From: Lachnospiraceae bacterium MC2017
GTDB taxonomy: Bacteria; Bacillota; Clostridia; Lachnospirales; Lachnospiraceae
Assembly: GCA_000701625.1 (NCBI GenBank)
Contig: JNJK01000010.1
Location: forward strand, 1 to 64,000
Direction of reading: 5' to 3'
DNA length: 64,000 nt
The position numbers were made by a program, and so were the translations under genes. Below are positions 1-64,000 of this stretch, piece by piece (positions within the stretch are counted from its first letter, which is position 1; every line of letters begins with the position of its first letter). Below the pieces are notes generated by a model, which saw nothing but the letters and a program-made list of their open reading frames with translations, was not told the DNA's origin and did not search any database.

Positions 1-151
1 ACTTTTTCTTCAATTTCCTGATGTATCTATAAAGAGCGGTTTGACTGATTCCATTAGCAGCACACCAATCTTTATCAGTCATACCGCTAGTACGACATCT
101 TTGGATTGCTTCAAACAATTCATCATCAGACTTAAAAAGAGCTTTGGGCAT
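1..151 (-). CDS. IS66-type accessory protein TnpA, partial (C-terminus off the left edge)
   Basis: An open frame starts at an ATG at 151 and runs off the window after about 50 residues. It opens MPKALFKSDDEL and continues with a helix-turn-helix built around TDKDWCAANGIS and LYRYIRKLKKK. This matches the small HTH protein that opens IS66-family elements in Clostridia (TnpA). A strong ribosome site, GGAAGGAGA, lies just upstream. The rest of the element (TnpB, transposase) would be outside the window. It is read leftward and lies beyond the terminator that ends the glycan cluster, so it marks the cluster's edge. The family call rests on the short HTH alone. Confidence 0.7.
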   Translation of the reverse strand, partial: MPKALFKSDDELFEAIQRCRTSGMTDKDWCAANGISQTALYRYIRKLKKK

Positions 152-376
152 CGAATCTCCTTCCTTGGCACATTGGAAGTAAATTTTTCCAACGTTTAGA
201 CAATATGAAAGTAAATTTTTCCAACCTGCCAATGTGGCAGATCGGATTTCGACACCATTATGAAGAAAAATCAGCTGCATGGGAATCCGGGGGCATATAT
301 GACGCTTACCTCTCTCCTATCTGATTCTATGGCAAAAACTTTTTTAAGACAAGCTACTGTACGAACTGTTTAAACG
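152..376. repeat. Non-coding edge of the IS66-like element with a short direct repeat
   Basis: No gene is visible here. The 17-mer AAGTAAATTTTTCCAAC occurs twice in direct orientation, at 177-193 and 209-225. It is followed by a short dyad CTGCC-AATGT-GGCAG at 226-240. These are probably terminal or subterminal repeats of the IS element whose tnpA starts at 151. I could not fix the exact element end or a target-site duplication. Confidence 0.45.
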
Positions 377-428
377 CAAAAAGGGCAGCCGCCCAATAAG
401 GATTAATTTCCTACCGGCAGATGCCCTT
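377..428 (-). terminator. Rho-independent terminator at the end of the glycan cluster
   Basis: Read on the minus strand, AAGGGCA (428-422) pairs with TGCCCTT (387-381), and an inner CGG/CCG pairing extends the stem. A run of T residues follows at 382-378. It lies about 110 bases beyond the stop of the last cluster gene (539), where the transcript should end. The loop is long (about 34 bases), which lowers confidence. Confidence 0.6.
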
Positions 429-538
429 AAAATGCATTAACCACAGAACCTCGTATTCTTTGCCACTGAGAACCGTGGTTCACAGCCTATTTTTTTACTC
501 ATTAGAATCTTCTCTTTTTCCAAAATCCCGCCGAAGCA

Positions 539-1639
539 TCAACTATACATCTCACAGACTGTGTGAGCGATATGTAAAGATTTATTCTTCATAAAATACA
601 ACGTCTCCAATGTCTCTGCCATGTAACCAATGTAGCGGTCAGAGCGGCTTGAAGCATTTGTTATCTCCTCAGTACGTTGGAGGATTGGGAAGAGCCAGGA
701 ACAATAATCACGTAACACAGACTTTTTCGCAAGGATTACATTGTAATTGTAAAGCCACTGTTGAGATAATACGGTATCAAAGCAACTACTGTACTCCGGT
801 TCCAACTCCTCTAATGCTGTCAATAACCCCTCCCAATCAGAATCATTTATATACCTCTCATGATGAGCGTGGATATTCGGATCATACGGTAGCGGATATG
901 GAAGGACGGCATCAACATCATTGAGCGTTAACCTGAGCAGATCATCGTCAGTAAAAGTCAACATTCGCCTGTATTGACCGAAACCGTAATAAATAGATTC
1001 TTGTTCTAAATTATCTTTGCCAGGACTACTATCGGTTTGTGACTCACACAATTTGTTTTTCCAAAGCCAATATAATCCAGTCAACTCTGAATAGTTCCCG
1101 TTCCTATTTGATATGTTATCGCCGGTATTATCGACAATATCAGCAATTCTCCTGTCAGTATTTGCCCTTCCAACCTGGATAGGGAATATGTAATCCGGAA
1201 GAATTGGCGGATGGCGTAATGCTCTGTCTACGTGACTCTTAGCAGAGTACATTCTGATAAATGGGCGATCACATCCTACCGGCAAAGAACTTAATGGCTG
1301 AAACGAAGTCTTGCTATGGTAACCCTTCATCAGTTCTCCCCAACGTGATGAAGTCAACCTTGAATAATGATGAAAACCGTAAAGTTCCAGTATCTCTTCA
1401 ATCTCAGGCTGAACATTCACAGGGGTTGCTATGAGGATATTTGTATTCTGCTTATCAGCAATGCTTAATTCTGCTGATACACTTTTTATATCCCTTACCG
1501 GTATACCGTCCAATATCCTCTCATTGTAGTCAATATCACTAACGAGGAAATATGGCATTAGCCGTCCGGAATCCAGTTCTTTAATCGCTTTATATGTGCC
1601 TAACGCATAGCCCTGGGCACCGAAAATAATAAGATTCAT
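539..1639 (-). CDS. DUF4422 glycosyltransferase with N-terminal Rossmann-like domain
   Basis: A 366-residue protein in two parts. Residues 1-110 form a Rossmann-like nucleotide-binding module beginning NLIIFGAQGYALGTY. Residues 120-360 are a DUF4422 domain, shown by the motifs YIFPIQVGR, DNTGDNIS, ELTGLYWLWKN and YGFGQYRRML and by the late LFPIL block. DUF4422 proteins are GT-A-type glycosyltransferases found in capsule and flagellar glycan loci. The acceptor and donor are unknown. This is the last gene of the large minus-strand cluster, 119 bases after gmhA and followed by a terminator. The family call is firm; the specific reaction is not. Confidence 0.85.
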   Translation of the reverse strand: MNLIIFGAQGYALGTYKAIKELDSGRLMPYFLVSDIDYNERILDGIPVRDIKSVSAELSIADKQNTNILIATPVNVQPEIEEILELYGFHHYSRLTSSRWGELMKGYHSKTSFQPLSSLPVGCDRPFIRMYSAKSHVDRALRHPPILPDYIFPIQVGRANTDRRIADIVDNTGDNISNRNGNYSELTGLYWLWKNKLCESQTDSSPGKDNLEQESIYYGFGQYRRMLTFTDDDLLRLTLNDVDAVLPYPLPYDPNIHAHHERYINDSDWEGLLTALEELEPEYSSCFDTVLSQQWLYNYNVILAKKSVLRDYCSWLFPILQRTEEITNASSRSDRYIGYMAETLETLYFMKNKSLHIAHTVCEMYS

Positions 1640-1758
1640 ACTTCAATTGTCATCGAATTGGACACATGGATCTCTTCACAAGTTCAACAGCCCATTCGTT
1701 CCCTGTGTTTTTCAAATAGTTCCTCAAAGTATCGTATTACAATCTTTACTATAAATAT

Positions 1759-2334
1759 CTAGCATCCATTCATTCCTGACAAAACAAACATCATCACATG
1801 ATCGAGCATCATGTGAACATCCTCCACAATCTGCATATTATTTATCTTCACGTGAATGCTGTAGTCAGAAAGTTCTTTTACCTTACCACCGTCATAACCC
1901 ACAATTCCAATGGTCGTAGCGCCTATACTATTGGCATACTCTACAGCCTTAACAACATTCTTTGAATTGCCGCTGCCCGATATCGCCAACAAAACATCTT
2001 CTTTTCGCATTTTATTCTTTAACGGTTCTGAAAATATGTCCTCATAGCTTATATCATTCGCAATTGCCATCATCATCGGGACATTATCATTCAGACACTC
2101 GAAATTATACTTTATTTCCTGGCTATAGCTCACGCCTTTATTAAAGTCACAGGTGAAGTGCGATGCCGTTGCTGCACTTCCTCCATTCCCGCAGATGAAC
2201 ACCCTATTACCTGACATTCTTGTATTTTCAAGGATATTCATGACATTACTAATTTCATTCTCATCGAGTTGTGAAAGAATTTCCCTCTCTTGCTCTATAT
2301 AAGCCCTGATATCTTTTGTGTAATCCAACGTCAA
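1759..2334 (-). CDS. gmhA: Sedoheptulose-7-phosphate isomerase
   Basis: A 191-residue single SIS-domain protein, the usual GmhA length. It shows the phosphosugar-binding loops ICGNGGSAATASHF and AISGSGNSKNV, and a C-terminal helix with DVHMMLDHV. GmhA converts sedoheptulose 7-phosphate to D-glycero-D-manno-heptose 7-phosphate, the first step of nucleotide-activated heptose synthesis. Its start overlaps the stop of the upstream hddC-gmhB gene by four bases, implying translational coupling. With hddA and the fusion gene it completes a GDP-heptose route. Confidence 0.94.
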   Translation of the reverse strand: MTLDYTKDIRAYIEQEREILSQLDENEISNVMNILENTRMSGNRVFICGNGGSAATASHFTCDFNKGVSYSQEIKYNFECLNDNVPMMMAIANDISYEDIFSEPLKNKMRKEDVLLAISGSGNSKNVVKAVEYANSIGATTIGIVGYDGGKVKELSDYSIHVKINNMQIVEDVHMMLDHVMMFVLSGMNGC

Positions 2335-3641
2335 TCCTCCTCTTGCAATATTTTTAGTATCGCATCAAGCAATGTATCCGCTTTAATATTAGGCTCTGCA
2401 TCATACTTTCCATCATTTCCCGCTTCACCGGTTTTTAGTAAAACAGTCGGCATTCCTGCATTTATACCTGTCTGAATATCTACAGTCGTATCCCCCACCA
2501 TATACGAAGATGATAAATCAATGTTGTACTTATACTCCATATTCTTTATCATTCCTATAGCCGGCTTGCGGCAATTACACTTTATCTTGTAATCTGGATT
2601 TTCCTCTGGGTATCCTTTGTCCGGATGATGTGGACAAAACACAATATCATCAAGATACGCTCCGTTCTCCCCAAGAAGTACTTCAACTCTCGCATTTATA
2701 TTCCTTACATCATCTTCCGAGCAAAGACCTCTGGCTACAACGGGCTGATTGGTAACAACAATGGCCAGGTATCCCGATGAATTGATAAGTTTTATTGCTT
2801 GAACAACATCAGGATATAACTCAATCTGATCTGGATTATCAACCAAACCTACATGCTTATTTATGGTTCCGTCACGGTCAAGGAATATACATTTCTGCTT
2901 TCTTGACAAGTTTCGTTTTTCCCATAATCCCTCAGCCTGCTCTTTAGAAGCAATCCTGTACCTCTCCGGCGTTCCGGCATCCTTGATATACTCTGATGTT
3001 CTGTATGCGAATACTTTACCCTCATCTATATGCCCTTTTACAACATTACGCTCCCAATCCGTTTTTACTGCTTCATCCAAATCTTCCAAAACACTTCTTG
3101 AAAATACAGATATACCGGAATTAACCAAATTCTGGTAGCATTCGCCCCGCACCTCTTTCTTTCCTATAATGCCTATTACTTTTTCACTTTTATCTACTAC
3201 TAACAAATCGGAATCATATGGATGTGAATTCGGATGAGAAACAAGAGTAATATCAGATTGCTTATCCCGATGGAATTTCATTAGTCTGTCGATATCAATA
3301 TCAAACATAACGTCCCCAAAGATAAGTAAATAATCATTTGCCAGATGTTCATTTAGGTAATATAAAGAACCAGCCGAGCCAAGTGGCTCTATCTCTTCAA
3401 TATAGCTTATCCTGATTCCCCACTTCGCACCATCTCCAAAGTACTCTTTTATCTGCTCCCCCAAATGACCGATGATAAGTACAAAGTCCTTAATTCCATA
3501 TCTTGCAACTGCCTCGATCTGCCACTCTATCATTGGTTTTCCATTGAGCCGCAACATAGGCTTAGGAATCTTATCATCGGTCAGTTCACGCATCCTGGTG
3601 CCAAGTCCACCTGCCTGTACAACAGCTATCAAGGAATTCAT
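2331..3641 (-). CDS. hddC-gmhB: Fused heptose-1-phosphate nucleotidyltransferase and heptose-bisphosphate phosphatase
   Basis: A 436-residue bifunctional protein. Residues 1 to about 235 are a sugar-phosphate nucleotidyltransferase, with the signature QAGGLGTRMREL and the later KPMLRLNGKPMI; this is HddC-like and predicted to make GDP-D-glycero-D-manno-heptose. Residues from about 248 to the end are a HAD-IIIA phosphatase of the GmhB type: catalytic FLDRDGTIN, zinc ligands in CPHHP and CNCRKP, and a late MVGDT. The two activities are consecutive in the pathway apart from the kinase step. Separate gmhB and hddC genes are the usual textbook arrangement. The start overlaps the upstream epimerase stop by one base. 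Whether the nucleotide is GDP or ADP cannot be read from the sequence; the presence of hddA favours GDP. Confidence 0.9.
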   Translation of the reverse strand: MNSLIAVVQAGGLGTRMRELTDDKIPKPMLRLNGKPMIEWQIEAVARYGIKDFVLIIGHLGEQIKEYFGDGAKWGIRISYIEEIEPLGSAGSLYYLNEHLANDYLLIFGDVMFDIDIDRLMKFHRDKQSDITLVSHPNSHPYDSDLLVVDKSEKVIGIIGKKEVRGECYQNLVNSGISVFSRSVLEDLDEAVKTDWERNVVKGHIDEGKVFAYRTSEYIKDAGTPERYRIASKEQAEGLWEKRNLSRKQKCIFLDRDGTINKHVGLVDNPDQIELYPDVVQAIKLINSSGYLAIVVTNQPVVARGLCSEDDVRNINARVEVLLGENGAYLDDIVFCPHHPDKGYPEENPDYKIKCNCRKPAIGMIKNMEYKYNIDLSSSYMVGDTTVDIQTGINAGMPTVLLKTGEAGNDGKYDAEPNIKADTLLDAILKILQEED

Positions 3642-4588
3642 TAATTTCCCCCTTCCAAGACCGCTCTTACAGTCATCCGTACCGCTTCATCAGACGAATA
3701 CTTCGCACTCCACCCAGCATTATGTATCTTATCAATACAATACTGAAATCTAGGAACATCGCCCTTCCAACCGCCTTCACCACCGGTATAGTTATACTTT
3801 ACATCTGTTAATCCCATCTCTTCACAAATAATATCTGCTATGCTTGTGACGCTTGTGACCCCCTCAACTCCAACATTATAAAGTGTAACGCCACTATCAA
3901 CTTCCATAAATTGCGCTATAGCGTCTATAAGATCTGTAACAAATATATATGGTTTCGTTTGCCTTCCATCTCCCAAAATTTTAAGCTGTGTATCATCCTC
4001 TTTAAGCCTTTTAATAAAATCATGTATAACCCCATGTGTCAGTCTAGGTCCTATCACATTTGGAAAACGGAATATCAACGAACTGATTCCATTCATATAA
4101 GAAAAGGCGCTTATCAGCGCTTCGCTTCCAAGCTTTGCCGCGCCATAGTACGATATTGGAGAAAGATTTGGAGTATTTTCATCCAATATCTCATCTCTCT
4201 TATCCCCATATACTGCGGATGTAGATGAGAAAAACAATTTCCGTACTTCATATTTCCTCATTGCTTCCAAGATTTGAAATGTAGTGGTATAAGTATTCCT
4301 GTATTCCACTTCCGGATTTTTTGCGCTTGCCTGAATATCAGAATTAGCAGCAAGGTGAAACACATAATCCGGCTTGAAAGATGAAAAAACACCATCCATA
4401 GCTTTCTCATCTGTAGCGTCAATTTCACGAAGCTGAAAAGAGACGGTCTCATCCATCAACCCTGCGACCTGACCTTCATTACCAAGAGAGAAATTATCCA
4501 CACAGAAAACCTCATGACCATCATGAACTAATCTCTCGCACAGATGACTTCCAATAAAACCTGCTCCACCTACTACCAATGCCTTCAT
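3641..4588 (-). CDS. NAD-dependent sugar-nucleotide epimerase/dehydratase (GalE-like SDR)
   Basis: An extended short-chain dehydrogenase. The NAD-binding GGAGFIGS lies at the N-terminus, and the catalytic pair appears as SSTSAVYG followed by YYGAAK. The start at MKALVVGG (4588) is preferred: it has GGTGAGGT upstream and lies just after the hddA stop. A longer reading from 4612 would overlap hddA without a better ribosome site. It sits between hddA and hddC-gmhB, so a GDP-heptose intermediate is a reasonable substrate, with 4-epimerisation or dehydration as possible outcomes. It could equally be a UDP-hexose epimerase. Confidence 0.85.
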   Translation of the reverse strand: MKALVVGGAGFIGSHLCERLVHDGHEVFCVDNFSLGNEGQVAGLMDETVSFQLREIDATDEKAMDGVFSSFKPDYVFHLAANSDIQASAKNPEVEYRNTYTTTFQILEAMRKYEVRKLFFSSTSAVYGDKRDEILDENTPNLSPISYYGAAKLGSEALISAFSYMNGISSLIFRFPNVIGPRLTHGVIHDFIKRLKEDDTQLKILGDGRQTKPYIFVTDLIDAIAQFMEVDSGVTLYNVGVEGVTSVTSIADIICEEMGLTDVKYNYTGGEGGWKGDVPRFQYCIDKIHNAGWSAKYSSDEAVRMTVRAVLEGGN

Positions 4589-4595
4589 AAATACC

Positions 4596-5579
4596 TCACC
4601 AATACTTATCACCTATGTAAACAACCGACGTTCCATCATGCTCAAATCTCACAGGAAAACGTTTGAGTCCCAAAGCATCATCCAAACGCTTCTGCTTGTA
4701 TTTTTCGCAATAAAAAAGCAGGAAGCCTCCACCTCCTGCACCTAGTAACTTCCCTCCGGAAGCTCCATTTTTCATTGCCTTTTCGTACATACCATCTATT
4801 CTGGCATCAGTAATTCCACTCGCAAGTTCTCGCTTTTTCTGCCATCCCTCATCGAGGATTTTCCCAAAATCAGATAACTCGTTATCTTCCAGCGACTTCT
4901 TCATACTTTTCGCCAAGTCACACATCCCAATCAAATTTGCCGTTTTATCTGCCTGGCTTATGTTACTCTTTTGCTCTGCCAGAATTTTATTTGCGTCATG
5001 CGTAATTCCGGTATAGTAAATAACAATATTATCTTGAAGTTCCTGAAGTGTCTCCTGATTAATAATAATCGGCTCAACTGTAACAGAATCATCCTTATGA
5101 AAAGTGATAAAATTCAATCCTCCACAAGCTGCCGCGTACTGATCCTGCTTGCCAATAGGATTACCAAGTCGATTAATCTCAACATCACAAGCCTCTTCAG
5201 CAATTTTTGTCTTTGGAACAAATCTTTCTTTATAACAATATATCGAATGTAAAAGGCCTACTGTAAAAGAACTGGAAGAGCCTAGTCCCGTACCGCTCGG
5301 AACATCTGCTGTGCTGGTAATCTCTACACCACTTATATCCATATCAGTTAAAACGCGCTTAAATATAGAATGTTGGATATCTGATAACCTATCAACAGTT
5401 TCTGTTCTTGAATACTTAAGCGAAGTCTTTTTCTCATCAAAAAAAGGGTGTATAGAGATGTACATATACCGGTTAATGGAGGTACTTATAACACATCCAC
5501 CATGTTCTCTATAAAACAACGGAATATCGCTTCCACCACCACAAAATGAAACACGAAATGGAGTTTTTGTTATTATCAT
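4596..5579 (-). CDS. hddA: D-glycero-D-manno-heptose 7-phosphate kinase (GHMP kinase)
   Basis: A 327-residue GHMP kinase. It has the N-terminal TPFRVSFCGGGSD typical of HddA, the ATP loop PSGTGLGSSSSF, and the C-terminal glycine-rich motif GGKLLGAGGGGF. HddA phosphorylates heptose 7-phosphate at the anomeric position to give the alpha-1,7-bisphosphate, which is then dephosphorylated by GmhB and activated by HddC. All four activities lie together at 1.7-5.6 kb. The alpha-specific HddA kinase, rather than bifunctional HldE, points to GDP-heptose rather than ADP-heptose (family knowledge). Confidence 0.92.
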   Translation of the reverse strand: MIITKTPFRVSFCGGGSDIPLFYREHGGCVISTSINRYMYISIHPFFDEKKTSLKYSRTETVDRLSDIQHSIFKRVLTDMDISGVEITSTADVPSGTGLGSSSSFTVGLLHSIYCYKERFVPKTKIAEEACDVEINRLGNPIGKQDQYAAACGGLNFITFHKDDSVTVEPIIINQETLQELQDNIVIYYTGITHDANKILAEQKSNISQADKTANLIGMCDLAKSMKKSLEDNELSDFGKILDEGWQKKRELASGITDARIDGMYEKAMKNGASGGKLLGAGGGGFLLFYCEKYKQKRLDDALGLKRFPVRFEHDGTSVVYIGDKYW

Positions 5580-5603
5580 AATATAAATACTCTCTAGAAT
5601 ATC

Positions 5604-7139
5604 TTATATTCCCAAAGCTTCTAAAACTCTTCTTGAATTCTGATCATCATCATAATCATGGAACAATTCATTTAACTTTCTTCTTTTATCACACGTTTTA
5701 TCTATTCCATTAGCTACTTCTTTGATGAACTTTACCATATCATCATATTTTTCTATCTCAGCCCCAGGTAACCAAGAACGAATATCCTCCCAAAGAAATC
5801 CTCTGTCTTTAGTATATGATTCCTGATCATCTAACGTAAATGCTATTGGCCTATCCAGCAAACAAAAATCTATAGCTACTGACGAATAATCACTTATAAG
5901 GGCTGAAGCATGTCCTAATATGTCGCTAATCTGAATATCCTCTTTGACCAAATCATTATTCTCTATCAAAACTATATTCGACAAATCCCATTGCACTATA
6001 GTATCCCTGTTTTGCCAAGGGTGTAGCTTTATCACCATAATGACTTTTAAGCTGCTCAAAATCTTATTAAGCTTTACCATATCCTCGATGTTTTCCAATA
6101 TTGGCATCCCAGTCGCTTGGTTTTTAAGACTTCCCTGCACTTCACCCTTTAGCTGTGTAGTCCTCCATGTAGGTAGCCAGAAAATATACTTATCAGCCTT
6201 AGGTACCCCAAGTCTCTCATTCCACCCATCAATCGGATTGTATAGCAAATCGTCTTTAGGATAACCAGTGACCAAGAGTTGTTCTTCCCTCAACCCAAAA
6301 TCATCCATGTGAAGCTTTGCATATAGTCGGCTTACAACCGTCGTATACTCATACTTGTATTCATCTCTTCCAATGCGTGATTTCCTAAGACTTTTAAGTC
6401 CACAGCCATGCCAGAGTTGAATTCTGATCTGATCTTTTCTTGCATTCCTGCAAAATACGCATGAATTAGTAAAGAATATATACTTCGCAAGACACAAGGC
6501 ATGATAATATTTGTCACGTAAATTGATATCCTCGGAAGTAGCAGCGTCATATTGGAAAAATACGACATTTCTACTACGATATTTTTCCTCATACGCATGA
6601 GGTTCTTTAACAAGCCACACAAGTTGGTATTTTTCATCATAATGATTCGACAACATATACTCAAACAATGCTCTGGCATTGTCGCCAAAATCACTGCCAG
6701 GAATAAAACGCGAAGCCCCTGCGCCGCTTCGAAAAAGGATGATGTTTTCTAGCGGAGCATCCTTAAATCTGTCCCTATACTCAAGATCATACTCCATTTC
6801 CATATCAGCATAATAGTATATAGAATTGAAACGCTCAGAAATGCCCGATATTTCCATCAACATTTTGAAACGCCCTTGCGGATAACTGTCCAATATTAAA
6901 ATAATAGAGTTTGCCGGAATATCATCTGTATTGCTGTAATCAGTCACTTTTATTTCATGTCCCCCAAAAACATGAGTTCCTTGTCTATATGGTACATCGT
7001 CTTTACAACCCACTATACGATCTAGTATATTGCATCGCTCACACAAATCCCCCAAATAATATTCCGAAAAATTTATAAGAAATATTGGATTTTCATTATT
7101 GACAGCATTCTTTTCTAAATCAAATTTCTGCAACCGCAT
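5604..7139 (-). CDS. CDP-glycerol glycerophosphotransferase-family protein
   Basis: About 511 residues. From about residue 130 the protein is TagB/TagF-like: IQLWHGCGLKSLRKS contains the catalytic WHG, and the late ISDYSSVAIDFCLLDRP is the conserved DYSS block. Family members transfer glycerol- or ribitol-phosphate from CDP-alditols. The N-terminal 130 residues are not recognised. The start at ATG 7139 is chosen because GAAAGGA lies seven bases upstream; the TTG at 7145 would sit almost on the ribosome site. No CDP-glycerol synthase (TagD-only protein) is seen in the window. No membrane segment is visible. The acceptor is unknown. Confidence 0.88.
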   Translation of the reverse strand: MRLQKFDLEKNAVNNENPIFLINFSEYYLGDLCERCNILDRIVGCKDDVPYRQGTHVFGGHEIKVTDYSNTDDIPANSIILILDSYPQGRFKMLMEISGISERFNSIYYYADMEMEYDLEYRDRFKDAPLENIILFRSGAGASRFIPGSDFGDNARALFEYMLSNHYDEKYQLVWLVKEPHAYEEKYRSRNVVFFQYDAATSEDINLRDKYYHALCLAKYIFFTNSCVFCRNARKDQIRIQLWHGCGLKSLRKSRIGRDEYKYEYTTVVSRLYAKLHMDDFGLREEQLLVTGYPKDDLLYNPIDGWNERLGVPKADKYIFWLPTWRTTQLKGEVQGSLKNQATGMPILENIEDMVKLNKILSSLKVIMVIKLHPWQNRDTIVQWDLSNIVLIENNDLVKEDIQISDILGHASALISDYSSVAIDFCLLDRPIAFTLDDQESYTKDRGFLWEDIRSWLPGAEIEKYDDMVKFIKEVANGIDKTCDKRRKLNELFHDYDDDQNSRRVLEALGI

Positions 7140-7151
7140 AGACAAATCCTT

Positions 7152-8324
7152 TCAGCAGTTCCACTCTATCTCATCCTCAGAGATTCGTTCAGCTATTTCC
7201 CTCGTTAGATATACAGGAATTTTATATTTGTCTTCTATTGCTGCTTTCACTTTCTCTTCATGGTTCACAAGAGAAATGATAACAGCATCAATCTCCACAA
7301 ACGGCGAAGCATTGAGATTGTATACAGAAATATCTTCTTTTAGATAATCCGCATTTCGATCAATAAAAAATTCAACTTTAATTCCTTTACGTGATAGAAT
7401 GGATTTTATCCTTTCTCCAAGTAATGAAGCTCCATATATGGCAACAGATCTAATTCCATCCCTTTTCAATATTTCCGCAAGTCCGTTATCTGTCTCATCA
7501 TACCTCAGAAGCCTTTCCAAAACTGACAGTATTATCTGCCTTCGTTTTTGGACATTATATTTTCTATTGAACTGCTCTTCTGGAAATTTTGAAAGTTTAG
7601 TAGCATCATCACCTTTATATATTCCCGCATTTATCAGTAGATCAACCATTTCCTGATCGGATTTTCGACACTTATATAAATCGTCAGATGCATTAACCCC
7701 TGTGTAAACATGGCGATATAAGTACTCCTCATTTCTAACGAAAGACCTTCCCTCAGCAAACATACACAGCCATAGCATATAGTCATCGGCACCGTTAAAT
7801 TCCAGGGTATGGCTTTTCCAGAATTCAGAAATGCTATCTCTTCTAATCAATGCTTGACCTGGCGATCCCATTGGTGGCCTTGATAAAATACCGCATTTAG
7901 AAAAAGATTCCTCAAATTTACGTTCATCATCATAAATTGGTCTTCTGTCAAAATAACCACGACAGTAAACAACGTCATTATTCCCTATAAGCTTCAATTG
8001 ACTGCAATAAAATAAAGGCGAAATCTCATCATCTTGATCCAAAAAATGAATAAACTCGCCCTTAGCAATATCTAGTCCTCTTATACGTGTTCTCTGAATT
8101 CCCCTATTATGATCCGAATTATCAACTCTTATAGTGATTGCATCAGATGACAACTCCTCATCAATTGGATTTTCCGGATCATCACTTACTAGCAAAAGTT
8201 CTATGCCTATATCTCTATTCTTCTTTGCAGCTGCTTCAATCTGCTTAATTTGCTTGTTAATATACCGATTTCCCTGAAATAATGGAATTATGACGGAAAC
8301 CATAATCTTTTTACTATCAGCCAA
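7152..8324 (-). CDS. GT2 glycosyltransferase with C-terminal Rossmann-like domain
   Basis: Residues 1 to about 240 are a GT-A family 2 transferase: VSVIIPLFQGN at the N-terminus and the metal-binding FLDQDDEIS. From about residue 285 a second module begins RSVAIYGASLLGERI and continues with a strand FFIDRNADY and a later AVIISLVNHEE. This is the small Rossmann-like module found on many proteins of this cluster. It lies between the CDP-glycerol-type transferase and another GT2 gene with short gaps, so probably co-transcribed. Donor sugar not predictable. Confidence 0.85.
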   Translation of the reverse strand: MADSKKIMVSVIIPLFQGNRYINKQIKQIEAAAKKNRDIGIELLLVSDDPENPIDEELSSDAITIRVDNSDHNRGIQRTRIRGLDIAKGEFIHFLDQDDEISPLFYCSQLKLIGNNDVVYCRGYFDRRPIYDDERKFEESFSKCGILSRPPMGSPGQALIRRDSISEFWKSHTLEFNGADDYMLWLCMFAEGRSFVRNEEYLYRHVYTGVNASDDLYKCRKSDQEMVDLLINAGIYKGDDATKLSKFPEEQFNRKYNVQKRRQIILSVLERLLRYDETDNGLAEILKRDGIRSVAIYGASLLGERIKSILSRKGIKVEFFIDRNADYLKEDISVYNLNASPFVEIDAVIISLVNHEEKVKAAIEDKYKIPVYLTREIAERISEDEIEWNC

Positions 8325-8353
8325 AATCTTTTATCCTCTTTCATTGTCATATA

Positions 8354-9634
8354 TCAGAAAATTCCTGAACAATTAAGGCAATACATTCTCTTAATATGAT
8401 TCTCACCACTCTCTTTCAAAACTTCGTTTTGATTTTTTTCATTCATTGCAAGAACTAAGATATCATTCTCTTTTATATTAAATGAGGAATATTCCCTTAC
8501 AATATACTGGCCCATGTTAGATTTTTCTTTTTTTGTGACTACAACTCCCTCTACTTTCCTTTTCATACGACTTACAAGCTCTATAAAATATGTAGCCACT
8601 AAACCTGAACCATATACCCATATATTTATATCTGGTGGAATTGATTCAATGAGCTGTTCCCAAGGCACATACCATTCCCACAATACTTTATCAGAATTCA
8701 AGTATGTTTTCATTTCTCGATATATAGCTTCATTTTTCTCTGACACTTTCCAAGTCTGAGAAAGCAATTTTAATAAGTATTGACGGTCTCTCTGTACATT
8801 AGAAAAGTTATCATTTACTGAGTCATCGCGAAGAAACGAGCGTTCTCGTAAATCGTCTCTTAGGCATACCATATATCTATCATATAAGACATCAATAGTC
8901 TTATTGTCGAAGCAAAAATCCGACTCAGTAATTTCCCTAAAAACTTTAACTGATTTATTCGAAAATAACTTCAAAGAATTTGTTGAACTATTAGGATTCA
9001 TTACATAATGATAAAAAGGGTTCGGGATGAAAAATACATTCCTAGCCTCTCGAAATAAATACCAGTTTGCGTACAAATCTTCACAAACCGTAATGCCTTC
9101 ATCATGTATAATATTTTTGAAAAGCTCTCGCCTGTACACCTTTCCACACAGTTCCCAACGATAATAATTCCAATTAAATAATTCTTGGACAGCTTCATGC
9201 GAATTTATGATTCTTTCATTCGTCATACTTGTAATATGTTTCGTATTTCCCTGATCATCATCTGAAACCATTCCAAGTACAACTATGTCAACATTAATTG
9301 ATTCGCTTTTGTTGAATATATCAATTGCAGCTTTGCAATAATTAACGTCTATCCAATCATCAGCGTCTAAAAAAGTCAAAAATCTACCATGAGAATTATC
9401 AATAGCTACATTTCTTGCACGAACTACGCCGCTATGATCAATATGTTTCACAACCACATTATCATATTTATCAGAATACTCATCACAAACAAAACCTGTA
9501 CCATCATCGGAGCCATCATCAACAACAACTACTTCAATGGTATCTCCTTGATTTAATGCCGAGTCAATAGCACGGCCTATTGTTAAACTATTATTGTATG
9601 TTGGAATGCATACTGTTAAATCATATTCATTCAT
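8354..9634 (-). CDS. GT2 glycosyltransferase with C-terminal Rossmann-like domain
   Basis: The N-terminal GT2 domain shows LTVCIPTYNN, VVVDDGSDDG and the DXD-type FLDADDWID. A long middle region is helical. The C-terminal 100 residues carry INIWVYGSGLVATYF and DILVLAMNEKN, the shared Rossmann-like module, here rather divergent. The ATG at 9634 is preferred over a TTG at 9646; neither has a strong ribosome site. It is 23 bases downstream of the GT4 gene. Substrate unknown. Confidence 0.85.
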   Translation of the reverse strand: MNEYDLTVCIPTYNNSLTIGRAIDSALNQGDTIEVVVVDDGSDDGTGFVCDEYSDKYDNVVVKHIDHSGVVRARNVAIDNSHGRFLTFLDADDWIDVNYCKAAIDIFNKSESINVDIVVLGMVSDDDQGNTKHITSMTNERIINSHEAVQELFNWNYYRWELCGKVYRRELFKNIIHDEGITVCEDLYANWYLFREARNVFFIPNPFYHYVMNPNSSTNSLKLFSNKSVKVFREITESDFCFDNKTIDVLYDRYMVCLRDDLRERSFLRDDSVNDNFSNVQRDRQYLLKLLSQTWKVSEKNEAIYREMKTYLNSDKVLWEWYVPWEQLIESIPPDINIWVYGSGLVATYFIELVSRMKRKVEGVVVTKKEKSNMGQYIVREYSSFNIKENDILVLAMNEKNQNEVLKESGENHIKRMYCLNCSGIF

Positions 9635-9657
9635 TTTTTCACACAAAAAAATAGAAA

Positions 9658-11295
9658 TTAATAATCCTGTTCAATGACGCTAGCCCATAATTTCCTTAAA
9701 TCTATTTTTGCAAAGTCCTCTATGCTTTCCCTTGCATCTATCGAAAGCCTTCTTCGAAAATCCCTATCATTTAATACTCTTATGATTGCTTTTGACATTG
9801 CTTTGTAATCTCCCTGTGGAACGGATATATATCCACGTCCATCCTGAAACAACTCTACTCCTACCAAATCATATACAACAGCAGGCAAACCAAAGCTTCT
9901 GCTTTCAGCAATACTCATAGGAAATCCTTCATATGGTGACGTGAATATTAAAACTGCAGCTTCCTTATAATATTCATCCACATCATCATTATATCCACAA
10001 AAAACAACATTATTAGCCAAATTATTAATTCTTACTTTTTCAATATAATTATCGTAAACCTCCGATGAATCCGCTGCCCCGACTATTTTCAACACCACAT
10101 TTGGTATCGATTTCTTAACTTCATTAAGAACTCTTATTGTTTCAGATATTCTTTTTTCTACTTCATCAATTCTTCCGACCCACAGTATCGTTCTTTCGTC
10201 ATAATTGCCATAGTTCTTATCAATTATATAGTTGCTTAGAATGACTGGATTTGGTATATATCTTGTCTTAATTCCCACACTACTCCAGTAATGCATATCT
10301 GTTTTAGAAAGTACAACAAGTATATCTGCCAATGAATAAATATTTTTATAAAAATCCTCGTCTTTATTTTTAACACTGGCAATACATGTATGACTCTCAA
10401 CAATGTATTTAATCCCTAAGCTCTTAGCACATAGTCCCAAATAAAATGATCGGTAAGCAGCATGTGCATGATTAATCAAAACATCGATTTTACGATTTAT
10501 CAATTCCTCATTAAAATTATAAAGCCACTCATATGGCAAAAAGGGATCAAAAGGTATCACACATCTCTCTACATCGTCTGGTAAATGGTAATCATTATTT
10601 GAAATCATATGTGTAAACAAAACAACGTGATATCCCATATGTATATATATCGGAATTAATATGCTGATTACTCTCTCAACGCCACCGTTATATATACGAC
10701 TATAATATATGCCTATTACTTTCTTGTGCTTGTTGAATCTTTTCCCCTTACTGATATCATTTATATAGAACCGCTCTTCAACCCCTTTAAACTGCTCGTT
10801 GAACTCTCCCATCAAAGCACACAAATCGTGAATAGACCCATCTAAGCTGATGTCATTTCTTATCTTTAGTCTTGCCTTGTTTCTCAAAATCACGGGCTCG
10901 CAAGATTCGATGTAATATTCACTAAATGATGAAATATAATCTGACGCAACTCTTTCCCTAAGCAATATATCACGAGCTGTGACATAATGATCAAATGATA
11001 TTCTTTGCAAATAATCAATTGCATCCTTATTATCTGCCATAGATACAATAAGTGTTACATCTTCATTAACACTGTTCAAATAAGATACAGGATATACATT
11101 AATACCATCAATTTTCTTTTTTTGTTTCGCTTCATCAGTGTCAATATATCCTTCGATTTTAAATTCAAAATAATCAAAGCATCTATTCAATTGATTTAGA
11201 TATACTAGTATCTTTCCTGCATAATATCCAGTTCCCCAGATAATATACTTATATTCTTTTTTTTTCACAATTTTATAAATATCGGAATGTTGCAT
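9658..11295 (-). CDS. GT4-family glycosyltransferase with N-terminal Rossmann-like domain
   Basis: A 545-residue protein. Residues 10-110 form the accessory Rossmann-like module (YIIWGTGYYAGKIL, then IEGYIDTDEAK). From about residue 190 a GT-B retaining transferase follows: GGVERVISIL, VESHTCIASV, the hinge strand ILWVGRIDEVEKR, and the C-terminal donor site YEGFPMSIAESRSFGLP, which holds the EX7E glutamates. The accessory module is N-terminal here and C-terminal on the GT2 proteins, so it moves as a unit. The gaps on both sides are under 25 bases. Confidence 0.88.
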   Translation of the reverse strand: MQHSDIYKIVKKKEYKYIIWGTGYYAGKILVYLNQLNRCFDYFEFKIEGYIDTDEAKQKKKIDGINVYPVSYLNSVNEDVTLIVSMADNKDAIDYLQRISFDHYVTARDILLRERVASDYISSFSEYYIESCEPVILRNKARLKIRNDISLDGSIHDLCALMGEFNEQFKGVEERFYINDISKGKRFNKHKKVIGIYYSRIYNGGVERVISILIPIYIHMGYHVVLFTHMISNNDYHLPDDVERCVIPFDPFLPYEWLYNFNEELINRKIDVLINHAHAAYRSFYLGLCAKSLGIKYIVESHTCIASVKNKDEDFYKNIYSLADILVVLSKTDMHYWSSVGIKTRYIPNPVILSNYIIDKNYGNYDERTILWVGRIDEVEKRISETIRVLNEVKKSIPNVVLKIVGAADSSEVYDNYIEKVRINNLANNVVFCGYNDDVDEYYKEAAVLIFTSPYEGFPMSIAESRSFGLPAVVYDLVGVELFQDGRGYISVPQGDYKAMSKAIIRVLNDRDFRRRLSIDARESIEDFAKIDLRKLWASVIEQDY

Positions 11296-11311
11296 TTTCC
11301 CAAAGTCAGTA

Positions 11312-12472
11312 TTAAATGCTAATACAAGTTTCTCCGCTCCAAATTATTTTGCTCTTTTCAACGCCCATCTCAATAAGGTCGTTAATAACATCATTCACTA
11401 TACTCTCATTTGCAATCGAAACTATAACCCAATCATAATCTAGTGTTTTTATATAATCTATGTTTTTAACTCGATTATCAGAATACTTATGATAATATTT
11501 ATCAACCCATCCACAAATATTTGAATAATTGAGCGCAGTTATTTGCCTATAGTAATCACTTCCAACTTCACCTGCTCCATACAAAACTACATTATCATTT
11601 TTTTTCACTTTATCAAATGGAAATAAATAGTACTTATGTCTTAGTTTTTTCCCATATTTTAATAGGCAATTCTGCATTTCATTTGCATACCAGAAGTCTA
11701 ACTGTCTTAAAAAAGAACTATTACCATCTAATTCATTTTTCAAATAATCATAAAGAATATATACTTCCTTATAAAAAAATGGATTTTCATAGTAAATAGA
11801 AACATCTCTGCCGAGTCGTTGCCTATGATAATAGCCATAAATTTTTGAAAAAGCTAAAGAATCCACACTCGAAATCAAAGGATATACAATGGCACAATCA
11901 TCACCATATAAGATATTTAAGTCTTTAGCTTTTTCCGAATAGTAAAGAATCTTCTCTCTTTTAAATAGTTTGTTCCAAACAGCCGGATCAACCCCCATCC
12001 TGTTTTTATTTGTCCATATCATTTCTGGAAATACGTATTTTTCAATATCTTCTTTATCATATACTCCTTCATGAAACATCTCTGAATCATATATTTTTTT
12101 TTCGTTTGTAAAAAAACGTATTATCGAGAACGATATAACATCTATATCCATATCAAGAAAGCAACTTAGATTATTATAAATTCCTTTCATTAACCAGTCG
12201 TCAGAATCGACGTAAGTAATATAGTCTCCAGAAGAAGATTTTGCTCCGATATATCTCGAAAATGTTTTGCCCTTATTTTCTTGATGTATCACAATCACAT
12301 TATTGTATTTTCTACTATATAAATCGCAAATCTTACCACTACCATCCGTTGATCCATCATCTACAATAACAATCTCCAATTTCTCATAATCTTGGTTTAC
12401 TATACTATCTAAACACTGTCTTAAATATTTTTCCGTATTGTATACCGTAATAACTACAGATAATCTCTTCAT
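11312..12472 (-). CDS. GT2 glycosyltransferase with C-terminal Rossmann-like domain
   Basis: The GT2 domain at residues 1-230 shows LSVVITVYNTEKYL, IVDDGSTDGS and YVDSDDWLM. The C-terminal module from about 285 shows NVVLYGAGEVGSDYY and WVIVSIANESI. The gene start overlaps the stop of the preceding TylF-type gene by four bases, so the two are translationally coupled. Very AT-rich with long A and T runs, like its neighbours between 8 and 30 kb. Confidence 0.86.
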   Translation of the reverse strand: MKRLSVVITVYNTEKYLRQCLDSIVNQDYEKLEIVIVDDGSTDGSGKICDLYSRKYNNVIVIHQENKGKTFSRYIGAKSSSGDYITYVDSDDWLMKGIYNNLSCFLDMDIDVISFSIIRFFTNEKKIYDSEMFHEGVYDKEDIEKYVFPEMIWTNKNRMGVDPAVWNKLFKREKILYYSEKAKDLNILYGDDCAIVYPLISSVDSLAFSKIYGYYHRQRLGRDVSIYYENPFFYKEVYILYDYLKNELDGNSSFLRQLDFWYANEMQNCLLKYGKKLRHKYYLFPFDKVKKNDNVVLYGAGEVGSDYYRQITALNYSNICGWVDKYYHKYSDNRVKNIDYIKTLDYDWVIVSIANESIVNDVINDLIEMGVEKSKIIWSGETCISI

Positions 12473-13479
12473 TTTATTATTACCAAAGTCCCCGCTCTAT
12501 CAGCAAGAGAAATCTTTTTCATCTTCATTTTAAGTTCTGCCTCATACCGGTTAACCGCTTCTCTAACTCCACTTAAAAAATATGTTGTATAATCATGTAA
12601 AAAGATCATTCCACCATCAGAAAGCCTAGGATAAAAGAATTTAAGTCCCTGATATGTTGATTCTTCAAAATCGACATCTAAAGATACGAATGCAAATTGC
12701 TCATTCCTATCCATCTCTTCTATAGTGTTGGGGAAAAAACCTTTTCTAATATATATGTGTTCCTTATTATGAATCTTATCCATAGTATCTATTAAGGAAC
12801 CATCTATATGCGATTTGACAAAGTTTTCTGTAGCTCTCCCTTTTGCAATTTCATCGTTTGCTTCTTTTTCATTAAAACCTGTAAAAGTATCGTACAGATA
12901 GAGTTTTCTATCTGGGAATAATTTATTTATATATCTTGAAAAATTGCCTTTATATACACCTAATTCAGCCACTGCTCCATCAACATCTTTCAAATGTCTA
13001 GCTGTAAGTTCAAATGTACGGTACCTAAAATAGTCAGACTGATAATCATAGTCAATCCCTTTTAAGTCCAAGAGAAAGCAATTATCATCAAAATAGTCTG
13101 ATTCGTTTAGCGAAACAAGCCCAACAGGATATTTTTTTTCATTTTCATACAATTTGGGGAAGACGTGCTTTAATAGCATCGTATTTCTTTCAAAGGATTT
13201 CGACGCAATAACACGACCTATAATTACCTTATCTAAATCAATATTCAAACTAAAGCATTCACACATAATTTCAATAAAGTAATATGTCGATATTAATATA
13301 TAATCATATTTTATCTTGCAACTTTTAAGATAATCAGGTGTATGAACTGTTATATTTTCAATTTCTCTTTTCGAACTGTCATTATCTATATAGAATAATA
13401 CTTCTTCTTTTTCAACCAAGCCATCATTTATTATTTTCTTCCCTCTATTACCTGCTCCCCAAATAATAATCCTATCCAT
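12469..13479 (-). CDS. TylF/macrocin-type O-methyltransferase with N-terminal Rossmann-like domain
   Basis: Residues 1-110 are the accessory module (RIIIWGAGNRGKKII, then FYIDNDSSK). Residues 140-336 are a TylF-type SAM methyltransferase: VAELGVYKGNFSRYI, LYLYDTFTGF, the metal-site strand FVSLDVDFEES, FYPRLSDGGMIFLHDY and SGVREAVNRY. TylF enzymes methylate sugar hydroxyls, so the likely role is O-methylation of a glycan. A paralog with the same architecture is at 19102-19941. AGGAG is present 11 bases before the ATG. Confidence 0.88.
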   Translation of the reverse strand: MDRIIIWGAGNRGKKIINDGLVEKEEVLFYIDNDSSKREIENITVHTPDYLKSCKIKYDYILISTYYFIEIMCECFSLNIDLDKVIIGRVIASKSFERNTMLLKHVFPKLYENEKKYPVGLVSLNESDYFDDNCFLLDLKGIDYDYQSDYFRYRTFELTARHLKDVDGAVAELGVYKGNFSRYINKLFPDRKLYLYDTFTGFNEKEANDEIAKGRATENFVKSHIDGSLIDTMDKIHNKEHIYIRKGFFPNTIEEMDRNEQFAFVSLDVDFEESTYQGLKFFYPRLSDGGMIFLHDYTTYFLSGVREAVNRYEAELKMKMKKISLADRAGTLVIIK

Positions 13480-13501
13480 TTACCACCAGCTCCTTCCCCT
13501 T

Positions 13502-14098
13502 CTATAACCCATTATACAATTTGGACTTCTCTAACTCATCCTGCAATCTATTTAAATATTCAAAATCTTTAAGTGTTGGAAGCGCTAAATCACGCTGACT
13601 ACATATTGCCTCACTTATGTCTATTGGCCAATCAATCTTGATATCCGGGTCATTAAATATTATTCCAGTATCAGTCTTCTCATTATATTTACCATCACAT
13701 TGATATAAAATCACACTGTTATCACTTAAACTAAGAAATCCATGTGCAAAGCCCCTTGGCACATAAAAGCTTAAATGATTTTCTTCGCTAAGTTCCACGC
13801 CTATCCATTGCTTAAATGTAGAACTATTCAAACGCAAATCTACAACAACATCCCACACTTTTCCTGCTATAACAGACACTAATTTTGCTTGCGGGTTGTC
13901 AAACTGAAAATGCAATCCTCTAATAACATTTTTCCTCGATTTCGAAGAGAATGTCTCATTCAACTCAAAATCTATGCCCGCATTTTTAAATATATCTTTT
14001 TCAAAATACTTAGTAAATCCTCCACGATTGTCATCAGCAAAGAAACTACTAATTACAAATACCCCTTTTAAATCCAATTCCTTAAACTCAAATTTCAT
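13502..14098 (-). CDS. dTDP-4-dehydrorhamnose 3,5-epimerase-like cupin (RfbC family)
   Basis: A 198-residue cupin with the family's catalytic features: GGFTKYFEKD near the N-terminus, the histidine motif VIRGLHFQ, DLRLNSSTFKQW, and the tyrosine region FYVPRGFAHGF. RfbC-type enzymes epimerise C3 and/or C5 of 4-keto-6-deoxy nucleotide sugars. Its neighbours are a reductase/epimerase (one base away) and a glucose-1-phosphate cytidylyltransferase, so the substrate here is more likely a CDP-linked 4-keto sugar than dTDP-rhamnose. No RmlA, RmlB or RmlD genes are visible. Confidence 0.88.
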   Translation of the reverse strand: MKFEFKELDLKGVFVISSFFADDNRGGFTKYFEKDIFKNAGIDFELNETFSSKSRKNVIRGLHFQFDNPQAKLVSVIAGKVWDVVVDLRLNSSTFKQWIGVELSEENHLSFYVPRGFAHGFLSLSDNSVILYQCDGKYNEKTDTGIIFNDPDIKIDWPIDISEAICSQRDLALPTLKDFEYLNRLQDELEKSKLYNGL

Positions 14099-15016
14099 CT
14101 ATATTGTACCCCTCAACCACTTAATAGTATTATTGATACCTTCTTTGAACCCCACAATAGGAGCAAAACCAGTATCATCTTTAACAGCATATATATCAAA
14201 TTCCTTATATGTCAGCGATACACCATTAAAAGGCAGTTCACCAAGACCAATCTCAATGCTCGGATCTACAAGATCACGCATTTTTATAAGGAACTCTTTC
14301 AGCGGTCTTGGGTTCAAGCTTCCAATATAATATGTTTTATTTGCTTTACCCTTTTTCCCAATTTCAATAAATGACTTAGCTGCATCATCAATGTATATGA
14401 AGTCATACAGCTGTTCTCCCGCAGAAAAAGAGCAATGTTCTCCATTAAGCATTTTTCGTAGACTTGTACTTACTAACCTTGGATTTGATTCACCAGGTCC
14501 ATAAACGTTTGATATTACTGCTCTAATATAATCAATTCCTAAATTTCCAGCAACGGCTCTCGCCATGTAATCCGCTGCTATCTTAGCCGAAGAATATAAT
14601 GTGTTAATCTCAGGAACAGCTTCAGTTTCCATAATAGCTTCAATCTCATATTCCATAATACTTGAAGCAAATACAAATCTTTTACACCCCAATGCAGCAC
14701 AAGCTTTTACAGTGTCACATGTGTACTTCACATTATTTATCTGAACCTCTGCATCACAACGCCGATAACCAGCACTTCCAATCCAGGCAAGATGATATAT
14801 AACATCGATATCTCGATCCGGGATCAAATCTGCTAGAAGATGAAAATCTCTTAAATCACTATAGACAATCCTTATTCCTTTATTGCCTGCGATTTCCGAT
14901 ATTTTTTCATCCTGATTTCGAACAATGGCTATTACTTCAACACCAATTTTACACAATTCTTTGCATAAAGTACTACCAACGAACCCATTAGCTCCTGTTA
15001 CAATTACTTTTTTCAT
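14099..15016 (-). CDS. NAD(P)-dependent sugar-nucleotide epimerase/reductase
   Basis: A 305-residue extended SDR: GANGFVGSTL at the N-terminus, DVIYHLAWIG, and a serine-tyrosine-lysine site spread over FASSIMEYE and YSSAKIAADYMA. The tyrosine appears as LYSSAK, the expected YxxxK. It resembles the 4-reductases and epimerases that finish CDP-dideoxyhexoses or CDP-6-deoxyhexoses. The position next to rfbF and the RfbC-like cupin supports a CDP-sugar branch. Its stop abuts the next start. The gene lies 153 bases after rfbF, with a strong hairpin in between. Confidence 0.83.
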   Translation of the reverse strand: MKKVIVTGANGFVGSTLCKELCKIGVEVIAIVRNQDEKISEIAGNKGIRIVYSDLRDFHLLADLIPDRDIDVIYHLAWIGSAGYRRCDAEVQINNVKYTCDTVKACAALGCKRFVFASSIMEYEIEAIMETEAVPEINTLYSSAKIAADYMARAVAGNLGIDYIRAVISNVYGPGESNPRLVSTSLRKMLNGEHCSFSAGEQLYDFIYIDDAAKSFIEIGKKGKANKTYYIGSLNPRPLKEFLIKMRDLVDPSIEIGLGELPFNGVSLTYKEFDIYAVKDDTGFAPIVGFKEGINNTIKWLRGTI

Positions 15017-15060
15017 ATTTCGTCACCATTTCAATAATAGCAAGACATCCAAAAATCACC

Positions 15061-15138
15061 AAAAAATGGGGGTATGACAGACGAAATCTACTTCCTGATC
15101 TTCATCAGAGCCAAGATTTCGTCCGCACCCCCCTTTTT
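15061..15138. terminator. Large interrupted hairpin between rfbF and the reductase gene
   Basis: Outer arms AAAAAATGGGGGT (15061-15073) and ACCCCCCTTTTT (15127-15138) and inner arms GACGAAATC (15080-15088) and GATTTCGTC (15115-15123) form one long imperfect stem. The apex contains a further small dyad. On the minus strand it ends CCCCCATTTTTT, like an intrinsic terminator, and it lies inside the minus-strand operon. It could attenuate transcription of the downstream heptose genes, or be a small mobile palindrome. The structure is plain; the function is inferred. Confidence 0.65.
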
Positions 15139-15169
15139 AAGGAAAAAGTACTTGCAAAAAGCATCCTCA

Positions 15170-15949
15170 TTAATCCCAAATCTTCCAAGGTGCCTTGCCA
15201 GAATCCCATAAATTCTCAATCTGTAGTTTTTCTCGAAGAGTATCCATACACTGCCAATACCCTTTGTGAATATATCCAACAAGTTCTTTTTTTTCGACCA
15301 ACTTGCTCATTGGTTCTTTTTCAAAGGGAATTTCGTCACCATCAATAAAGTCAAAAATTGTGGGCTCCATCACCATGAAGCCAATATTGATTAAATCGCC
15401 ATCGGTATCAGATTTTTCCCTAAACGCATCAATAAGACCATTCTTTCCTACTTCTACAACACCTTTATTCTGCCCAAAATTGTACATAGACATTGTAACA
15501 ATTTTCCCATGAACTTTATGGAATTCAAGAAGTTCTAATAAATTAATATCACCAATAGCATCTCCGTAAGTTAACATAAATGTATCATTATCAACATAGT
15601 TTCTAATTCGTTTAATCCTTCCACCAGTCTGCGTATATAAACCAGTATCTACTATTGTCACTTTCCACGGCTCTATGTGCCTGTTGTGAACAATCATTTC
15701 GCAACTTCCAGATGTATAGTCAAAGGTAATGTCTGACTTATACAGATAATAGTCTGCAAACCACTCCTTTATGATCTGCTGCTTATATCCTGCACAAATA
15801 ATAAACTCATTAAACCCTTGAAATGAATATATCTTCATAATATGCCATAAAATTGGCATACCACCTATTTCAATCATTGGTTTAGGTTTATACATGGACT
15901 CTTCGGAAATACGAGTGCCAAATCCTCCTGCCAAAATAACAACTTTCAT
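15170..15949 (-). CDS. rfbF: Glucose-1-phosphate cytidylyltransferase
   Basis: 259 residues, the usual RfbF length. Signature ILAGGFGTRISEES, then YKPKPMIEIGG and ILWHIMKIYS, and a C-terminus ending APWKIWD typical of the family. It makes CDP-glucose from CTP and glucose 1-phosphate. Normally a CDP-glucose 4,6-dehydratase (RfbG) follows, but none is recognisable in the window, so the pathway is incomplete here. It stands somewhat apart, 117 bases from the upstream gene and 153 from the downstream one. Confidence 0.93.
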   Translation of the reverse strand: MKVVILAGGFGTRISEESMYKPKPMIEIGGMPILWHIMKIYSFQGFNEFIICAGYKQQIIKEWFADYYLYKSDITFDYTSGSCEMIVHNRHIEPWKVTIVDTGLYTQTGGRIKRIRNYVDNDTFMLTYGDAIGDINLLELLEFHKVHGKIVTMSMYNFGQNKGVVEVGKNGLIDAFREKSDTDGDLINIGFMVMEPTIFDFIDGDEIPFEKEPMSKLVEKKELVGYIHKGYWQCMDTLREKLQIENLWDSGKAPWKIWD

Positions 15950-16066
15950 AGTTTTCTAGGATTTTGCTAATGCTCAATTTTAGAATCAATCAATCTATCA
16001 TTAATAATTCCATTTTTAATTAGCAAGTAATCCTATTCCTTTCTTCACTAACATGAAACAACACAC

Positions 16067-17380
16067 CTAATATGATTTATTAATACTATCGATAATATAG
16101 TACAAAATAGTATTATCTATAGTCGCTACATTATTAATTCCTCTTGCTTTGCAATTTAAAATAAGCTCTCGCTGTAATGTAGGATTGACAGATAAAATAA
16201 AGAGGCTATCTGGAGTCATCATTTTATTTAAGAACTCATCCTCATCTATTGCATAAACCCGAAAGCCATCTATCTCGTCTAAATCCTTATTACTTACAAC
16301 AAAACACTTTACTTTATGTGATAATCCATTAATCTTTAACCACGATAAAACAAGATTCCCTATTTTACCACAACCATATAATATAATTTCCTTAGCAGCA
16401 TAAATTCTGTTCTGGAATCCATAGACATGAATATCTATATCCACATCCATCATGCCATACCTACCTATTGACAATGCAGCAAATAGCGCATCCGTCTCTG
16501 CATCTGAATGTTTCAAATCATATTCCCATTTATCTTCAGAAGCTATTTTTTGATTAATTTTTCTGATTTCAATACCCATTTTTTTCGCTATAATATAAAT
16601 TTGTTCCGATATTAAAGGATCATTGTTCTCCCTAGCAATATACATCAACCCAATAAATAGTCGGACAAAGCTATATAATCCAAGGCATGAATATTTTTTT
16701 CCCTTTAAAGAATCATTTCTTAGTCTATATCTATATAAAGTTACAGGGATATACATTGCCCTATCAGCAAATAGATAGCAACGAAGCGTATATAGGTTAT
16801 CCTCTGCTATGCATCCACTTTCAAATTTAATGTCATTATCAAAAACATACTGCCTCTTTAATGCCATTAGCCATATCGGAACTTGGTAAACTCCTTTTTC
16901 TACCATTTTAAGCCACAATTCTTTCCCGGATAACACCTCTGATTTCACTTCTCTATTGCGCTTAAAATATGTTTCTTTTTCTATAATCTCTTCTTTTGAT
17001 ACTTCGTCACGATCATATATTAACGTAGTATCAAAACACAAAAAATCCAAATTCCCATTGTACATCGTATAGTAAATTTGTATTAAAGCATCATTTGACA
17101 ATATGTCATCACTATCAAGAAAACAAATAAATTGACCTGTACAAATTGCTATCCCCTCATTTCTTGCATCAGAAAGTCCCCTTCCCTCCTGGAGCAAAAT
17201 CTTAAAACGGGGGTCTTTTACTTGAAATTTACGTAAGATATCTAAAGATCCGTCTGTAGACCCTCCCTCAACACATATTACCTCGTAATCTTGAAATTCT
17301 TGATTCATAATCGAATTCAAGCACTCTTCTAAATATTTAGCCACATTATATACCGGAACTATTACAGATATCTTTACCAT
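16067..17380 (-). CDS. GT2 glycosyltransferase with C-terminal Rossmann-like domain
   Basis: 437 residues. The GT2 part shows ISVIVPVYNVAKYL, CVEGGSTDGS and FLDSDDILS. The C-terminal module from about residue 340 shows KEIILYGCGKIGNLVL and SLFILSVNPT. The first acidic motif reads EGGSTDGS where related proteins have DDGSTDGS, a conservative change at a nucleotide-binding position. One base separates it from the preceding gene, implying co-translation. Confidence 0.86.
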   Translation of the reverse strand: MVKISVIVPVYNVAKYLEECLNSIMNQEFQDYEVICVEGGSTDGSLDILRKFQVKDPRFKILLQEGRGLSDARNEGIAICTGQFICFLDSDDILSNDALIQIYYTMYNGNLDFLCFDTTLIYDRDEVSKEEIIEKETYFKRNREVKSEVLSGKELWLKMVEKGVYQVPIWLMALKRQYVFDNDIKFESGCIAEDNLYTLRCYLFADRAMYIPVTLYRYRLRNDSLKGKKYSCLGLYSFVRLFIGLMYIARENNDPLISEQIYIIAKKMGIEIRKINQKIASEDKWEYDLKHSDAETDALFAALSIGRYGMMDVDIDIHVYGFQNRIYAAKEIILYGCGKIGNLVLSWLKINGLSHKVKCFVVSNKDLDEIDGFRVYAIDEDEFLNKMMTPDSLFILSVNPTLQRELILNCKARGINNVATIDNTILYYIIDSINKSY

Positions 17381-17381
17381 T

Positions 17382-19055
17382 TTATTTCCCTGCTAACAAT
17401 TGTTTATTCCTCTGTTCCTGATAGATATTTTTTTCAGTAAACAATGCAATTTCAATTTCTTGAGCCATAGTGTCATATGCGTATGAATTGTAATATTGTG
17501 GTTCGGCAGTATATAATATCTTCTCCATATCCGTATATACAAGTTCTTTTGGAAGTATAAATGATCTGATTTTTCCAATCTTACTCTCAAAATAATCGTA
17601 CATCTTGCATAAAAGTTGGTTTTTCTCTTTTATATCACCAATATAGCTAAAAATCTTATCCTCCTTAACAAAAGTCATTGCATATTCATTTTTTACGAGA
17701 ATAATCTGATCTAAAGACAAGTTTTCCTTGAGTAACTTAATAAAACAATCACATTTCTTTTTCCATAATTCGAAAAAACCTTGATCCAAATAGTTTAACT
17801 TTCTTCCCAAACTTACCCAATTTGACTCATATAAAGGTTCTGATTTCGTAATATAGCAATCATCGGATAATTCTTCAACACTTTCTATTTCATTCATAAA
17901 GTCAATCAATATAAAATCGGGTAATTCAATTTTATTCTGCAACATATTTGATAATTTCTTCTTAAAATCATAATATATACATGATTGTCTAAAACTGTTA
18001 TTATGCTCAGGAATATTTCCATCAAATTCTGTGCTAAATTGTGAGATTATTCCTGAAAAAGCAAAATGCCGTCGAAGTCCCCTTACTCCATTTTCTAATC
18101 GATGAGTTATCCATCGTAAAGCGAACCCCCCAAACACCCAATATGTCATGTCATTTATATGACTATACGGATAAAGATATTGATTAACCTGGCCATGTAC
18201 TAGTTCTTCTTTAAAATTCTTATCACAATTTTGAGATTGCATACTCATCTCATATGTTCTTTTAAATTTCTTATACATGGCAAATCTACAAAGTGATCTA
18301 TTTTCTTCCCATAATTCATTTTTTTTTAATAAATTCTCACTCCATTCTATAACATCTCCAAATCTCTTAAAAGCATGATTGTCTGAAAACAAGCTATCTG
18401 ATCTATTTGTCAAATAATACATCACAGCCCCTGAACAAAATGCTATTTTCCTTGACCCCAAAACAAGTGCAGGATATATTCCTAAATCTTCAAATGGCAA
18501 ATTGGGCTGCAAAAGAACATATCTCTCAAACATACTTTTTCTAATCAATTTTCCCCACACTGAATTGTTTCCATATACCAAAAATCTTTTTTTATTTATG
18601 GTATCAGAATATATACCATCTTTCCAACTACTTTTAGCAAGATTTTCTTCACCCGTATCATTTGAATGTATTATAAAATCAGACATAACGAAGTCTACAT
18701 TTTCATCCAGCATCGCATAGTGGATAGCTTTCTCAACATAATCATTTTTTAACCAATCGTCTCCATCCAAAAAAACAATATATTCGCCTTTTGCAATTTG
18801 CAGTGCATAATTTCTAGCCGGACCTAACCCCCCGTCTTTACGAACAGTAATTTCAATCCTTTCATCTCTTTGAGACCATTTCAGGATTTTAGATATAGTG
18901 CTATCTTTGGATCTTCCATCCATTATTAGTATCTGAATTTTTTTATATGTCTGAGATATAACAGATGCAATACATCTATCTATATATTGTTCAACATTAT
19001 AAGTAGCTATTATAATACTAACGAGTCCAATTTCTTTTTCCATGCAGTCATACAC
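17382..19055 (-). CDS. Large GT2 glycosyltransferase
   Basis: About 557 residues. An N-terminal GT2 domain shows LVSIIIATYNVEQYI, a SKDSTIS loop and FLDGDDWLK. The C-terminal 300 residues are helical and unrecognised, and lack the glycine-rich start of the shared Rossmann-like module. The frame opens with GTG at 19055; an ATG at 19043 (MEKEIGLV) may be the real start, and neither has a clear ribosome site. The extra C-terminal region may bind the acceptor. Confidence 0.82.
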   Translation of the reverse strand: MYDCMEKEIGLVSIIIATYNVEQYIDRCIASVISQTYKKIQILIMDGRSKDSTISKILKWSQRDERIEITVRKDGGLGPARNYALQIAKGEYIVFLDGDDWLKNDYVEKAIHYAMLDENVDFVMSDFIIHSNDTGEENLAKSSWKDGIYSDTINKKRFLVYGNNSVWGKLIRKSMFERYVLLQPNLPFEDLGIYPALVLGSRKIAFCSGAVMYYLTNRSDSLFSDNHAFKRFGDVIEWSENLLKKNELWEENRSLCRFAMYKKFKRTYEMSMQSQNCDKNFKEELVHGQVNQYLYPYSHINDMTYWVFGGFALRWITHRLENGVRGLRRHFAFSGIISQFSTEFDGNIPEHNNSFRQSCIYYDFKKKLSNMLQNKIELPDFILIDFMNEIESVEELSDDCYITKSEPLYESNWVSLGRKLNYLDQGFFELWKKKCDCFIKLLKENLSLDQIILVKNEYAMTFVKEDKIFSYIGDIKEKNQLLCKMYDYFESKIGKIRSFILPKELVYTDMEKILYTAEPQYYNSYAYDTMAQEIEIALFTEKNIYQEQRNKQLLAGK

Positions 19056-19101
19056 TCAATTCTTAAATATATCGATAAAGTGAAAAATGCATTATCCATC
19101 T

Positions 19102-19941
19102 TTATTCTGTTTTTCTTATTCCAACACTCAGAGTGTCGCCAATTGGCATAAATGTGCACTTCTTAGCAAAACAAAACTCTTTTACTGCGTCCCTCACCCC
19201 ATGAAATGTCAACGAAAAAAAATCATGTACAAGTATAATTCCGCCGACAACCATTCGAGGATAAAAATAATTTAATCCTGCAATAGTTGGCGCATATAAG
19301 TCAGCATCAATGTTAACAAAGCAGAACGTATCCTCTACTCCCAAAGTACTGTCTGGAAAAAAACCTTTTTTTATTACGCATTTTTCCGGATAAGCCATTA
19401 ATGACATCACATACTCTTCTGATGTATTAGCAAAATAACCCGATTTATCCTGCTTTGTGTAATTCTTTTCTATCTCAACCGACACATCTTTTTCGGAAAA
19501 TCCTTCAAAAGTATCAAATAAATATAGTGTTCTATCAGGAAAAATCATATTAATCTCACGTGCAAATTCACCTCTAAACACACCTAACTCTGCAACATTA
19601 CCTGTTAATAATTCTTCGTCTATAATACTTCGTATATTACGTAAGCATTCAATTCTAGCAAATGTAGGAATGTTAACATATAATTCGTTAATTTTATTCC
19701 TTTGAACCCCCATCTCAAGAAGGTTCTTAAGTACCTCCATATGGTAAGTTAATACTCCAATGTATACTTCATCATATTCCATATCTTGTATTGATTTTGG
19801 GTTTTGTATTCTTATTCCATCTATTGACTTTCCCCATTTTGATGAATCATCATCCAAAAAAGATATCACATTCATAGACTCTTTAATTGCATTATAAATA
19901 CGTAATCCTGTATCTGTCGATCCATATATAATGACGTCCAT
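19102..19941 (-). CDS. TylF/macrocin-type O-methyltransferase with N-terminal Rossmann-like domain
   Basis: 279 residues. The N-terminal module shows MDVIIYGSTDTGLRIY then ISFLDDDSSKWG. The methyltransferase part shows VAELGVFRGEFAREI, LYLFDTFEGF, FVNIDADLYAPT and a late ILVHDFFS. A paralog of the gene at 12469-13479 with the same domain order but a shorter linker. A good AGGAGGAG ribosome site precedes the ATG. Probable role is O-methylation of a glycan sugar. Confidence 0.87.
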   Translation of the reverse strand: MDVIIYGSTDTGLRIYNAIKESMNVISFLDDDSSKWGKSIDGIRIQNPKSIQDMEYDEVYIGVLTYHMEVLKNLLEMGVQRNKINELYVNIPTFARIECLRNIRSIIDEELLTGNVAELGVFRGEFAREINMIFPDRTLYLFDTFEGFSEKDVSVEIEKNYTKQDKSGYFANTSEEYVMSLMAYPEKCVIKKGFFPDSTLGVEDTFCFVNIDADLYAPTIAGLNYFYPRMVVGGIILVHDFFSLTFHGVRDAVKEFCFAKKCTFMPIGDTLSVGIRKTE

Positions 19942-20054
19942 ATAGAATTATCTCCTCCTAAATAGAGTGTATATCGTATTTTCCACACCATCTCTACAAT
20001 TAAATTTTGGAATTATACGCACATTGTATATACTTGTCGAGATTAACTTTCATA

Positions 20055-21755
20055 TTATTTAAGAATATTATCCTTTATCATATGATTCATTACTTCATTC
20101 GACAACCATTCATTACCCTCATCACTATAATGACAATGATCATAATACATATTGTTTTTATGTAAAAACAGGGAATTTAAATTTATATAAAAATCATCAT
20201 CTCTAGACTCTATTGCAAAAGATTTAGCTCCTTCTGTATTTTCATCGATTTGGAAAAAGATTTTATCTTCCAAACTCATCTTATCCATATACATATTCAT
20301 TGGTTGGGCAAATCCATAATATTTTGCATCTAATTCATTTTCGACAAAGTATTTTATTAAGCGTTCCAAACGAATCCAAAAAGAATATCCTGATTCATCA
20401 ACAGGAAAACCCGAATAATAATCAAATTTATTTATTCCCTCATTTATAATCCTATCTACCATACATTTCAAATTTGTCCTGTTATTTGAAAATGCCATAA
20501 CATTATTAACAGAACTCATGCTTATAACAATACTGGGTTTAATATATATCCCATCTCTTAGCAAACTAAGATACTCTGAAAGAACATCATATCCTTCTTG
20601 TGCGCCAATGAATGTCTGCACACTATATCCCTTGTTTATTAGTTTTCTATGTAACTTATGCCCCCAACTTTCAATTGCAAATACTCCCTCTGCGCTAGTT
20701 GAACCACCCAAAATAATGATTCGATTATGAGTTTTTTTATCCCCAAATATTTTCCACATAATTGGTTCACTTTTTGAATAACGCATACTGTACCCAACTA
20801 AAGTATCTGTTACATAGCAGCTTTTTCCGGTTTGTACCTCCTTAGACTTCATGTAATTTTGAATTCCAGTAAGATTTAATTTTTCAAAATGATATCCAAA
20901 TGAATATAATTGTTCTAATATAAATGATCTAATTTCACCGTTTTTCTCACTAACGATTACACTCGTTGCTTCTGGATCAAACGATAGGATATCAAACACA
21001 AACTCAGAGAATATTTTATGTGATAATCTAATATTATATTTATCAAGAGCACTTTCAATTAAATCAGCAAATAAATCATCACTTCCACACAATACAAGAT
21101 TTCTATTTTCAGTCAGTGTTTTATCGATAACGGTTGCAATATTTCCTCCAGCAATTGCGGCTACATCAAAAAAAGCCTCAATGTAGACATCAGCCCTACA
21201 ACCTCTTAATTCGTCTATAATATCATTTAGATAATCCGTTCTTAAAACTGCTACGACAATTGCATCTGATTCCGTGTATTTATCGTCATTATATATGCAC
21301 AAGGCCTCATCGCTTATATTATTTTGATAATTATTGCTAACACAATACCCACACACATCTATACCATTTTTATGTAGTATCTTTCTGTATCTTTTTGCTC
21401 CTTCACCATTCCCAAACAAATACACATTCCGATTAAATAATTCTTTATCAATAGACAATAGTTGTGAATATTTTACAAACTTTTTTTCTAAGTGAATATT
21501 CTCATCATTTAAAACTATGGCACCTTCGGATACCACAATAATCGCTTCTTCATCTTCTGTAACGTCAAACAACCCTAATATCGGCCTATTATATATTAAC
21601 CTTGTTCCTTTCCATTCATCGTCAATAAATCCTTTTATATCAATAAGTCTTGTTGCTAGTTCCCAAAAAATCCTCATTGAACTTCTATTTGTATTCCAGA
21701 TATATAATGATTTACTTATGTATTCTTGTTTAATATTATATAAAAGTTTCAACAT
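20055..21755 (-). CDS. SGNH/GDSL-type hydrolase or acyltransferase with N-terminal Rossmann-like modules
   Basis: 566 residues. The C-terminal half (from about 345) looks like an SGNH hydrolase: block I RIIILGGSTSAEG, a middle VISMSSVNNVM and a terminal catalytic block YDHCHYSDEGNEWL with the Asp-x-x-His pattern. The N-terminal half seems to hold up to three Rossmann-like units: around residue 18 (YIWNTNRSS), around 108 (VYLFGNGEGAKRY) and around 215 (NLVLCGSDDLF). SGNH enzymes in glycan loci add or remove acetyl groups. It is cytoplasmic by sequence, with no signal peptide. The hydrolase assignment is probable; the number of N-terminal units is my reading. Confidence 0.68.
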   Translation of the reverse strand: MLKLLYNIKQEYISKSLYIWNTNRSSMRIFWELATRLIDIKGFIDDEWKGTRLIYNRPILGLFDVTEDEEAIIVVSEGAIVLNDENIHLEKKFVKYSQLLSIDKELFNRNVYLFGNGEGAKRYRKILHKNGIDVCGYCVSNNYQNNISDEALCIYNDDKYTESDAIVVAVLRTDYLNDIIDELRGCRADVYIEAFFDVAAIAGGNIATVIDKTLTENRNLVLCGSDDLFADLIESALDKYNIRLSHKIFSEFVFDILSFDPEATSVIVSEKNGEIRSFILEQLYSFGYHFEKLNLTGIQNYMKSKEVQTGKSCYVTDTLVGYSMRYSKSEPIMWKIFGDKKTHNRIIILGGSTSAEGVFAIESWGHKLHRKLINKGYSVQTFIGAQEGYDVLSEYLSLLRDGIYIKPSIVISMSSVNNVMAFSNNRTNLKCMVDRIINEGINKFDYYSGFPVDESGYSFWIRLERLIKYFVENELDAKYYGFAQPMNMYMDKMSLEDKIFFQIDENTEGAKSFAIESRDDDFYINLNSLFLHKNNMYYDHCHYSDEGNEWLSNEVMNHMIKDNILK

Positions 21756-21827
21756 AAATAATCTTCACCTCATAATATCCACTATGATGTATATGAATAA
21801 TACTGTTATTGAAATATACTTAATCAA

Positions 21828-22763
21828 TTATGGATACAAACCAAGATTAAAAATATGCTTAAATATATATCTATCCTTATTAAAATAGAGCGCAGCAGCT
21901 GTTGCCCCACAATTTCCACCAATTAAAATACGACATTCAGATAATAAAATAATTGAACTCAAATATTCCAATCCTCTAGAAAAAAAAGGAATATTGCTAT
22001 CGAATACAATATCTTGTATCCACACAGTCTTGTTATTATGTATCTCTCCTTTTTTTTTAAATTCCTCTCCCATATAATGACGCTTGTTTGTTAAAATTCT
22101 ATGTGGGAAATACTGTTTGAATGCTTTTTCTATTACTTCCTCTTCTGTTGCCAGATAAATATAATTGCAATCAAATTCATTCATTTTACTTTCAATAACA
22201 CCAATCATTTGTTCTATATTGGGTTGAATAGGATGATATGACAATTTATTTTTTATCATATCTGTCCCTCTGTATACTGCACCTATAACGTTTTTATGCA
22301 ACAATAATTTGTTATACTCGTTCAGTATATATTTTTTCGTTGAATCATTAAGTATTATGAAGTCCCTAAAAAGATTCTCAAGCATTTTTCTTATTCTTTT
22401 GTCATAGCACATCTCATAAATGATATTAAACACTGGCTTTATTCCTACATCATCTTCCATAAGCCATTCATTTTTTTGAAAACTTTGAACTTCTTTTTGA
22501 AATGGCTGCACAAAAAAATGATCCCACATAAAACCATCTTCTTCTAAATAATCAATGTATGGAATATAGCCTTGATAAAAAATTTCAAACATTCTATTTA
22601 TCATATCAAACAATAATGCCACATTAAAAAAAGGGAGTATTCTTCTGCGCATTACTATAACGCCTTTGCGTACATTCATTTCATCTACAAGACTATAATT
22701 CATACCATAATATATACGCTCCATGTATTCTTTTTTATTTGAATAATCCATATCTATATTCAT
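21828..22763 (-). CDS. Fucosyltransferase-like protein (RGTD-type GT-B)
   Basis: About 311 residues from the preferred start. It shows GAVYRGTDM, HPIQPNIEQM, NYIYLATEEE and a late GGNCGATAAALYF, the pattern of alpha-fucosyltransferase-like (GT11/GT23-type) proteins that use GDP-sugars; the arginine of RGTD contacts the nucleotide in that fold. The open frame extends to 22871, but its first 18 codons lie in the domain V region of the group II intron. The ATG at 22763 (MNIDMDYS), with GAGAGG about 10 bases upstream, is the more sensible start. The donor could be the GDP-heptose made at the end of this cluster; that is inference. Confidence 0.7.
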   Translation of the reverse strand: MNIDMDYSNKKEYMERIYYGMNYSLVDEMNVRKGVIVMRRRILPFFNVALLFDMINRMFEIFYQGYIPYIDYLEEDGFMWDHFFVQPFQKEVQSFQKNEWLMEDDVGIKPVFNIIYEMCYDKRIRKMLENLFRDFIILNDSTKKYILNEYNKLLLHKNVIGAVYRGTDMIKNKLSYHPIQPNIEQMIGVIESKMNEFDCNYIYLATEEEVIEKAFKQYFPHRILTNKRHYMGEEFKKKGEIHNNKTVWIQDIVFDSNIPFFSRGLEYLSSIILLSECRILIGGNCGATAAALYFNKDRYIFKHIFNLGLYP

Positions 22764-22818
22764 GAGTAAATTTACCTCTCTTACAAATGTTCTAACAGTT
22801 GAAGTAAACTCCTCCAAA

Positions 22819-22851
22819 GAACCGTACGTGCGGATTTCCCGCATACGGCTC
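22819..22851 (-). ncRNA. Group II intron domain V
   Basis: A hairpin of 33 bases with the two stem arms GAGCCGTATGCGG and CCGCACGTACGGTTC, the catalytic core of the ribozyme. It follows the maturase stop by 23 bases. The flanks GAAGTAAA and TTTACTTC are complementary and bracket it. Confidence 0.92.
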
Positions 22852-22874
22852 CCCACATTTACTTCAGTCAATCG

Positions 22875-24158
22875 TCAGTTATAGACTACTCCGCCTGCAT
22901 TCCAAATATTTACATGGACATAAGGCTTCTTGATTCTGGCATCCCAAACTGCATTGAACTTTTCATAAGTAAAACTCTTTCTTTGGCTACGCCTGTTGAG
23001 CCATTTAAGCACAACCAAGAAGGTATGCCTATAGAGCAATCTAACCTCTTGTAACGCTCCACTGATACTGTAGTAATTGTTGGTACCAATCAGTTTCCTA
23101 TTGAGCTTCGCTATGAAAATGTCGAATTCAAGATTCCGATTTTCCCGTACCCACTTTTTCAGGTTAGCCTTAAACTGTTTCTTTTTCTTTCTGCTGATGA
23201 AATGCCCCACCGTATAGTTGCCGTTTCTTGTCTTGCTGTTAACGTGCAGAAATCCCAAGAAATCGAAACTATCCATCGTTCTACTGAGTCTGCCAAACGG
23301 CAGAATCCTCGTTTTGTCTTCTGCAAGTTCGAGACCAAACTTCGCCAGTCTCTTTTTCAACGCTTCATAAACTGCTTTCGCTTCCTCTTCTCGCTCGAAC
23401 ATAATGATGAAGTCATCCGCAAACCTTACCAAGTAAGCCTCGCCTTTTAAGTATCTCTTCACCACGCACTCAAACCACCAGTCAAGCACATAGTGTAAGT
23501 ACACATTAGCAAGTACTGGAGATATAAGTCCGCCCTGCGGTGTACCAACACTTGTTTCTTGGTACTGTTTGTCCACTAAGACTCCTGCCTTAAGGAACCG
23601 CACAACATAGCGCAAAAAGTTCTTGTCAGCAATATCATTACCAAGAAACTTCATGAGCCATTCATGGTTGACGTTATCGAAGTAACCCTTAATATCGCAA
23701 TCCAGTACATAGTTGACTTTCTTGAACATTATTAAGTCATTAACCTTCTTTATCGCATCATGAGCGCCCCTGTTAGGTCTAAAGCCATAGGAACAGTCGA
23801 GGAATCTCGGCTCATATACCTCAGTCAGTATATTTGCCATGACACCCTGAACAAGTTTGTCTTCATAGCTTGGGATACCAAGTGGTCTTGTTTTCCCGTT
23901 TGCTTTGGGTATCCAAGTTCTGCGAACTGGTTGCGGTCTGTAAGAAAACTCCTTCATGCGGTTTATGAGTCCGTTGAGATTTTCTTCCAAATTTTCTCCA
24001 TATGCTTCCTTGGTCACCTCATCTACTCCGACTGCCTTGTTCTTTTGTTGTCTTCTATGCTCTGCCTCAAGCGTCGTATAATTGACACGGTTAATCAACG
24101 TTTCCAGTTTGGAGTATTTTGCTGACAATGTCCTTATATCTTGTTGTTTTGTTGCCAT
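22875..24158 (-). CDS. ltrA: Group II intron reverse transcriptase/maturase
   Basis: 427 residues. The reverse transcriptase blocks include KTRPLGIPSYEDKLVQ, YGFRPNRGAHDAI, DCDIKGYFDNVNHEWL, GTPQGGLISPVLANVYLH and the catalytic VRFADDFI (FADD variant of the YADD box). The X/maturase domain follows with YYSISGALQEVR and the late LNRRSQRKSFTYEKF. There is no HNH endonuclease domain at the C-terminus, so mobility would rely on nicked or replicating target DNA. The protein splices and spreads the surrounding intron. It appears intact. Confidence 0.95.
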   Translation of the reverse strand: MATKQQDIRTLSAKYSKLETLINRVNYTTLEAEHRRQQKNKAVGVDEVTKEAYGENLEENLNGLINRMKEFSYRPQPVRRTWIPKANGKTRPLGIPSYEDKLVQGVMANILTEVYEPRFLDCSYGFRPNRGAHDAIKKVNDLIMFKKVNYVLDCDIKGYFDNVNHEWLMKFLGNDIADKNFLRYVVRFLKAGVLVDKQYQETSVGTPQGGLISPVLANVYLHYVLDWWFECVVKRYLKGEAYLVRFADDFIIMFEREEEAKAVYEALKKRLAKFGLELAEDKTRILPFGRLSRTMDSFDFLGFLHVNSKTRNGNYTVGHFISRKKKKQFKANLKKWVRENRNLEFDIFIAKLNRKLIGTNNYYSISGALQEVRLLYRHTFLVVLKWLNRRSQRKSFTYEKFNAVWDARIKKPYVHVNIWNAGGVVYN

Positions 24159-24655
24159 GCGTCCCTAAACCTCCAGTGTTTAAGCATGTTTCCCTCCAAG
24201 AAACGTAATTGTGTTTCGGTCCTTCACTCCACATATTTTCATATGCTTCATCGCTACTATGACCTCATCGGACTTCTTGCAACTCTTTTCGCTTCCTTGT
24301 GGTGCTGGCACTTGTCCGCGATACCCTGTTAGAGGAAGTTGCAAGATCTCCCAGGTACGCAATCAATACCTCGACTTCTCGCCCTTCGTTAAAACGCCGG
24401 CGGTGCTTTCCCATTCTCGCGCTATCGAATGGTTTGTGCTGGTTGCGACTGCTATGAGCGTATCACCCACCGCTTTGTCAGACCTAACGACGCTAAATTG
24501 ATTCAGGCTTTCGCTTTAGGGCTCTAAGCCTTTCCTGCCTACGCTTAACAGTGTGCCTCACGGCAGCCTGCCCAAGGCTGGATACCGACTCCTCGCTGGG
24601 GTTTGTCGGGGCAGGAGTTTCACCTACCTATATTGATCGCGCCGAACTGGCGCAC
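24159..24655 (-). other. Group II intron domains I-III (non-coding ribozyme region)
   Basis: The 497 bases before the maturase start form the 5' part of the intron. They are richer in G and C than the neighbouring genes. Several short open frames here are incidental. Exon-binding sequences would lie in this region; I did not assign them. Confidence 0.8.
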
Positions 24656-24683
24656 CATAGCCGGTCTCCATATGATCATTTTC

Positions 24684-25655
24684 CTACCAAACAAATAATA
24701 CAGGACCCTCAGAGGGTATATAAAACTCTCTGTATGCAATATTGTAACCCAAATTTGCCTCAACAATCATCTGAGTTACCTCAACATAATTATATGGATT
24801 TCCCCTTGTATCTATTACCATTTTAATTTTTTTTCCCTCAGAATAACATAGTATTTCATTAACTAATGAAGTACAATTGACATAATCGCCTACGTAGATA
24901 TATGTAGGCGATATTGTATTTATGATAAATTCTAGTCCCTCCGTGGTGATAACTATACGACAATCATTATCGTTTCTTTCAATCAAATTCTTAATAGGTA
25001 GTATTCTAGTTTTACGCACCAAATAGCATTCTGAAGTCATACTTTGTTCAGCGAAAATACGTGCTATGTATCCATCATCATAACCGATATCTAAAAGCAC
25101 TTCATGTTCATTAGGTTTTACAAATTCAAAAAAATTAATTTTTCGTGTTCCTTTCATTCTCATATTACTCCATACAGGAGCCAGCACTCTTTCATGAGGT
25201 ATGCCCATCTCAAGTATTTGCTGTCTAATTCCATCAACATCATAACTAGATGCGATTATAACAACTCCTTTTGAAATAATATGAATAATGTTTGGAGAGA
25301 ACACCTTATGAATACCTATGTTACTTCCCCACAATTCTTGATTATTATCAATAAATATCAACTCAACATCTCTATAAATTGATTTCATTATCAATTTTGC
25401 ACTGTATTTTCCTATCCCTCCTGAGCCAAAAATAATGATATTAGATACTTGCATATTGCAGAAATATAAATCTAAATCTTCTATCGTCCACAAATATGGC
25501 AAGTCAAGTATATGATTCGTATATTTCTCTATGTTTTTATCAACTGAATATATAACACGCGTTTTTAACACATAAACAGACTCTTCATCATATAAAACCG
25601 ATTCAAGATAACTTAGTATATTATCTATTTTCATAACGCAATTAATACAACCCAA
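24684..25655 (-). CDS. FkbM-like methyltransferase-related protein with Rossmann-like domain
   Basis: 323 residues. The module around residues 70-170 shows NIIIFGSGGIGKYSAKL, IFIDNNQELWG and VVIIASSYD, the shared Rossmann-like domain. From about residue 180 a SAM methyltransferase-like region begins with NFFEFVKPNEHE and VLLDIGYDDGYIA, like the FkbM start in which the family has DxGxxDG. The KIDxEGxE motif of true FkbM proteins is not seen, so it may be inactive or divergent. The frame opens with TTG at 25655, with AAAGGA at good spacing; an ATG at 25634 lacks a ribosome site. Its stop is 29 bases from the intron. Confidence 0.62.
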   Translation of the reverse strand: MGCINCVMKIDNILSYLESVLYDEESVYVLKTRVIYSVDKNIEKYTNHILDLPYLWTIEDLDLYFCNMQVSNIIIFGSGGIGKYSAKLIMKSIYRDVELIFIDNNQELWGSNIGIHKVFSPNIIHIISKGVVIIASSYDVDGIRQQILEMGIPHERVLAPVWSNMRMKGTRKINFFEFVKPNEHEVLLDIGYDDGYIARIFAEQSMTSECYLVRKTRILPIKNLIERNDNDCRIVITTEGLEFIINTISPTYIYVGDYVNCTSLVNEILCYSEGKKIKMVIDTRGNPYNYVEVTQMIVEANLGYNIAYREFYIPSEGPVLFVW

Positions 25656-25672
25656 CCTAATCCTTTTTAACT

Positions 25673-26401
25673 TTACCCTGTATTTCTATCCGATACCCAT
25701 ACAATTGGTAATTCTCTAACATAAAGATGATTATTCATAACCCATACTCTCTGTAAAAGCTCTGCAATAAAACCAAAGAATCTTGGTGGTATAGGATAAC
25801 GAATACTCATTAATCTTTTTTTATACGCATGTATGACATCAAATAGCCACGTACAATATGCATCAAAATATTCTTTTTTTGCCACAAACATATTTCTATG
25901 ATTCATGATGCTACCTGACATAACAAAATCAAACGCATTTAGATATGAAATAAAATGATCCATTATAACCGCCCTTAACTCAATGATAGGATCATAAAGA
26001 TATCTGTAATAAGCATCCTCGCTCGCCCAACGAAAATGTTCTTCAACACTCATATTATTAAAGCGTATTCGAAACATGATCATATCATATCCTTTTTCTT
26101 CAAAGAGTTCTTTTGCATCATCAATGGTCATTATTGTATTTCTATTCAGACCAAAATATGATCTATATCCACACAACCCCACAACATCGTAACATGTATT
26201 CTTCCAAATCCAAAACATTCCTGTAAGTAGCCCATCGTATTCATTTTTCAAATGAGAAATATTTACTCCCGTATCATCTCCTATACTGTTTTCTATGACC
26301 TTATTATCATATTTTCGACCTGTCTGTAGAATCTCATAAAGCTTTGGATCTCTATTCTCGATGGGTATATGCGTACAAACAAATATTTTATATTTATACA
26401 T
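25673..26401 (-). CDS. DUF4422 glycosyltransferase
   Basis: About 242 residues, a stand-alone DUF4422 domain: YKIFVCTHIP, IGDDTGVNIS, YDGLLTGMFWIWKN, VGLCGYRSYF, MSGSIMNHRNMFVAKKEYF and a C-terminal GFIAELLQRVWV. The start at 26401 (MYKYKIFV) with GAGG nine bases upstream fits family N-termini. The frame extends to 26440, but that part overlaps the upstream gene. Compare the DUF4422 genes at 539 and 54503. Confidence 0.85.
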   Translation of the reverse strand: MYKYKIFVCTHIPIENRDPKLYEILQTGRKYDNKVIENSIGDDTGVNISHLKNEYDGLLTGMFWIWKNTCYDVVGLCGYRSYFGLNRNTIMTIDDAKELFEEKGYDMIMFRIRFNNMSVEEHFRWASEDAYYRYLYDPIIELRAVIMDHFISYLNAFDFVMSGSIMNHRNMFVAKKEYFDAYCTWLFDVIHAYKKRLMSIRYPIPPRFFGFIAELLQRVWVMNNHLYVRELPIVWVSDRNTG

Positions 26402-26402
26402 T

Positions 26403-27173
26403 TCAAATATCCTCATACAGTATTGTGTTAAAATATGCAAAATTTGCTATTGTTAAATTATCAATATCACTTAATAATTCCTTGCTAATTTTGCAATCAC
26501 AAAATATCAAAATGCATTTATTGCTTTTCTTTGTTGTTTTATGCATATTTATTTGGTCATTCAAGCTTTTAACATCCTTAATCTCATTTGTGTAAATATA
26601 ATACTCTTCTGTATTTAATTTGCTTGCATCTTTATCATAAATACAATCATAAATAGGGAAATTCAATTTTCTTTGAGATTGAATTGATACATCATCCAAA
26701 GAAACAAATTGTCCTGACCACGAATTAAATAACTGTTTTGAGACCATTCTCTCATTTTCAAAATAGCGGTCACAATCAATAAATCTCTTTATACCAAAAA
26801 AATCTATCAGATAAATCAAAAGATTTTCCAATAGATTTTGACGTGTATCACCAATCGATATAATATTCGTATCTTGTATTCCATAATTCTTTAATGATTC
26901 GTAGAAATAATAACTATTACTACATATTAAAAATAACATATCAGATGATGTACACTTACTCAATAAATCATCAAGTGACATCACCCTATTATTATATTCT
27001 GATAAATAATTATCTACGCGAAAGTAATCTCTTATATCAAATAGTCTCTCTAAAATAATAGATGTTGAAATACCTATTTCAGATCCAAATGGATACAAAA
27101 CTAATTTCTCACTTCTATACTTCTTTATATTTGTCAACATATATTTAACTTGTTTATAATCTACACTTTCCAA
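26403..27173 (-). CDS. Protein of unknown function in glycan cluster
   Basis: 256 residues with no recognised family. Alternating strand/helix pattern: an early KLVLYPFGSEIGIST, then LLSKCTSSDMLFLICSN and a later TNIISIGD look like a Rossmann-type half-domain related to the shared module, but without a clear GxGxxG. A C-terminal CILIFCDCKISKELL may be a further strand-helix unit. No signal peptide or membrane segment. It slightly overlaps the DUF4422 gene downstream, suggesting co-expression. Confidence 0.6.
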   Translation of the reverse strand: MESVDYKQVKYMLTNIKKYRSEKLVLYPFGSEIGISTSIILERLFDIRDYFRVDNYLSEYNNRVMSLDDLLSKCTSSDMLFLICSNSYYFYESLKNYGIQDTNIISIGDTRQNLLENLLIYLIDFFGIKRFIDCDRYFENERMVSKQLFNSWSGQFVSLDDVSIQSQRKLNFPIYDCIYDKDASKLNTEEYYIYTNEIKDVKSLNDQINMHKTTKKSNKCILIFCDCKISKELLSDIDNLTIANFAYFNTILYEDI

Positions 27174-27230
27174 GACACCTTCTCCATTATGTATTTCAGT
27201 CCAACTACAGATTAAACATATTAACTATGG

Positions 27231-28415
27231 TTAAAATACATTTGTTGCTGTTATGGACTGTATAAAGCAATCCAAGGAATACTCTTCCTCACTTATTATC
27301 GTGTCCGATTCAATTATATTTTTTACCCGACTTATCATATTATCTTGCACAAAATATGTCGGTAAATTTAAATAGAAATCTTCTATACATCTTGTCTTAA
27401 TATCATAAATAAACCATTTAAAATCATTTCTCATTATAAGATATAATTTACATCCAATTTTTTTTACCATATGAATCGGTGGAACCGAGTCTATGTATTC
27501 ACTTCCTGAGAAAAGTTTATTATAGAACTTAGATGGGGCGAGCTGCATTTTGTTTGTATCAAGTTCGTAAATACTATCTACATCTATTGGGAAAAGATAA
27601 AAAATATCATCTATGACAACAGGTTGAAAAAATGGCATCATATAGTCATCTTTATTCTCTTGCTTAAAAAGAGTGAACTCCTCAATTAACTCAAAATTTG
27701 ATGTCAGTACCGCTAAATCGCCATAAGATTTCCCAGCTCCAACTAAGCATATGTATCCACCATTTTCAGATATACTACCAATCCCTCTCAATGATGTATC
27801 CAAAGATATTAAAGATACCTCCTGAGTCTCAGTATTTAATTTTAATAAACCACCATAGCTTTGCAATGGAAAAAATACATCATTCCCCCTCTCCAAATAA
27901 CCATGTCCGACATATATTCTGTTTCCATTCCCCGAAAGATGTTTGTCATCTAATAGTTTTATCCAATCGTTAATATATGTACATTTTTTTGAAACCATAT
28001 CCATCATAACAATGCCTGGATATGAATAACCCATCAAGTAAGTTATGTTTCTCTTTTTGTCTACATAATATTGAACTACCTGTGACAAACTCACATTTTT
28101 TTCGCCCTCAATTCCGCTCGATAAACCATGATTAATATATTCTATTGTCTTACTTTTTAAGCTGTATATTGCCATACTTTTAGCATAATTGGGCATAAAA
28201 AGTATCTTGTCATCAATTTTTACTATCCATTTGAATAATTCACGAATATTCGCATCATCAAATTTGCAAATGACTTCAACTTCCTTGGAGAAAATGTTAA
28301 CTTTTGCCACTCCATTCCACATACCTATTGGCATATACAGTTCCCCATTATTTTCTAGGATATCTGATGTATATAGTCTATAATTACTAAAATTACTATT
28401 ATGTTTATCAGACAT
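27231..28415 (-). CDS. Predicted beta-propeller protein
   Basis: About 394 residues in repeated short strands with no helical core. Recurrent units of about 45-50 residues have the flavour LYMPIGMWNGVAKVNI, DDKILFMPNYAKSMAIY, RNITYLMGYSYPGIVMM, DVFFPLQSYGGLLKL and IFYLFPIDVDSIYEL. These resemble Kelch-like or WD-like blades. No signal peptide, so it is probably cytoplasmic. The ATG at 28415 is favoured over an upstream TTG. Its role may be glycan binding or a scaffold; that is inference. Confidence 0.6.
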   Translation of the reverse strand: MSDKHNSNFSNYRLYTSDILENNGELYMPIGMWNGVAKVNIFSKEVEVICKFDDANIRELFKWIVKIDDKILFMPNYAKSMAIYSLKSKTIEYINHGLSSGIEGEKNVSLSQVVQYYVDKKRNITYLMGYSYPGIVMMDMVSKKCTYINDWIKLLDDKHLSGNGNRIYVGHGYLERGNDVFFPLQSYGGLLKLNTETQEVSLISLDTSLRGIGSISENGGYICLVGAGKSYGDLAVLTSNFELIEEFTLFKQENKDDYMMPFFQPVVIDDIFYLFPIDVDSIYELDTNKMQLAPSKFYNKLFSGSEYIDSVPPIHMVKKIGCKLYLIMRNDFKWFIYDIKTRCIEDFYLNLPTYFVQDNMISRVKNIIESDTIISEEEYSLDCFIQSITATNVF

Positions 28416-28429
28416 ATCTCCTTTTCCCT

Positions 28430-28759
28430 TCAAAAAGCATATATATATACTGGCAATCCCTCAGAGGAATCATTTACAGATCCTTTATCAGAATATCGTT
28501 TTTCTTTATAAAAAATCTTAAAGGAAAGTATTGCCATCTCTTTCATAAGCGTACTATCAATTTCTATTTCCGAAAATCTTTTTGCCTCCTCTATCCACTC
28601 ATCAATCGTATTAAATTTGATGGCAGATATAGAATTATACTCATCATCCACCGCATGAAAATACGAGTTTTCATCTCCCATATAATTAAAATCCGTTCGC
28701 GCTGATGATGCAATTTTCAACTTTAACTCGTCTATCTCATTATCACTAATCCAGCGCAT
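28430..28759 (-). CDS. Small protein of unknown function coupled to the carbamoyltransferase
   Basis: About 109 residues from the ATG at 28759 (MRWISDNE), preceded by GGAGGGGG. It overlaps the end of the carbamoyltransferase gene by 14 bases, so the two are likely translated together. Mostly helical and charged, with EWIEEAKRF and KEMAILSFKIFYKEKRY. Not a family I recognise. A partner subunit or regulator of the carbamoyltransferase is possible. Confidence 0.6.
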   Translation of the reverse strand: MRWISDNEIDELKLKIASSARTDFNYMGDENSYFHAVDDEYNSISAIKFNTIDEWIEEAKRFSEIEIDSTLMKEMAILSFKIFYKEKRYSDKGSVNDSSEGLPVYIYAF

Positions 28760-30590
28760 ACTGCCCCCTCCAATCCTCATTATCCTCAAATATTGGCTGC
28801 TCTTCTTTTCTGAGTATACAATGTCCCATCACTAAAACATCCATTTCTGTACGCATAAAACATTTATATGCATCAATTGGTGAACAAACAATCGGCTCTC
28901 CTCGAACATTAAATGAAGTATTAATAACTGTACTACACCCTGTTCTTTCCAAAAAGGATTTCAATATCTTATAAAAAAACGGATTGCTTTCTTCTGTTAC
29001 AGTTTGTACTCTAGCTGAATAGTCTACATGGGTAACCGCCGGTATGTCAGACCGAACGGTATTTATTGCCGATAACATATTGTCTTCATTCTCATTCAAT
29101 ATACGATTTAACTCAAAATCCTTTTGAATTTCTTTTCGAACTTCCATGCACATTAACATATATGGACTCTTTATTGCATTCTCAAAGTACAAATCTTTTC
29201 TCTCTTCAAGCACAGCTGGGGCAAAAGGTCTGAAAGACTCTCTATATTTTATCTTCATATTAAGTTTTGATTGCATATATGGAGATCGAGGATCAGCTAT
29301 AATGCTTCTATTCCCAAGAGCTCTAGGACCATACTCCATTCTCCCCTCAAATAACCCTATCACCATCTGATTATCAATAAGCTTTGCGATTTCCTGAAAA
29401 ATATCATCCTCGTCCCATCTTTTATAGGCATAGTTATTTTCATTTAGAAATTTTTCAATATCTTCATCATTATAATTAGGTCCTAAATATGAACCATATT
29501 GCACGTCATGCACTTCGTCAGATATACGACTTTTACCTGACTTATAATAATAATAATACAATGCGGCTCCTAGAGCTCCACCTGCGTCTCCAGCTGCTGG
29601 CTGTATCCATATATCATCAAATATTTTCTTTCTTTGTAACTTTCCATTTGAAACACAGTTTAATGCAACTCCCCCAGCCATAACTAAATGCTTTACATCA
29701 TCCCCTACAATTTGCTTTGTATGATTTGCAAGTAATACTATTACTTCTTCAATTACTTTCTGAACAGATGCCGCCATATCCATTTCCCGTTTTGTAATTT
29801 GGCTTTCTGGCCTTCTTGGTTCCCCACCAAATAATGAAGCAAATTTATCATTTGTCATCGAACGACCATTTTGAAAGTCAAAATAATCCAAATTTAATCG
29901 ATATGATCCATCTGACTTTATATCAATCAATTTATCTTTTATTAGTTTATAATAGCAAGGATTACCATACGGTGCTAAACCCATAAGTTTATAATCTCCG
30001 GAATTAACTTTGAAACCACAAAAATAAGTAAACGCACTATATAATAAACCTAATGAATTTGGATACCTAATTTCTTTATATAATTCAATTTTGTTCCCAT
30101 CTCCCATTCCAATTGATGTTGTTGTCCATTCACCTACCCCGTCAATTGTGATGATTGCAGCCTTTTTAAATGGCGATGGATAAAACGCTGATGCCGCATG
30201 TGATATATGATGTCTCGTAAAAAAAAGAACATCCTGTTTCCCTAAACTACCTAATTCTTTTCTAATAAATTTCTCTACCCATATTTTTTTTAGCAACAAA
30301 GGTTCTAAAGAAAGCTTTAATAAATCGTCACAATCATTCTTTACATACTGAAGATTTGAAATAAATCTATTTAATGTCAAAAATGGATTATCGTAAAAAA
30401 CAATAGCATCTAATTGCTCAGCCAAAACATTTGCACTACTAATGCAATAACGTATTGCATTAATTGGAATGGATGCATCATGCTTTACCCTTGTAAACCT
30501 TTCTTCCTGCGCCGCTGCAATAATCTTTCCATCTTGAATAAGTGCTGCTGCTGAATCATGATATAGCGCCGACACGCCTAAAACGTACAT
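28746..30590 (-). CDS. Carbamoyltransferase of the NodU/CmcH family
   Basis: 614 residues, the usual family length. The N-terminal Kae1-like domain shows LGVSALYHDSAAAL, EERFTRVKHD, HHISHAASAFYPS and IITIDGVGEWTT, then VMAGGVALNCVSN and GGALGAALY. The C-terminal YrdC-like domain shows EYGPRALGNRSIIADPR, RESFRPFAPAVLEE and INTSFNVRGEPIVCSP. It transfers a carbamoyl group from carbamoyl phosphate to a hydroxyl, probably on a sugar. It is the first glycan gene of the left cluster. AAAGGTGAG precedes the ATG. Confidence 0.93.
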   Translation of the reverse strand: MYVLGVSALYHDSAAALIQDGKIIAAAQEERFTRVKHDASIPINAIRYCISSANVLAEQLDAIVFYDNPFLTLNRFISNLQYVKNDCDDLLKLSLEPLLLKKIWVEKFIRKELGSLGKQDVLFFTRHHISHAASAFYPSPFKKAAIITIDGVGEWTTTSIGMGDGNKIELYKEIRYPNSLGLLYSAFTYFCGFKVNSGDYKLMGLAPYGNPCYYKLIKDKLIDIKSDGSYRLNLDYFDFQNGRSMTNDKFASLFGGEPRRPESQITKREMDMAASVQKVIEEVIVLLANHTKQIVGDDVKHLVMAGGVALNCVSNGKLQRKKIFDDIWIQPAAGDAGGALGAALYYYYYKSGKSRISDEVHDVQYGSYLGPNYNDEDIEKFLNENNYAYKRWDEDDIFQEIAKLIDNQMVIGLFEGRMEYGPRALGNRSIIADPRSPYMQSKLNMKIKYRESFRPFAPAVLEERKDLYFENAIKSPYMLMCMEVRKEIQKDFELNRILNENEDNMLSAINTVRSDIPAVTHVDYSARVQTVTEESNPFFYKILKSFLERTGCSTVINTSFNVRGEPIVCSPIDAYKCFMRTEMDVLVMGHCILRKEEQPIFEDNEDWRGQYALD

Positions 30591-31067
30591 TAATTCTCAC
30601 CTTTCTTTCCTAGAACATAAAAGAAACTAGGATAGTATTCTTTGCTCGCTAATTTTCCCATACATACACGTTCGTGTACCATAGGCGGCAAAGGTTTCGT
30701 TAACCAGTTAATATTTTTGTAAAGACTTTTTTATGTCCTAAATTGTGGTAAAAAGATATTATCTTTTATCTATTCTTAAAAGTTTTATGTTTATCAAAAT
30801 AATGCCGATCAGTATGGCATAAGCCACATTTGGTACATCCGTAATCTGTATTCCACCCATGATCAAAAATTTTTACGATATGGGGATGTTCACATACTGA
30901 CTAATCGCACTCGAACACTAATTTTCCAAATTCATCCTCGTTCATATGATCCATACGGCATTCCCCCCCTCTGAACCTTTTGTGAAAAGTACTTTTCTTC
31001 CTCTCCCCACAATCTCACTCTCATACACATTGGTGCCAATCATTCTTTCGATTTCAATTTTATATAT
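30591..31067. other. Intergenic region upstream of the carbamoyltransferase
   Basis: No gene is visible. Palindromes occur: AAAAGATA-T-TATCTTTT at 30751-30767 and TACACG-TT-CGTGTA around 30664-30680. The second resembles the ACACGAA-N4-TTCGTGT dyads at the start of the two direct repeats at 32.5 and 33.9 kb. I found no convincing promoter for the carbamoyltransferase gene, so how the left cluster is initiated is open. Confidence 0.5.
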
Positions 31068-31114
31068 ACAAAAACTCCCAATGTAAGCCATCTTAATACC
31101 TTACATTGAGAGTT
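31068..31114 (-). terminator. Rho-independent terminator after the Rpn-family gene
   Basis: AACTC-C-CAATGTAAG (31073-31087) pairs with CTTACATTG-A-GAGTT (31100-31114) over 14 pairs with one mismatch. On the minus strand it is followed by TTTTTG. It lies 19 bases after the stop of the nuclease gene and separates that gene from the carbamoyltransferase operon. Confidence 0.87.
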
Positions 31115-31132
31115 CCCAATTTCATATTTATT

Positions 31133-32146
31133 CTATTTCTTTATCTCTGCCATACACTGATCTATGTATCGCTTTGCCTCATCAGGTGAAAGATTGTAGT
31201 TCTTCTTTAGCTTTTCAATAATCTTTTCTTCCGGAATATTATCTTCTATCTTATCTCGGATAAAAATCTTTATGCCCTTAGCCTCACCTTCGGCCATTCC
31301 TTCAGCTTTTCCTTCAGCCTTTGCCTGATCATATGCTATAAATTCTGGCAAATCCAATACCTTACCACCCATGATATCGCCCACCTTTTTCTGAACATTC
31401 TCGCATTTCATTGAGAATTTGTACGCTACTTTATGGATCAATCTTATGATAGCATGGAACGATATCTCGGACAAGTTACCCTGTTCCAGCTCGTTGTCAA
31501 GTCGACCATAAATTTCATCATATACCGAAAACATCTTTTCGAGCTTTTCTTCGCTGCTATTGATATCTTCCAATTCATTCTCATAATTAAATATATAGAA
31601 TGGCAGGAGCATATACAGCTTTTTTGAAAAGATATCATCGATATCATAATCAGACATCTTAACCAATGGAACCTGGTATGTGACCTCTCTTCCATTTGGT
31701 AAGATAATCCCTATTGTTGCAAACTTAGGTACATCTCTAGTTTTTTTCAGGAGCAGTAATCCTGAATTCGGAAACACAAAAGTCCTCTTATACGTATCAC
31801 CAGATACTTCATCCTTCGCTATCTGAGTACCATATTCAAAGATTCTGACTAGTATTTCACCAGTATATTTCTGGCTCTCACACTCAAGGTGATATTTCTT
31901 CGCCTTACCTTCTGATATGATTTCAAAATGGGAATCTGTTATTCTTTTCTCGGAAGATTCATTCTCATGCTCCACATAGTGTTCATTTCTTAGACGCTTA
32001 ATAACTGCCTTCGAATCATAGTTTTCTCCAAACATATGATTTACAAATGGTATCACAAGATCATCGCATCTTGACTCCATTGTCCTAAACGCATCATCAT
32101 ACGCAGTATCCGAATATAACGGATTGTCTCTTTGTTCTTCTGCCAA
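31133..32146 (-). CDS. Rpn-family recombination-promoting nuclease (PD-(D/E)XK)
   Basis: 337 residues. The nuclease core includes RITDSHFEI followed by KYHLECESQ, the D...E-x-(E/Q) pattern of PD-(D/E)XK Rpn/transposase_31-like proteins. A C-terminal segment carries repeated acidic heptads (AEGKAEGMAEGEAKG), common in this family. These proteins are linked to RecA-independent recombination and are often annotated as putative transposases. It has its own strong terminator downstream and a long, gene-free leader upstream with a promoter-like element at 32647-32700. Confidence 0.85.
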   Translation of the reverse strand: MAEEQRDNPLYSDTAYDDAFRTMESRCDDLVIPFVNHMFGENYDSKAVIKRLRNEHYVEHENESSEKRITDSHFEIISEGKAKKYHLECESQKYTGEILVRIFEYGTQIAKDEVSGDTYKRTFVFPNSGLLLLKKTRDVPKFATIGIILPNGREVTYQVPLVKMSDYDIDDIFSKKLYMLLPFYIFNYENELEDINSSEEKLEKMFSVYDEIYGRLDNELEQGNLSEISFHAIIRLIHKVAYKFSMKCENVQKKVGDIMGGKVLDLPEFIAYDQAKAEGKAEGMAEGEAKGIKIFIRDKIEDNIPEEKIIEKLKKNYNLSPDEAKRYIDQCMAEIKK

Positions 32147-32531
32147 ATTCTTTTCTCCTTGATAACTAGTATTGCACGTTAATCTGTCCGGATAAAGAAT
32201 TAATCAGTAAAACGTCTATGAGTTTTTAGATTGAATATCACTATTATATATATATATCTTAAATGGGATTTTTTCGGCGAACGCCAGAATCCGGACATGA
32301 TTAAAAATGCTTGATTATAGTATCATGTGTGGACTCCGATGTAAAGTACTATTACTTTTTGACCAAGCTTCGCCATCCCGCATATTTCGAAAATATGCAA
32401 GTGCTACTCTCTATGACCACATTTCTGCGATATCGGTACTCACCGCCTGATCACATACATGCTTCTTTAATGTAAAAAACGAGGATTTAGCAAATGAAGA
32501 TTTGATAATAAAGAATAGGAAAGTTCGCCAT
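32147..32531. other. Gene-free region upstream of the minus-strand Rpn gene
   Basis: No supported gene on either strand. Together with the adjacent direct repeat it forms a leader of roughly 500 bases for the Rpn gene at 31133. No clear intrinsic terminator or known riboswitch was recognised. Confidence 0.5.
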
Positions 32532-32707
32532 ACACGAATGTCTTCGTGTCCCTTCATGGTTTTACTTCCTACCCGCTTTCTAAATTTATGAAATTCTTAC
32601 TCCCGTCCCCTCTGATCTATCGAGTATACTTCCTCTTATTTGTTCTATTATAACGCATAATTGCTATGTATAATGCATCTATTGATGTACATAATTTTGA
32701 TGTCACT
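32532..32707. repeat. 176-bp direct repeat, left copy
   Basis: Matches 33873-34048 over 176 bases at roughly 93 percent identity by eye, in the same orientation. It begins with the dyad ACACGAA-TGTC-TTCGTGT and ends with a promoter-like element on the minus strand. Together the two copies bracket a 300-residue PD-(D/E)XK nuclease gene on the plus strand. Confidence 0.9.
32647..32700 (-). promoter_or_regulatory. 54-bp conserved promoter element, copy A
   Basis: Read on the minus strand: TCAAAA, then ATGTACATCAATAGATG, then CATTA-N18-TATAAT. The block shares spacing and most bases with copies at 33988-34041 and 35768-35821. CATC-AATA-GATG and ATGTACAT are dyads, as for an operator overlapping the -35 region. 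It points toward the Rpn gene at 31133-32146. Confidence 0.6.
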
Positions 32708-32795
32708 GTATGTAATACCTCAGATTAAAGTTCCCACCTACGGCAAACTTCCCGCAGATTATTTTAGGAACTCCCCCGTTTTTTCTTTTCATCTA

Positions 32796-32824
32796 TTGAC
32801 AACGCTTGTATCTTATTGTATTCT
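32796..32824 (+). promoter_or_regulatory. Sigma-70-type promoter of the plus-strand nuclease gene
   Basis: TTGACA at 32796-32801, a 17-base spacer, then TATTCT at 32819-32824. It lies 80 bases before the ATG of the PD-(D/E)XK gene. A near-consensus housekeeping promoter. Confidence 0.75.
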
Positions 32825-32904
32825 TCATGACTGTTGTACAACTCATATCATGGTGAATCACCATTATTCCCAATCTTGTAAAAAAACTGAAAGGAATAAA
32901 TTAT

Positions 32905-33807
32905 ATGATTTCTGTAGAGACATCCCATGTTTCTTTTGACGATGCAAAAAAGAAACTCATGGGTATGAATCTTATTAACAATTTTCTTATGAACAGTGCT
33001 ATGGAAGATCCAGAGGATGCTAAAACCATTGCTCAGATTATTTTATCTACTGTTTTGAATACAAACTTTGAAATTCTTGAAGTTACATCTGAGAAAAGCT
33101 TAACAGGGATAGATACTATCTATCATGGCATTCGAATGGATGCCCACCTAAAAACATCCAATAATTCTAAAGCAGCATCTGCTGACATTTATGACATTGA
33201 AATGGAAGATCGAGAAGCAGATAGACCACTTATTCCAAAACGTACACGTTATTATTCCGCACTCAGCGACTCCAAGCATCTGCCCTCAGGCGAAAGCTAT
33301 GATTCTCTTCCAGATTATGTTTCTATAACAATCTCATCTTATGACCCATTTCTTCTTGGCGACATGTATTATGAAGCCAAAACTCATCTAGAAACACATC
33401 CTGATTTTGACTATAACGATGGCAGAACCAACATTTTTCTTTATGCCAACGGAAAACCAAATTTCTCTAATTCACAGTATGGAAAAAAAGTCAAAGAACT
33501 AATAAAATATATAGCATCAGGTGATATAGTGGATACATCCAATCCCGATATAGAAAAGCTAAACGCAATAGTATCCAAGATTAAATCAAAATCGGAGGTT
33601 ACAAAAAAGCTTATGAAACAATGGGACAGAGAATTATCTATCAAACGCGAGGCAACCCTTGAGGAAAGTGAGCGGTCAGCGATCAATTTAATAAAATTTT
33701 GTCGCTCAAAGAACATTCCGGATGTCGAAATAAGGAGCAATATAGTAGAGAATTATAATTTTGAAAGTGCCAAAATTGATTTTCTTTTTGAGGAGTCATT
33801 AAAGTAG
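32905..33807 (+). CDS. PD-(D/E)XK nuclease family transposase-like protein
   Basis: 300 residues. Early segment with ILSTVLNTNFEILEV, then the nuclease core GIRMDAHL and ADIYDIEMED, followed by KRTRYYSALSDSKHLPSG, DYVSITISSYDPF and TNIFLYANG. This is the PDDEXK_2 family, typical of repetitive Clostridial genomes. AAAGGA precedes the ATG. It is one of only two intact plus-strand genes in the window, has its own promoter and terminator, and lies between direct repeats, so it looks like an inserted unit. Confidence 0.87.
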   Translation: MISVETSHVSFDDAKKKLMGMNLINNFLMNSAMEDPEDAKTIAQIILSTVLNTNFEILEVTSEKSLTGIDTIYHGIRMDAHLKTSNNSKAASADIYDIEMEDREADRPLIPKRTRYYSALSDSKHLPSGESYDSLPDYVSITISSYDPFLLGDMYYEAKTHLETHPDFDYNDGRTNIFLYANGKPNFSNSQYGKKVKELIKYIASGDIVDTSNPDIEKLNAIVSKIKSKSEVTKKLMKQWDRELSIKREATLEESERSAINLIKFCRSKNIPDVEIRSNIVENYNFESAKIDFLFEESLK

Positions 33808-33839
33808 TATTCCTTACTTCATAACTCTCACTTTTATAG

Positions 33840-33870
33840 CAAAGAGCCTCTATATGGCTCTTTGTTTTTT
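33840..33870 (+). terminator. Rho-independent terminator of the plus-strand nuclease gene
   Basis: CAAAGAGCC (33840-33848) and GGCTCTTTG (33856-33864) form a perfect 9-bp stem with a 7-base loop, followed by TTTTTT. It lies 33 bases after the stop codon. Confidence 0.93.
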
Positions 33871-33872
33871 AG

Positions 33873-34048
33873 TACACGAATCTCTTCGTGTTCTTTCATG
33901 GTTTTACTTCCTAACCGCTTTCTAAATATATGAATTCTTACTCCCATCCCCTCTGATCTATCGAGTATACTTCCTCTTATTTGTTCTATTATAACGCATG
34001 ATCGCAATGTATAATGCATCTATTGATGTACATAATTTTGATTTCACT
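33873..34048. repeat. 176-bp direct repeat, right copy
   Basis: Second copy of the repeat at 32532-32707. It begins directly after the terminator with ACACGAA-TCTC-TTCGTGT and ends at TTTCACT. The two copies differ by about a dozen substitutions plus two compensating single-base indels. Confidence 0.9.
33988..34041 (-). promoter_or_regulatory. 54-bp conserved promoter element, copy B
   Basis: Same layout as copy A: TCAAAA, ATGTACATCAATAGATG, CATTA-N18-TATAAT on the minus strand. From here transcription would run antisense into the plus-strand nuclease gene, against its terminator. It may be a duplicated relic or may give an antisense RNA. Confidence 0.5.
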
Positions 34049-34104
34049 CCAGATATTGAGGCATTTCGCTTTTATGCTTCAAATATTGTATATAGCAGAG
34101 AATC

Positions 34105-34152
34105 AGCCTTTTCTTAGGATATTTATATTTCCCAAGCGAAGGCTTTTTTAAT
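34105..34152 (+). terminator. Hairpin followed by a T run
   Basis: AGCCTT (34105-34110) pairs with AAGGCT (34139-34144), continued by CTT-GG/CC-AAG inside, and is followed by TTTTTTA. It reads as an intrinsic terminator on the plus strand, upstream of the XRE gene, and would insulate that gene. Confidence 0.7.
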
Positions 34153-34273
34153 TTTTCAACTACGCGTTGAATGAAAATGGATGAGGTTTCATTTACTATA
34201 GATGTAGAGAAAGAATAGCTGTTCTGAAAAGAGTATGTGATTCCCGGAGAAACCGAGGTATTAGTAAAGGAAG

Positions 34274-34687
34274 ATGAACGAAAAAATGATGATATCAAAT
34301 ATGGCAATCAGAGCGAATATGCCGGCTACGATGAGAAGATTGGGCGAGCTTATAGAGGAGAGTGGTTGTACTGATAAAGAAATAAGTAAGCTTATGGGCC
34401 TATCTGTACAATCGGTTAATAAGTGGAGACATGGATACAGCTTTCCGGATATAGAGAATCTGTACACTTTGAGTAAAATACTTGGGGTATGTGCGGATGA
34501 TATTTTTGTTCCAGAGAGTGGATTGTTAGAAGGAGAACTGTCAAGTAATTGCATTGGAAATAAAATATATGGCAAAAAGCTTCATATTATGGCCTATTAC
34601 TGGATGATAAAGGGATTGCTTATATCACATAAATGTAGGAAAGAAATTTTGGTGCCTGTCATTACTTCTTCTAGCTTATCTTTGTAA
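34274..34687 (+). CDS. XRE-family helix-turn-helix regulator
   Basis: 137 residues. The HTH at roughly residues 20-75 reads MRRLGELIEESGC, TDKEISKLMGLSVQSVNKW, then IENLYTLSKILGV and a DDIFVPE end. The C-terminal 50 residues are unrecognised. The start is uncertain: AAAGGA lies almost against the first ATG (34274), so the ATG at 34286 is possible. Its 3' end overlaps the convergent loaP-like gene by 17 bases. It could bind the CATC-N4-GATG dyads of the three promoter elements nearby; that is inference. Confidence 0.8.
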   Translation: MNEKMMISNMAIRANMPATMRRLGELIEESGCTDKEISKLMGLSVQSVNKWRHGYSFPDIENLYTLSKILGVCADDIFVPESGLLEGELSSNCIGNKIYGKKLHIMAYYWMIKGLLISHKCRKEILVPVITSSSLSL

Positions 34688-35441
34688 CATCATCCATATA
34701 CAGCTCTATGTTTCTGACACATCCAAACATCTCTATTGTTGAACGGATTATCCTACGCGACGTATCTACATAATCCACTATAAATTTGTTATCGCCGTAT
34801 ATCTCCGGATATTCCACACGATCTCCAACCCTGATTTCTGTACCATTATCCGGTACTGACACTTCATCATACGTCGGACTTACCATGCCTGTTTTTATTT
34901 CTTCAACCCAAGGCAGCCGTGGATCTGAATCACCCCACAGGCCAAATTCTATTCGTCGCTTTTTGCCAAATACTTCTGCTTCCACCGTAGCAAAGCGATG
35001 CCGATATTCCATCTTTACTATATATTGCCTGTATTTCTCCAGTGGTCCTTTTACACGGTCTATTCGTCCTGCTTTCGACAGATGCACATAGCTCACGCGC
35101 ATGATCCCATCGTCAAGGATACTCTTTAGAAATTCCTCGTCATTATTACCTATAGGAATGAACACTCTCTGTTCTTCAGTTTTTTCTCTTACACCAAGCA
35201 GTGACGTGAAATGAGGAATTTTTTTTAACGCATCATGTACCTTTTCCGGTTCGTCTGTGTCTATCAACATATATCCCGGAAATAATCTCCGCAACATTAT
35301 CAGGCATTTCCCCTGTCTTCTTCTGACACTTTCATATGCCGGAACTATGCATTTCCTGTATATCCTACTGTCAACTCTGTCTTCAAGCAGCAACTTCATT
35401 TTCTGTTCATCGCCGCTCATTACCTGTATTACGTACCACAT
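34671..35441 (-). CDS. loaP: NusG-paralog transcription antiterminator (LoaP-like)
   Basis: 256 residues. An N-terminal NGN domain (MWYVIQVMSGDEQKMK, then MLRRLFPGYMLIDTD) and a C-terminal KOW domain (GDRVEYPE... NIELYMDDVTKIS). The middle has GIMRVSYVHLSKAGRIDRVKG, LEKYRQYIVKMEYRHR and FGKKRRIEFG. This is the layout of LoaP, which in Firmicutes travels with polysaccharide and polyketide operons and lets polymerase pass terminators after binding a leader hairpin. It faces toward the left glycan cluster, from which the Rpn region now separates it. A GAGGGGG ribosome site precedes the ATG. Confidence 0.85.
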   Translation of the reverse strand: MWYVIQVMSGDEQKMKLLLEDRVDSRIYRKCIVPAYESVRRRQGKCLIMLRRLFPGYMLIDTDEPEKVHDALKKIPHFTSLLGVREKTEEQRVFIPIGNNDEEFLKSILDDGIMRVSYVHLSKAGRIDRVKGPLEKYRQYIVKMEYRHRFATVEAEVFGKKRRIEFGLWGDSDPRLPWVEEIKTGMVSPTYDEVSVPDNGTEIRVGDRVEYPEIYGDNKFIVDYVDTSRRIIRSTIEMFGCVRNIELYMDDVTKIS

Positions 35442-35767
35442 GATTCCCCCTCATCATTGACAACTACATATCAGACATTGCTCCCGAAACACTGCTGCAT
35501 TAAAAAAACGCACAAGTCAACCATATTTTAAATACAGTTAATTTCTGCGTTTATCTCAATCTCCATACCTCCTCTGATATATTGCCCCCAACAATCATAT
35601 CGTGATGTTCCATCATCACATGAGTAATATATTCATTTGTTCTCTTGGAATTATATAGACGTCTTGATAAAGATGTGACTTCTCTGTAAAAAAGGACTTC
35701 CCTTCTGCCAATCTTACATTACAGACCCCTTAATATTTAAAACGTCCTCTCTCCTTACATAGTGTAC
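35442..35767. other. Long leader region upstream of loaP-like gene
   Basis: About 320 bases lie between the promoter element at 35768-35821 and the loaP start, with no gene visible. CTGTAA and TTACAG are placed to pair around 35685-35725 on the minus strand, followed or interrupted by TTTTTT. A long untranslated leader fits the RNA-level control known for LoaP systems. I could not define a specific LoaP-binding hairpin. Confidence 0.45.
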
Positions 35768-35821
35768 ATTATACCACTTCGATCCATTGTTTAATGTATC
35801 TTTTGATGTGCATTTTTTTGA
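35768..35821 (-). promoter_or_regulatory. 54-bp conserved promoter element, copy C (loaP promoter)
   Basis: TCAAAA, ATGCACATCAAAAGATA, CATTA-N18-TATAAT on the minus strand. It aligns without gaps to copies A and B, with more substitutions. It begins about 20 bases after the stop of the last LicD gene and points to the loaP-like gene. Confidence 0.65.
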
Positions 35822-35841
35822 AACCATTATAAACTCATTCA

Positions 35842-38106
35842 TCAAACCTCAAAATCTGCAATCATTACCGGTTTCTTTTGAGTAAAAAATGCAGGCACCA
35901 GCGGTGTTGGGCTTCCGTAGTATGCATCATATTTCTGTGATAAGATTTCGCTGTCTTTGGAACATGCTGATACGATCTTCACTCCTGCTTTTTTTATCAG
36001 AGAAAATATCTCATCTGACAGCTTCCCGTCCGACTCCATCCATTTTTCTTTCTCATTAGGATATAAATAAATCGCCATATCTATATGATCACTATTTTCT
36101 GCAAAGGTATTTATGCGTTGCTCTACCGCTCTCACGAATATATCCGGATGTTCAGACAATTCATTTGCTCCAATACCAAAAATTATCTTTCGTTTCTCAC
36201 CGCGTTTTCTAGTCTCTGCTGAATTTTGAAGGGCTTTAATAGAAACTTTTTGTTCCCAGTATTCTCTGGCTTCACTTCCGGAAAAATTTTCAAGACAAGT
36301 GATATACTTTTCTCTGATATTTTCTGACTGAACTAGCACTCTATCCGCATATACCACTCCGGGTGCAGCCACATAATGCTTCATATTATATATGTCATTC
36401 TTGTCTTCATCTGCAAATTCTTCTGTCTTCTTAAACGGAATATAGATTATCTCCCCTGCATATTTCCTAATTGCTTTTGTGTGAAAAAAAGGCGGAACAG
36501 TGAGACATGGATTAGTCTCATCATAAGGACTCTGTATATACACTACATCAGGACAATGCGTTGAGATATCGTACTCTCTCCAATCTGCTAGATTTAAGTT
36601 TTTTTCATACAGATCACCCTGTGCAGCTTTATCTATATCTTCAGGCGACATGATGATATTTCCGAAATAGTCCTTTTTTAAGAGCGGAAGCGGCACGACA
36701 AAAATATCCACATCGTTTCTCTGCGATTCTAAATCATAAATTTCTCTGAAACCATTCCACTCTTCAGCTCCAATTGGCAGATATAGTATTTCCTTTATTT
36801 GTATTACATTTTCTTCGATTGCATCCTCAACATCGGTCAAGGCTTCCAACGTTGATTCAATCTTCTTTCCATTTGGGTCAAGCAGATTATTCGCATCTCT
36901 CCACAGAGCATCACACAGTTTTTCCAACTCATGTACAACATTTTTTACATGAATATTTTTTTCTCCTTTTTTCTGCTCAAGCAATGTACCAAGGTCGATT
37001 GCAAGCTGCTGTGCTTCGGTAAGTTTCTGTGCTGCATTTTCATAATTTTCATTTTCTGCAGCACATCCGGCATCCACCAACAATTTTTTTATCATTCTTA
37101 CACATTCAGTGGATATACTTCTTATCGAACCTGAGTAATCCTTATCTATAGAATTCAACATTTCTTTTTCAAAGTTGAAACCAGGAATAGAAGCCCCCAG
37201 CAGTTTCTCCATTTCCTTTTTCTGGCCTTCAAAGAATGGATAGTCATGCCCGGTCCATACTTTTTTTATCTCATAATAATTTCCGTACCTTTTTTTCAGT
37301 ACTTTGTTGAAGCTGACCGGCACCGGAATAGTTGTATTTTCAAATGGAAGTCTTATAAATTTTTCGTATAATATCTTATCCTCTCCGGCATCACTTCCAC
37401 GCTTTATGATCCACGGAAAAATCTGTCCGATCCTGTTACTTTTCTCTTTTGGTACCCTTGCCATCTGCTGTTCTGCCAATCGGTACAATGAAACAGCAAG
37501 AGCATAATGAGGTTCATCAATAGAAAAACTACTTCCATATCGCCGATTTATCTCATTTAATTCGCCAATAAGTGCTGCCCTGTTATACTTTTCCTCGATA
37601 ACCAACTGCGCCACAGCATACAGTTTCATCACTTCCTTATCACGTTCTTCTTCCTCATCTGCAGAAGAATACAGATAGTCTTTTATGAAAATATCCACAC
37701 CTGCAAGCCATGGAAAATTATTGTGTTCTCTTAAATATTTCTCATCAAAGCAGATCTTACTGTTATTTACGACCCTTATCAGAAATTCCCAGTGGTCATC
37801 TTTTCGCTCATAATCATGTATCACATAGTTTTCGGGAAGCTCTGCGTCTGCAACAGCTCTGAACCTTTCATAGTCATCACGTTTCATCCCTATGTCCAGA
37901 TCATCATCCCATGGTACAAATCCGCCATGTCGTACCGCTCCGAGCAACGTCCCCCAGTCTGCAAAATATGTAATATTATGTTTTGTACAGATTTTGTCAA
38001 TTTCTCCAAGTACCTCAAGCGTAGCAGCCCACGCCTGCTTTATAGCCGCAGGGATGTAAAATCCATTTCTCACTTCATCCCTGAAAAAATCTGTGTTTAC
38101 CCCCAT
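35842..38106 (-). CDS. LicD-family phosphotransferase fused to a GT-B-like C-terminal region
   Basis: 754 residues. Residues about 25-300 are a LicD domain: YFADWGTLLGAVRHGGFVPW and the acidic WDDDLDIGM. A helical linker with ENAAQKLTEAQQLAIDLGTLLEQ follows. From about 430 a Rossmann-rich region shows VDIFVVPLPLL, DVVYIQSPYD and VPPFFHTKAI. The last 100 residues start RKIIFGIGANELS and end AYYGSPTPL then KKPVMIADFEV. LicD proteins transfer phosphocholine or other phospho-groups from CDP-carriers to sugars. Paralog at 46434-48713. Last gene of the minus-strand operon that starts near 58.35 kb. Confidence 0.86.
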   Translation of the reverse strand: MGVNTDFFRDEVRNGFYIPAAIKQAWAATLEVLGEIDKICTKHNITYFADWGTLLGAVRHGGFVPWDDDLDIGMKRDDYERFRAVADAELPENYVIHDYERKDDHWEFLIRVVNNSKICFDEKYLREHNNFPWLAGVDIFIKDYLYSSADEEEERDKEVMKLYAVAQLVIEEKYNRAALIGELNEINRRYGSSFSIDEPHYALAVSLYRLAEQQMARVPKEKSNRIGQIFPWIIKRGSDAGEDKILYEKFIRLPFENTTIPVPVSFNKVLKKRYGNYYEIKKVWTGHDYPFFEGQKKEMEKLLGASIPGFNFEKEMLNSIDKDYSGSIRSISTECVRMIKKLLVDAGCAAENENYENAAQKLTEAQQLAIDLGTLLEQKKGEKNIHVKNVVHELEKLCDALWRDANNLLDPNGKKIESTLEALTDVEDAIEENVIQIKEILYLPIGAEEWNGFREIYDLESQRNDVDIFVVPLPLLKKDYFGNIIMSPEDIDKAAQGDLYEKNLNLADWREYDISTHCPDVVYIQSPYDETNPCLTVPPFFHTKAIRKYAGEIIYIPFKKTEEFADEDKNDIYNMKHYVAAPGVVYADRVLVQSENIREKYITCLENFSGSEAREYWEQKVSIKALQNSAETRKRGEKRKIIFGIGANELSEHPDIFVRAVEQRINTFAENSDHIDMAIYLYPNEKEKWMESDGKLSDEIFSLIKKAGVKIVSACSKDSEILSQKYDAYYGSPTPLVPAFFTQKKPVMIADFEV

Positions 38107-38132
38107 TTATTTAAATACCCTCCTAAGGAATC

Positions 38133-40040
38133 TTAAAGGACTTCCGGATTTTGTATCATTACAGGAATATGTTTTTTTATCGCATCGGTAATTATTGCGT
38201 CAGGATCCCCATATACAGCATCTACCAGTGAAATGATCCCGTCGCACTCTCCCTCTATCATCATTCCTCTATGCTCCTTTACAAATAACTCCAATATTTT
38301 ACTAAAAGAATTAACTGTATTATCTCCTAATGCTTCAGTCAGATTTTCTGGAACCGGCTCATACTTCCATATCATCGCTATGTCTTCCTCATTATCCTTA
38401 AATATATTTATCACGTTTTTTATTTTTTCTACCATTTTATCTTTATACTGAAAAAGTACACTTAATGAGGTCACATACAGGACGATCTTTTTCAGGCTGC
38501 CATCCGAACGGTACATTATTTTTTTCCATTCATCAGGAATTACACGTTCTTCATGTCCTTTACTTGTCTCTGCTGATTGATTATTTTCATTTATATCTTC
38601 ATTTTTTGCATCATTTTCATATTCAACCATTTCACGCATATAATCCTGAATGGTTATTTTCTTTCCTTTTTTTTCGAATTCATCAGCAATGATGCCCGGA
38701 TCGCCATAGTACTCATCCATCTCTCTCTGTATTTTTGTGACTTCTGTTCCTATATCACAGATATTTCCACCCTGTTCTGTGAAGTCTTTTAATATGGATT
38801 CATACTGACTCATAAGTACAGGCGCTACCTCATCAAGTGCCATTTCATCATTTTTGAGAAAGATATCCGGCATCCACCACAATTCGTATTTGTCGCTATT
38901 CTCATAAAAATATTTAAGAACGCTATTTATCTTTGCAGGCACCTTCTCAGAGTGTATCAGCATTTCCCGCATGCTTGTGTGATATAGAACGGCCTTTTTT
39001 TCAGGATTTTTCTTTTTAATTTCGCTATTATATTCTGTCCGTTCCTCAGTTGTTACCTCTTTGTGATAATACCTATCATCCTTAAATTGCTTTGAATAAT
39101 AAGGATAATCATGTAATGCGCTTTCTTGTCTTGGCATTATATAATCATGTCCAAATCTGGCATTTAAAATCGCATCATATCCTATCGGAACAGGTATTGA
39201 AATATACTCAAACGGCTTCAATACAGTATATTCGAAAAAGTCCTTAGGAAACTTCCTAGATCTGTCTTTCACATATTCATCATAACGCGCGACATAGTCT
39301 GCGTCTTCTTCTGTAGTTATACGGCAAACCTGATCGTACAAGATTTCAAGCTGATTCTCTATAGGTCTTTCGTTATTAAATTCATACCCTGTTTCACGCT
39401 GCAGCTCAACAAGTCTCATGGCAACAGCCTGACCCAGAGCATTTCTATCAGACACGATCCCGCCTTCTCCTGTCAATGCCATGAGCTGTCTGTTCATCCC
39501 GATGACTTCATCTATCCTGACTAGCAGATCTAGTATGTATTCCTCCTCGTTAATATTTCTCGGTATGTAATAATATGGGTATATATCAAGACCTGTAACA
39601 AAAGGACACCCATTCCACTTTTTTAAGTGTTCCCTCTCAAATGAAACTGCACTGGCATTTGTGATATGGGTAAAGTTCATGCTATGCCATGTCCTTGTGT
39701 ATGGATTTAGGATATTATATTTATCCTCATACTCTCTTGACAGGATATCTAAAAAATTTACGTAGTCCATGCCGACAAGACCTACATCAACATCATCGTC
39801 CCATGGAATAAAGCCATGCTCTCTCACCGCACCAAGCAATGTTCCATAACAGGCAAAAAGATTGAGCTTATTTTTTTCACATATGGCTATGACATCTTCA
39901 AGAATATCGAGATATGACGCCCATGAGCGTTTCATGACTTCATTTACTGTAAATCCGTTTCTCTCTTCCTGAACCAAAAATTTATCCGGTATTTCCATCG
40001 TTTTCATAGCTTCACCATTTATATATCTTATTCTTTCCAT
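38133..40040 (-). CDS. LicD-family phosphotransferase with two C-terminal repeat modules
   Basis: 635 residues. The LicD domain shows LNLFACYGTLLGAVREHGFIPW and WDDDVDVGL. Two later modules look homologous. The first starts KAVLYHTSMREML and ends DEYYGDPGIIADEF then GKKITIQDY. The second starts KIVLYVTSLSVLF and ends DAVYGDPDAIITDAI then HIPVMIQNPEVL. The same module ends the LicD proteins at 35842 and 46434. The start overlaps the stop of the PRTase fusion gene by 13 bases. Function of the module unknown. Confidence 0.85.
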   Translation of the reverse strand: MERIRYINGEAMKTMEIPDKFLVQEERNGFTVNEVMKRSWASYLDILEDVIAICEKNKLNLFACYGTLLGAVREHGFIPWDDDVDVGLVGMDYVNFLDILSREYEDKYNILNPYTRTWHSMNFTHITNASAVSFEREHLKKWNGCPFVTGLDIYPYYYIPRNINEEEYILDLLVRIDEVIGMNRQLMALTGEGGIVSDRNALGQAVAMRLVELQRETGYEFNNERPIENQLEILYDQVCRITTEEDADYVARYDEYVKDRSRKFPKDFFEYTVLKPFEYISIPVPIGYDAILNARFGHDYIMPRQESALHDYPYYSKQFKDDRYYHKEVTTEERTEYNSEIKKKNPEKKAVLYHTSMREMLIHSEKVPAKINSVLKYFYENSDKYELWWMPDIFLKNDEMALDEVAPVLMSQYESILKDFTEQGGNICDIGTEVTKIQREMDEYYGDPGIIADEFEKKGKKITIQDYMREMVEYENDAKNEDINENNQSAETSKGHEERVIPDEWKKIMYRSDGSLKKIVLYVTSLSVLFQYKDKMVEKIKNVINIFKDNEEDIAMIWKYEPVPENLTEALGDNTVNSFSKILELFVKEHRGMMIEGECDGIISLVDAVYGDPDAIITDAIKKHIPVMIQNPEVL

Positions 40041-42154
40041 GCTCTTACCAACGCATGGCGGAAATAAGGCTTTTTGATATGCTCATAATATCCATTGTCC
40101 AGAACCATCTTTCCATAGAAAAACAATATGTAGTTATTACTTGGGCAGGAATTATAAGCCAAGTTATTAAAGAATAGCCTTAGTTCTTGAGCTTGATCGC
40201 CTGTATGATAGGTTGCGCAAGATAATTTACAATTATTATTTAAAAGGATTCTTTCACTGCCTTTTAGTATGTCAAGCTCCATTCCCTCAGCATCAATTTT
40301 AATAAAAATATTCTCAGAAGAATAATTCCGCAAAAGTGTATCAAGAGTAATTGTAGTATCATTATCTGTTCTACCAGCATATTTTTTTATTATGTGAACT
40401 TTGTCCATCCAATCGGAAAACGTAGCTTTAAGAGCTTTTATCCACTCCTCAGAGCATTCAATTAAATATATTTCTTTTGCTTTCTCGATCACGTCTAAAG
40501 AAATGATGCCTTCAGCTGCACCTACATCTACAAAGATATCACCTTCAGAAAACGAACAATTCTCAGAAAAATAATGATGTGGACTTTCCTCATCCTGTTC
40601 CATAATAAGCTGATTATATTCGCTTTTAATCAACGAACTATCCTTTGGCGGAAAGAAAAGTTTTTTATCCCTGTGTTTCACATATTTCAAGTTCAGATCT
40701 TGTTCTTCATATACAGTGACTTTTGATTCGTCATACTTATTTATGAAATCGTATGGATAAAGAACCAGTTCTCCGCGTTTCTTAAGAAAACCAACCTCCT
40801 TTTCAAATCCATCCATATCTAAGTCATTATTGATTATGTTATTGAAGAGCTCTTTTTTGGTATTAAAGTGTTCTTCATTCCAAGCGGGTGTAGAAACCTT
40901 GCTTGCTGCGGTAAGAATCACGTCGTGGATGCTAGCATCAATAAGTGTTTCTAATTCCTTCAAATTTGAGCTTAGAAAATAATCCGGCAGGTTAGATATA
41001 TCGTTATTTATTATTTCTCTAGCCTTGTAAATATAATTGGATATCCATGAACCAAGACTGCTATTGTCTATAGAGAATTGACATACTTCATCAAAAATTT
41101 TTGAGAGATTGCTCAAGTATTCATTAAACAGATAACAAGCTGATTCGTGCGTTGATAAATTAATAATCTCAAAAGATCGATCGTGAAAATTATACATGAT
41201 CGATAGTGCATTATAAGCTTTTTCTTCTATAGCTTTCCCGAGTTGCATAATACGCGCATAGACATCAAAACTGCTATCCCGGTTATAGAATCTGTTGCTT
41301 CCTGTACAATAAACTGGTTTGTTGGTACTAGCGTATATATATTGTGCCTGCCCATCATCACTTTCAATAAAGAGTGCAGCTTCACTGTTTTGATAAATGT
41401 TTGCTTTGAAAACTCCATGTAAACCAAGACGTATCCTGGTTTCTTTGTCAGGAACGTCTAACATTATAAGGCTCTTATACTTAACATTATTCTTTTTAAG
41501 CCATGATTCTGTTGCTTCCCTGTATTTTTCCAATCTGCTGGTTACAATTGCACCAATTTCATATTCCGGGATAAAAAGAGGCGTTGCATTCTCTATGAAA
41601 TTAAGATATTTAGGACCATCATCATTTTCTTCTTCCGTAGGATCTACGCAAAGTACTCCATCTAAATCCAAACAACTTTGCGTTATTATGAGATGATTCA
41701 TAATGTTCCATTCAAAAACCCTCGGTTGATTGCATATCTCAAAATAAAGATCAACAAAAGAAGTTGATTCATCTGTTACATATATGCAGCAATATAAAGC
41801 CTCAATCTTGCGGGAAAGATGTTCGGTAATAAACTGTTTAACTCTATTTATACTTGCTCCGGTAAAACAACTATCATCTACTATTAATGCCTTTTTGTAC
41901 TCGTTTAGAAATTTGATTTTTCTAGTTGTAAAAGAGTTTATAGAAGGGCATGTGAGATCATTTATTGTTATAAGAGGTTTATTAAGCAACAATGCTATGA
42001 TAGTTGCAGGGAGCATTCCACTCCTGGGAACTCCAATAATGAGATCCACATCTTTAGGAATAATAGATAATTTTGAACGTATAGTTTTATTCAATTGATC
42101 AATACTCCTATAATTCATCAGAATCGCCTCCTTATAGGGTGTTTTCGGAGTCAC
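40028..42154 (-). CDS. Phosphoribosyltransferase-HAD-FkbM methyltransferase fusion
   Basis: 708 residues in three recognisable parts. Residues about 10-140: a type I phosphoribosyltransferase with LIIGVPRSGMLPATI and the PRPP loop ALIVDDSCFTGAS. Residues about 155-270: a HAD-like part with CLDLDGVLCVDP as the first acidic motif and IGAIVTSRLEKYR. Residues from about 500: an FkbM methyltransferase with DIFVDVGAAEG, IYLIECSEEW and FIKIDAEGMELDILKG. A helical region of over 200 residues lies between. The combination suggests handling of a phosphoribosyl-linked group and methylation of a glycan. The frame may start at 42154 or at the internal MNYRSID. Overlaps the next gene. Confidence 0.82.
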   Translation of the reverse strand: MTPKTPYKEAILMNYRSIDQLNKTIRSKLSIIPKDVDLIIGVPRSGMLPATIIALLLNKPLITINDLTCPSINSFTTRKIKFLNEYKKALIVDDSCFTGASINRVKQFITEHLSRKIEALYCCIYVTDESTSFVDLYFEICNQPRVFEWNIMNHLIITQSCLDLDGVLCVDPTEEENDDGPKYLNFIENATPLFIPEYEIGAIVTSRLEKYREATESWLKKNNVKYKSLIMLDVPDKETRIRLGLHGVFKANIYQNSEAALFIESDDGQAQYIYASTNKPVYCTGSNRFYNRDSSFDVYARIMQLGKAIEEKAYNALSIMYNFHDRSFEIINLSTHESACYLFNEYLSNLSKIFDEVCQFSIDNSSLGSWISNYIYKAREIINNDISNLPDYFLSSNLKELETLIDASIHDVILTAASKVSTPAWNEEHFNTKKELFNNIINNDLDMDGFEKEVGFLKKRGELVLYPYDFINKYDESKVTVYEEQDLNLKYVKHRDKKLFFPPKDSSLIKSEYNQLIMEQDEESPHHYFSENCSFSEGDIFVDVGAAEGIISLDVIEKAKEIYLIECSEEWIKALKATFSDWMDKVHIIKKYAGRTDNDTTITLDTLLRNYSSENIFIKIDAEGMELDILKGSERILLNNNCKLSCATYHTGDQAQELRLFFNNLAYNSCPSNNYILFFYGKMVLDNGYYEHIKKPYFRHALVRAWKE

Positions 42155-42217
42155 ATGATCTTAGAACCAAATTTGAAAGGATCAGCTATTCATTATCAAA
42201 AATCATTCTCCTAAATA

Positions 42218-43195
42218 TCAGTAACCTGTATCGATATCAAACATCTTCCCGGACATTTTTCTCTTTATCAATTCCTGCTTCAATATTTCTTCCTGATCCT
42301 TATATAATGGATAATCATGCATATTTCTGCATATTATCGGTGTCATGTAAGTATCCCCATAAGAACTTCTCAGGTATTCGTGGTAATGCCTCGGAACAGG
42401 AACTGTTATAGGTCCAAACGGTATCCTGATCAGATCCTCAAATCGCGCCTTTTCGTATATTTGGTTATATTCCCCACTGATAAATCTTAAACACGGATAT
42501 GCAGCATACGTACTATTACTGCCGTCATATTTTTTACAGATTTCGTGTATAAGCTCGTGCATTTGCATTTTTAGAGAACGTGTTTTTTCAAGAGCTGTGC
42601 CTGTAACATTTTTTACCCGGCTTAACATTTCATCAATTTTTGAAGCATCCTCTTTTCCATTTTCAATATTTCTGAATACTTCCAGCGCTTTTAATGCTAC
42701 ACTCATCTGTTCTTGTTGTTCTTTATCAAGTTCGTCATTCGGTGCCATATCATCCAAAACATCGATATCCACTCCTAAAATGTATGGACACCCATGATAT
42801 GTTTCCATTCTTTCGTCATCCGTACTCAGTTCCAAGCTATTTACTACACGGCTTATCAGATTTTCATAATCTGCATCCAAATGATCTTCTTTAATTATCA
42901 AACCATCCCAAAGTCTTCCTTCTCTTGCGGCGGCAGCAAAAATCTCATAGTCTCTTCTAAACATCGTAATGTCTATATCATCATCCCAGGGGATAAAACT
43001 ACCATGTCTAACTGCTCCGAGAAGTGTCCCCCAATTTGCAAAATATTGCACACCAAGTTCAAGACATAGAGCATCTATCCGAACCAAAACTTCCAGTTCC
43101 GCTGCCCAATAGCGCTTCATCATAGTATTTATCCTGAATCCACCTATTTCTTCGGCCTCGAACCATTCTTTCTCAAATTGAATCAAGCTCCCCAT
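42218..43195 (-). CDS. LicD-family phosphotransferase
   Basis: 325 residues, a stand-alone LicD protein: VQYFANWGTLLGAVRHGSFIPW, WDDDIDITM, VDIDVLDDMAP and a C-terminal VPVPRHYHEYLRSSYGDTYM. It lacks the long C-terminal extensions of its three paralogs. It lies 20 bases after the PEP mutase fusion gene, so it is the best candidate to use the CMP-linked product of that enzyme. Acceptor unknown. Confidence 0.9.
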   Translation of the reverse strand: MGSLIQFEKEWFEAEEIGGFRINTMMKRYWAAELEVLVRIDALCLELGVQYFANWGTLLGAVRHGSFIPWDDDIDITMFRRDYEIFAAAAREGRLWDGLIIKEDHLDADYENLISRVVNSLELSTDDERMETYHGCPYILGVDIDVLDDMAPNDELDKEQQEQMSVALKALEVFRNIENGKEDASKIDEMLSRVKNVTGTALEKTRSLKMQMHELIHEICKKYDGSNSTYAAYPCLRFISGEYNQIYEKARFEDLIRIPFGPITVPVPRHYHEYLRSSYGDTYMTPIICRNMHDYPLYKDQEEILKQELIKRKMSGKMFDIDTGY

Positions 43196-43215
43196 ATGAT
43201 CTCACTCCATCAAGC

Positions 43216-44517
43216 CTATATCTCGTCAATAAGCGTTATGATCTGCTTTATCGGCATAAGCGCGTTATCAATTTCATACGCCCTATGATTCCGCAAGATA
43301 CTCTTTGCCGCATTTTCCATTGCCGGGAACGCAGCACGTAAAAGCTGATTCGCATAGATCACTATATTCGCTCCATGACTTATCAGCTCCTTCTCAGTTA
43401 CAGTATTATATGAACTCGGAACAACCACAATAGGAGTTTTCTTATCTGTCTTTCTAAACTTATCGCAAAATTCAAAAATCTCATCCGGATTCGTTTTCCG
43501 ACTGTGAATCATTATCCCGTCAGCACCGGCATCACGAAATGCATATGCTCTTTCTAATGCATCATCCATTCCTCGCTCAAGTATCAAAGATTCTATTCTC
43601 GCGATGATCATAAAATCTTCCGATAACTGCGCTTCTTTCCCTGCCTTGATCTTTTGACAAAAGTGCTCAATAGTATCCTGCGTCTGGACTACATCATTTC
43701 CAAACAAACTGTTTTTCTTAAGTCCTGTCTTATCTTCTATAATAACCGCCGAAACTCCCATTCTTTCAAGTGAACGAACATTATACACAAAATGCTCAAT
43801 AAAGCCTCCAGTATCACCATCAAAAATAATCGGTTTGGTTGTCACTTCCATTACATCATCGACTGTACGGAATCGGCTTGTCATTTCAACCAATTCAATA
43901 TCCGGCTTTCCCTTTGCAGTACTGTCGCATAATGAACTGATCCACATAGCATCAAACTGATCTATTGCTCCGCCATCAGCGACTACAGTTTTCTCAACTA
44001 TGAGTCCGGTAAGACCATTATGAACTTCACATGCTTTTACAATCGGTGCAAGTTTTAGGAGTTTTCTCAGTCTCCCTCGCCTAAGTTCGGGAATAGACAA
44101 TTTTTCCTTCATCTGCTTTTGAATACGTGCTATATTTTCGTTATATGAATAGGGTATATCAATAAGACGTCCACCATATTTATTGGTGGCTTCAAGAATA
44201 TTTTGGCGTATAGCCTGCATTGATTCTGATTCCCAGTTATCGCCATGTACTATATAATCCGGTCTCAATTCCTGAATGACCTTATCGTACATTATTTCTT
44301 TTTGGACAATAACATTCGCAACACCCGGAATTTTTTTGCACATCTTAACGCGCTCAGCAGTAGATTTCAGAGGGAAGCTATTATACTTGATCATCTGCTC
44401 ATCAGATAAAACTCCGACTGTTACTTCCCCCAGCTTTTGTGCCTCTTTTATTATGTTTAAATGACCTTCATGAATATAGTCTGTACAAAAACATGTATAA
44501 ACTGTTTTCATTTTCAT
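43216..44517 (-). CDS. aepX: Cytidylyltransferase-phosphoenolpyruvate mutase fusion
   Basis: 433 residues. The N-terminal 135 residues are a nucleotidyltransferase with the HxGH motif in DYIHEGHLNI and the KSTAERVKM motif. Residues 150-433 are a PEP mutase/isocitrate lyase-superfamily barrel with IIFDGDTGG and EDKTGLKKNSLFG; the Glu, Lys and Asn of this loop match those of PEP mutase. PEP mutase turns PEP into phosphonopyruvate, the entry to all common phosphonates. Fused to a CTP-type transferase it should feed a CMP-phosphonate to LicD enzymes. No phosphonopyruvate decarboxylase or transaminase is in the window. Confidence 0.88.
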   Translation of the reverse strand: MKMKTVYTCFCTDYIHEGHLNIIKEAQKLGEVTVGVLSDEQMIKYNSFPLKSTAERVKMCKKIPGVANVIVQKEIMYDKVIQELRPDYIVHGDNWESESMQAIRQNILEATNKYGGRLIDIPYSYNENIARIQKQMKEKLSIPELRRGRLRKLLKLAPIVKACEVHNGLTGLIVEKTVVADGGAIDQFDAMWISSLCDSTAKGKPDIELVEMTSRFRTVDDVMEVTTKPIIFDGDTGGFIEHFVYNVRSLERMGVSAVIIEDKTGLKKNSLFGNDVVQTQDTIEHFCQKIKAGKEAQLSEDFMIIARIESLILERGMDDALERAYAFRDAGADGIMIHSRKTNPDEIFEFCDKFRKTDKKTPIVVVPSSYNTVTEKELISHGANIVIYANQLLRAAFPAMENAAKSILRNHRAYEIDNALMPIKQIITLIDEI

Positions 44518-44532
44518 CCCCTCAAAAAATTA

Positions 44533-46374
44533 TTACCGTCTCAAATGATCCCTTACAGCCAAAAACTCATTATCATATATAGAAAGATCACATATGTCAT
44601 AATGATAATTGTTTTTCCAGCATACATAGCCAAAACTCATCTGATCACGAGCACTTTCTGTCATTATTTCTTTGAACCAGTCTCTCATTACTGTATTTAG
44701 CTTCGGATCATGATTTGATCTCACGAGACACGCTGTATCACATAATCCAATGTCATCCCGGAAACCATCTTCCTTATATTTTTCAATCTGCTTCTGTAAT
44801 GTTCCTGCTTCTGCTTTCTTATTGTAAATTAATGCTGCAGCCTCCTGCTCTATGGTATCCCTCCTCGGATGTGAAAAGCACAACATACTGCTGTCTCTAC
44901 CATATCTAATAAGAATATTTTGTAGTGGTCCGGTAATTCTCATCTTCCCATCCACCCAAATGGTATAATCGTATTCCTTCAGATACTCTGCAGGCTGCAT
45001 TTTTACCTTGCGCGCCAACTGAAGTTCAGTTAGTTTTTCAGCATTATCTAAAACCACTATTTTCCAATGTTCAGATTTCATAGAATGATTATCTGTAAAA
45101 CATATGTAATCCCACACCGGATTCACTACTTCCGGCTCATTTAATTGATCATACCCTCCTGTGATGCACGTATACACTGCGCACTTTCCATTAAACCAAT
45201 TAGATATTATTTTGTTCCTGTAATATCTATTGAAATACACCTCGTGTACATGTGCCCTGTCTCTGCTTTCGATTTCTGCTTTATTTCCATACTCTTCTTT
45301 CAATCTGACTATTTCTGTATTTTCACACATATACAAAGAACATATACCGAGCCACAGCATCTCATCTTTGTATCGTTCTAAAAAAAGATCCCTGATGCTT
45401 TTCTTTAGTTTATTCGAATTCTCCGGGTCATTTTTAAATATCAATGCCATTGCTTCCAGCGAAAGCGTTCCCCCATCGTACTCTGAAATAAATCTCTCTC
45501 TCCCTGTTCCGGAAATAATTTCATATCCTAAAAACAGTATTTCAAACACTCGCTTAACGATTTCATCGACATTTTTACACTTAGAAAAACTACTTATTTC
45601 TATTTTTGCTTCGAGCTCTTTTGTTTCCACATATGAGACCAGGCAACTCACCAATAAATCATACTCTCTGAGCTTCGATATTTCTTTCAGTCTGCGTGTA
45701 CCCTCTTTAATGTCTCCTTTGTCCAACAAATATACTATCTGTGGCAATTCTCTGTTCCGTATATCTCTCAGCCTGCTGATCAATCCACTCGCAATTGATG
45801 TTTCAGCTTCAGAAGGCATATTATAGTTTTCTGAGAATACCTTTGCATTCTTCATCTGACTTGAGTCAGACCATTCCCGATAGTATGCTCGCAGATACCA
45901 CCTCTCCGGATCAGATACAGCACCTATTTTGAATCCTTTTATCCGGAATTCCGTACATTCAGACTCTGCATAATATGTGTATCCGGTAAATAAATCTTCC
46001 CGCCATTTTACGTCTTCCCTCGTAATGATCATTGCTTCATCAACGATCGAAGCCTCTTTTATTTCTGTTTTTTCAGCATCTTTAGACGTTCCAAGCATCT
46101 TAAATTCAGGATGATCATTAAAAATCTGAAGTATATCTTCTATAAATTTCGTCGAATGTATAAAGACATACTCTCTTAAATAAACCTTTATATCTGCATC
46201 AGATGATTCCATCGCAGCATTATATGCAGCATAAATACTATCTGCTTCACCTATCGTGATAACATCAGTTTCGCAGTTAAGCGGTACACGTATCCGCTCC
46301 AAATATTTAAGACATTCCCGCAAGTATACAGTCTCTTTCCAACAAACGATAAAGGCAACTTTGCACTTGTCCAT
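44533..46374 (-). CDS. StrF-like glycosyltransferase fused to a TOD1/MUCI70 (DUF616) glycosyltransferase domain
   Basis: About 613 residues from the ATG at 46374 (MDKCKVAF). The N-terminal 230 residues resemble the StrF-like GT domain of the two genes upstream (VAFIVCWKE, NAAMESSDADIKVYL). Where those have YLHQDVFI this has YLREYVFI, so a likely metal or donor site is lost. A helical part follows. From about residue 400 a second domain shows CAVYTCITGGYDQL, DYICFTDNHS, DYTIWVDGKMRI and MLCFSHPRR, the DUF616 glycosyltransferase pattern. The C-terminal domain may be the active one. Confidence 0.78.
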   Translation of the reverse strand: MDKCKVAFIVCWKETVYLRECLKYLERIRVPLNCETDVITIGEADSIYAAYNAAMESSDADIKVYLREYVFIHSTKFIEDILQIFNDHPEFKMLGTSKDAEKTEIKEASIVDEAMIITREDVKWREDLFTGYTYYAESECTEFRIKGFKIGAVSDPERWYLRAYYREWSDSSQMKNAKVFSENYNMPSEAETSIASGLISRLRDIRNRELPQIVYLLDKGDIKEGTRRLKEISKLREYDLLVSCLVSYVETKELEAKIEISSFSKCKNVDEIVKRVFEILFLGYEIISGTGRERFISEYDGGTLSLEAMALIFKNDPENSNKLKKSIRDLFLERYKDEMLWLGICSLYMCENTEIVRLKEEYGNKAEIESRDRAHVHEVYFNRYYRNKIISNWFNGKCAVYTCITGGYDQLNEPEVVNPVWDYICFTDNHSMKSEHWKIVVLDNAEKLTELQLARKVKMQPAEYLKEYDYTIWVDGKMRITGPLQNILIRYGRDSSMLCFSHPRRDTIEQEAAALIYNKKAEAGTLQKQIEKYKEDGFRDDIGLCDTACLVRSNHDPKLNTVMRDWFKEIMTESARDQMSFGYVCWKNNYHYDICDLSIYDNEFLAVRDHLRR

Positions 46375-46433
46375 TACACCTACTCCCTTAAAATTTGTTC
46401 TGCATTTCTCATGTATCACGACAAAAAGATTAT

Positions 46434-48713
46434 CTACTCAGCAGCACTCATCAGCATAACCGGTATTCCCGCGTTTCTGCATCTGTGCGCGAGATTTCCT
46501 GCGCAGCCATAATACGCATTCACTTCATTGATATGACTGTCAACTGCTCTTCTTTCATCAAAAATGACATCTGTATCTGATCTTATTGCGTCAAGTACAG
46601 AGCAATATTCCTTCCAGAGCCCGCTGTCTATCTTTTCAACACTATCTATCCCCGCTTCCGGAGAAACGATACATGCTATTTTTTCTGATGCTTCACTAAT
46701 GGTCGCCACCGAATCTTTCAGCTTTTTTAATGCCTTTTCCCCATACTGAAGCAAATACGATGCGGAGTATCTAAAAACCAATACCTTTCGTCCTGCAATC
46801 ATTTTATTCCATTTTTCTGAAAAGCCTCTATCTTCGAAATATTGCGTTTTCGCTTCCTGCTGTCTTACTTTGATCTTTTCCTCCCAATATTCCTGCCTTC
46901 CGGAAAGCTCTGTCAGAAAATCAACATATAATTTCTTTTTAACTTCGGAATCCACTTCTACTTCGTCCGCATATACTATCACCGGTTGTTCAATGAGCAG
47001 CTTCATAGTTATGCATCCCCTGTCAGTATCACTCACAGGATCCATGCATTCAAAAGGAGGTACATATACAAGTTTATTTGTATGTTTCCTTAAATTCTCA
47101 GAATAAAAGAAAGGTGGTACGTCCATTGTCGTACAGTATCCATCGTAGGGATAATCCGTATATATGATGTCAGGATGATTTTTATCAAAGTCATATGTGT
47201 TTATATCTGTGATCTCGACATCTTCCGGCAAACTATTCTTTTCATCACATATCACACCTTTTATATGTGCCAGCCCATCTCCAGAATAATACGGAACCGA
47301 GATCACACTGACTTCAGCATCCGGTCTTGAAACATATTTTTTATATGTAGCTTCCAAACATTTCCACCATGAACCCTTGAATGATAAAAATAGTACTTTT
47401 TCTTTTTTGTTCCTGACCGTCTCATCAACTTTCCTACGAATAATCTCAATCTGCTTTTCAAGCAGTAAAATACGCTCTTCTTTTAAGTCTTCACCACATT
47501 GGTATACATATTCACAATACTCTTCAAGAGTATGTACTGCTTCTTCGCTTTCCGGGACATATTTTTCGAGCATTGTTCCGAGATTTATTGCCAGATTTTG
47601 ACATCCTTCTAAAAGTTTCAGCACAAGATTAATATTTTCCGTCTTTGATACATTTCTTATCTGACCATGTGCTTTTTCGATGATATCGATCAATTCTGTA
47701 CATTGCTGACTTAGATTGTCATTCCTTATCTCCGGCAATTCTATTTTTTTATCAAGTGTATACCTAAAGGGATTTTCCCCTTTGCTTTTCGCAAGGATTT
47801 CTTCCTGATCTGTGTACACAGGATATCTGTGTATTCCACCATCCTTATGAATTTCCATAAAATTACCGTATTCTATCTGAAGAACTTCTTCATAATATGC
47901 CGGCACCGGAATATATACATTTTCAAATGGAAACATTATCACATCATCAAAAAGTTTACGACTATATCTGTGGTCATGATTCGCAACCCAAAAGGGCATC
48001 ATCGCTACAGTTTCTGCCTTATCAGACGGGTACATACAGAAGAATTTCCACATGAGAAATAAAAGTTCACTTATTATATCTCCCTTTCTGTGCAATATGG
48101 TGTGATTCTGTCTCTCTATGTCAGCCAATAGTCTCCTACATTCATATGTATCCATCTGCCCGGCCTCTATGAGATTTTTTGCATCCCATATGGTCTGTAT
48201 CATATGTCTGCGTTCATCTTCACTTTTCTCATCATCTGACACGCCATCCAGCGGAAATATATCGATTCCTATGGCATATGGACACCCATAGTACTCTCTC
48301 AAATGTTCCTCATTAAAATTAATGGCATGTCCGCTGATAATCTTTCCAACAGGTTCATCATTTCCATCCTCTTTAAGCGGGTTTCTGATCCAGTATTCTT
48401 TCGGCAGCTCCTCCTCTGCCACCTCAAAAAATCTGATCCAGTCATGTCTCAGCATGCATATGTCCATGTCATCATCCCAAGGGATGAATCCTCCATGCCT
48501 CACAGCTCCCAAAAGAGTTCCACAATCCGCATACCACTGTATGTTATATTTCCTGCACACACGATCTATTTCACTTAAGACTTTAAGTTCACAAGCCCAA
48601 TACCTCTTCATCATAGAAGGCACAAAAAAGCCCTCACGTACTTCATCGAAAAAGTATGTCGGATCAAATCTCAAATCCTTTAATTCCGTATGCACCATGA
48701 TAAACGTCCTCAT
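46434..48713 (-). CDS. LicD-family phosphotransferase fused to a GT-B-like C-terminal region
   Basis: 759 residues, with the same build as the gene at 35842. The LicD domain shows IQWYADCGTLLGAVRHGGFIPW and WDDDMDICM. The helical linker shows LLEGCQNLAINLGTMLEKY. A Rossmann-rich part shows VLFLSFKGSWWKCLEA, DIIYTDYPYDGYC and VPPFFYSENL. The terminal module starts KVLVFRYSASYLLQYG and ends NAYYGCAGNL then IPVMLMSAAE. It overlaps the next gene upstream by four bases. Confidence 0.86.
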   Translation of the reverse strand: MRTFIMVHTELKDLRFDPTYFFDEVREGFFVPSMMKRYWACELKVLSEIDRVCRKYNIQWYADCGTLLGAVRHGGFIPWDDDMDICMLRHDWIRFFEVAEEELPKEYWIRNPLKEDGNDEPVGKIISGHAINFNEEHLREYYGCPYAIGIDIFPLDGVSDDEKSEDERRHMIQTIWDAKNLIEAGQMDTYECRRLLADIERQNHTILHRKGDIISELLFLMWKFFCMYPSDKAETVAMMPFWVANHDHRYSRKLFDDVIMFPFENVYIPVPAYYEEVLQIEYGNFMEIHKDGGIHRYPVYTDQEEILAKSKGENPFRYTLDKKIELPEIRNDNLSQQCTELIDIIEKAHGQIRNVSKTENINLVLKLLEGCQNLAINLGTMLEKYVPESEEAVHTLEEYCEYVYQCGEDLKEERILLLEKQIEIIRRKVDETVRNKKEKVLFLSFKGSWWKCLEATYKKYVSRPDAEVSVISVPYYSGDGLAHIKGVICDEKNSLPEDVEITDINTYDFDKNHPDIIYTDYPYDGYCTTMDVPPFFYSENLRKHTNKLVYVPPFECMDPVSDTDRGCITMKLLIEQPVIVYADEVEVDSEVKKKLYVDFLTELSGRQEYWEEKIKVRQQEAKTQYFEDRGFSEKWNKMIAGRKVLVFRYSASYLLQYGEKALKKLKDSVATISEASEKIACIVSPEAGIDSVEKIDSGLWKEYCSVLDAIRSDTDVIFDERRAVDSHINEVNAYYGCAGNLAHRCRNAGIPVMLMSAAE

Positions 48714-49816
48714 CGCAAATTTTTGATTGCTTCTTTGACCTTGGTTCTATAATCATCGTATATCACAATATCCATCAGCAGGTTGATCGCTTCTTCAGAT
48801 ATATCTCCTCTTTCAATAAGTTTCTTCGGTGCAATTTCCGGTTCAATATCAAAAGCAAGCCGCATAAGCATGAATCGTATTTTTTGATACTCATATATGA
48901 GTGTATCCGTATCCCGACCTTCTTTTCCCAGACATTTTTTTCCGGCTTTCCATTCCTCCGATATGATCGCTGCGATCACATATAAGGAAAATAGATCATT
49001 ATCCTTATTTTTATATGCATGCCACTCCGATACAAGTCCAACCGCTTCCATATACCGTCCTGTATCAAAGAGTCTCCTGATTTCAGGCAGGATATTTCTG
49101 ATGGATATCATATCTTTTTTGTATTCATCATTCGTTTCTTTCTGTTCGTCGCTATCACCATATTCAAAATATCTTGAATATGTCTCACAAAAGATCTTTC
49201 TATACTTGTCATAGTTTTCTAGATTCAGTATCCCATTATCATGAAAAGTCCAGGGGTGCTCCTGATATGGAACCGCAACCTTATAGCCTGCTTCCATGAA
49301 TTCCATCGCCTGGGATATGTCATAGAAATCCCAACCATCAAACCTGTCCTCCCGCCAGGTCAGATCTTTGCTCGTAGCCATTAATAATCCATCCACTGCC
49401 CATACATAACTAAGTTTATTAAATCCGGAATCAGCCAGTCGTACTACGTAACCGTAACACTCATACACTACGCCTCTATCCCAGTAGAAATGACACCTTG
49501 CGTCTGCCGGAAGATCTGTACTACCTACCACTCCCAGCATTCCTATATTTTCATCCTCACAGAAAATTCTTATGATGTCTGTAATAAAATTTCTGTTTAT
49601 TATAAATACATCCTGATGAAGATAAACTTTGTATTTGGCATCGGTGGAGCGCATCCCGGTATTATAACCTGCGCACATATTTTTTGCGCCAATTATAGGG
49701 ATTATCTCAATAGTAATCCCCGGTGGAACTACCAAGAACCTGATATAAACTGTACATTCATCCAAATACTGCTGATCATTTGAACAGATTATAAAAGCAA
49801 CTTTTTTGTCGTTCAT
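48710..49816 (-). CDS. StrF-like glycosyltransferase
   Basis: 368 residues. The N-terminal 230 residues are a StrF/Glyco_tranf_2_5-type domain: KVAFIICSNDQQYL, MCAGYNTGM, KYKVYLHQDVFII, DGLLMATSKDLTW, REDRFDGWDFYDISQA and HPWTFHDNGILNLENY. The rest is helical and may be a tetratricopeptide-like tail. Closely similar to the first third of the protein at 49844, so a tandem duplication is likely. Confidence 0.84.
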   Translation of the reverse strand: MNDKKVAFIICSNDQQYLDECTVYIRFLVVPPGITIEIIPIIGAKNMCAGYNTGMRSTDAKYKVYLHQDVFIINRNFITDIIRIFCEDENIGMLGVVGSTDLPADARCHFYWDRGVVYECYGYVVRLADSGFNKLSYVWAVDGLLMATSKDLTWREDRFDGWDFYDISQAMEFMEAGYKVAVPYQEHPWTFHDNGILNLENYDKYRKIFCETYSRYFEYGDSDEQKETNDEYKKDMISIRNILPEIRRLFDTGRYMEAVGLVSEWHAYKNKDNDLFSLYVIAAIISEEWKAGKKCLGKEGRDTDTLIYEYQKIRFMLMRLAFDIEPEIAPKKLIERGDISEEAINLLMDIVIYDDYRTKVKEAIKNLR

Positions 49817-49843
49817 TCTTTGTATCCTTCTTATAATGAAGCT

Positions 49844-52627
49844 TCACAATCCGAGAGAGCGACGAAGATTACATAAATCCGTTTCATCAAAAGCCTTATC
49901 TGCTTTTACTCTTTCGTATATTTTTCCTGTTATATCATTGCGATCTGTACCGCTGTACCCTCCAACTGTCGATACTGCTGATCTAATGACACTGACATAT
50001 ACTTCCTTATTTCTCTTAGCAAGATCAAATTCTGAGCATATTTTCAATAATTCATCTATGCGGTCTCCAATGTCTTCAAAGGGATTGTCCCTATCGATCA
50101 CAGACGTCACCAGCACCTTCGGAATTTCCGCTGCCTTTCTGCCATCAATGAGTCTCAGCAAAAATTCTTTTTCACCTGCATTACCTAATCCTTCATCAAA
50201 TTTGCCGTAAGAATAAATGCTATTCCTTCTTATCACAGCAGTTGAAAGCGCCGGATAAAAGGATTTTGCAATTTCATAAAAAATATCACCTGATGTCCTG
50301 CTCTTATCTATATCAACATCCGGCCATATCCGCGCCGCTCCCATTGCCTTTTCCTCGCGTCTTTCATCTGCATATACAAATTCAATATTTTTGTCCGATT
50401 CCAGCAGCGCCGCAGCACCGTATACAAAATCCGAATCATATGAAACTCCGGCTGTGGTAAATACCAGATAGTCACCATTCGTTTTTTCTATTCCGGCATT
50501 ATTCCTTTGTGGCCTGCTTGATCCACCAAGTTCCACTAGACAGATTTTTTCATCATATGATTTATCAATGATCTCTTTCTCTTCCTCTGTTAACATATCC
50601 GCAACTACTACTATCTCCGTCGTCGGATATATCTGATTTCTGATATCCTCAATAGTTTTTTTCAACTCATCAGGATTTCCATTTGACAATAATATAAAGC
50701 TCACTTTTTTCCGACCATCAAAGACAGCCTTATTTTGCGGTACTCCGACTCTTATTTCAGGATCCTTTGTACATATATAAGCCTTAAATGTATTCGGAAG
50801 TGCAACATTCATTGCCAGATCATCTGACAGATATTTATTATCGATCATTCCAACATGAAACCCATTATCAATTAATCTGTCAATAAGGTCATAGGATGCA
50901 TAACACCTTCTGTTGTGCTCGCCACCAAACACCGCCCAGTGCAGCATCCTTTCTTCCGCATCAATCGGTGCATACTCCAGCGTCTCTGTGATTCCTATAC
51001 CAATACTATTTAAAACTATCAGAAATCCATCTTTTTTCAGTATTCTATTGAGTTCACGCATGGCTGTGATATCATCTTCAAATCTGTTGAATGTATCAAA
51101 CATAACGATCACATCACAGCTTTCAGTATCAAGTGTAAAAAACTCCCTAAGTTCATCTGCTTCATGCTGCCCTGAAACGTAACTCTCCAGCGTGATAAAC
51201 TCAGCTACTCTATCCTGTGTACAAACCCACTGTCTCAAAATTGGTGAATACGACAGCAATGCAACTCTTTGATCTTTCCGATCCGAAAGACTTTTTATAA
51301 GCAGCGCAGCAATCCGCTCATATAGAGAAGCTCCACAAGAAGCACAATGTACTTCTTTTTCTGACTCTCCTGTATATGCAGCGGTCCACCATGCAAAAGT
51401 ATGTTTTTTTCTTACTTTTTTATTTGAATTTGCAAAGGTCAATACACTTGTTTCATTTCCACAGACAGGACAGATAAAGTTTTTTCTTTCTTCTCTCTTT
51501 CCTATCGGCAGTCCCTCTGAGATCAGGCGTTCGTATACCTTTGTCTTATCAAATATATATTTATCTATCGCGCTTATAATCGCGTAAACTGTATATTCCT
51601 GACTCATAAGTCCTGCTTTTAACTGAGAAACATAGTCCTCTACCGGACGATCAAACTGAGCTCTGTAAAGCAGGAATCGTATATTTATGTATTTCTCCCG
51701 TACTTCCTCATATTCACTGCCTCTTGCCCAAAATGTATAACTATTCTCATTTTTTTCATTTCCATGAATTATCAAGAGTTCCCGCAGAATTTCCTGATCA
51801 TTATCATTATGTACACGACATAGCTTTATATACGGATATTTTTCAAGTGCTCTTTTTACTCTGCCATGTTTCATGTCTCTATAGATCAATTCAGACATTT
51901 TTCGGGCAGTGTCTTTATTTTTTTTATACTCTTCTATAAAAGGATCACTTAGATCACACCGAGTATCAAAGCCATACTTTTCTCCATAGGTCTCACAAAA
52001 AGTCCTGCGATAATGTTCATATCTGTCAAGTCCCAAATGACCTACATCATGAAAACACCAGGGACTTTTCTGGTATGGAACTGCTATTTTATATCCTTTG
52101 TCCGTGAATTCCATGCTATGCGACAGATCATAGAAATCCCAACCGTCAAAGATATCTTCTCTCCATTCTACATCCCTGTTTGTGATCATCAGCATACCAT
52201 CTATTGCAGACACATAATTCAGCCCTTTTTCATTTTCATACATGCTGATACCGCCATCTTTACCATTAAAGAATAATGTGCCTCCGACATCCCAGCAGTT
52301 ATACGCATTCGCATCAGTCGGAATCGTCTTTACGCCGATTATTCCGATCAAACCAACCTTTTCATCCAATGAAAATGCATCCAGCATATCCTGGATAAAA
52401 TTACTGTTGAGGATAAAGACATCCTGATGGAGATAGACCTTGTACAGGGCATCAGATGAATGCATTCCGGCATTGTAGGCTTCACAGATACTGTTTGCCT
52501 CACGGATCGTGATGATGTCAGTCTCAAAACCATCCGGAATACGCAGACAATTAATATAATATGAGCATTCTCGCAGGTATTGGTCATCATTTGTCGCAAT
52601 GATAAAAGCTATCTTGTGATCATTCAT
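49844..52627 (-). CDS. Three-domain protein: StrF-like GT, methyltransferase, GT2
   Basis: 927 residues. Residues 1-240: StrF-like domain (KIAFIIATNDDQYL, YKVYLHQDVFIL, SPWCFHDVGHLGL). Residues about 390-620: a zinc-ribbon pair FICPVCGN and HCASCGASLYER, followed by a class I methyltransferase-like core with DVIVMFDTFNRFEDDI, LNRILKKDGFLIVL and a late DRLIDNGFHVG. Residues about 640-830: a GT2-like domain with KVSFILLSNGNPDEL, QRNNAGIEKTNGDYLVF and EFVYADERRE. Its stop overlaps no downstream gene; its start overlaps the GT92 gene stop by eight bases. It may build and methylate a glycan in one polypeptide. Confidence 0.82.
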   Translation of the reverse strand: MNDHKIAFIIATNDDQYLRECSYYINCLRIPDGFETDIITIREANSICEAYNAGMHSSDALYKVYLHQDVFILNSNFIQDMLDAFSLDEKVGLIGIIGVKTIPTDANAYNCWDVGGTLFFNGKDGGISMYENEKGLNYVSAIDGMLMITNRDVEWREDIFDGWDFYDLSHSMEFTDKGYKIAVPYQKSPWCFHDVGHLGLDRYEHYRRTFCETYGEKYGFDTRCDLSDPFIEEYKKNKDTARKMSELIYRDMKHGRVKRALEKYPYIKLCRVHNDNDQEILRELLIIHGNEKNENSYTFWARGSEYEEVREKYINIRFLLYRAQFDRPVEDYVSQLKAGLMSQEYTVYAIISAIDKYIFDKTKVYERLISEGLPIGKREERKNFICPVCGNETSVLTFANSNKKVRKKHTFAWWTAAYTGESEKEVHCASCGASLYERIAALLIKSLSDRKDQRVALLSYSPILRQWVCTQDRVAEFITLESYVSGQHEADELREFFTLDTESCDVIVMFDTFNRFEDDITAMRELNRILKKDGFLIVLNSIGIGITETLEYAPIDAEERMLHWAVFGGEHNRRCYASYDLIDRLIDNGFHVGMIDNKYLSDDLAMNVALPNTFKAYICTKDPEIRVGVPQNKAVFDGRKKVSFILLSNGNPDELKKTIEDIRNQIYPTTEIVVVADMLTEEEKEIIDKSYDEKICLVELGGSSRPQRNNAGIEKTNGDYLVFTTAGVSYDSDFVYGAAALLESDKNIEFVYADERREEKAMGAARIWPDVDIDKSRTSGDIFYEIAKSFYPALSTAVIRRNSIYSYGKFDEGLGNAGEKEFLLRLIDGRKAAEIPKVLVTSVIDRDNPFEDIGDRIDELLKICSEFDLAKRNKEVYVSVIRSAVSTVGGYSGTDRNDITGKIYERVKADKAFDETDLCNLRRSLGL

Positions 52628-53795
52628 TCAAAAGTCCCCTCTCTACAAGATTTTGTCGAACTATAGGGAGAAATCTAAGCATTCTGCTGTCTTCGATCTC
52701 ATTTCTGTCATTTATGTCAAAATATGTATCTTCATACGTAGAACCGGGAAAATCAGCAAACCCGCGTTTCATCTTTACCTTGTAGTAGTATTCTCTTGAC
52801 TTCACGTAATAGTGATTAATCTGAAGCAAGGAGCAGTCTTGATCTTCCCCGGAAAGATCATATGGTCCGTCTATCTTTGCTCCTCTCTCATTAAATGCAT
52901 AGTACCCCGGAAGATACTCAAAATGGTGTGGACCGCGAGGTAATACTGTTATCCTCGGATTGCATATACTCTTTACATGCTGGTGCTGCCAAAATGAATT
53001 CTCTGCGCGATGAAAAAAAGTTCCTATGACAGGCTCTCCATCATCTTTAATCCGACCCTCCGAACCAAAAATTCTCCAACTCACAACTATCCCGCCGGCT
53101 TCTTTATATTTATCAAATAATTCCTCAACCAATGCCGGAACGTTATCTCCTTTTACAGGTAAAATAAACTCATCAGTATCGATAAATCCCATATACTTCA
53201 CTTCATACCTGAATCTGTCAAGCGCATCCGCATATGCCGGATATTGACGCGCTCCCCCCGGGCACCAGCTATACGTGACACTCCCTTCATCAATATATTG
53301 CTGCAAAACCTGTCTGGTATTATCCGTACTTCCATTGTCATAAATAAAAAATCTGGAAATCCCTACTGCCTTGTGATACTCAATCCATTCAGGAAGATAT
53401 CTTCCTTCATTTTTTTCTATGAGAACCAGTCCTAAAATGTCATTATTATGAGAGATTTTGTCTGCAGCTATTATCACATCATTAATAGCCTTTATTATTT
53501 CTGAAATATATTTATCTATGAATGAATCATATTCTTTTCTCTCTGTTATATTTACTGCCTTTTCCCATTCTTTTGCTTTTATAAGTATTTTTTCCAAAAG
53601 AAAAGTGACATCTTTCTCACTCCTAAATGCAAAAAGCATTCTTTGAATAAAGAATTCAAAGGATGCCTCTATGCTCTCTAACTGTACTATCCCTTCCTCT
53701 GAAGAAATGCCATGTATTAATTTATTTATGCGTTCAAGTATATTTTTTTGCCCCATTATTTCTTCGCGGATCTCATGATATACTTCCTTATTCAT
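52620..53795 (-). CDS. GT92-family glycosyltransferase
   Basis: 391 residues. From about residue 115 the GT92 (DUF23) domain shows LGLVLIEKNEGRYLPEW, EYHKAVGISRFFIYDNGSTD, MGFIDTDEFILPV, VVSWRIFGSEG, HQHVKSICNPR and LLQINHYYVKSREYY. The DTDEF motif is the likely metal site. The N-terminal 110 residues are a helical extension. GT92 enzymes are galactosyltransferases in animals; the bacterial sugar is unknown. Runs with 12 bases or less to its neighbours. Confidence 0.88.
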   Translation of the reverse strand: MNKEVYHEIREEIMGQKNILERINKLIHGISSEEGIVQLESIEASFEFFIQRMLFAFRSEKDVTFLLEKILIKAKEWEKAVNITERKEYDSFIDKYISEIIKAINDVIIAADKISHNNDILGLVLIEKNEGRYLPEWIEYHKAVGISRFFIYDNGSTDNTRQVLQQYIDEGSVTYSWCPGGARQYPAYADALDRFRYEVKYMGFIDTDEFILPVKGDNVPALVEELFDKYKEAGGIVVSWRIFGSEGRIKDDGEPVIGTFFHRAENSFWQHQHVKSICNPRITVLPRGPHHFEYLPGYYAFNERGAKIDGPYDLSGEDQDCSLLQINHYYVKSREYYYKVKMKRGFADFPGSTYEDTYFDINDRNEIEDSRMLRFLPIVRQNLVERGLLNE

Positions 53796-53807
53796 ACTTT
53801 CCCCTTT

Positions 53808-54491
53808 TTACCTGATACTGCTATACAATTCTGACAATTCCGTATCATTTGAGTCTATCGAATATGCATATCTCACATACTTCCACATCATCTCAATCTC
53901 GTCTATAGATGAACTGACTGCGATTCCAAGTTTTAGAAGCGTCATATCTTCCCTTACAATGCCAGCGTATTTTTTTAGCAATATCATAGCCTCTTCGTAT
54001 TGATCGGCATTAAAAAGTTCAAACATTGTCTGTATCAGACTCTTTTGTATATTTATACTCCAAAAATCTTCACCTTTATATGTGTATCCCTCTATACTGT
54101 CTAAAAAATCACATTTGTACAGTTCTTCTGACATAATGAATTCTCTGAAAAAAAACAATCTTTTCCCATGACTCCATCCCCATTGCAACGCAGCATCTGA
54201 AACCATTCTTTCCCTATCAGAAAAAAAATAAAATATCTGATCATATGTCTCATCAGGATATAAATCTCTACTGTAAATCCTATTGTAAATATGTCTCTGC
54301 GCCGGAAAAATCCGAAACTCTTTCTGCTCCCAGGTATCGATCTGTACACTGTCATCCAATGAGGCATCCAGAAAATTTCTGGAAAGCAAGCCTGAAAATG
54401 CTAAAAATGCCCCCATATCAGCTATTCTTCTTACCCCTGTCTCTAATGCTTGCCTATATAACCACCCAACTTCGTCCATTATCAATGCCAT
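53808..54491 (-). CDS. Protein of unknown function in the flagellar glycan operon
   Basis: 227 residues, no family recognised. The first 140 residues are rich in aromatic residues (DQIFYFFSDRERM, WGWSHGKRLFFFREFI). The last 80 are helical and TPR-like (YEEAMILLKKYAG, MMWKYVRYAYSIDSND), similar in feel to the helical tails of the StrF-like proteins upstream. No signal peptide. Packed between the DUF4422 and GT92 genes with gaps of about 12 bases, so co-expressed with them. Confidence 0.6.
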   Translation of the reverse strand: MALIMDEVGWLYRQALETGVRRIADMGAFLAFSGLLSRNFLDASLDDSVQIDTWEQKEFRIFPAQRHIYNRIYSRDLYPDETYDQIFYFFSDRERMVSDAALQWGWSHGKRLFFFREFIMSEELYKCDFLDSIEGYTYKGEDFWSINIQKSLIQTMFELFNADQYEEAMILLKKYAGIVREDMTLLKLGIAVSSSIDEIEMMWKYVRYAYSIDSNDTELSELYSSIR

Positions 54492-54502
54492 ATTTTCTCC
54501 TC

Positions 54503-55219
54503 TTAATCACTCCCATATGTTATCTTCGCCCCCGGTACATCGGTCTGCACCATACGTACTTCTTTTATTCGTACATCCTGCATAGTGAGCCATACTCTCA
54601 ATAACCTTTCTGACAAAAAACCCATTACACGTCTCTGATAACTGTCCTTTATCTCATCCGGTCTCAACTCTTTTTCAACGGTAAACAACAAAGGAAACAG
54701 CCATTCGCAATATTTATCAAATAAAGCTTTCTTTGTAACAAGCATATTACATCCACTAAAGGAATACTTGCTCATATTCCATTCAAACGACTCAAGATAT
54801 GACGGGCAATTTTCTGCTATATAATTCCTGCTTAAATTCAATGCAGGCGATTTATGGTTAACTGAGAAAAAAGGATATGTCGGCATTAATGTGTATGTTG
54901 TCCTGGGAATGATTATGTCGTATTTTTTTAATAGATCCTCATATTCATCCTGATAAAGTATCCTCTCCGCATCATAGTCTGAGTAATATCTCCGGTAATG
55001 GCAAATTCCAACGTTGTCACAATTGCAATTTTTCCATATCCAATACAAACCGGTTAATTCACAATAATAATCATTTTTTTCAGATATATTGTCTCCTGTG
55101 TCATCCCGTTCATAATGGAGATCCTCATGAAGTGCTGCTCCGACCTGCAGTGGATAGTAACATTTTTCATCCGGATAACTGCATTTTTTATGTGTCATGA
55201 TATATATCCTGGTGTCCAT
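54503..55219 (-). CDS. DUF4422 glycosyltransferase
   Basis: 238 residues, a full single-domain DUF4422: IYIMTHKKCSYP, YYPLQVGAAL, RDDTGDNIS, YCELTGLYWIWKN, VGICHYRRYY, SGCNMLVTKKALFDKY and a final GFLSERLLRVWLTM. It is nearer to family consensus than the two copies at 539 and 25673. Confidence 0.9.
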   Translation of the reverse strand: MDTRIYIMTHKKCSYPDEKCYYPLQVGAALHEDLHYERDDTGDNISEKNDYYCELTGLYWIWKNCNCDNVGICHYRRYYSDYDAERILYQDEYEDLLKKYDIIIPRTTYTLMPTYPFFSVNHKSPALNLSRNYIAENCPSYLESFEWNMSKYSFSGCNMLVTKKALFDKYCEWLFPLLFTVEKELRPDEIKDSYQRRVMGFLSERLLRVWLTMQDVRIKEVRMVQTDVPGAKITYGSD

Positions 55220-55243
55220 GCTTCCATCACCTCACTCAAATGA

Positions 55244-56434
55244 TCATTTTGTCAATCCTGTTATTTTCAACATCCTCTCTATACGATCACGATAGTTGAA
55301 GTCCCTTTTCATGATTTCATATCCCTTTTGTGCTATCTTTTTTCTCTCATTGTCATGCTTCAGATAATACTCTGCCTTTTCACAGGCGTCCCCTATGCTT
55401 TCATACATCACACAGGCATCGTGCGGAACAAGCTCAGCCAGTTCCTGCTGGTAATTTGACAAGAGAAATCCTCCACATCCCATTATATCCAGGCATCTCT
55501 GAGGGATACCGCTTACTATTTTCCGTACTGTTATATTCAGATTTATATTGCTGCACTTAAATACATCCGGCATTTCCTGAAACCAGTCAACCTGCCCACA
55601 ATACTTGACATTTTGAAGAACCTCTGACTTTTGATAAGAAAAGAACTTCACCTGAAAGCGGCGCCCCAACATCTCTAATATCATCAGTCTTTCTCTATAG
55701 GTGACATTTTTGCACATCAGAACCCACAAAAAAAGATCCTGTATCACATCCGGTCTCTTCTCGCCTTTAAGGTAGATCGCATTTCCTACAGCGTCCATAA
55801 ATTCCGGCGTTGATACAGCTTTCCGTACCTCTTCCGTAAGTGCGTCTTTCATGACATCCTTTCCATATGTATCAAGCTGGACATCTGTGAGCGCATGGAT
55901 ATATTCCTGCCAATATTCCGGGACGTTTTTCAGATCATAGTTCAATCCGTTGTCATACAGCTGACCTACAAACGATATTTCGGAATTATATTTTTTTCTT
56001 TGCGAGCTTGACGGAATGTGTCTGTCAAACCGCCTTGTACTTACGGCCAGAGGCATATGCCACACATTACTGATACCATATTTCTTTCTGATATCCCCGA
56101 CTTCATGAGCATCAAAAGCAAAAAGCTTACTTGTGTCATAGTACAATCCTTCTGAAGTCTCTATACGCATAGGTGAATCGTACGACCATGATATATACAT
56201 TACATCTGCATCATGGCAGGCTTCAGCTATGGCAGAAAAATAATTTATGCTAAAAACTGCATCATATCCTCTTTTTTTTAGATATGAGCATACTATCTCA
56301 TAAAATTGGTGATCCTGAAAAAGAGTCAGATCGCATTCATCATCAAATACGTCAAACTCTATACCCATATTCTTTAATTCTTCCTCAAGATCATAGTTTG
56401 TGAGGGAACGCCATCGATACACCAATAGTCTCAT
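55244..56434 (-). CDS. CgeB-like glycosyltransferase (DUF3880 type)
   Basis: 396 residues. The N-terminal half shows LLVYRWRSLTNYDLEEEL, DAVFSINYFSAIAEACH, ISWSYDSPM and FVGQLYDNGLNYDL. The C-terminal GT-B half shows VKYCGQVDWFQEMP, INLNITVRKIVSGIPQRCLD, IMGCGGFLLSNYQQEL and KAEYYLKHDNERKKIA. CgeB-like proteins glycosylate spore-coat or flagellar proteins. A paralog is at 57139. Overlaps the shorter gene 56434-57126 by one base. Confidence 0.87.
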   Translation of the reverse strand: MRLLVYRWRSLTNYDLEEELKNMGIEFDVFDDECDLTLFQDHQFYEIVCSYLKKRGYDAVFSINYFSAIAEACHDADVMYISWSYDSPMRIETSEGLYYDTSKLFAFDAHEVGDIRKKYGISNVWHMPLAVSTRRFDRHIPSSSQRKKYNSEISFVGQLYDNGLNYDLKNVPEYWQEYIHALTDVQLDTYGKDVMKDALTEEVRKAVSTPEFMDAVGNAIYLKGEKRPDVIQDLFLWVLMCKNVTYRERLMILEMLGRRFQVKFFSYQKSEVLQNVKYCGQVDWFQEMPDVFKCSNINLNITVRKIVSGIPQRCLDIMGCGGFLLSNYQQELAELVPHDACVMYESIGDACEKAEYYLKHDNERKKIAQKGYEIMKRDFNYRDRIERMLKITGLTK

Positions 56435-57126
56435 TAATTATGCTCCTGTAAAAGCTGCTGTACAATTTCCTGCCCTCTTTTTGCCACTTCTATGCGCTCT
56501 TCAGCATTATTCAAATAGTACTCAATCTTCTCCTGAGCATCAAAAAAGTCCATATAAAAAACAATACTTCCCTGTGGAAAATACGCAAAATAAGAACTAT
56601 TGAAAGGAATCATGACAAAATTTCCGGCGAGTACAGCTGTGAGGACTTCTTCCGACATCATTTCAGGAATCGTTCTCTCCGGTATGATTATGCTCACCTC
56701 TGACTCAGAACAGAGTTCCAAAAAATCTTTTTCTTCCTCTCCGTGATCATGAAAATTGTCCAGCATCACATTGCAGTCAAGACCAAATGCATCTATTTCC
56801 GTTTTAGCCACGAGAAAACTAAGTATTTTTTTTCTGTCAAGAAATGCAAGCTGCGGAAGGATCAGATATTCATAATAATTTACCTTATCATCATTATTTT
56901 TTTTATATTCATCAGGAAGCGGGAGTACTTCTCTAAGATCATCAAGCACATAGTCAGGCATGTGATGCAATGTAAATAATCCCCCGAATTGTCCTGCCTG
57001 AGCATCACAAAGTCCTCGTAAATACCCTTTTGTAGAATCTTTTAAGGGCATTTTAAGTTTTTCAATTTCATGATATCTGCCAAGCATTTCACCATAAAAG
57101 CCAGCTTTATATTTCTTTTCCCCCAC
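56434..57126 (-). CDS. Diverged half-length CgeB-like protein
   Basis: 230 residues. The C-terminal 90 residues align with the end of its two neighbours (VLTAVLAGNFVMIPFNSSYF, then AQEKIEYYLNNAEERIEVAKRG), but the glycine-rich PQRCLDIM site is replaced by MSEEVLTAV. The N-terminal half is shorter and divergent. It sits between two full CgeB-like genes, so it is probably a decayed or repurposed duplicate. It keeps a good ribosome site and intact frame. Confidence 0.6.
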   Translation of the reverse strand: MGEKKYKAGFYGEMLGRYHEIEKLKMPLKDSTKGYLRGLCDAQAGQFGGLFTLHHMPDYVLDDLREVLPLPDEYKKNNDDKVNYYEYLILPQLAFLDRKKILSFLVAKTEIDAFGLDCNVMLDNFHDHGEEEKDFLELCSESEVSIIIPERTIPEMMSEEVLTAVLAGNFVMIPFNSSYFAYFPQGSIVFYMDFFDAQEKIEYYLNNAEERIEVAKRGQEIVQQLLQEHN

Positions 57127-57138
57127 GCTTTTCTCCTC

Positions 57139-58347
57139 TCATTTATCAAGCTTTGATCCAAGACCTGCCGTTTCTAATATCCTTCGCAATCTGTCTTCAT
57201 AAGTAAAGTCTCTGAGCATTACTTCCCGTCCTTTGGCAGCGATTCTTTTTCTTTCTTCATCATGCTGCAGATAATACCCGGCTTTGTCGTATGCTTCTTC
57301 TATAGAGCTATACATTTCACATGCATCCCGTGGGATCATTTCATCCAGTTCTTCCTGATAATTGGACAGCAGAAAACCTCCCGCTGCCATGATGTCAAGA
57401 CAACGCTGCGGTATACCTGATATGATCGTTCGAAGTGATATATTGAGATTAATTTTAGCTCCCTTAAATGATTTCGGCATTTCACTATCCCATGCAAGAG
57501 CACCGCATTTTTCTACATTCTGAAGAATCTGGTTATCCTGATAAGAGTAAAAATGTACATTATAGTGTCTTCCCAGAAATTCCAGTAACGTAATCCTCTC
57601 CCTATGCGTCACATACTGTTCCATAAGATATCTCAAAATACCGGGTGAGATCTCATTTTCCTCCGTTTCCTTTGAGCCTTCTTTAAGATACAATTCACTA
57701 AGACTATCCTTAAATTCCTTTGTAGATATTTCTTTTAAGATATCTGTAGATAATCCATCAAAAATCGTATCTATACCATAAGTTTTTAGCTGCACGTCGT
57801 TCATTGCATTAAAATATGCTTTATAAAAATCCGGAAGGACAGAAATTACTTCTTCAAATATGTTGTCATAAAGCTGACCAACAAAAGAGATATCTGCTCT
57901 GTAACGTTCCCAGTCTGAAGATGATAACTGATAACTGTCAAACCGCTCCACATTCACAGCAAGCGGCAAATGATGGATATTATTCGTATCATATGACCTC
58001 TTCACGCGCTTACACTCTTCCCTGTCAAAAGAGAAAACATGTGTTGTAGGGTACTTTAATATGTGGATATATCCTATATTTAATGGAGAATCATAGGACC
58101 AGGCAATATAAGTCACGTCACACTGATGACATGCTTCACTAAGAGACGAAACATAATTCACGCTAAAAACCGCGTCATATGCCTTAGATCTGATAATTCT
58201 GACAACTTTTTCGATAAATTCTTCGTCCCTATATAAATGCCTGTTGATCGGCGTATCGAAGGTATCAAAATCGATTCCCATCTTAGTTAATGTCTCTTCT
58301 ACATCAAACTGAGTAAAGCAGGCCCATCTGAAAACCAAAAGTCTCAT
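57139..58347 (-). CDS. CgeB-like glycosyltransferase (DUF3880 type), first gene of the operon
   Basis: About 402 residues from ATG 58347 (MRLLVFRW), preceded by GGGGGAG. Motifs match its paralog at 55244: FTQFDVEETL, DAVFSVNYVSSLSEACHQ, IAWSYDSPLN, FVGQLYDN, INLNISLRTIISGIPQRCLD and MAAGGFLLSNYQEEL. It is the first gene after the flagellin terminator (58430-58458) and has a sigma-28-like site 41 bases upstream, so it probably opens the glycan operon. Confidence 0.88.
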   Translation of the reverse strand: MRLLVFRWACFTQFDVEETLTKMGIDFDTFDTPINRHLYRDEEFIEKVVRIIRSKAYDAVFSVNYVSSLSEACHQCDVTYIAWSYDSPLNIGYIHILKYPTTHVFSFDREECKRVKRSYDTNNIHHLPLAVNVERFDSYQLSSSDWERYRADISFVGQLYDNIFEEVISVLPDFYKAYFNAMNDVQLKTYGIDTIFDGLSTDILKEISTKEFKDSLSELYLKEGSKETEENEISPGILRYLMEQYVTHRERITLLEFLGRHYNVHFYSYQDNQILQNVEKCGALAWDSEMPKSFKGAKINLNISLRTIISGIPQRCLDIMAAGGFLLSNYQEELDEMIPRDACEMYSSIEEAYDKAGYYLQHDEERKRIAAKGREVMLRDFTYEDRLRRILETAGLGSKLDK

Positions 58348-58387
58348 AGCGCTCCCCCTTGCATCAAACAACTATCCTCATTTATTT

Positions 58388-58414
58388 TTATCGGAACAAA
58401 GTACAAAAAATTCA
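58388..58414 (-). promoter_or_regulatory. Sigma-28-like promoter before the LicD/PEP mutase operon
   Basis: Minus strand TGAATTTT-N11-TCCGATAA. The -35 box is at 58414-58407 and the -10 box at 58395-58388. Compare TAAAGTTT-N11-GCCGATAA for flagellar sigma-28. It lies between the flagellin terminator and the first operon gene, with a leader of about 35 bases. It would place the operon in the late flagellar regulon. Confidence 0.65.
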
Positions 58415-58429
58415 ACAGTTGGGTACATT

Positions 58430-58458
58430 GAAAAACCCCACCTCTTACGAGGTGGGGT
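58430..58458 (-). terminator. Rho-independent terminator after flagellin 1
   Basis: ACCCCACCTC (58435-58444) and GAGGTGGGGT (58449-58458) form a perfect 10-bp stem with a TTAC loop. On the minus strand it is followed by TTTTTC. Confidence 0.95.
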
Positions 58459-58497
58459 CTTTTCCCAGGTATTTCAAATACTATCTTATGGTCTTTA

Positions 58498-59358
58498 TTA
58501 GCCAAGAAGTGAAAGAACACCCTGATTAGCCTGGTTAGCCTGAGCCAGCATAGACTGACCTGCCTGCTGAAGAATATTACTCTTCGAGTATCTAACCATC
58601 TCAGATGCCATATCTGTATCACGGATAGCAGACTCAGCTGATGTGGTATTCTCAACGATGTTATCCAGATTCTTGATGGTGTGCTCAAGTCTGTTCTGAA
58701 CTGCACCAAGTGCAGATCTCTGCTTAGATACTGTAGCAATTGCGCTACCGATCTTCTTAATAACAGACTGTGCCATTGCTCCTGTGGAATCCTTTACATC
58801 GAGTGCATCTGTTCCAAACAATGTCTTGCTGTTCATAGCTGTGATGCCAACAGCAATCTTGTTGGATGCCAGAGGATCTGCACCAACCTGAAGACTTACA
58901 CCAAGAACAGAACCATTTATCGATGTTGAACCTGTCTGAACAGTACCGGAAAGAAGGTATAGCTCGTTAAACTTCGTTGTTGTTGATACACGATTGATCT
59001 CAGATGTAAGCTGATCAAGCTCATCCTGAATATTCTGGCGATCAGCAGAAGCGAGTGTTCCATTTGCAGCCTTAACAGAAAGCTCATTCATTCTCTGCAG
59101 CATGTCATGCACTTCTGTAAGTGCACCTTCAGCTGTCTGTACCATTGAGATACCATCCTGAGCATTAGCGGATGCCTGTGTAAGTCCACGGATCTGCTTT
59201 CTCATCTTCTCACTGATAGAGAGACCTGATGCATCATCTGCTGCACGGTTTACTTTGTAACCGGATGACAGTTTCTCAGTTGACTTTGCAAGTTCACCTG
59301 TTGTGATGCCGAGCATTCTGTTTGCATTTGACGCTGTCATGTTGTGCTGTACTACCAT
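58498..59358 (-). CDS. Flagellin (short form)
   Basis: 286 residues. Conserved N-terminal D0/D1 (MVVQHNMTASNANRML, then EKLSSGYKVNRAADDASGL) and C-terminal D1/D0 (QNRLEHTIKNLDN, ending QANQGVLSLLG). The variable middle is short (about 80 residues, GSTSINGSVL), so there is little surface domain for decoration other than D1 serine/threonine residues. Near-identical to the flagellin at 60690. The GGAGG ribosome site is strong. GC content is clearly higher than in the glycan genes. Exported by the flagellar type III system. Confidence 0.97.
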   Translation of the reverse strand: MVVQHNMTASNANRMLGITTGELAKSTEKLSSGYKVNRAADDASGLSISEKMRKQIRGLTQASANAQDGISMVQTAEGALTEVHDMLQRMNELSVKAANGTLASADRQNIQDELDQLTSEINRVSTTTKFNELYLLSGTVQTGSTSINGSVLGVSLQVGADPLASNKIAVGITAMNSKTLFGTDALDVKDSTGAMAQSVIKKIGSAIATVSKQRSALGAVQNRLEHTIKNLDNIVENTTSAESAIRDTDMASEMVRYSKSNILQQAGQSMLAQANQANQGVLSLLG

Positions 59359-59533
59359 AAAATTACCTCCATGTGTGTTTGAAATCCAAATTCCATTTTG
59401 GACCCTTAGTGATGGTTAAAAACTGTAACACAATGGGATTACTCCCGTATAATAAATCCGATGCCCCTGGGAAGCTCCGATTTACTATCGTTATATGTCC
59501 CGATCAAGTGCTGCAATCTTCTTTACACCTTTT

Positions 59534-59560
59534 ATATCGGCCATTTTTGTATACACAACA
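59534..59560 (-). promoter_or_regulatory. Possible sigma-28 promoter of flagellin 1
   Basis: The minus-strand -10 box GCCGATAT (59541-59534) is perfect, and the downstream TAAAAGGTGTAAA matches that of the other flagellin. The -35 position (TGTTGTGT) is poor. The upstream context and the shared downstream sequence support it; strength is doubtful. Confidence 0.45.
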
Positions 59561-59607
59561 GTGTTTTTTTGTTTTATTTTAAATACATTTTCTAAAATTA
59601 TTTCCTG

Positions 59608-60555
59608 TCACCCAAGTATCCTCTCAAATTCCAGCAGTTTAAGAACTATATTATATGGACTGGCATCCTCAAATCTAAAAGAATCTATAACATATGAATC
59701 CAATTTCAATTCTGAAAGCCTGTGCTGCTGCATCACCACAGCCAATTGCGCAACCGCCTGCTCATAAACCTTCTTACTGGTTCGAATGCAATATTCCGAA
59801 TTTAGATCCTCTCCAAACTCTGTCCTAAGAAAGTCATAGATCTCATAATATATATTTACATTGAGCACAGATCGTTCAAACGGTGTCATTCTGCTCCATA
59901 TACCATTCCCACTACCAACATCGTAAACAGAGTCTAACGAATTTTCAAAATATTGTTTTCCAAAATGTATACTTAAATGATTCCTAAATGTGTCTGCCTG
60001 AAACGGATGAACACGTCTGCCATCTATCCTTTTGTTGATATCATCCAAAATTTCCTGACTAAAATAATTTCGAAACACACTGGCTGATGTCTGAAGAAAC
60101 GTCACTTCCAAGACATTTGTCGCTGTTCTGTCACCATCAGCCTGAACTGCAGCAACTCTTTCTTCTCCATCTGCCTCCACATAAAAGTTCGATCCATAAC
60201 TAGAATAATCCTCGTGTTCTTCTAAAAAATGAACAGCTTTATAAATCTTACGGTCATTAATCCAATAATCATCTGCATCTAATACAGTGAAATATTTTGT
60301 ATCCAGATTGTAATACGCCCAGAAAATCGTTTCTCCAAGTCCGATATTTTGATCGTTTTGACAGTATATTATCGTATCCGGATATTTCTTTTCGTACTCA
60401 CTGATAATATCTGCACTTCTATCCTCAGATCCATCATCCACTATCAAAATCTTGTACACAAAGTCAACTTTCTGCATCAATGCAGATTCTATTGCGCGGC
60501 GAAGTGTCCCCTCTTTATTGTATACCGTAATAATTACAGAAACTGATGGTTGCAT
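59608..60555 (-). CDS. GT2 glycosyltransferase between two flagellin genes
   Basis: 315 residues. The GT2 domain shows SVSVIITVYNKEGTL, LIVDDGSEDRSADI and the metal motif VLDADDYWI. The C-terminal 120 residues are helical (VYEQAVAQLAVVMQQ). Lying between two flagellin genes, it most likely attaches a sugar to flagellin in the cytoplasm; that is inference from position. No own promoter was recognised, and the upstream flagellin ends in a strong hairpin, so it may depend on read-through. Confidence 0.85.
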   Translation of the reverse strand: MQPSVSVIITVYNKEGTLRRAIESALMQKVDFVYKILIVDDGSEDRSADIISEYEKKYPDTIIYCQNDQNIGLGETIFWAYYNLDTKYFTVLDADDYWINDRKIYKAVHFLEEHEDYSSYGSNFYVEADGEERVAAVQADGDRTATNVLEVTFLQTSASVFRNYFSQEILDDINKRIDGRRVHPFQADTFRNHLSIHFGKQYFENSLDSVYDVGSGNGIWSRMTPFERSVLNVNIYYEIYDFLRTEFGEDLNSEYCIRTSKKVYEQAVAQLAVVMQQHRLSELKLDSYVIDSFRFEDASPYNIVLKLLEFERILG

Positions 60556-60632
60556 ATTTCTTCCTCTATTGCAGACTGTATATTTTTTTTAAATCAATTG
60601 TCCTTACATCTTAAAGTGAACACAGATAACAA

Positions 60633-60662
60633 CAAGCCCCACTTCGACTGAAGTGGGGCTTG
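60633..60662 (-). terminator. Hairpin after flagellin 2
   Basis: CAAGCCCCACTTC (60633-60645) and GAAGTGGGGCTTG (60650-60662) form a perfect 13-bp stem with a 4-base loop. On the minus strand it is followed by TTGTTGTTATC, a broken T run. Termination may be partial, allowing the GT2 gene to be expressed at a lower level than flagellin. Confidence 0.8.
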
Positions 60663-60689
60663 TGTTTAAGCATCATACACTCATCGTTA

Positions 60690-61544
60690 TCACTGTAACA
60701 ACGACAGAACACCCTGATTTGCCTGATTTGCCTGAGCCAGCATAGACTGACCTGCCTGCTGCAGGATGTTATTCTTAGAATAAACAACCATCTCAGCAGC
60801 CATATCCGTATCGCGGATCTCAGACTCAGCAGCCGTTGTATTTTCAACGATGTTATCCAGGTTCTTGATCGTATGCTCAAGTCTGTTCTGAACTGCACCA
60901 AGTGCGGATCTCTGCTTTGAAACAGCGGCAATCGCACTACCGATCAACTTAATTACAGAAGATGCCATCGCACCTGTGGAATCCTTAACATCAAGCGCAT
61001 CTGTTCCAAACAAAGTCTTGCTGTTCATAGCTGTGATTCCTACAGCAATCTTGTTTGAAGAAAGAGGATCTGCGCCAACCTGAAGACTTACACCAAGTAC
61101 TCCGCCCGTTTTTGATCCATTCTGCGCTGTACCGGAAAGAAGATAAAGCTCATTAAACTTCGTTGTTGTTGAAACGCGGTTGATCTCAGATGTGAGTTGA
61201 TCAAGCTCATCCTGAATATTTTCGCGATCAGAAGATGCAAGTGTTCCGTTTGCAGCCTTAACTGCAAGCTCATTCATTCTCTGAAGCATATCATGCACTT
61301 CTGTAAGTGCACCTTCAGCGGTCTGAGCCATTGAGATACCATCCTGGGCATTTGCAGAAGCCTGTGTAAGACCACGGATCTGCTTTCTCATCTTTTCACT
61401 GATTGAAAGACCGGATGCATCATCTGCTGCACGGTTTACTTTATATCCGGACGAAAGTTTTTCTGTTGCCTTTGCCAGCTCACCTGTTGTGATGCCGAGC
61501 ATTCTGTTAGCATTTGCTGCTGTCATATTGTGCTGTACTACCAT
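60690..61544 (-). CDS. Flagellin (short form)
   Basis: 284 residues, the same architecture as flagellin 1 and differing mainly in the short middle (NGSKTGGVLGVS). It ends QANQGVLSLLQ. A GGAGG site precedes the ATG, and a consensus sigma-28 promoter lies about 125 bases upstream, so this is likely the more highly expressed of the two. Confidence 0.97.
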   Translation of the reverse strand: MVVQHNMTAANANRMLGITTGELAKATEKLSSGYKVNRAADDASGLSISEKMRKQIRGLTQASANAQDGISMAQTAEGALTEVHDMLQRMNELAVKAANGTLASSDRENIQDELDQLTSEINRVSTTTKFNELYLLSGTAQNGSKTGGVLGVSLQVGADPLSSNKIAVGITAMNSKTLFGTDALDVKDSTGAMASSVIKLIGSAIAAVSKQRSALGAVQNRLEHTIKNLDNIVENTTAAESEIRDTDMAAEMVVYSKNNILQQAGQSMLAQANQANQGVLSLLQ

Positions 61545-61668
61545 ATAGTTTTACCTCCATGTTTGCATTTTTTATCCGGACTCCCTTCCGGTCAAAAACA
61601 CATTTTTGCTCCTTACGGCACTCGCCGGCACCATCCCTGTTATATGCCGCATTCTATTTACACCCTCT

Positions 61669-61695
61669 ATATCGACATGGAGCATTGAAACTTTA
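61669..61695 (-). promoter_or_regulatory. Sigma-28 promoter of flagellin 2
   Basis: Minus strand TAAAGTTT-N11-GTCGATAT. The -35 box is at 61695-61688 and the -10 box at 61676-61669. A near-perfect match to the flagellar sigma factor consensus at exact spacing. Confidence 0.9.
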
Positions 61696-61781
61696 GGTTT
61701 TATGTGGACATATTTTTGTATACATTGTTGTATACATATATTTTCATTTTACGACATACTTATCTAACAAAAACTTATCCG

Positions 61782-61821
61782 AAAAAGATCCAGATCGAAA
61801 CTCTTCCGATCTGGATCTTTT
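61782..61821. terminator. Bidirectional terminator between the rubredoxin gene and flagellin 2
   Basis: AAAAAGATCCAGATCG (61782-61797) and CGATCTGGATCTTTT (61807-61821) form a 15-bp stem with A and T runs at both feet. It follows the flavin reductase-rubredoxin stop by 18 bases. Confidence 0.93.
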
Positions 61822-61838
61822 ACCTTATCATTCTCTAT

Positions 61839-62462
61839 TTACTTCGTAACCTTCTCAAAATCAGATGCGGGATGCTTACAGATTGGACATACGAAATCAT
61901 CCGGAAGTTCTTCTCCGACATACTCGTATCCGCAGATCCTGCAGCGCCAGACTGTCTGCCCTTCGGGAGTCTTTCCGACTGCCTCGGGCTTAGGTTTTAT
62001 ATTGGACTGATAATACGTATAGGTGGCAGACGGCGTATCTGACAGTACCTCCATATCAGTCACATCTGCAATGAAAAGTGTATGTGTTCCAAGATCAATC
62101 TCTTCGATGACCTTACAGGAGATATATGCATTTGTCCCTGCAGTTACGATCATCACGCCATTTTCAACTCTCTTGCAGTCCGTGTAACCATCAAATTTAT
62201 CCACATCTCTGCCTGACTGGAAACCAAAATGCTTAAAAAGATCAAAGTTTGCTGCCTCGCTTATTATGGACACGTTAAAAATACCAGTGTCCTTTATCAT
62301 ATCATGTGTGTAATTCCCCTTATTCACAGCCAGAGATACACGATTGGGCTCACTTGTAACCTGTATCGCAGTATTTGTGATACAGCCATTATCCTTATCG
62401 CCTCTCTTTGCCGTCACTACAAACAAACCATAACTCAGCTTAAACATAGCTTTCTTATCCAT
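61839..62462 (-). CDS. hrb: Flavin reductase-rubredoxin fusion (high-molecular-weight rubredoxin)
   Basis: About 207 residues from ATG 62462, with GGAGGGAG upstream. The N-terminal 160 residues are a flavin reductase-like FMN domain (LSYGLFVVTAKRGDKDNG, ITNTAIQVTSEPNRV). The last 45 are a rubredoxin with iron ligands in WRCRICGYEYVGE and FVCPICKHPASDFE. Such proteins carry electrons from NAD(P)H to flavodiiron proteins for oxygen or nitric oxide removal in anaerobes. Unexpectedly it lies inside the flagellin block behind a sigma-28 site. Confidence 0.93.
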   Translation of the reverse strand: MDKKAMFKLSYGLFVVTAKRGDKDNGCITNTAIQVTSEPNRVSLAVNKGNYTHDMIKDTGIFNVSIISEAANFDLFKHFGFQSGRDVDKFDGYTDCKRVENGVMIVTAGTNAYISCKVIEEIDLGTHTLFIADVTDMEVLSDTPSATYTYYQSNIKPKPEAVGKTPEGQTVWRCRICGYEYVGEELPDDFVCPICKHPASDFEKVTK

Positions 62463-62510
62463 ATGAACTCCCTCCATGTACTTACAAAAAAATGACTATT
62501 TATCAACTAT

Positions 62511-62537
62511 ATATCGTCATGAATGCCTAAAACTTTA
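62511..62537 (-). promoter_or_regulatory. Sigma-28 promoter before the rubredoxin gene
   Basis: Minus strand TAAAGTTT-N11-GACGATAT. The -35 box is at 62537-62530 and the -10 box at 62518-62511. It matches the flagellin 2 promoter in the whole -35 box and in spacing. It lies between the flagellinolysin stop and the rubredoxin start, with a leader of about 45 bases. Confidence 0.85.
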
Positions 62538-62550
62538 GATTTTGCTGCAA

Positions 62551-64000
62551 TTACTGTAGCAGTGTTAAAGTTCCTTGAGGTAATTGATTAGCCTGGGCAA
62601 TAATGGAGAATCCAGCCTGCTGCAAAATATTGTTCTTCGAAAATTCAACCATCTCTTTAGCCATATCTGTATCACGTATCCTGGATTCAGCCGTATCAGA
62701 GTTTTCAACGACATTATCCAGATTCTTTATAGTATGTTCCAAACGGTTTTGCTTTGCGCCATAATACGCACGCATAGCACTTACAGTATTTATGGCACCA
62801 CCCATTGATCTGATAGATTCAGTTGCACTTGCCTGTGTTGAAACACTTGCACTGGAGATACCCAGCGCCGCTGAGTTTATACTGAACCTCTTTAATTCTA
62901 CTCTGTTGGACGGGAGTGCATCTGCACCGACCTGTAAATAGATTGCAGCTTCATCGCCTCCGCTTGCAGAACTGCTTGTAGTGCCTCTAACGAAAAGTAC
63001 CTGCTTTGAAGTAACCGTAGAACCAAAAACGGAGGTCGAATTAAGATTATCAGCAATTATCGAACCGGCACCGTTGAGTCCTGAACCATCATTGCTGATA
63101 CACTTAGTCGTGAGAGCCAGAACAAACGCAGATGCGTTGACTTCTCCGCTGTTTATATTGGCTATGACGTTGTTCGTTGTATGGGTCGATCCTGCAGATG
63201 ATAACACAGAGTCGATTACGTCACTAAAGGACTTTGCAGTTCCATTGTTTCTATAGTTTTTTTCATTTTGTATAAGAGCATTGAATATATTATTAGCACC
63301 GGTGCGCAGATTACCTAATGTAACGTCACTCTGCCCGCTTGCAAGCTGGCATAAATAAGCGCATGCAAGATAACCATGACCATAAGGTCTGCCGGCAACG
63401 GTAAATTGACTAAGATAGGAAGAAACAGCAGCTTGCTTATCTGTGATCAGAGAACTCTTTGCGATAGTCATCAGCGAATCATTCCATCCGGTAGTATAAC
63501 CACCTCCAATGAGCTGAGCAGTTCCCTCGATAAACCAGTCTGGTAAATTTCCGCGTGAATTATCGCCAGTATCATCATTCCACATCCCTTCAGGAAGAAT
63601 AACATCCATTACACCATGCATCAGTTCATGTGCAATTGTCGACTGAAGTTTCTGTGTATCTGAAGCACTAAGATTGTCTGATGAAAAATCAGCGGAATCA
63701 CATTTCATAAATAAAGATTCTTCGGCAAAACTATCAGGATGACCATTAGCAGCATAAAAGCTTCCCTGCATATATGCAAGCGTTCCACTTTTTCCATCAA
63801 TATAGGATAGATTTAGGTCGATCGCATACGCATTTTCATTAGTTTTATTAGCATCTAGTGTGTTTAGTTCAGATCCCACAGAACCACTGAGTGAACTCAT
63901 GATCTGACTCATAGCAGTAGGAATATACTCGTTTGCTATTTTCTCGGTCAGAGCTTTTTGCGCTGGTGTGGCTTCACTAAGAGAAGAACCATGTTCCGGG
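62551..64000 (-). CDS. Flagellinolysin: flagellin with inserted zinc metalloprotease domain, partial
   Basis: At least 482 residues are visible; the frame is open to the window edge (…PEHGSSLSEATPAQ), so the N-terminal flagellin D0/D1 is outside. The visible part starts in the inserted protease: HELMH at 63630-63616 is the zinc HExxH, and WFIEGTAQ about 30 residues later gives the third glutamate ligand of gluzincins. The C-terminal 110 residues are typical flagellin (KQNRLEHTIKNLDNVVENS, ending QLPQGTLTLLQ). Flagellinolysins make the filament a proteolytic fibre. The ATG at 63912 is internal and not the start. Confidence 0.93.
   Translation of the reverse strand, partial: PEHGSSLSEATPAQKALTEKIANEYIPTAMSQIMSSLSGSVGSELNTLDANKTNENAYAIDLNLSYIDGKSGTLAYMQGSFYAANGHPDSFAEESLFMKCDSADFSSDNLSASDTQKLQSTIAHELMHGVMDVILPEGMWNDDTGDNSRGNLPDWFIEGTAQLIGGGYTTGWNDSLMTIAKSSLITDKQAAVSSYLSQFTVAGRPYGHGYLACAYLCQLASGQSDVTLGNLRTGANNIFNALIQNEKNYRNNGTAKSFSDVIDSVLSSAGSTHTTNNVIANINSGEVNASAFVLALTTKCISNDGSGLNGAGSIIADNLNSTSVFGSTVTSKQVLFVRGTTSSSASGGDEAAIYLQVGADALPSNRVELKRFSINSAALGISSASVSTQASATESIRSMGGAINTVSAMRAYYGAKQNRLEHTIKNLDNVVENSDTAESRIRDTDMAKEMVEFSKNNILQQAGFSIIAQANQLPQGTLTLLQ

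Follow-up and report, generated by a model that had tools for sequence, protein, structure and literature searches.

The stretch of DNA that we analysed (hereafter the window) comprises 64,000 nucleotides of contig JNJK01000010.1 of Lachnospiraceae bacterium MC2017, a rumen organism, and carries, at 43216-44517 on the minus strand, a 433-residue open reading frame (ORF) that appears in the ORF listing as a single fused gene. Its product passes the phosphoenolpyruvate (PEP) mutase equivalog profile TIGR02320 with 412.2 bits (cut-off 319.55) and its N-terminal part matches PF01467 (CTP_transf_like) with 53 bits against a cut-off of 21, which bears out the fusion of a PEP mutase to a cytidylyltransferase proposed in a preliminary description of this DNA. 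An identical copy (100%) of the protein is found in Lachnospiraceae bacterium NK4A144 (L093). The gene belongs to an island that runs along one strand, from flagellins through glycosyltransferases to LicD genes and the fusion itself. Listed from the flagellin end, its features are:

60690-61544, minus strand: flagellin 2 (PF00669 in the genome search), followed by a 14-pair terminator-like stem at 60663-60632
59608-60555, minus strand: glycosyltransferase of family 2, situated between flagellins 1 and 2
58498-59358, minus strand: flagellin 1, the presumed glycan carrier (PF00669, 150.2 bits; PF00700, 98.9 bits)
57139-58371, minus strand: probable glycosyltransferase, since it resembles its paralogue at 55244-56434, the DUF3880 protein; relatives of one kind are matched by both
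56434-57126, minus strand: ORF of 230 residues (ORF listing)
55244-56434, minus strand: DUF3880/Glyco_trans_1_2 glycosyltransferase
54503-55219, minus strand: DUF4422 protein
53808-54491, minus strand: ORF of 227 residues, with no match in an NCBIfam search
52620-53795, minus strand: GT92-type glycosyltransferase
49844-52627, minus strand: multidomain glycosyltransferase/methyltransferase
48710-49816, minus strand: glycosyltransferase (Glyco_tranf_2_5)
46434-48713, minus strand: LicD-family protein of 759 residues (PF04991, 125.8 bits)
44533-46419, minus strand: glycosyltransferase-like protein (Glyco_tranf_2_5 and TOD1/MUCI70)
43216-44517, minus strand: the fusion, with an N-terminal Fom1-type cytidylyltransferase-like domain (residues ~3-138) and a C-terminal PEP mutase domain (residues ~150-431)
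42218-43195, minus strand: LicD-family phosphotransferase of 325 residues, immediately downstream of the fusion (PF04991, 113.1 bits)
40028-42154, minus strand: phosphoribosyltransferase-like and FkbM methyltransferase-like protein (PF05050 over its cut-off, PF00156 under it)
38133-40040, minus strand: LicD-family protein of 635 residues (PF04991, 86.5 bits)
35842-38106, minus strand: LicD-family protein of 754 residues (PF04991, 104.8 bits)

The LicD partners claimed for the fusion are thus in place, one directly downstream and three more nearby, and the glycosyltransferase genes lie next to flagellin and run in the same direction, as in a flagellin glycosylation island. The flagellins are upstream of the fusion on the same strand, the nearest about 14 kb away, and terminator-like stems follow both of them. 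A sigma-28-like pattern had no match in the window (1.23 expected), and a sigma-70 scan of 43000-62000 gave 63 matches where 65.4 were expected. Just past the last LicD gene, at 34671-35441 on the minus strand, lies a LoaP-like antiterminator gene (110.4 bits, below the cut-off of 125); together with the stems after the flagellins, it makes antitermination of long operons conceivable. Elsewhere, two divergent flagellins in which a large insert containing HELMH occupies the middle, and which resemble flagellinolysin, are encoded at 62551-63999 (minus strand, continued in L041) and at L041:1783-3681 (plus strand). Genes at 1759-5579 (minus strand) resemble a nucleotide-heptose pathway, presumably GmhA, HddC/GmhB, an epimerase and HddA, and an ORF inside a glycan cluster (22875-24158, minus strand) resembles a group II intron reverse transcriptase.

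The PEP mutase domain was aligned to the mussel enzyme (1m1b) and 19 positions were compared. Fourteen are identical, including D115, K116 and S123 as well as D58, D85, D87, E114, K120, N122, R159 and H190, which we take to be the catalytic positions of 1m1b. The preliminary description named the loss of PEP mutase residues in a structural model as grounds for abandoning its proposal; in this alignment the presumed catalytic residues are all kept, while five of the positions examined (45, 47, 192, 212 and 240) differ. Two of the five (S195 and R340 of the window protein) are invariant across 41 aligned relatives. The EDKX5NS motif of PEP mutases (Rice et al., 2019; PMC6697681) is present as EDKTGLKKNS. 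Throughout the genome (G000; 4.26 Mb in 56 contigs, 99.98% complete, with the window on contig C9), the TIGR02320 search returned this one PEP mutase, a second PF13714 match staying under its cut-off.

A PEP mutase needs a pulling step, normally phosphonopyruvate decarboxylase (Ppd), and the absence of this enzyme from the window had been considered a puzzle. The whole-genome search indeed placed no Ppd match on contig C9, but it revealed a remote Ppd on contig C5 (positions 6140-7219; TIGR03297, 479 bits, cut-off 312.5), which answers the puzzle, and adjoining it an aminoethylphosphonate (AEP) transaminase (AEPT; TIGR03301, 421.9 bits, cut-off 360.8). The genes stand in the order AEPT, LicC/PntC-like nucleotidyltransferase, Ppd, the first two directly before the third. 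The pathway genes are therefore not clustered together, with the fusion on C9 and the others on C5; since C5 holds Ppd, AEPT and a PntC-like gene, the ordinary AEP route is complete, split over two loci. Of the two possibilities originally raised, remote decarboxylase genes leading to AEP and a new phosphonate that is cytidylylated directly, the first accordingly stands, and a decarboxylase-free route is rejected by the presence of Ppd. A fusion of PntC-like and iron alcohol dehydrogenase domains, as in a hydroxyethylphosphonate branch, was also sought in this genome and gave just 28-33% identity matches to its single parts.

The same pairing of enzymes holds in relatives. In a family sample, 31 of 299 genomes had a PEP mutase over the cut-off; among these 31 together with G129, which lies just under it, Ppd was found in 31 of 32 genomes (the exception being G087), versus none of 27 genomes counted as lacking PEP mutase, seven of which have weak matches to it (E up to 1e-20 for Ppd). 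A second sample of 30 genomes reached via other loci (25 flagellin-bearing and five hand-chosen) contained Ppd in 29, in 28 of them over the cut-off, and none in G719. G087 (locus L061) and G719, with a PEP mutase and no Ppd passing the search, are candidates for a decarboxylase-free route, or reflect assembly gaps. After the Ppd operon of L039 (11371-19167) lies a gene set resembling a Wadjet-type defence system.

We consider it fairly probable that a working PEP mutase feeds this ordinary, split AEP pathway and that LicD proteins pass AEP to sugars on flagellin. The fusion, whose activity we infer from its sequence, would convert PEP to phosphonopyruvate; the remote Ppd would decarboxylate the latter and so supply the pull; the adjacent AEPT would form 2-aminoethylphosphonate and the adjacent PntC-like enzyme CMP-AEP, the putative LicD donor; finally, the LicD transferases of the island would transfer the phosphonyl group of AEP onto sugars that its glycosyltransferases would assemble for flagellin, the presumed acceptor. 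This reading draws on the genes, their profile scores and aligned residues, the genome-wide co-occurrence, the single PEP mutase of the genome, the presence in the island of four of the genome's six LicD genes and a repeated linkage to flagellar genes (see below), and has a precedent in the AEP found on a flagellin (Hensbergen et al., 2022; PMC8861647). Against it stand the lack of linkage between the AEP genes and the flagellin island in this genome, the distance and the stems that separate the fusion from the flagellins, the five differing PEP mutase positions, a C5 nucleotidyltransferase that is nearer LicC overall, and the fact that most of the PEP mutase loci examined have no flagellar genes.

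This last point favours an alternative that we regard as unlikely, in which a different cell-surface polymer receives the AEP of the split pathway and the fusion lies in a glycan region next to flagellin by chance. In a wider sampling, none of 39 PEP mutase loci matched flagellar queries, indicating that the flagellar link is not general, and in another set of PEP mutase loci flagellar matches occurred only in L046, L053, L100, L130, L143 and L164, those in L046, L143 and L164 some 8-10 kb off. The window also contains a large separate glycan cluster, and two of the genome's six LicD genes lie outside the flagellin island. To assess the linkage, we scanned 50 of 80 loci of fusion relatives, plus G177 and G000, with Flagellin_N, a profile that also finds FlgL-type genes; it matched in 27 of 52 genomes, all of which were then searched for PEP mutase positions. 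In nine of the 27, PEP mutase and a flagellin-type gene share a contig and are no more than 20 kb apart (0.95 expected). With two genomes left out, G000 as the index case and G177 because its linkage had led to its selection, three of 25 genomes are linked at 10 kb (0.5 expected, P 0.013), seven at 20 kb (0.87 expected, P 1.6e-5) and eight at 30 kb (1.21 expected, P 1.3e-5), under a null that uses rounded genome sizes and treats genomes as independent, relatedness being ignored. With G684, G697 and G705 also left out, the counts become one of 22 (0.41 expected, P 0.34), five (0.74 expected, P 6.7e-4) and six (1.03 expected, P 3.9e-4) at the same distances; the 10-kb excess is then gone, and what is left of it falls between 10 and 30 kb. 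The proximity excess thus varies with the distance chosen, which again suits the polymer alternative, but linkage is above expectation at both 20 and 30 kb, and in all ten of the 27 genomes with linkage at up to 30 kb, a flagellin-type gene is on the same strand as the PEP mutase. On a tree of the 80 fusions, the linked label (11 rows, including G697 at 38 kb) needs seven changes, at least four of them forced by well-supported branches, which also argues against chance, although the label is clustered as well (1 of 500 shuffles as low). The flagellar connection suggested for the window therefore does recur, in some other genomes.

Individual loci also speak against another polymer as the destination of AEP. 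In Lachnospiraceae RUG096 (L100), a single strand encodes FlgK, FlgL, FliW, Ppd, a PntC-like enzyme, AEPT, a methyltransferase-like protein and the fusion, followed by FliD, FliS, an FlgN-like protein, flagellin, LicD and a further flagellin, such that the whole AEP set is placed between FliW and FliD (FlgK, FliW, FliD, FliS, flagellin and LicD have Pfam support, FlgN is under the cut-off and FlgL is a name assigned on a Flagellin_N match). In Velocimicrobium porci (L215/L216), FlgK, FlgL, FliW, FliD, FliS, flagellin and glycosyltransferase-like genes lead into AEPT, a PntC-like gene, a methyltransferase-like gene, Ppd and the fusion, all on one strand except for one ORF, so that the AEP set lies downstream of flagellin in the FlgK run. 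Butyrivibrio sp. FCS014 (L213/L214) has a run that stretches from FlgK as far as two flagellins and goes on with glycosyltransferase-like genes, LicD genes, the fusion, a PntC-like/iron alcohol dehydrogenase fusion and Ppd, broken by three ORFs on the opposite strand; the alcohol dehydrogenase fusion points to hydroxyethylphosphonate rather than AEP. Ppd and LicD are found beside FliD-FliS-flagellin in G688 and G697, with the fusion farther off. The small methyltransferase-like gene recurs beside flagellar phosphonate genes (L100:9243-9983, L215:4504-5268, L219:5629-6351) and could methylate the phosphonate. Another recurring cassette, at L218:4991-8865 with parts in L053, L220 and L222, encodes an epimerase-like protein, a DUF6564-like one and an NAD(P)-binding 'GLGSVG' protein (Pfam was run on L218 only). 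L218 and L053 also have a phosphoesterase, and Ppd is present in L218, L220 and L222; no AEPT was seen in the cassette, and it perhaps represents another phosphonate branch.

The N-terminal domain of the fusion raises a separate question, that of which enzyme activates the phosphonate. Residues 3-138 (136 residues) match the Fom1 cytidylyltransferase domain (structure 5x3d) with 101 bits. HxGH is kept as HEGH at residues 16-19, with H16, G18 and H19 invariant in a 41-row alignment, and HGxxW is kept as well, implying that the domain is under constraint. The GISST motif of Fom1, which we assume to bind the phosphates of CTP, is lost, YNENI taking its place in the alignment to 5x3d, and with this loss the fused domain may not be the activating enzyme. 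GISST is replaced in Bacillota, Methanobrevibacter and other gut rows of the alignment of relatives; among the rows aligned, an intact motif (GISST or GISSS) occurs only in Fom1, Alteromonadaceae and Methanomassiliicoccaceae, a distribution confounded by descent that offers few evolutionary contrasts. We counted neighbouring genes at loci flanked by 7.5 kb or more on either side, setting aside two rows without an N-domain motif. With a loose profile of our own making, which sugar nucleotidyltransferases may match as well, a separate NTP-transferase-like ORF was found at 56 of 79 altered-motif loci, a match only inside the fusion ORF at 12 and none at 11, versus an ORF at one of six intact-motif loci. 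Three of those 11 loci (L062, L130 and L190) have a stand-alone Fom1-type domain whose motif is intact. These ORFs and stand-alone domains near altered fusions suggest that other domains do the activation in altered-motif systems, a comparison that involves few independent lineages and our assumed role for GISST. Intact-motif Fom1-type domains also occur in longer proteins without PEP mutase (L130:11306-12868 and L113:2979-4574), the remainder of the L130 protein looking like radical SAM.

The alternative, that the fused cytidylyltransferase is active and itself activates AEP, phosphonopyruvate or some other phosphonate, nevertheless has arguments in its favour, beginning with the match to 5x3d and the two conserved motifs. 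Under a stricter PntC-like threshold, a separate PntC-like ORF lies near only 29 of 79 altered fusions, versus none of six intact ones, a difference that is weak on its own, and Fom1, with the same cytidylyltransferase-PEP mutase architecture, makes CMP-HEP (PMC6697681). We nonetheless judge this alternative improbable, given the replacement of GISST, the loosely defined NTP-transferase-like ORFs and intact stand-alone domains at other altered loci, and the Ppd and PntC-like enzyme of this genome; the second possibility raised at the outset, that the fusion cytidylylates a new phosphonate directly, is not supported, since Ppd and AEPT are present and GISST is missing. In this genome, activation probably falls to another enzyme, the fused domain probably having been kept for some other role.

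The C5 nucleotidyltransferase would be the activating enzyme in our preferred reading, in which LicD carries AEP. It matches LicC (1jyk, 134 bits) better than Tde-PntC (6pd1, 45 bits). Glu104 of Tde-PntC corresponds to Asp105 in LicC (PMC6697681), and the C5 enzyme has Glu at this position; at the position of LicC Asp192 it has Asp, as in LicC. With Glu at one distinguishing position and Asp at the other, it is mixed by residues, and it is AEP-like by neighbourhood, between AEPT and Ppd. LicD proteins are best known from the phosphocholine pathway, and this, with the closer match to LicC, could mean that those of the island transfer phosphocholine or another phosphate ester, unrelated to phosphonate. 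We find this improbable in view of the neighbourhood of the C5 enzyme, the lack of any PF01633 match in the genome at E up to 0.01, which weakens phosphocholine as cargo as far as choline kinases of this one family are concerned, and the preference for AEP of Ari-PntC, which is likewise described as closer to LicC than to Tde-PntC (PMC6697681).

More broadly, it is quite possible that some Lachnospiraceae have a dedicated system of flagellar phosphonylation, in which PEP mutase, Ppd, a branch enzyme (the transaminase leading to AEP, or the iron alcohol dehydrogenase leading to hydroxyethylphosphonate in Butyrivibrio sp. FCS014), a cytidylyltransferase and LicD would have been moved repeatedly into flagellin operons, C-P groups would coat the filament and the Fom1-like domain would have been repurposed from catalysis to another role. 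If so, there are gut and rumen bacteria whose own genes let them decorate their flagella with phosphonates, and their flagellin would look altered to the host, phages and proteases; a producer-side system would stand beside the AEP, as yet unexplained, of Clostridioides difficile flagellin, and a widespread type of PEP mutase fusion, normally interpreted as having an active cytidylyltransferase, could carry an altered one. What looks new is the recurrent tie of phosphonate genes to flagellin operons in some relatives and, judging from the alignments, the altered fused domain, as in gut relatives. Among the matches listed in a search of the open-access literature, which leaves most subscription journals outside, we found no report of PEP mutase in flagellar operons.

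The fusion architecture is already known, with 23.6% of PEP mutases reported as fused to PF01467 (PMC6697681). The fusion shares with Fom1, of fosfomycin biosynthesis, the domain order, the N-domain match to 5x3d, HxGH and the PEP mutase domain, and differs from it in the absence of GISST, the glycan and flagellin context and the separate PntC-like enzyme in the genome. The Pnt phosphonyl-tailoring pathways (Rice et al., 2019; PMC6697681) likewise combine PEP mutase, Ppd, AEPT, a PntC-like enzyme and LicD, whereas here the genes are spread over two loci and LicD and PEP mutase accompany flagellins; a term search of the main text of that paper finds no 'flagell' string. For Prochlorococcus SB, phosphonates have been proposed on surface glycoproteins (PMC8931226), in another organism and with other glycan machinery, a flagellin cluster not being mentioned in the parts of that report considered here. 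Closest in outcome is the type A glycan of C. difficile flagellin, which carries 2-AEP (Hensbergen et al., 2022; PMC8861647), so that the 'new kind of flagellin decoration' of the preliminary description was too strong a claim. The authors cite C. difficile as pepM-negative, leave the source of AEP open and speculate that other gut bacteria may supply it. Common to both cases would be 2-AEP on a flagellin glycan, established there and proposed here; in the present genome a gene of the pathway is itself linked to flagellin.
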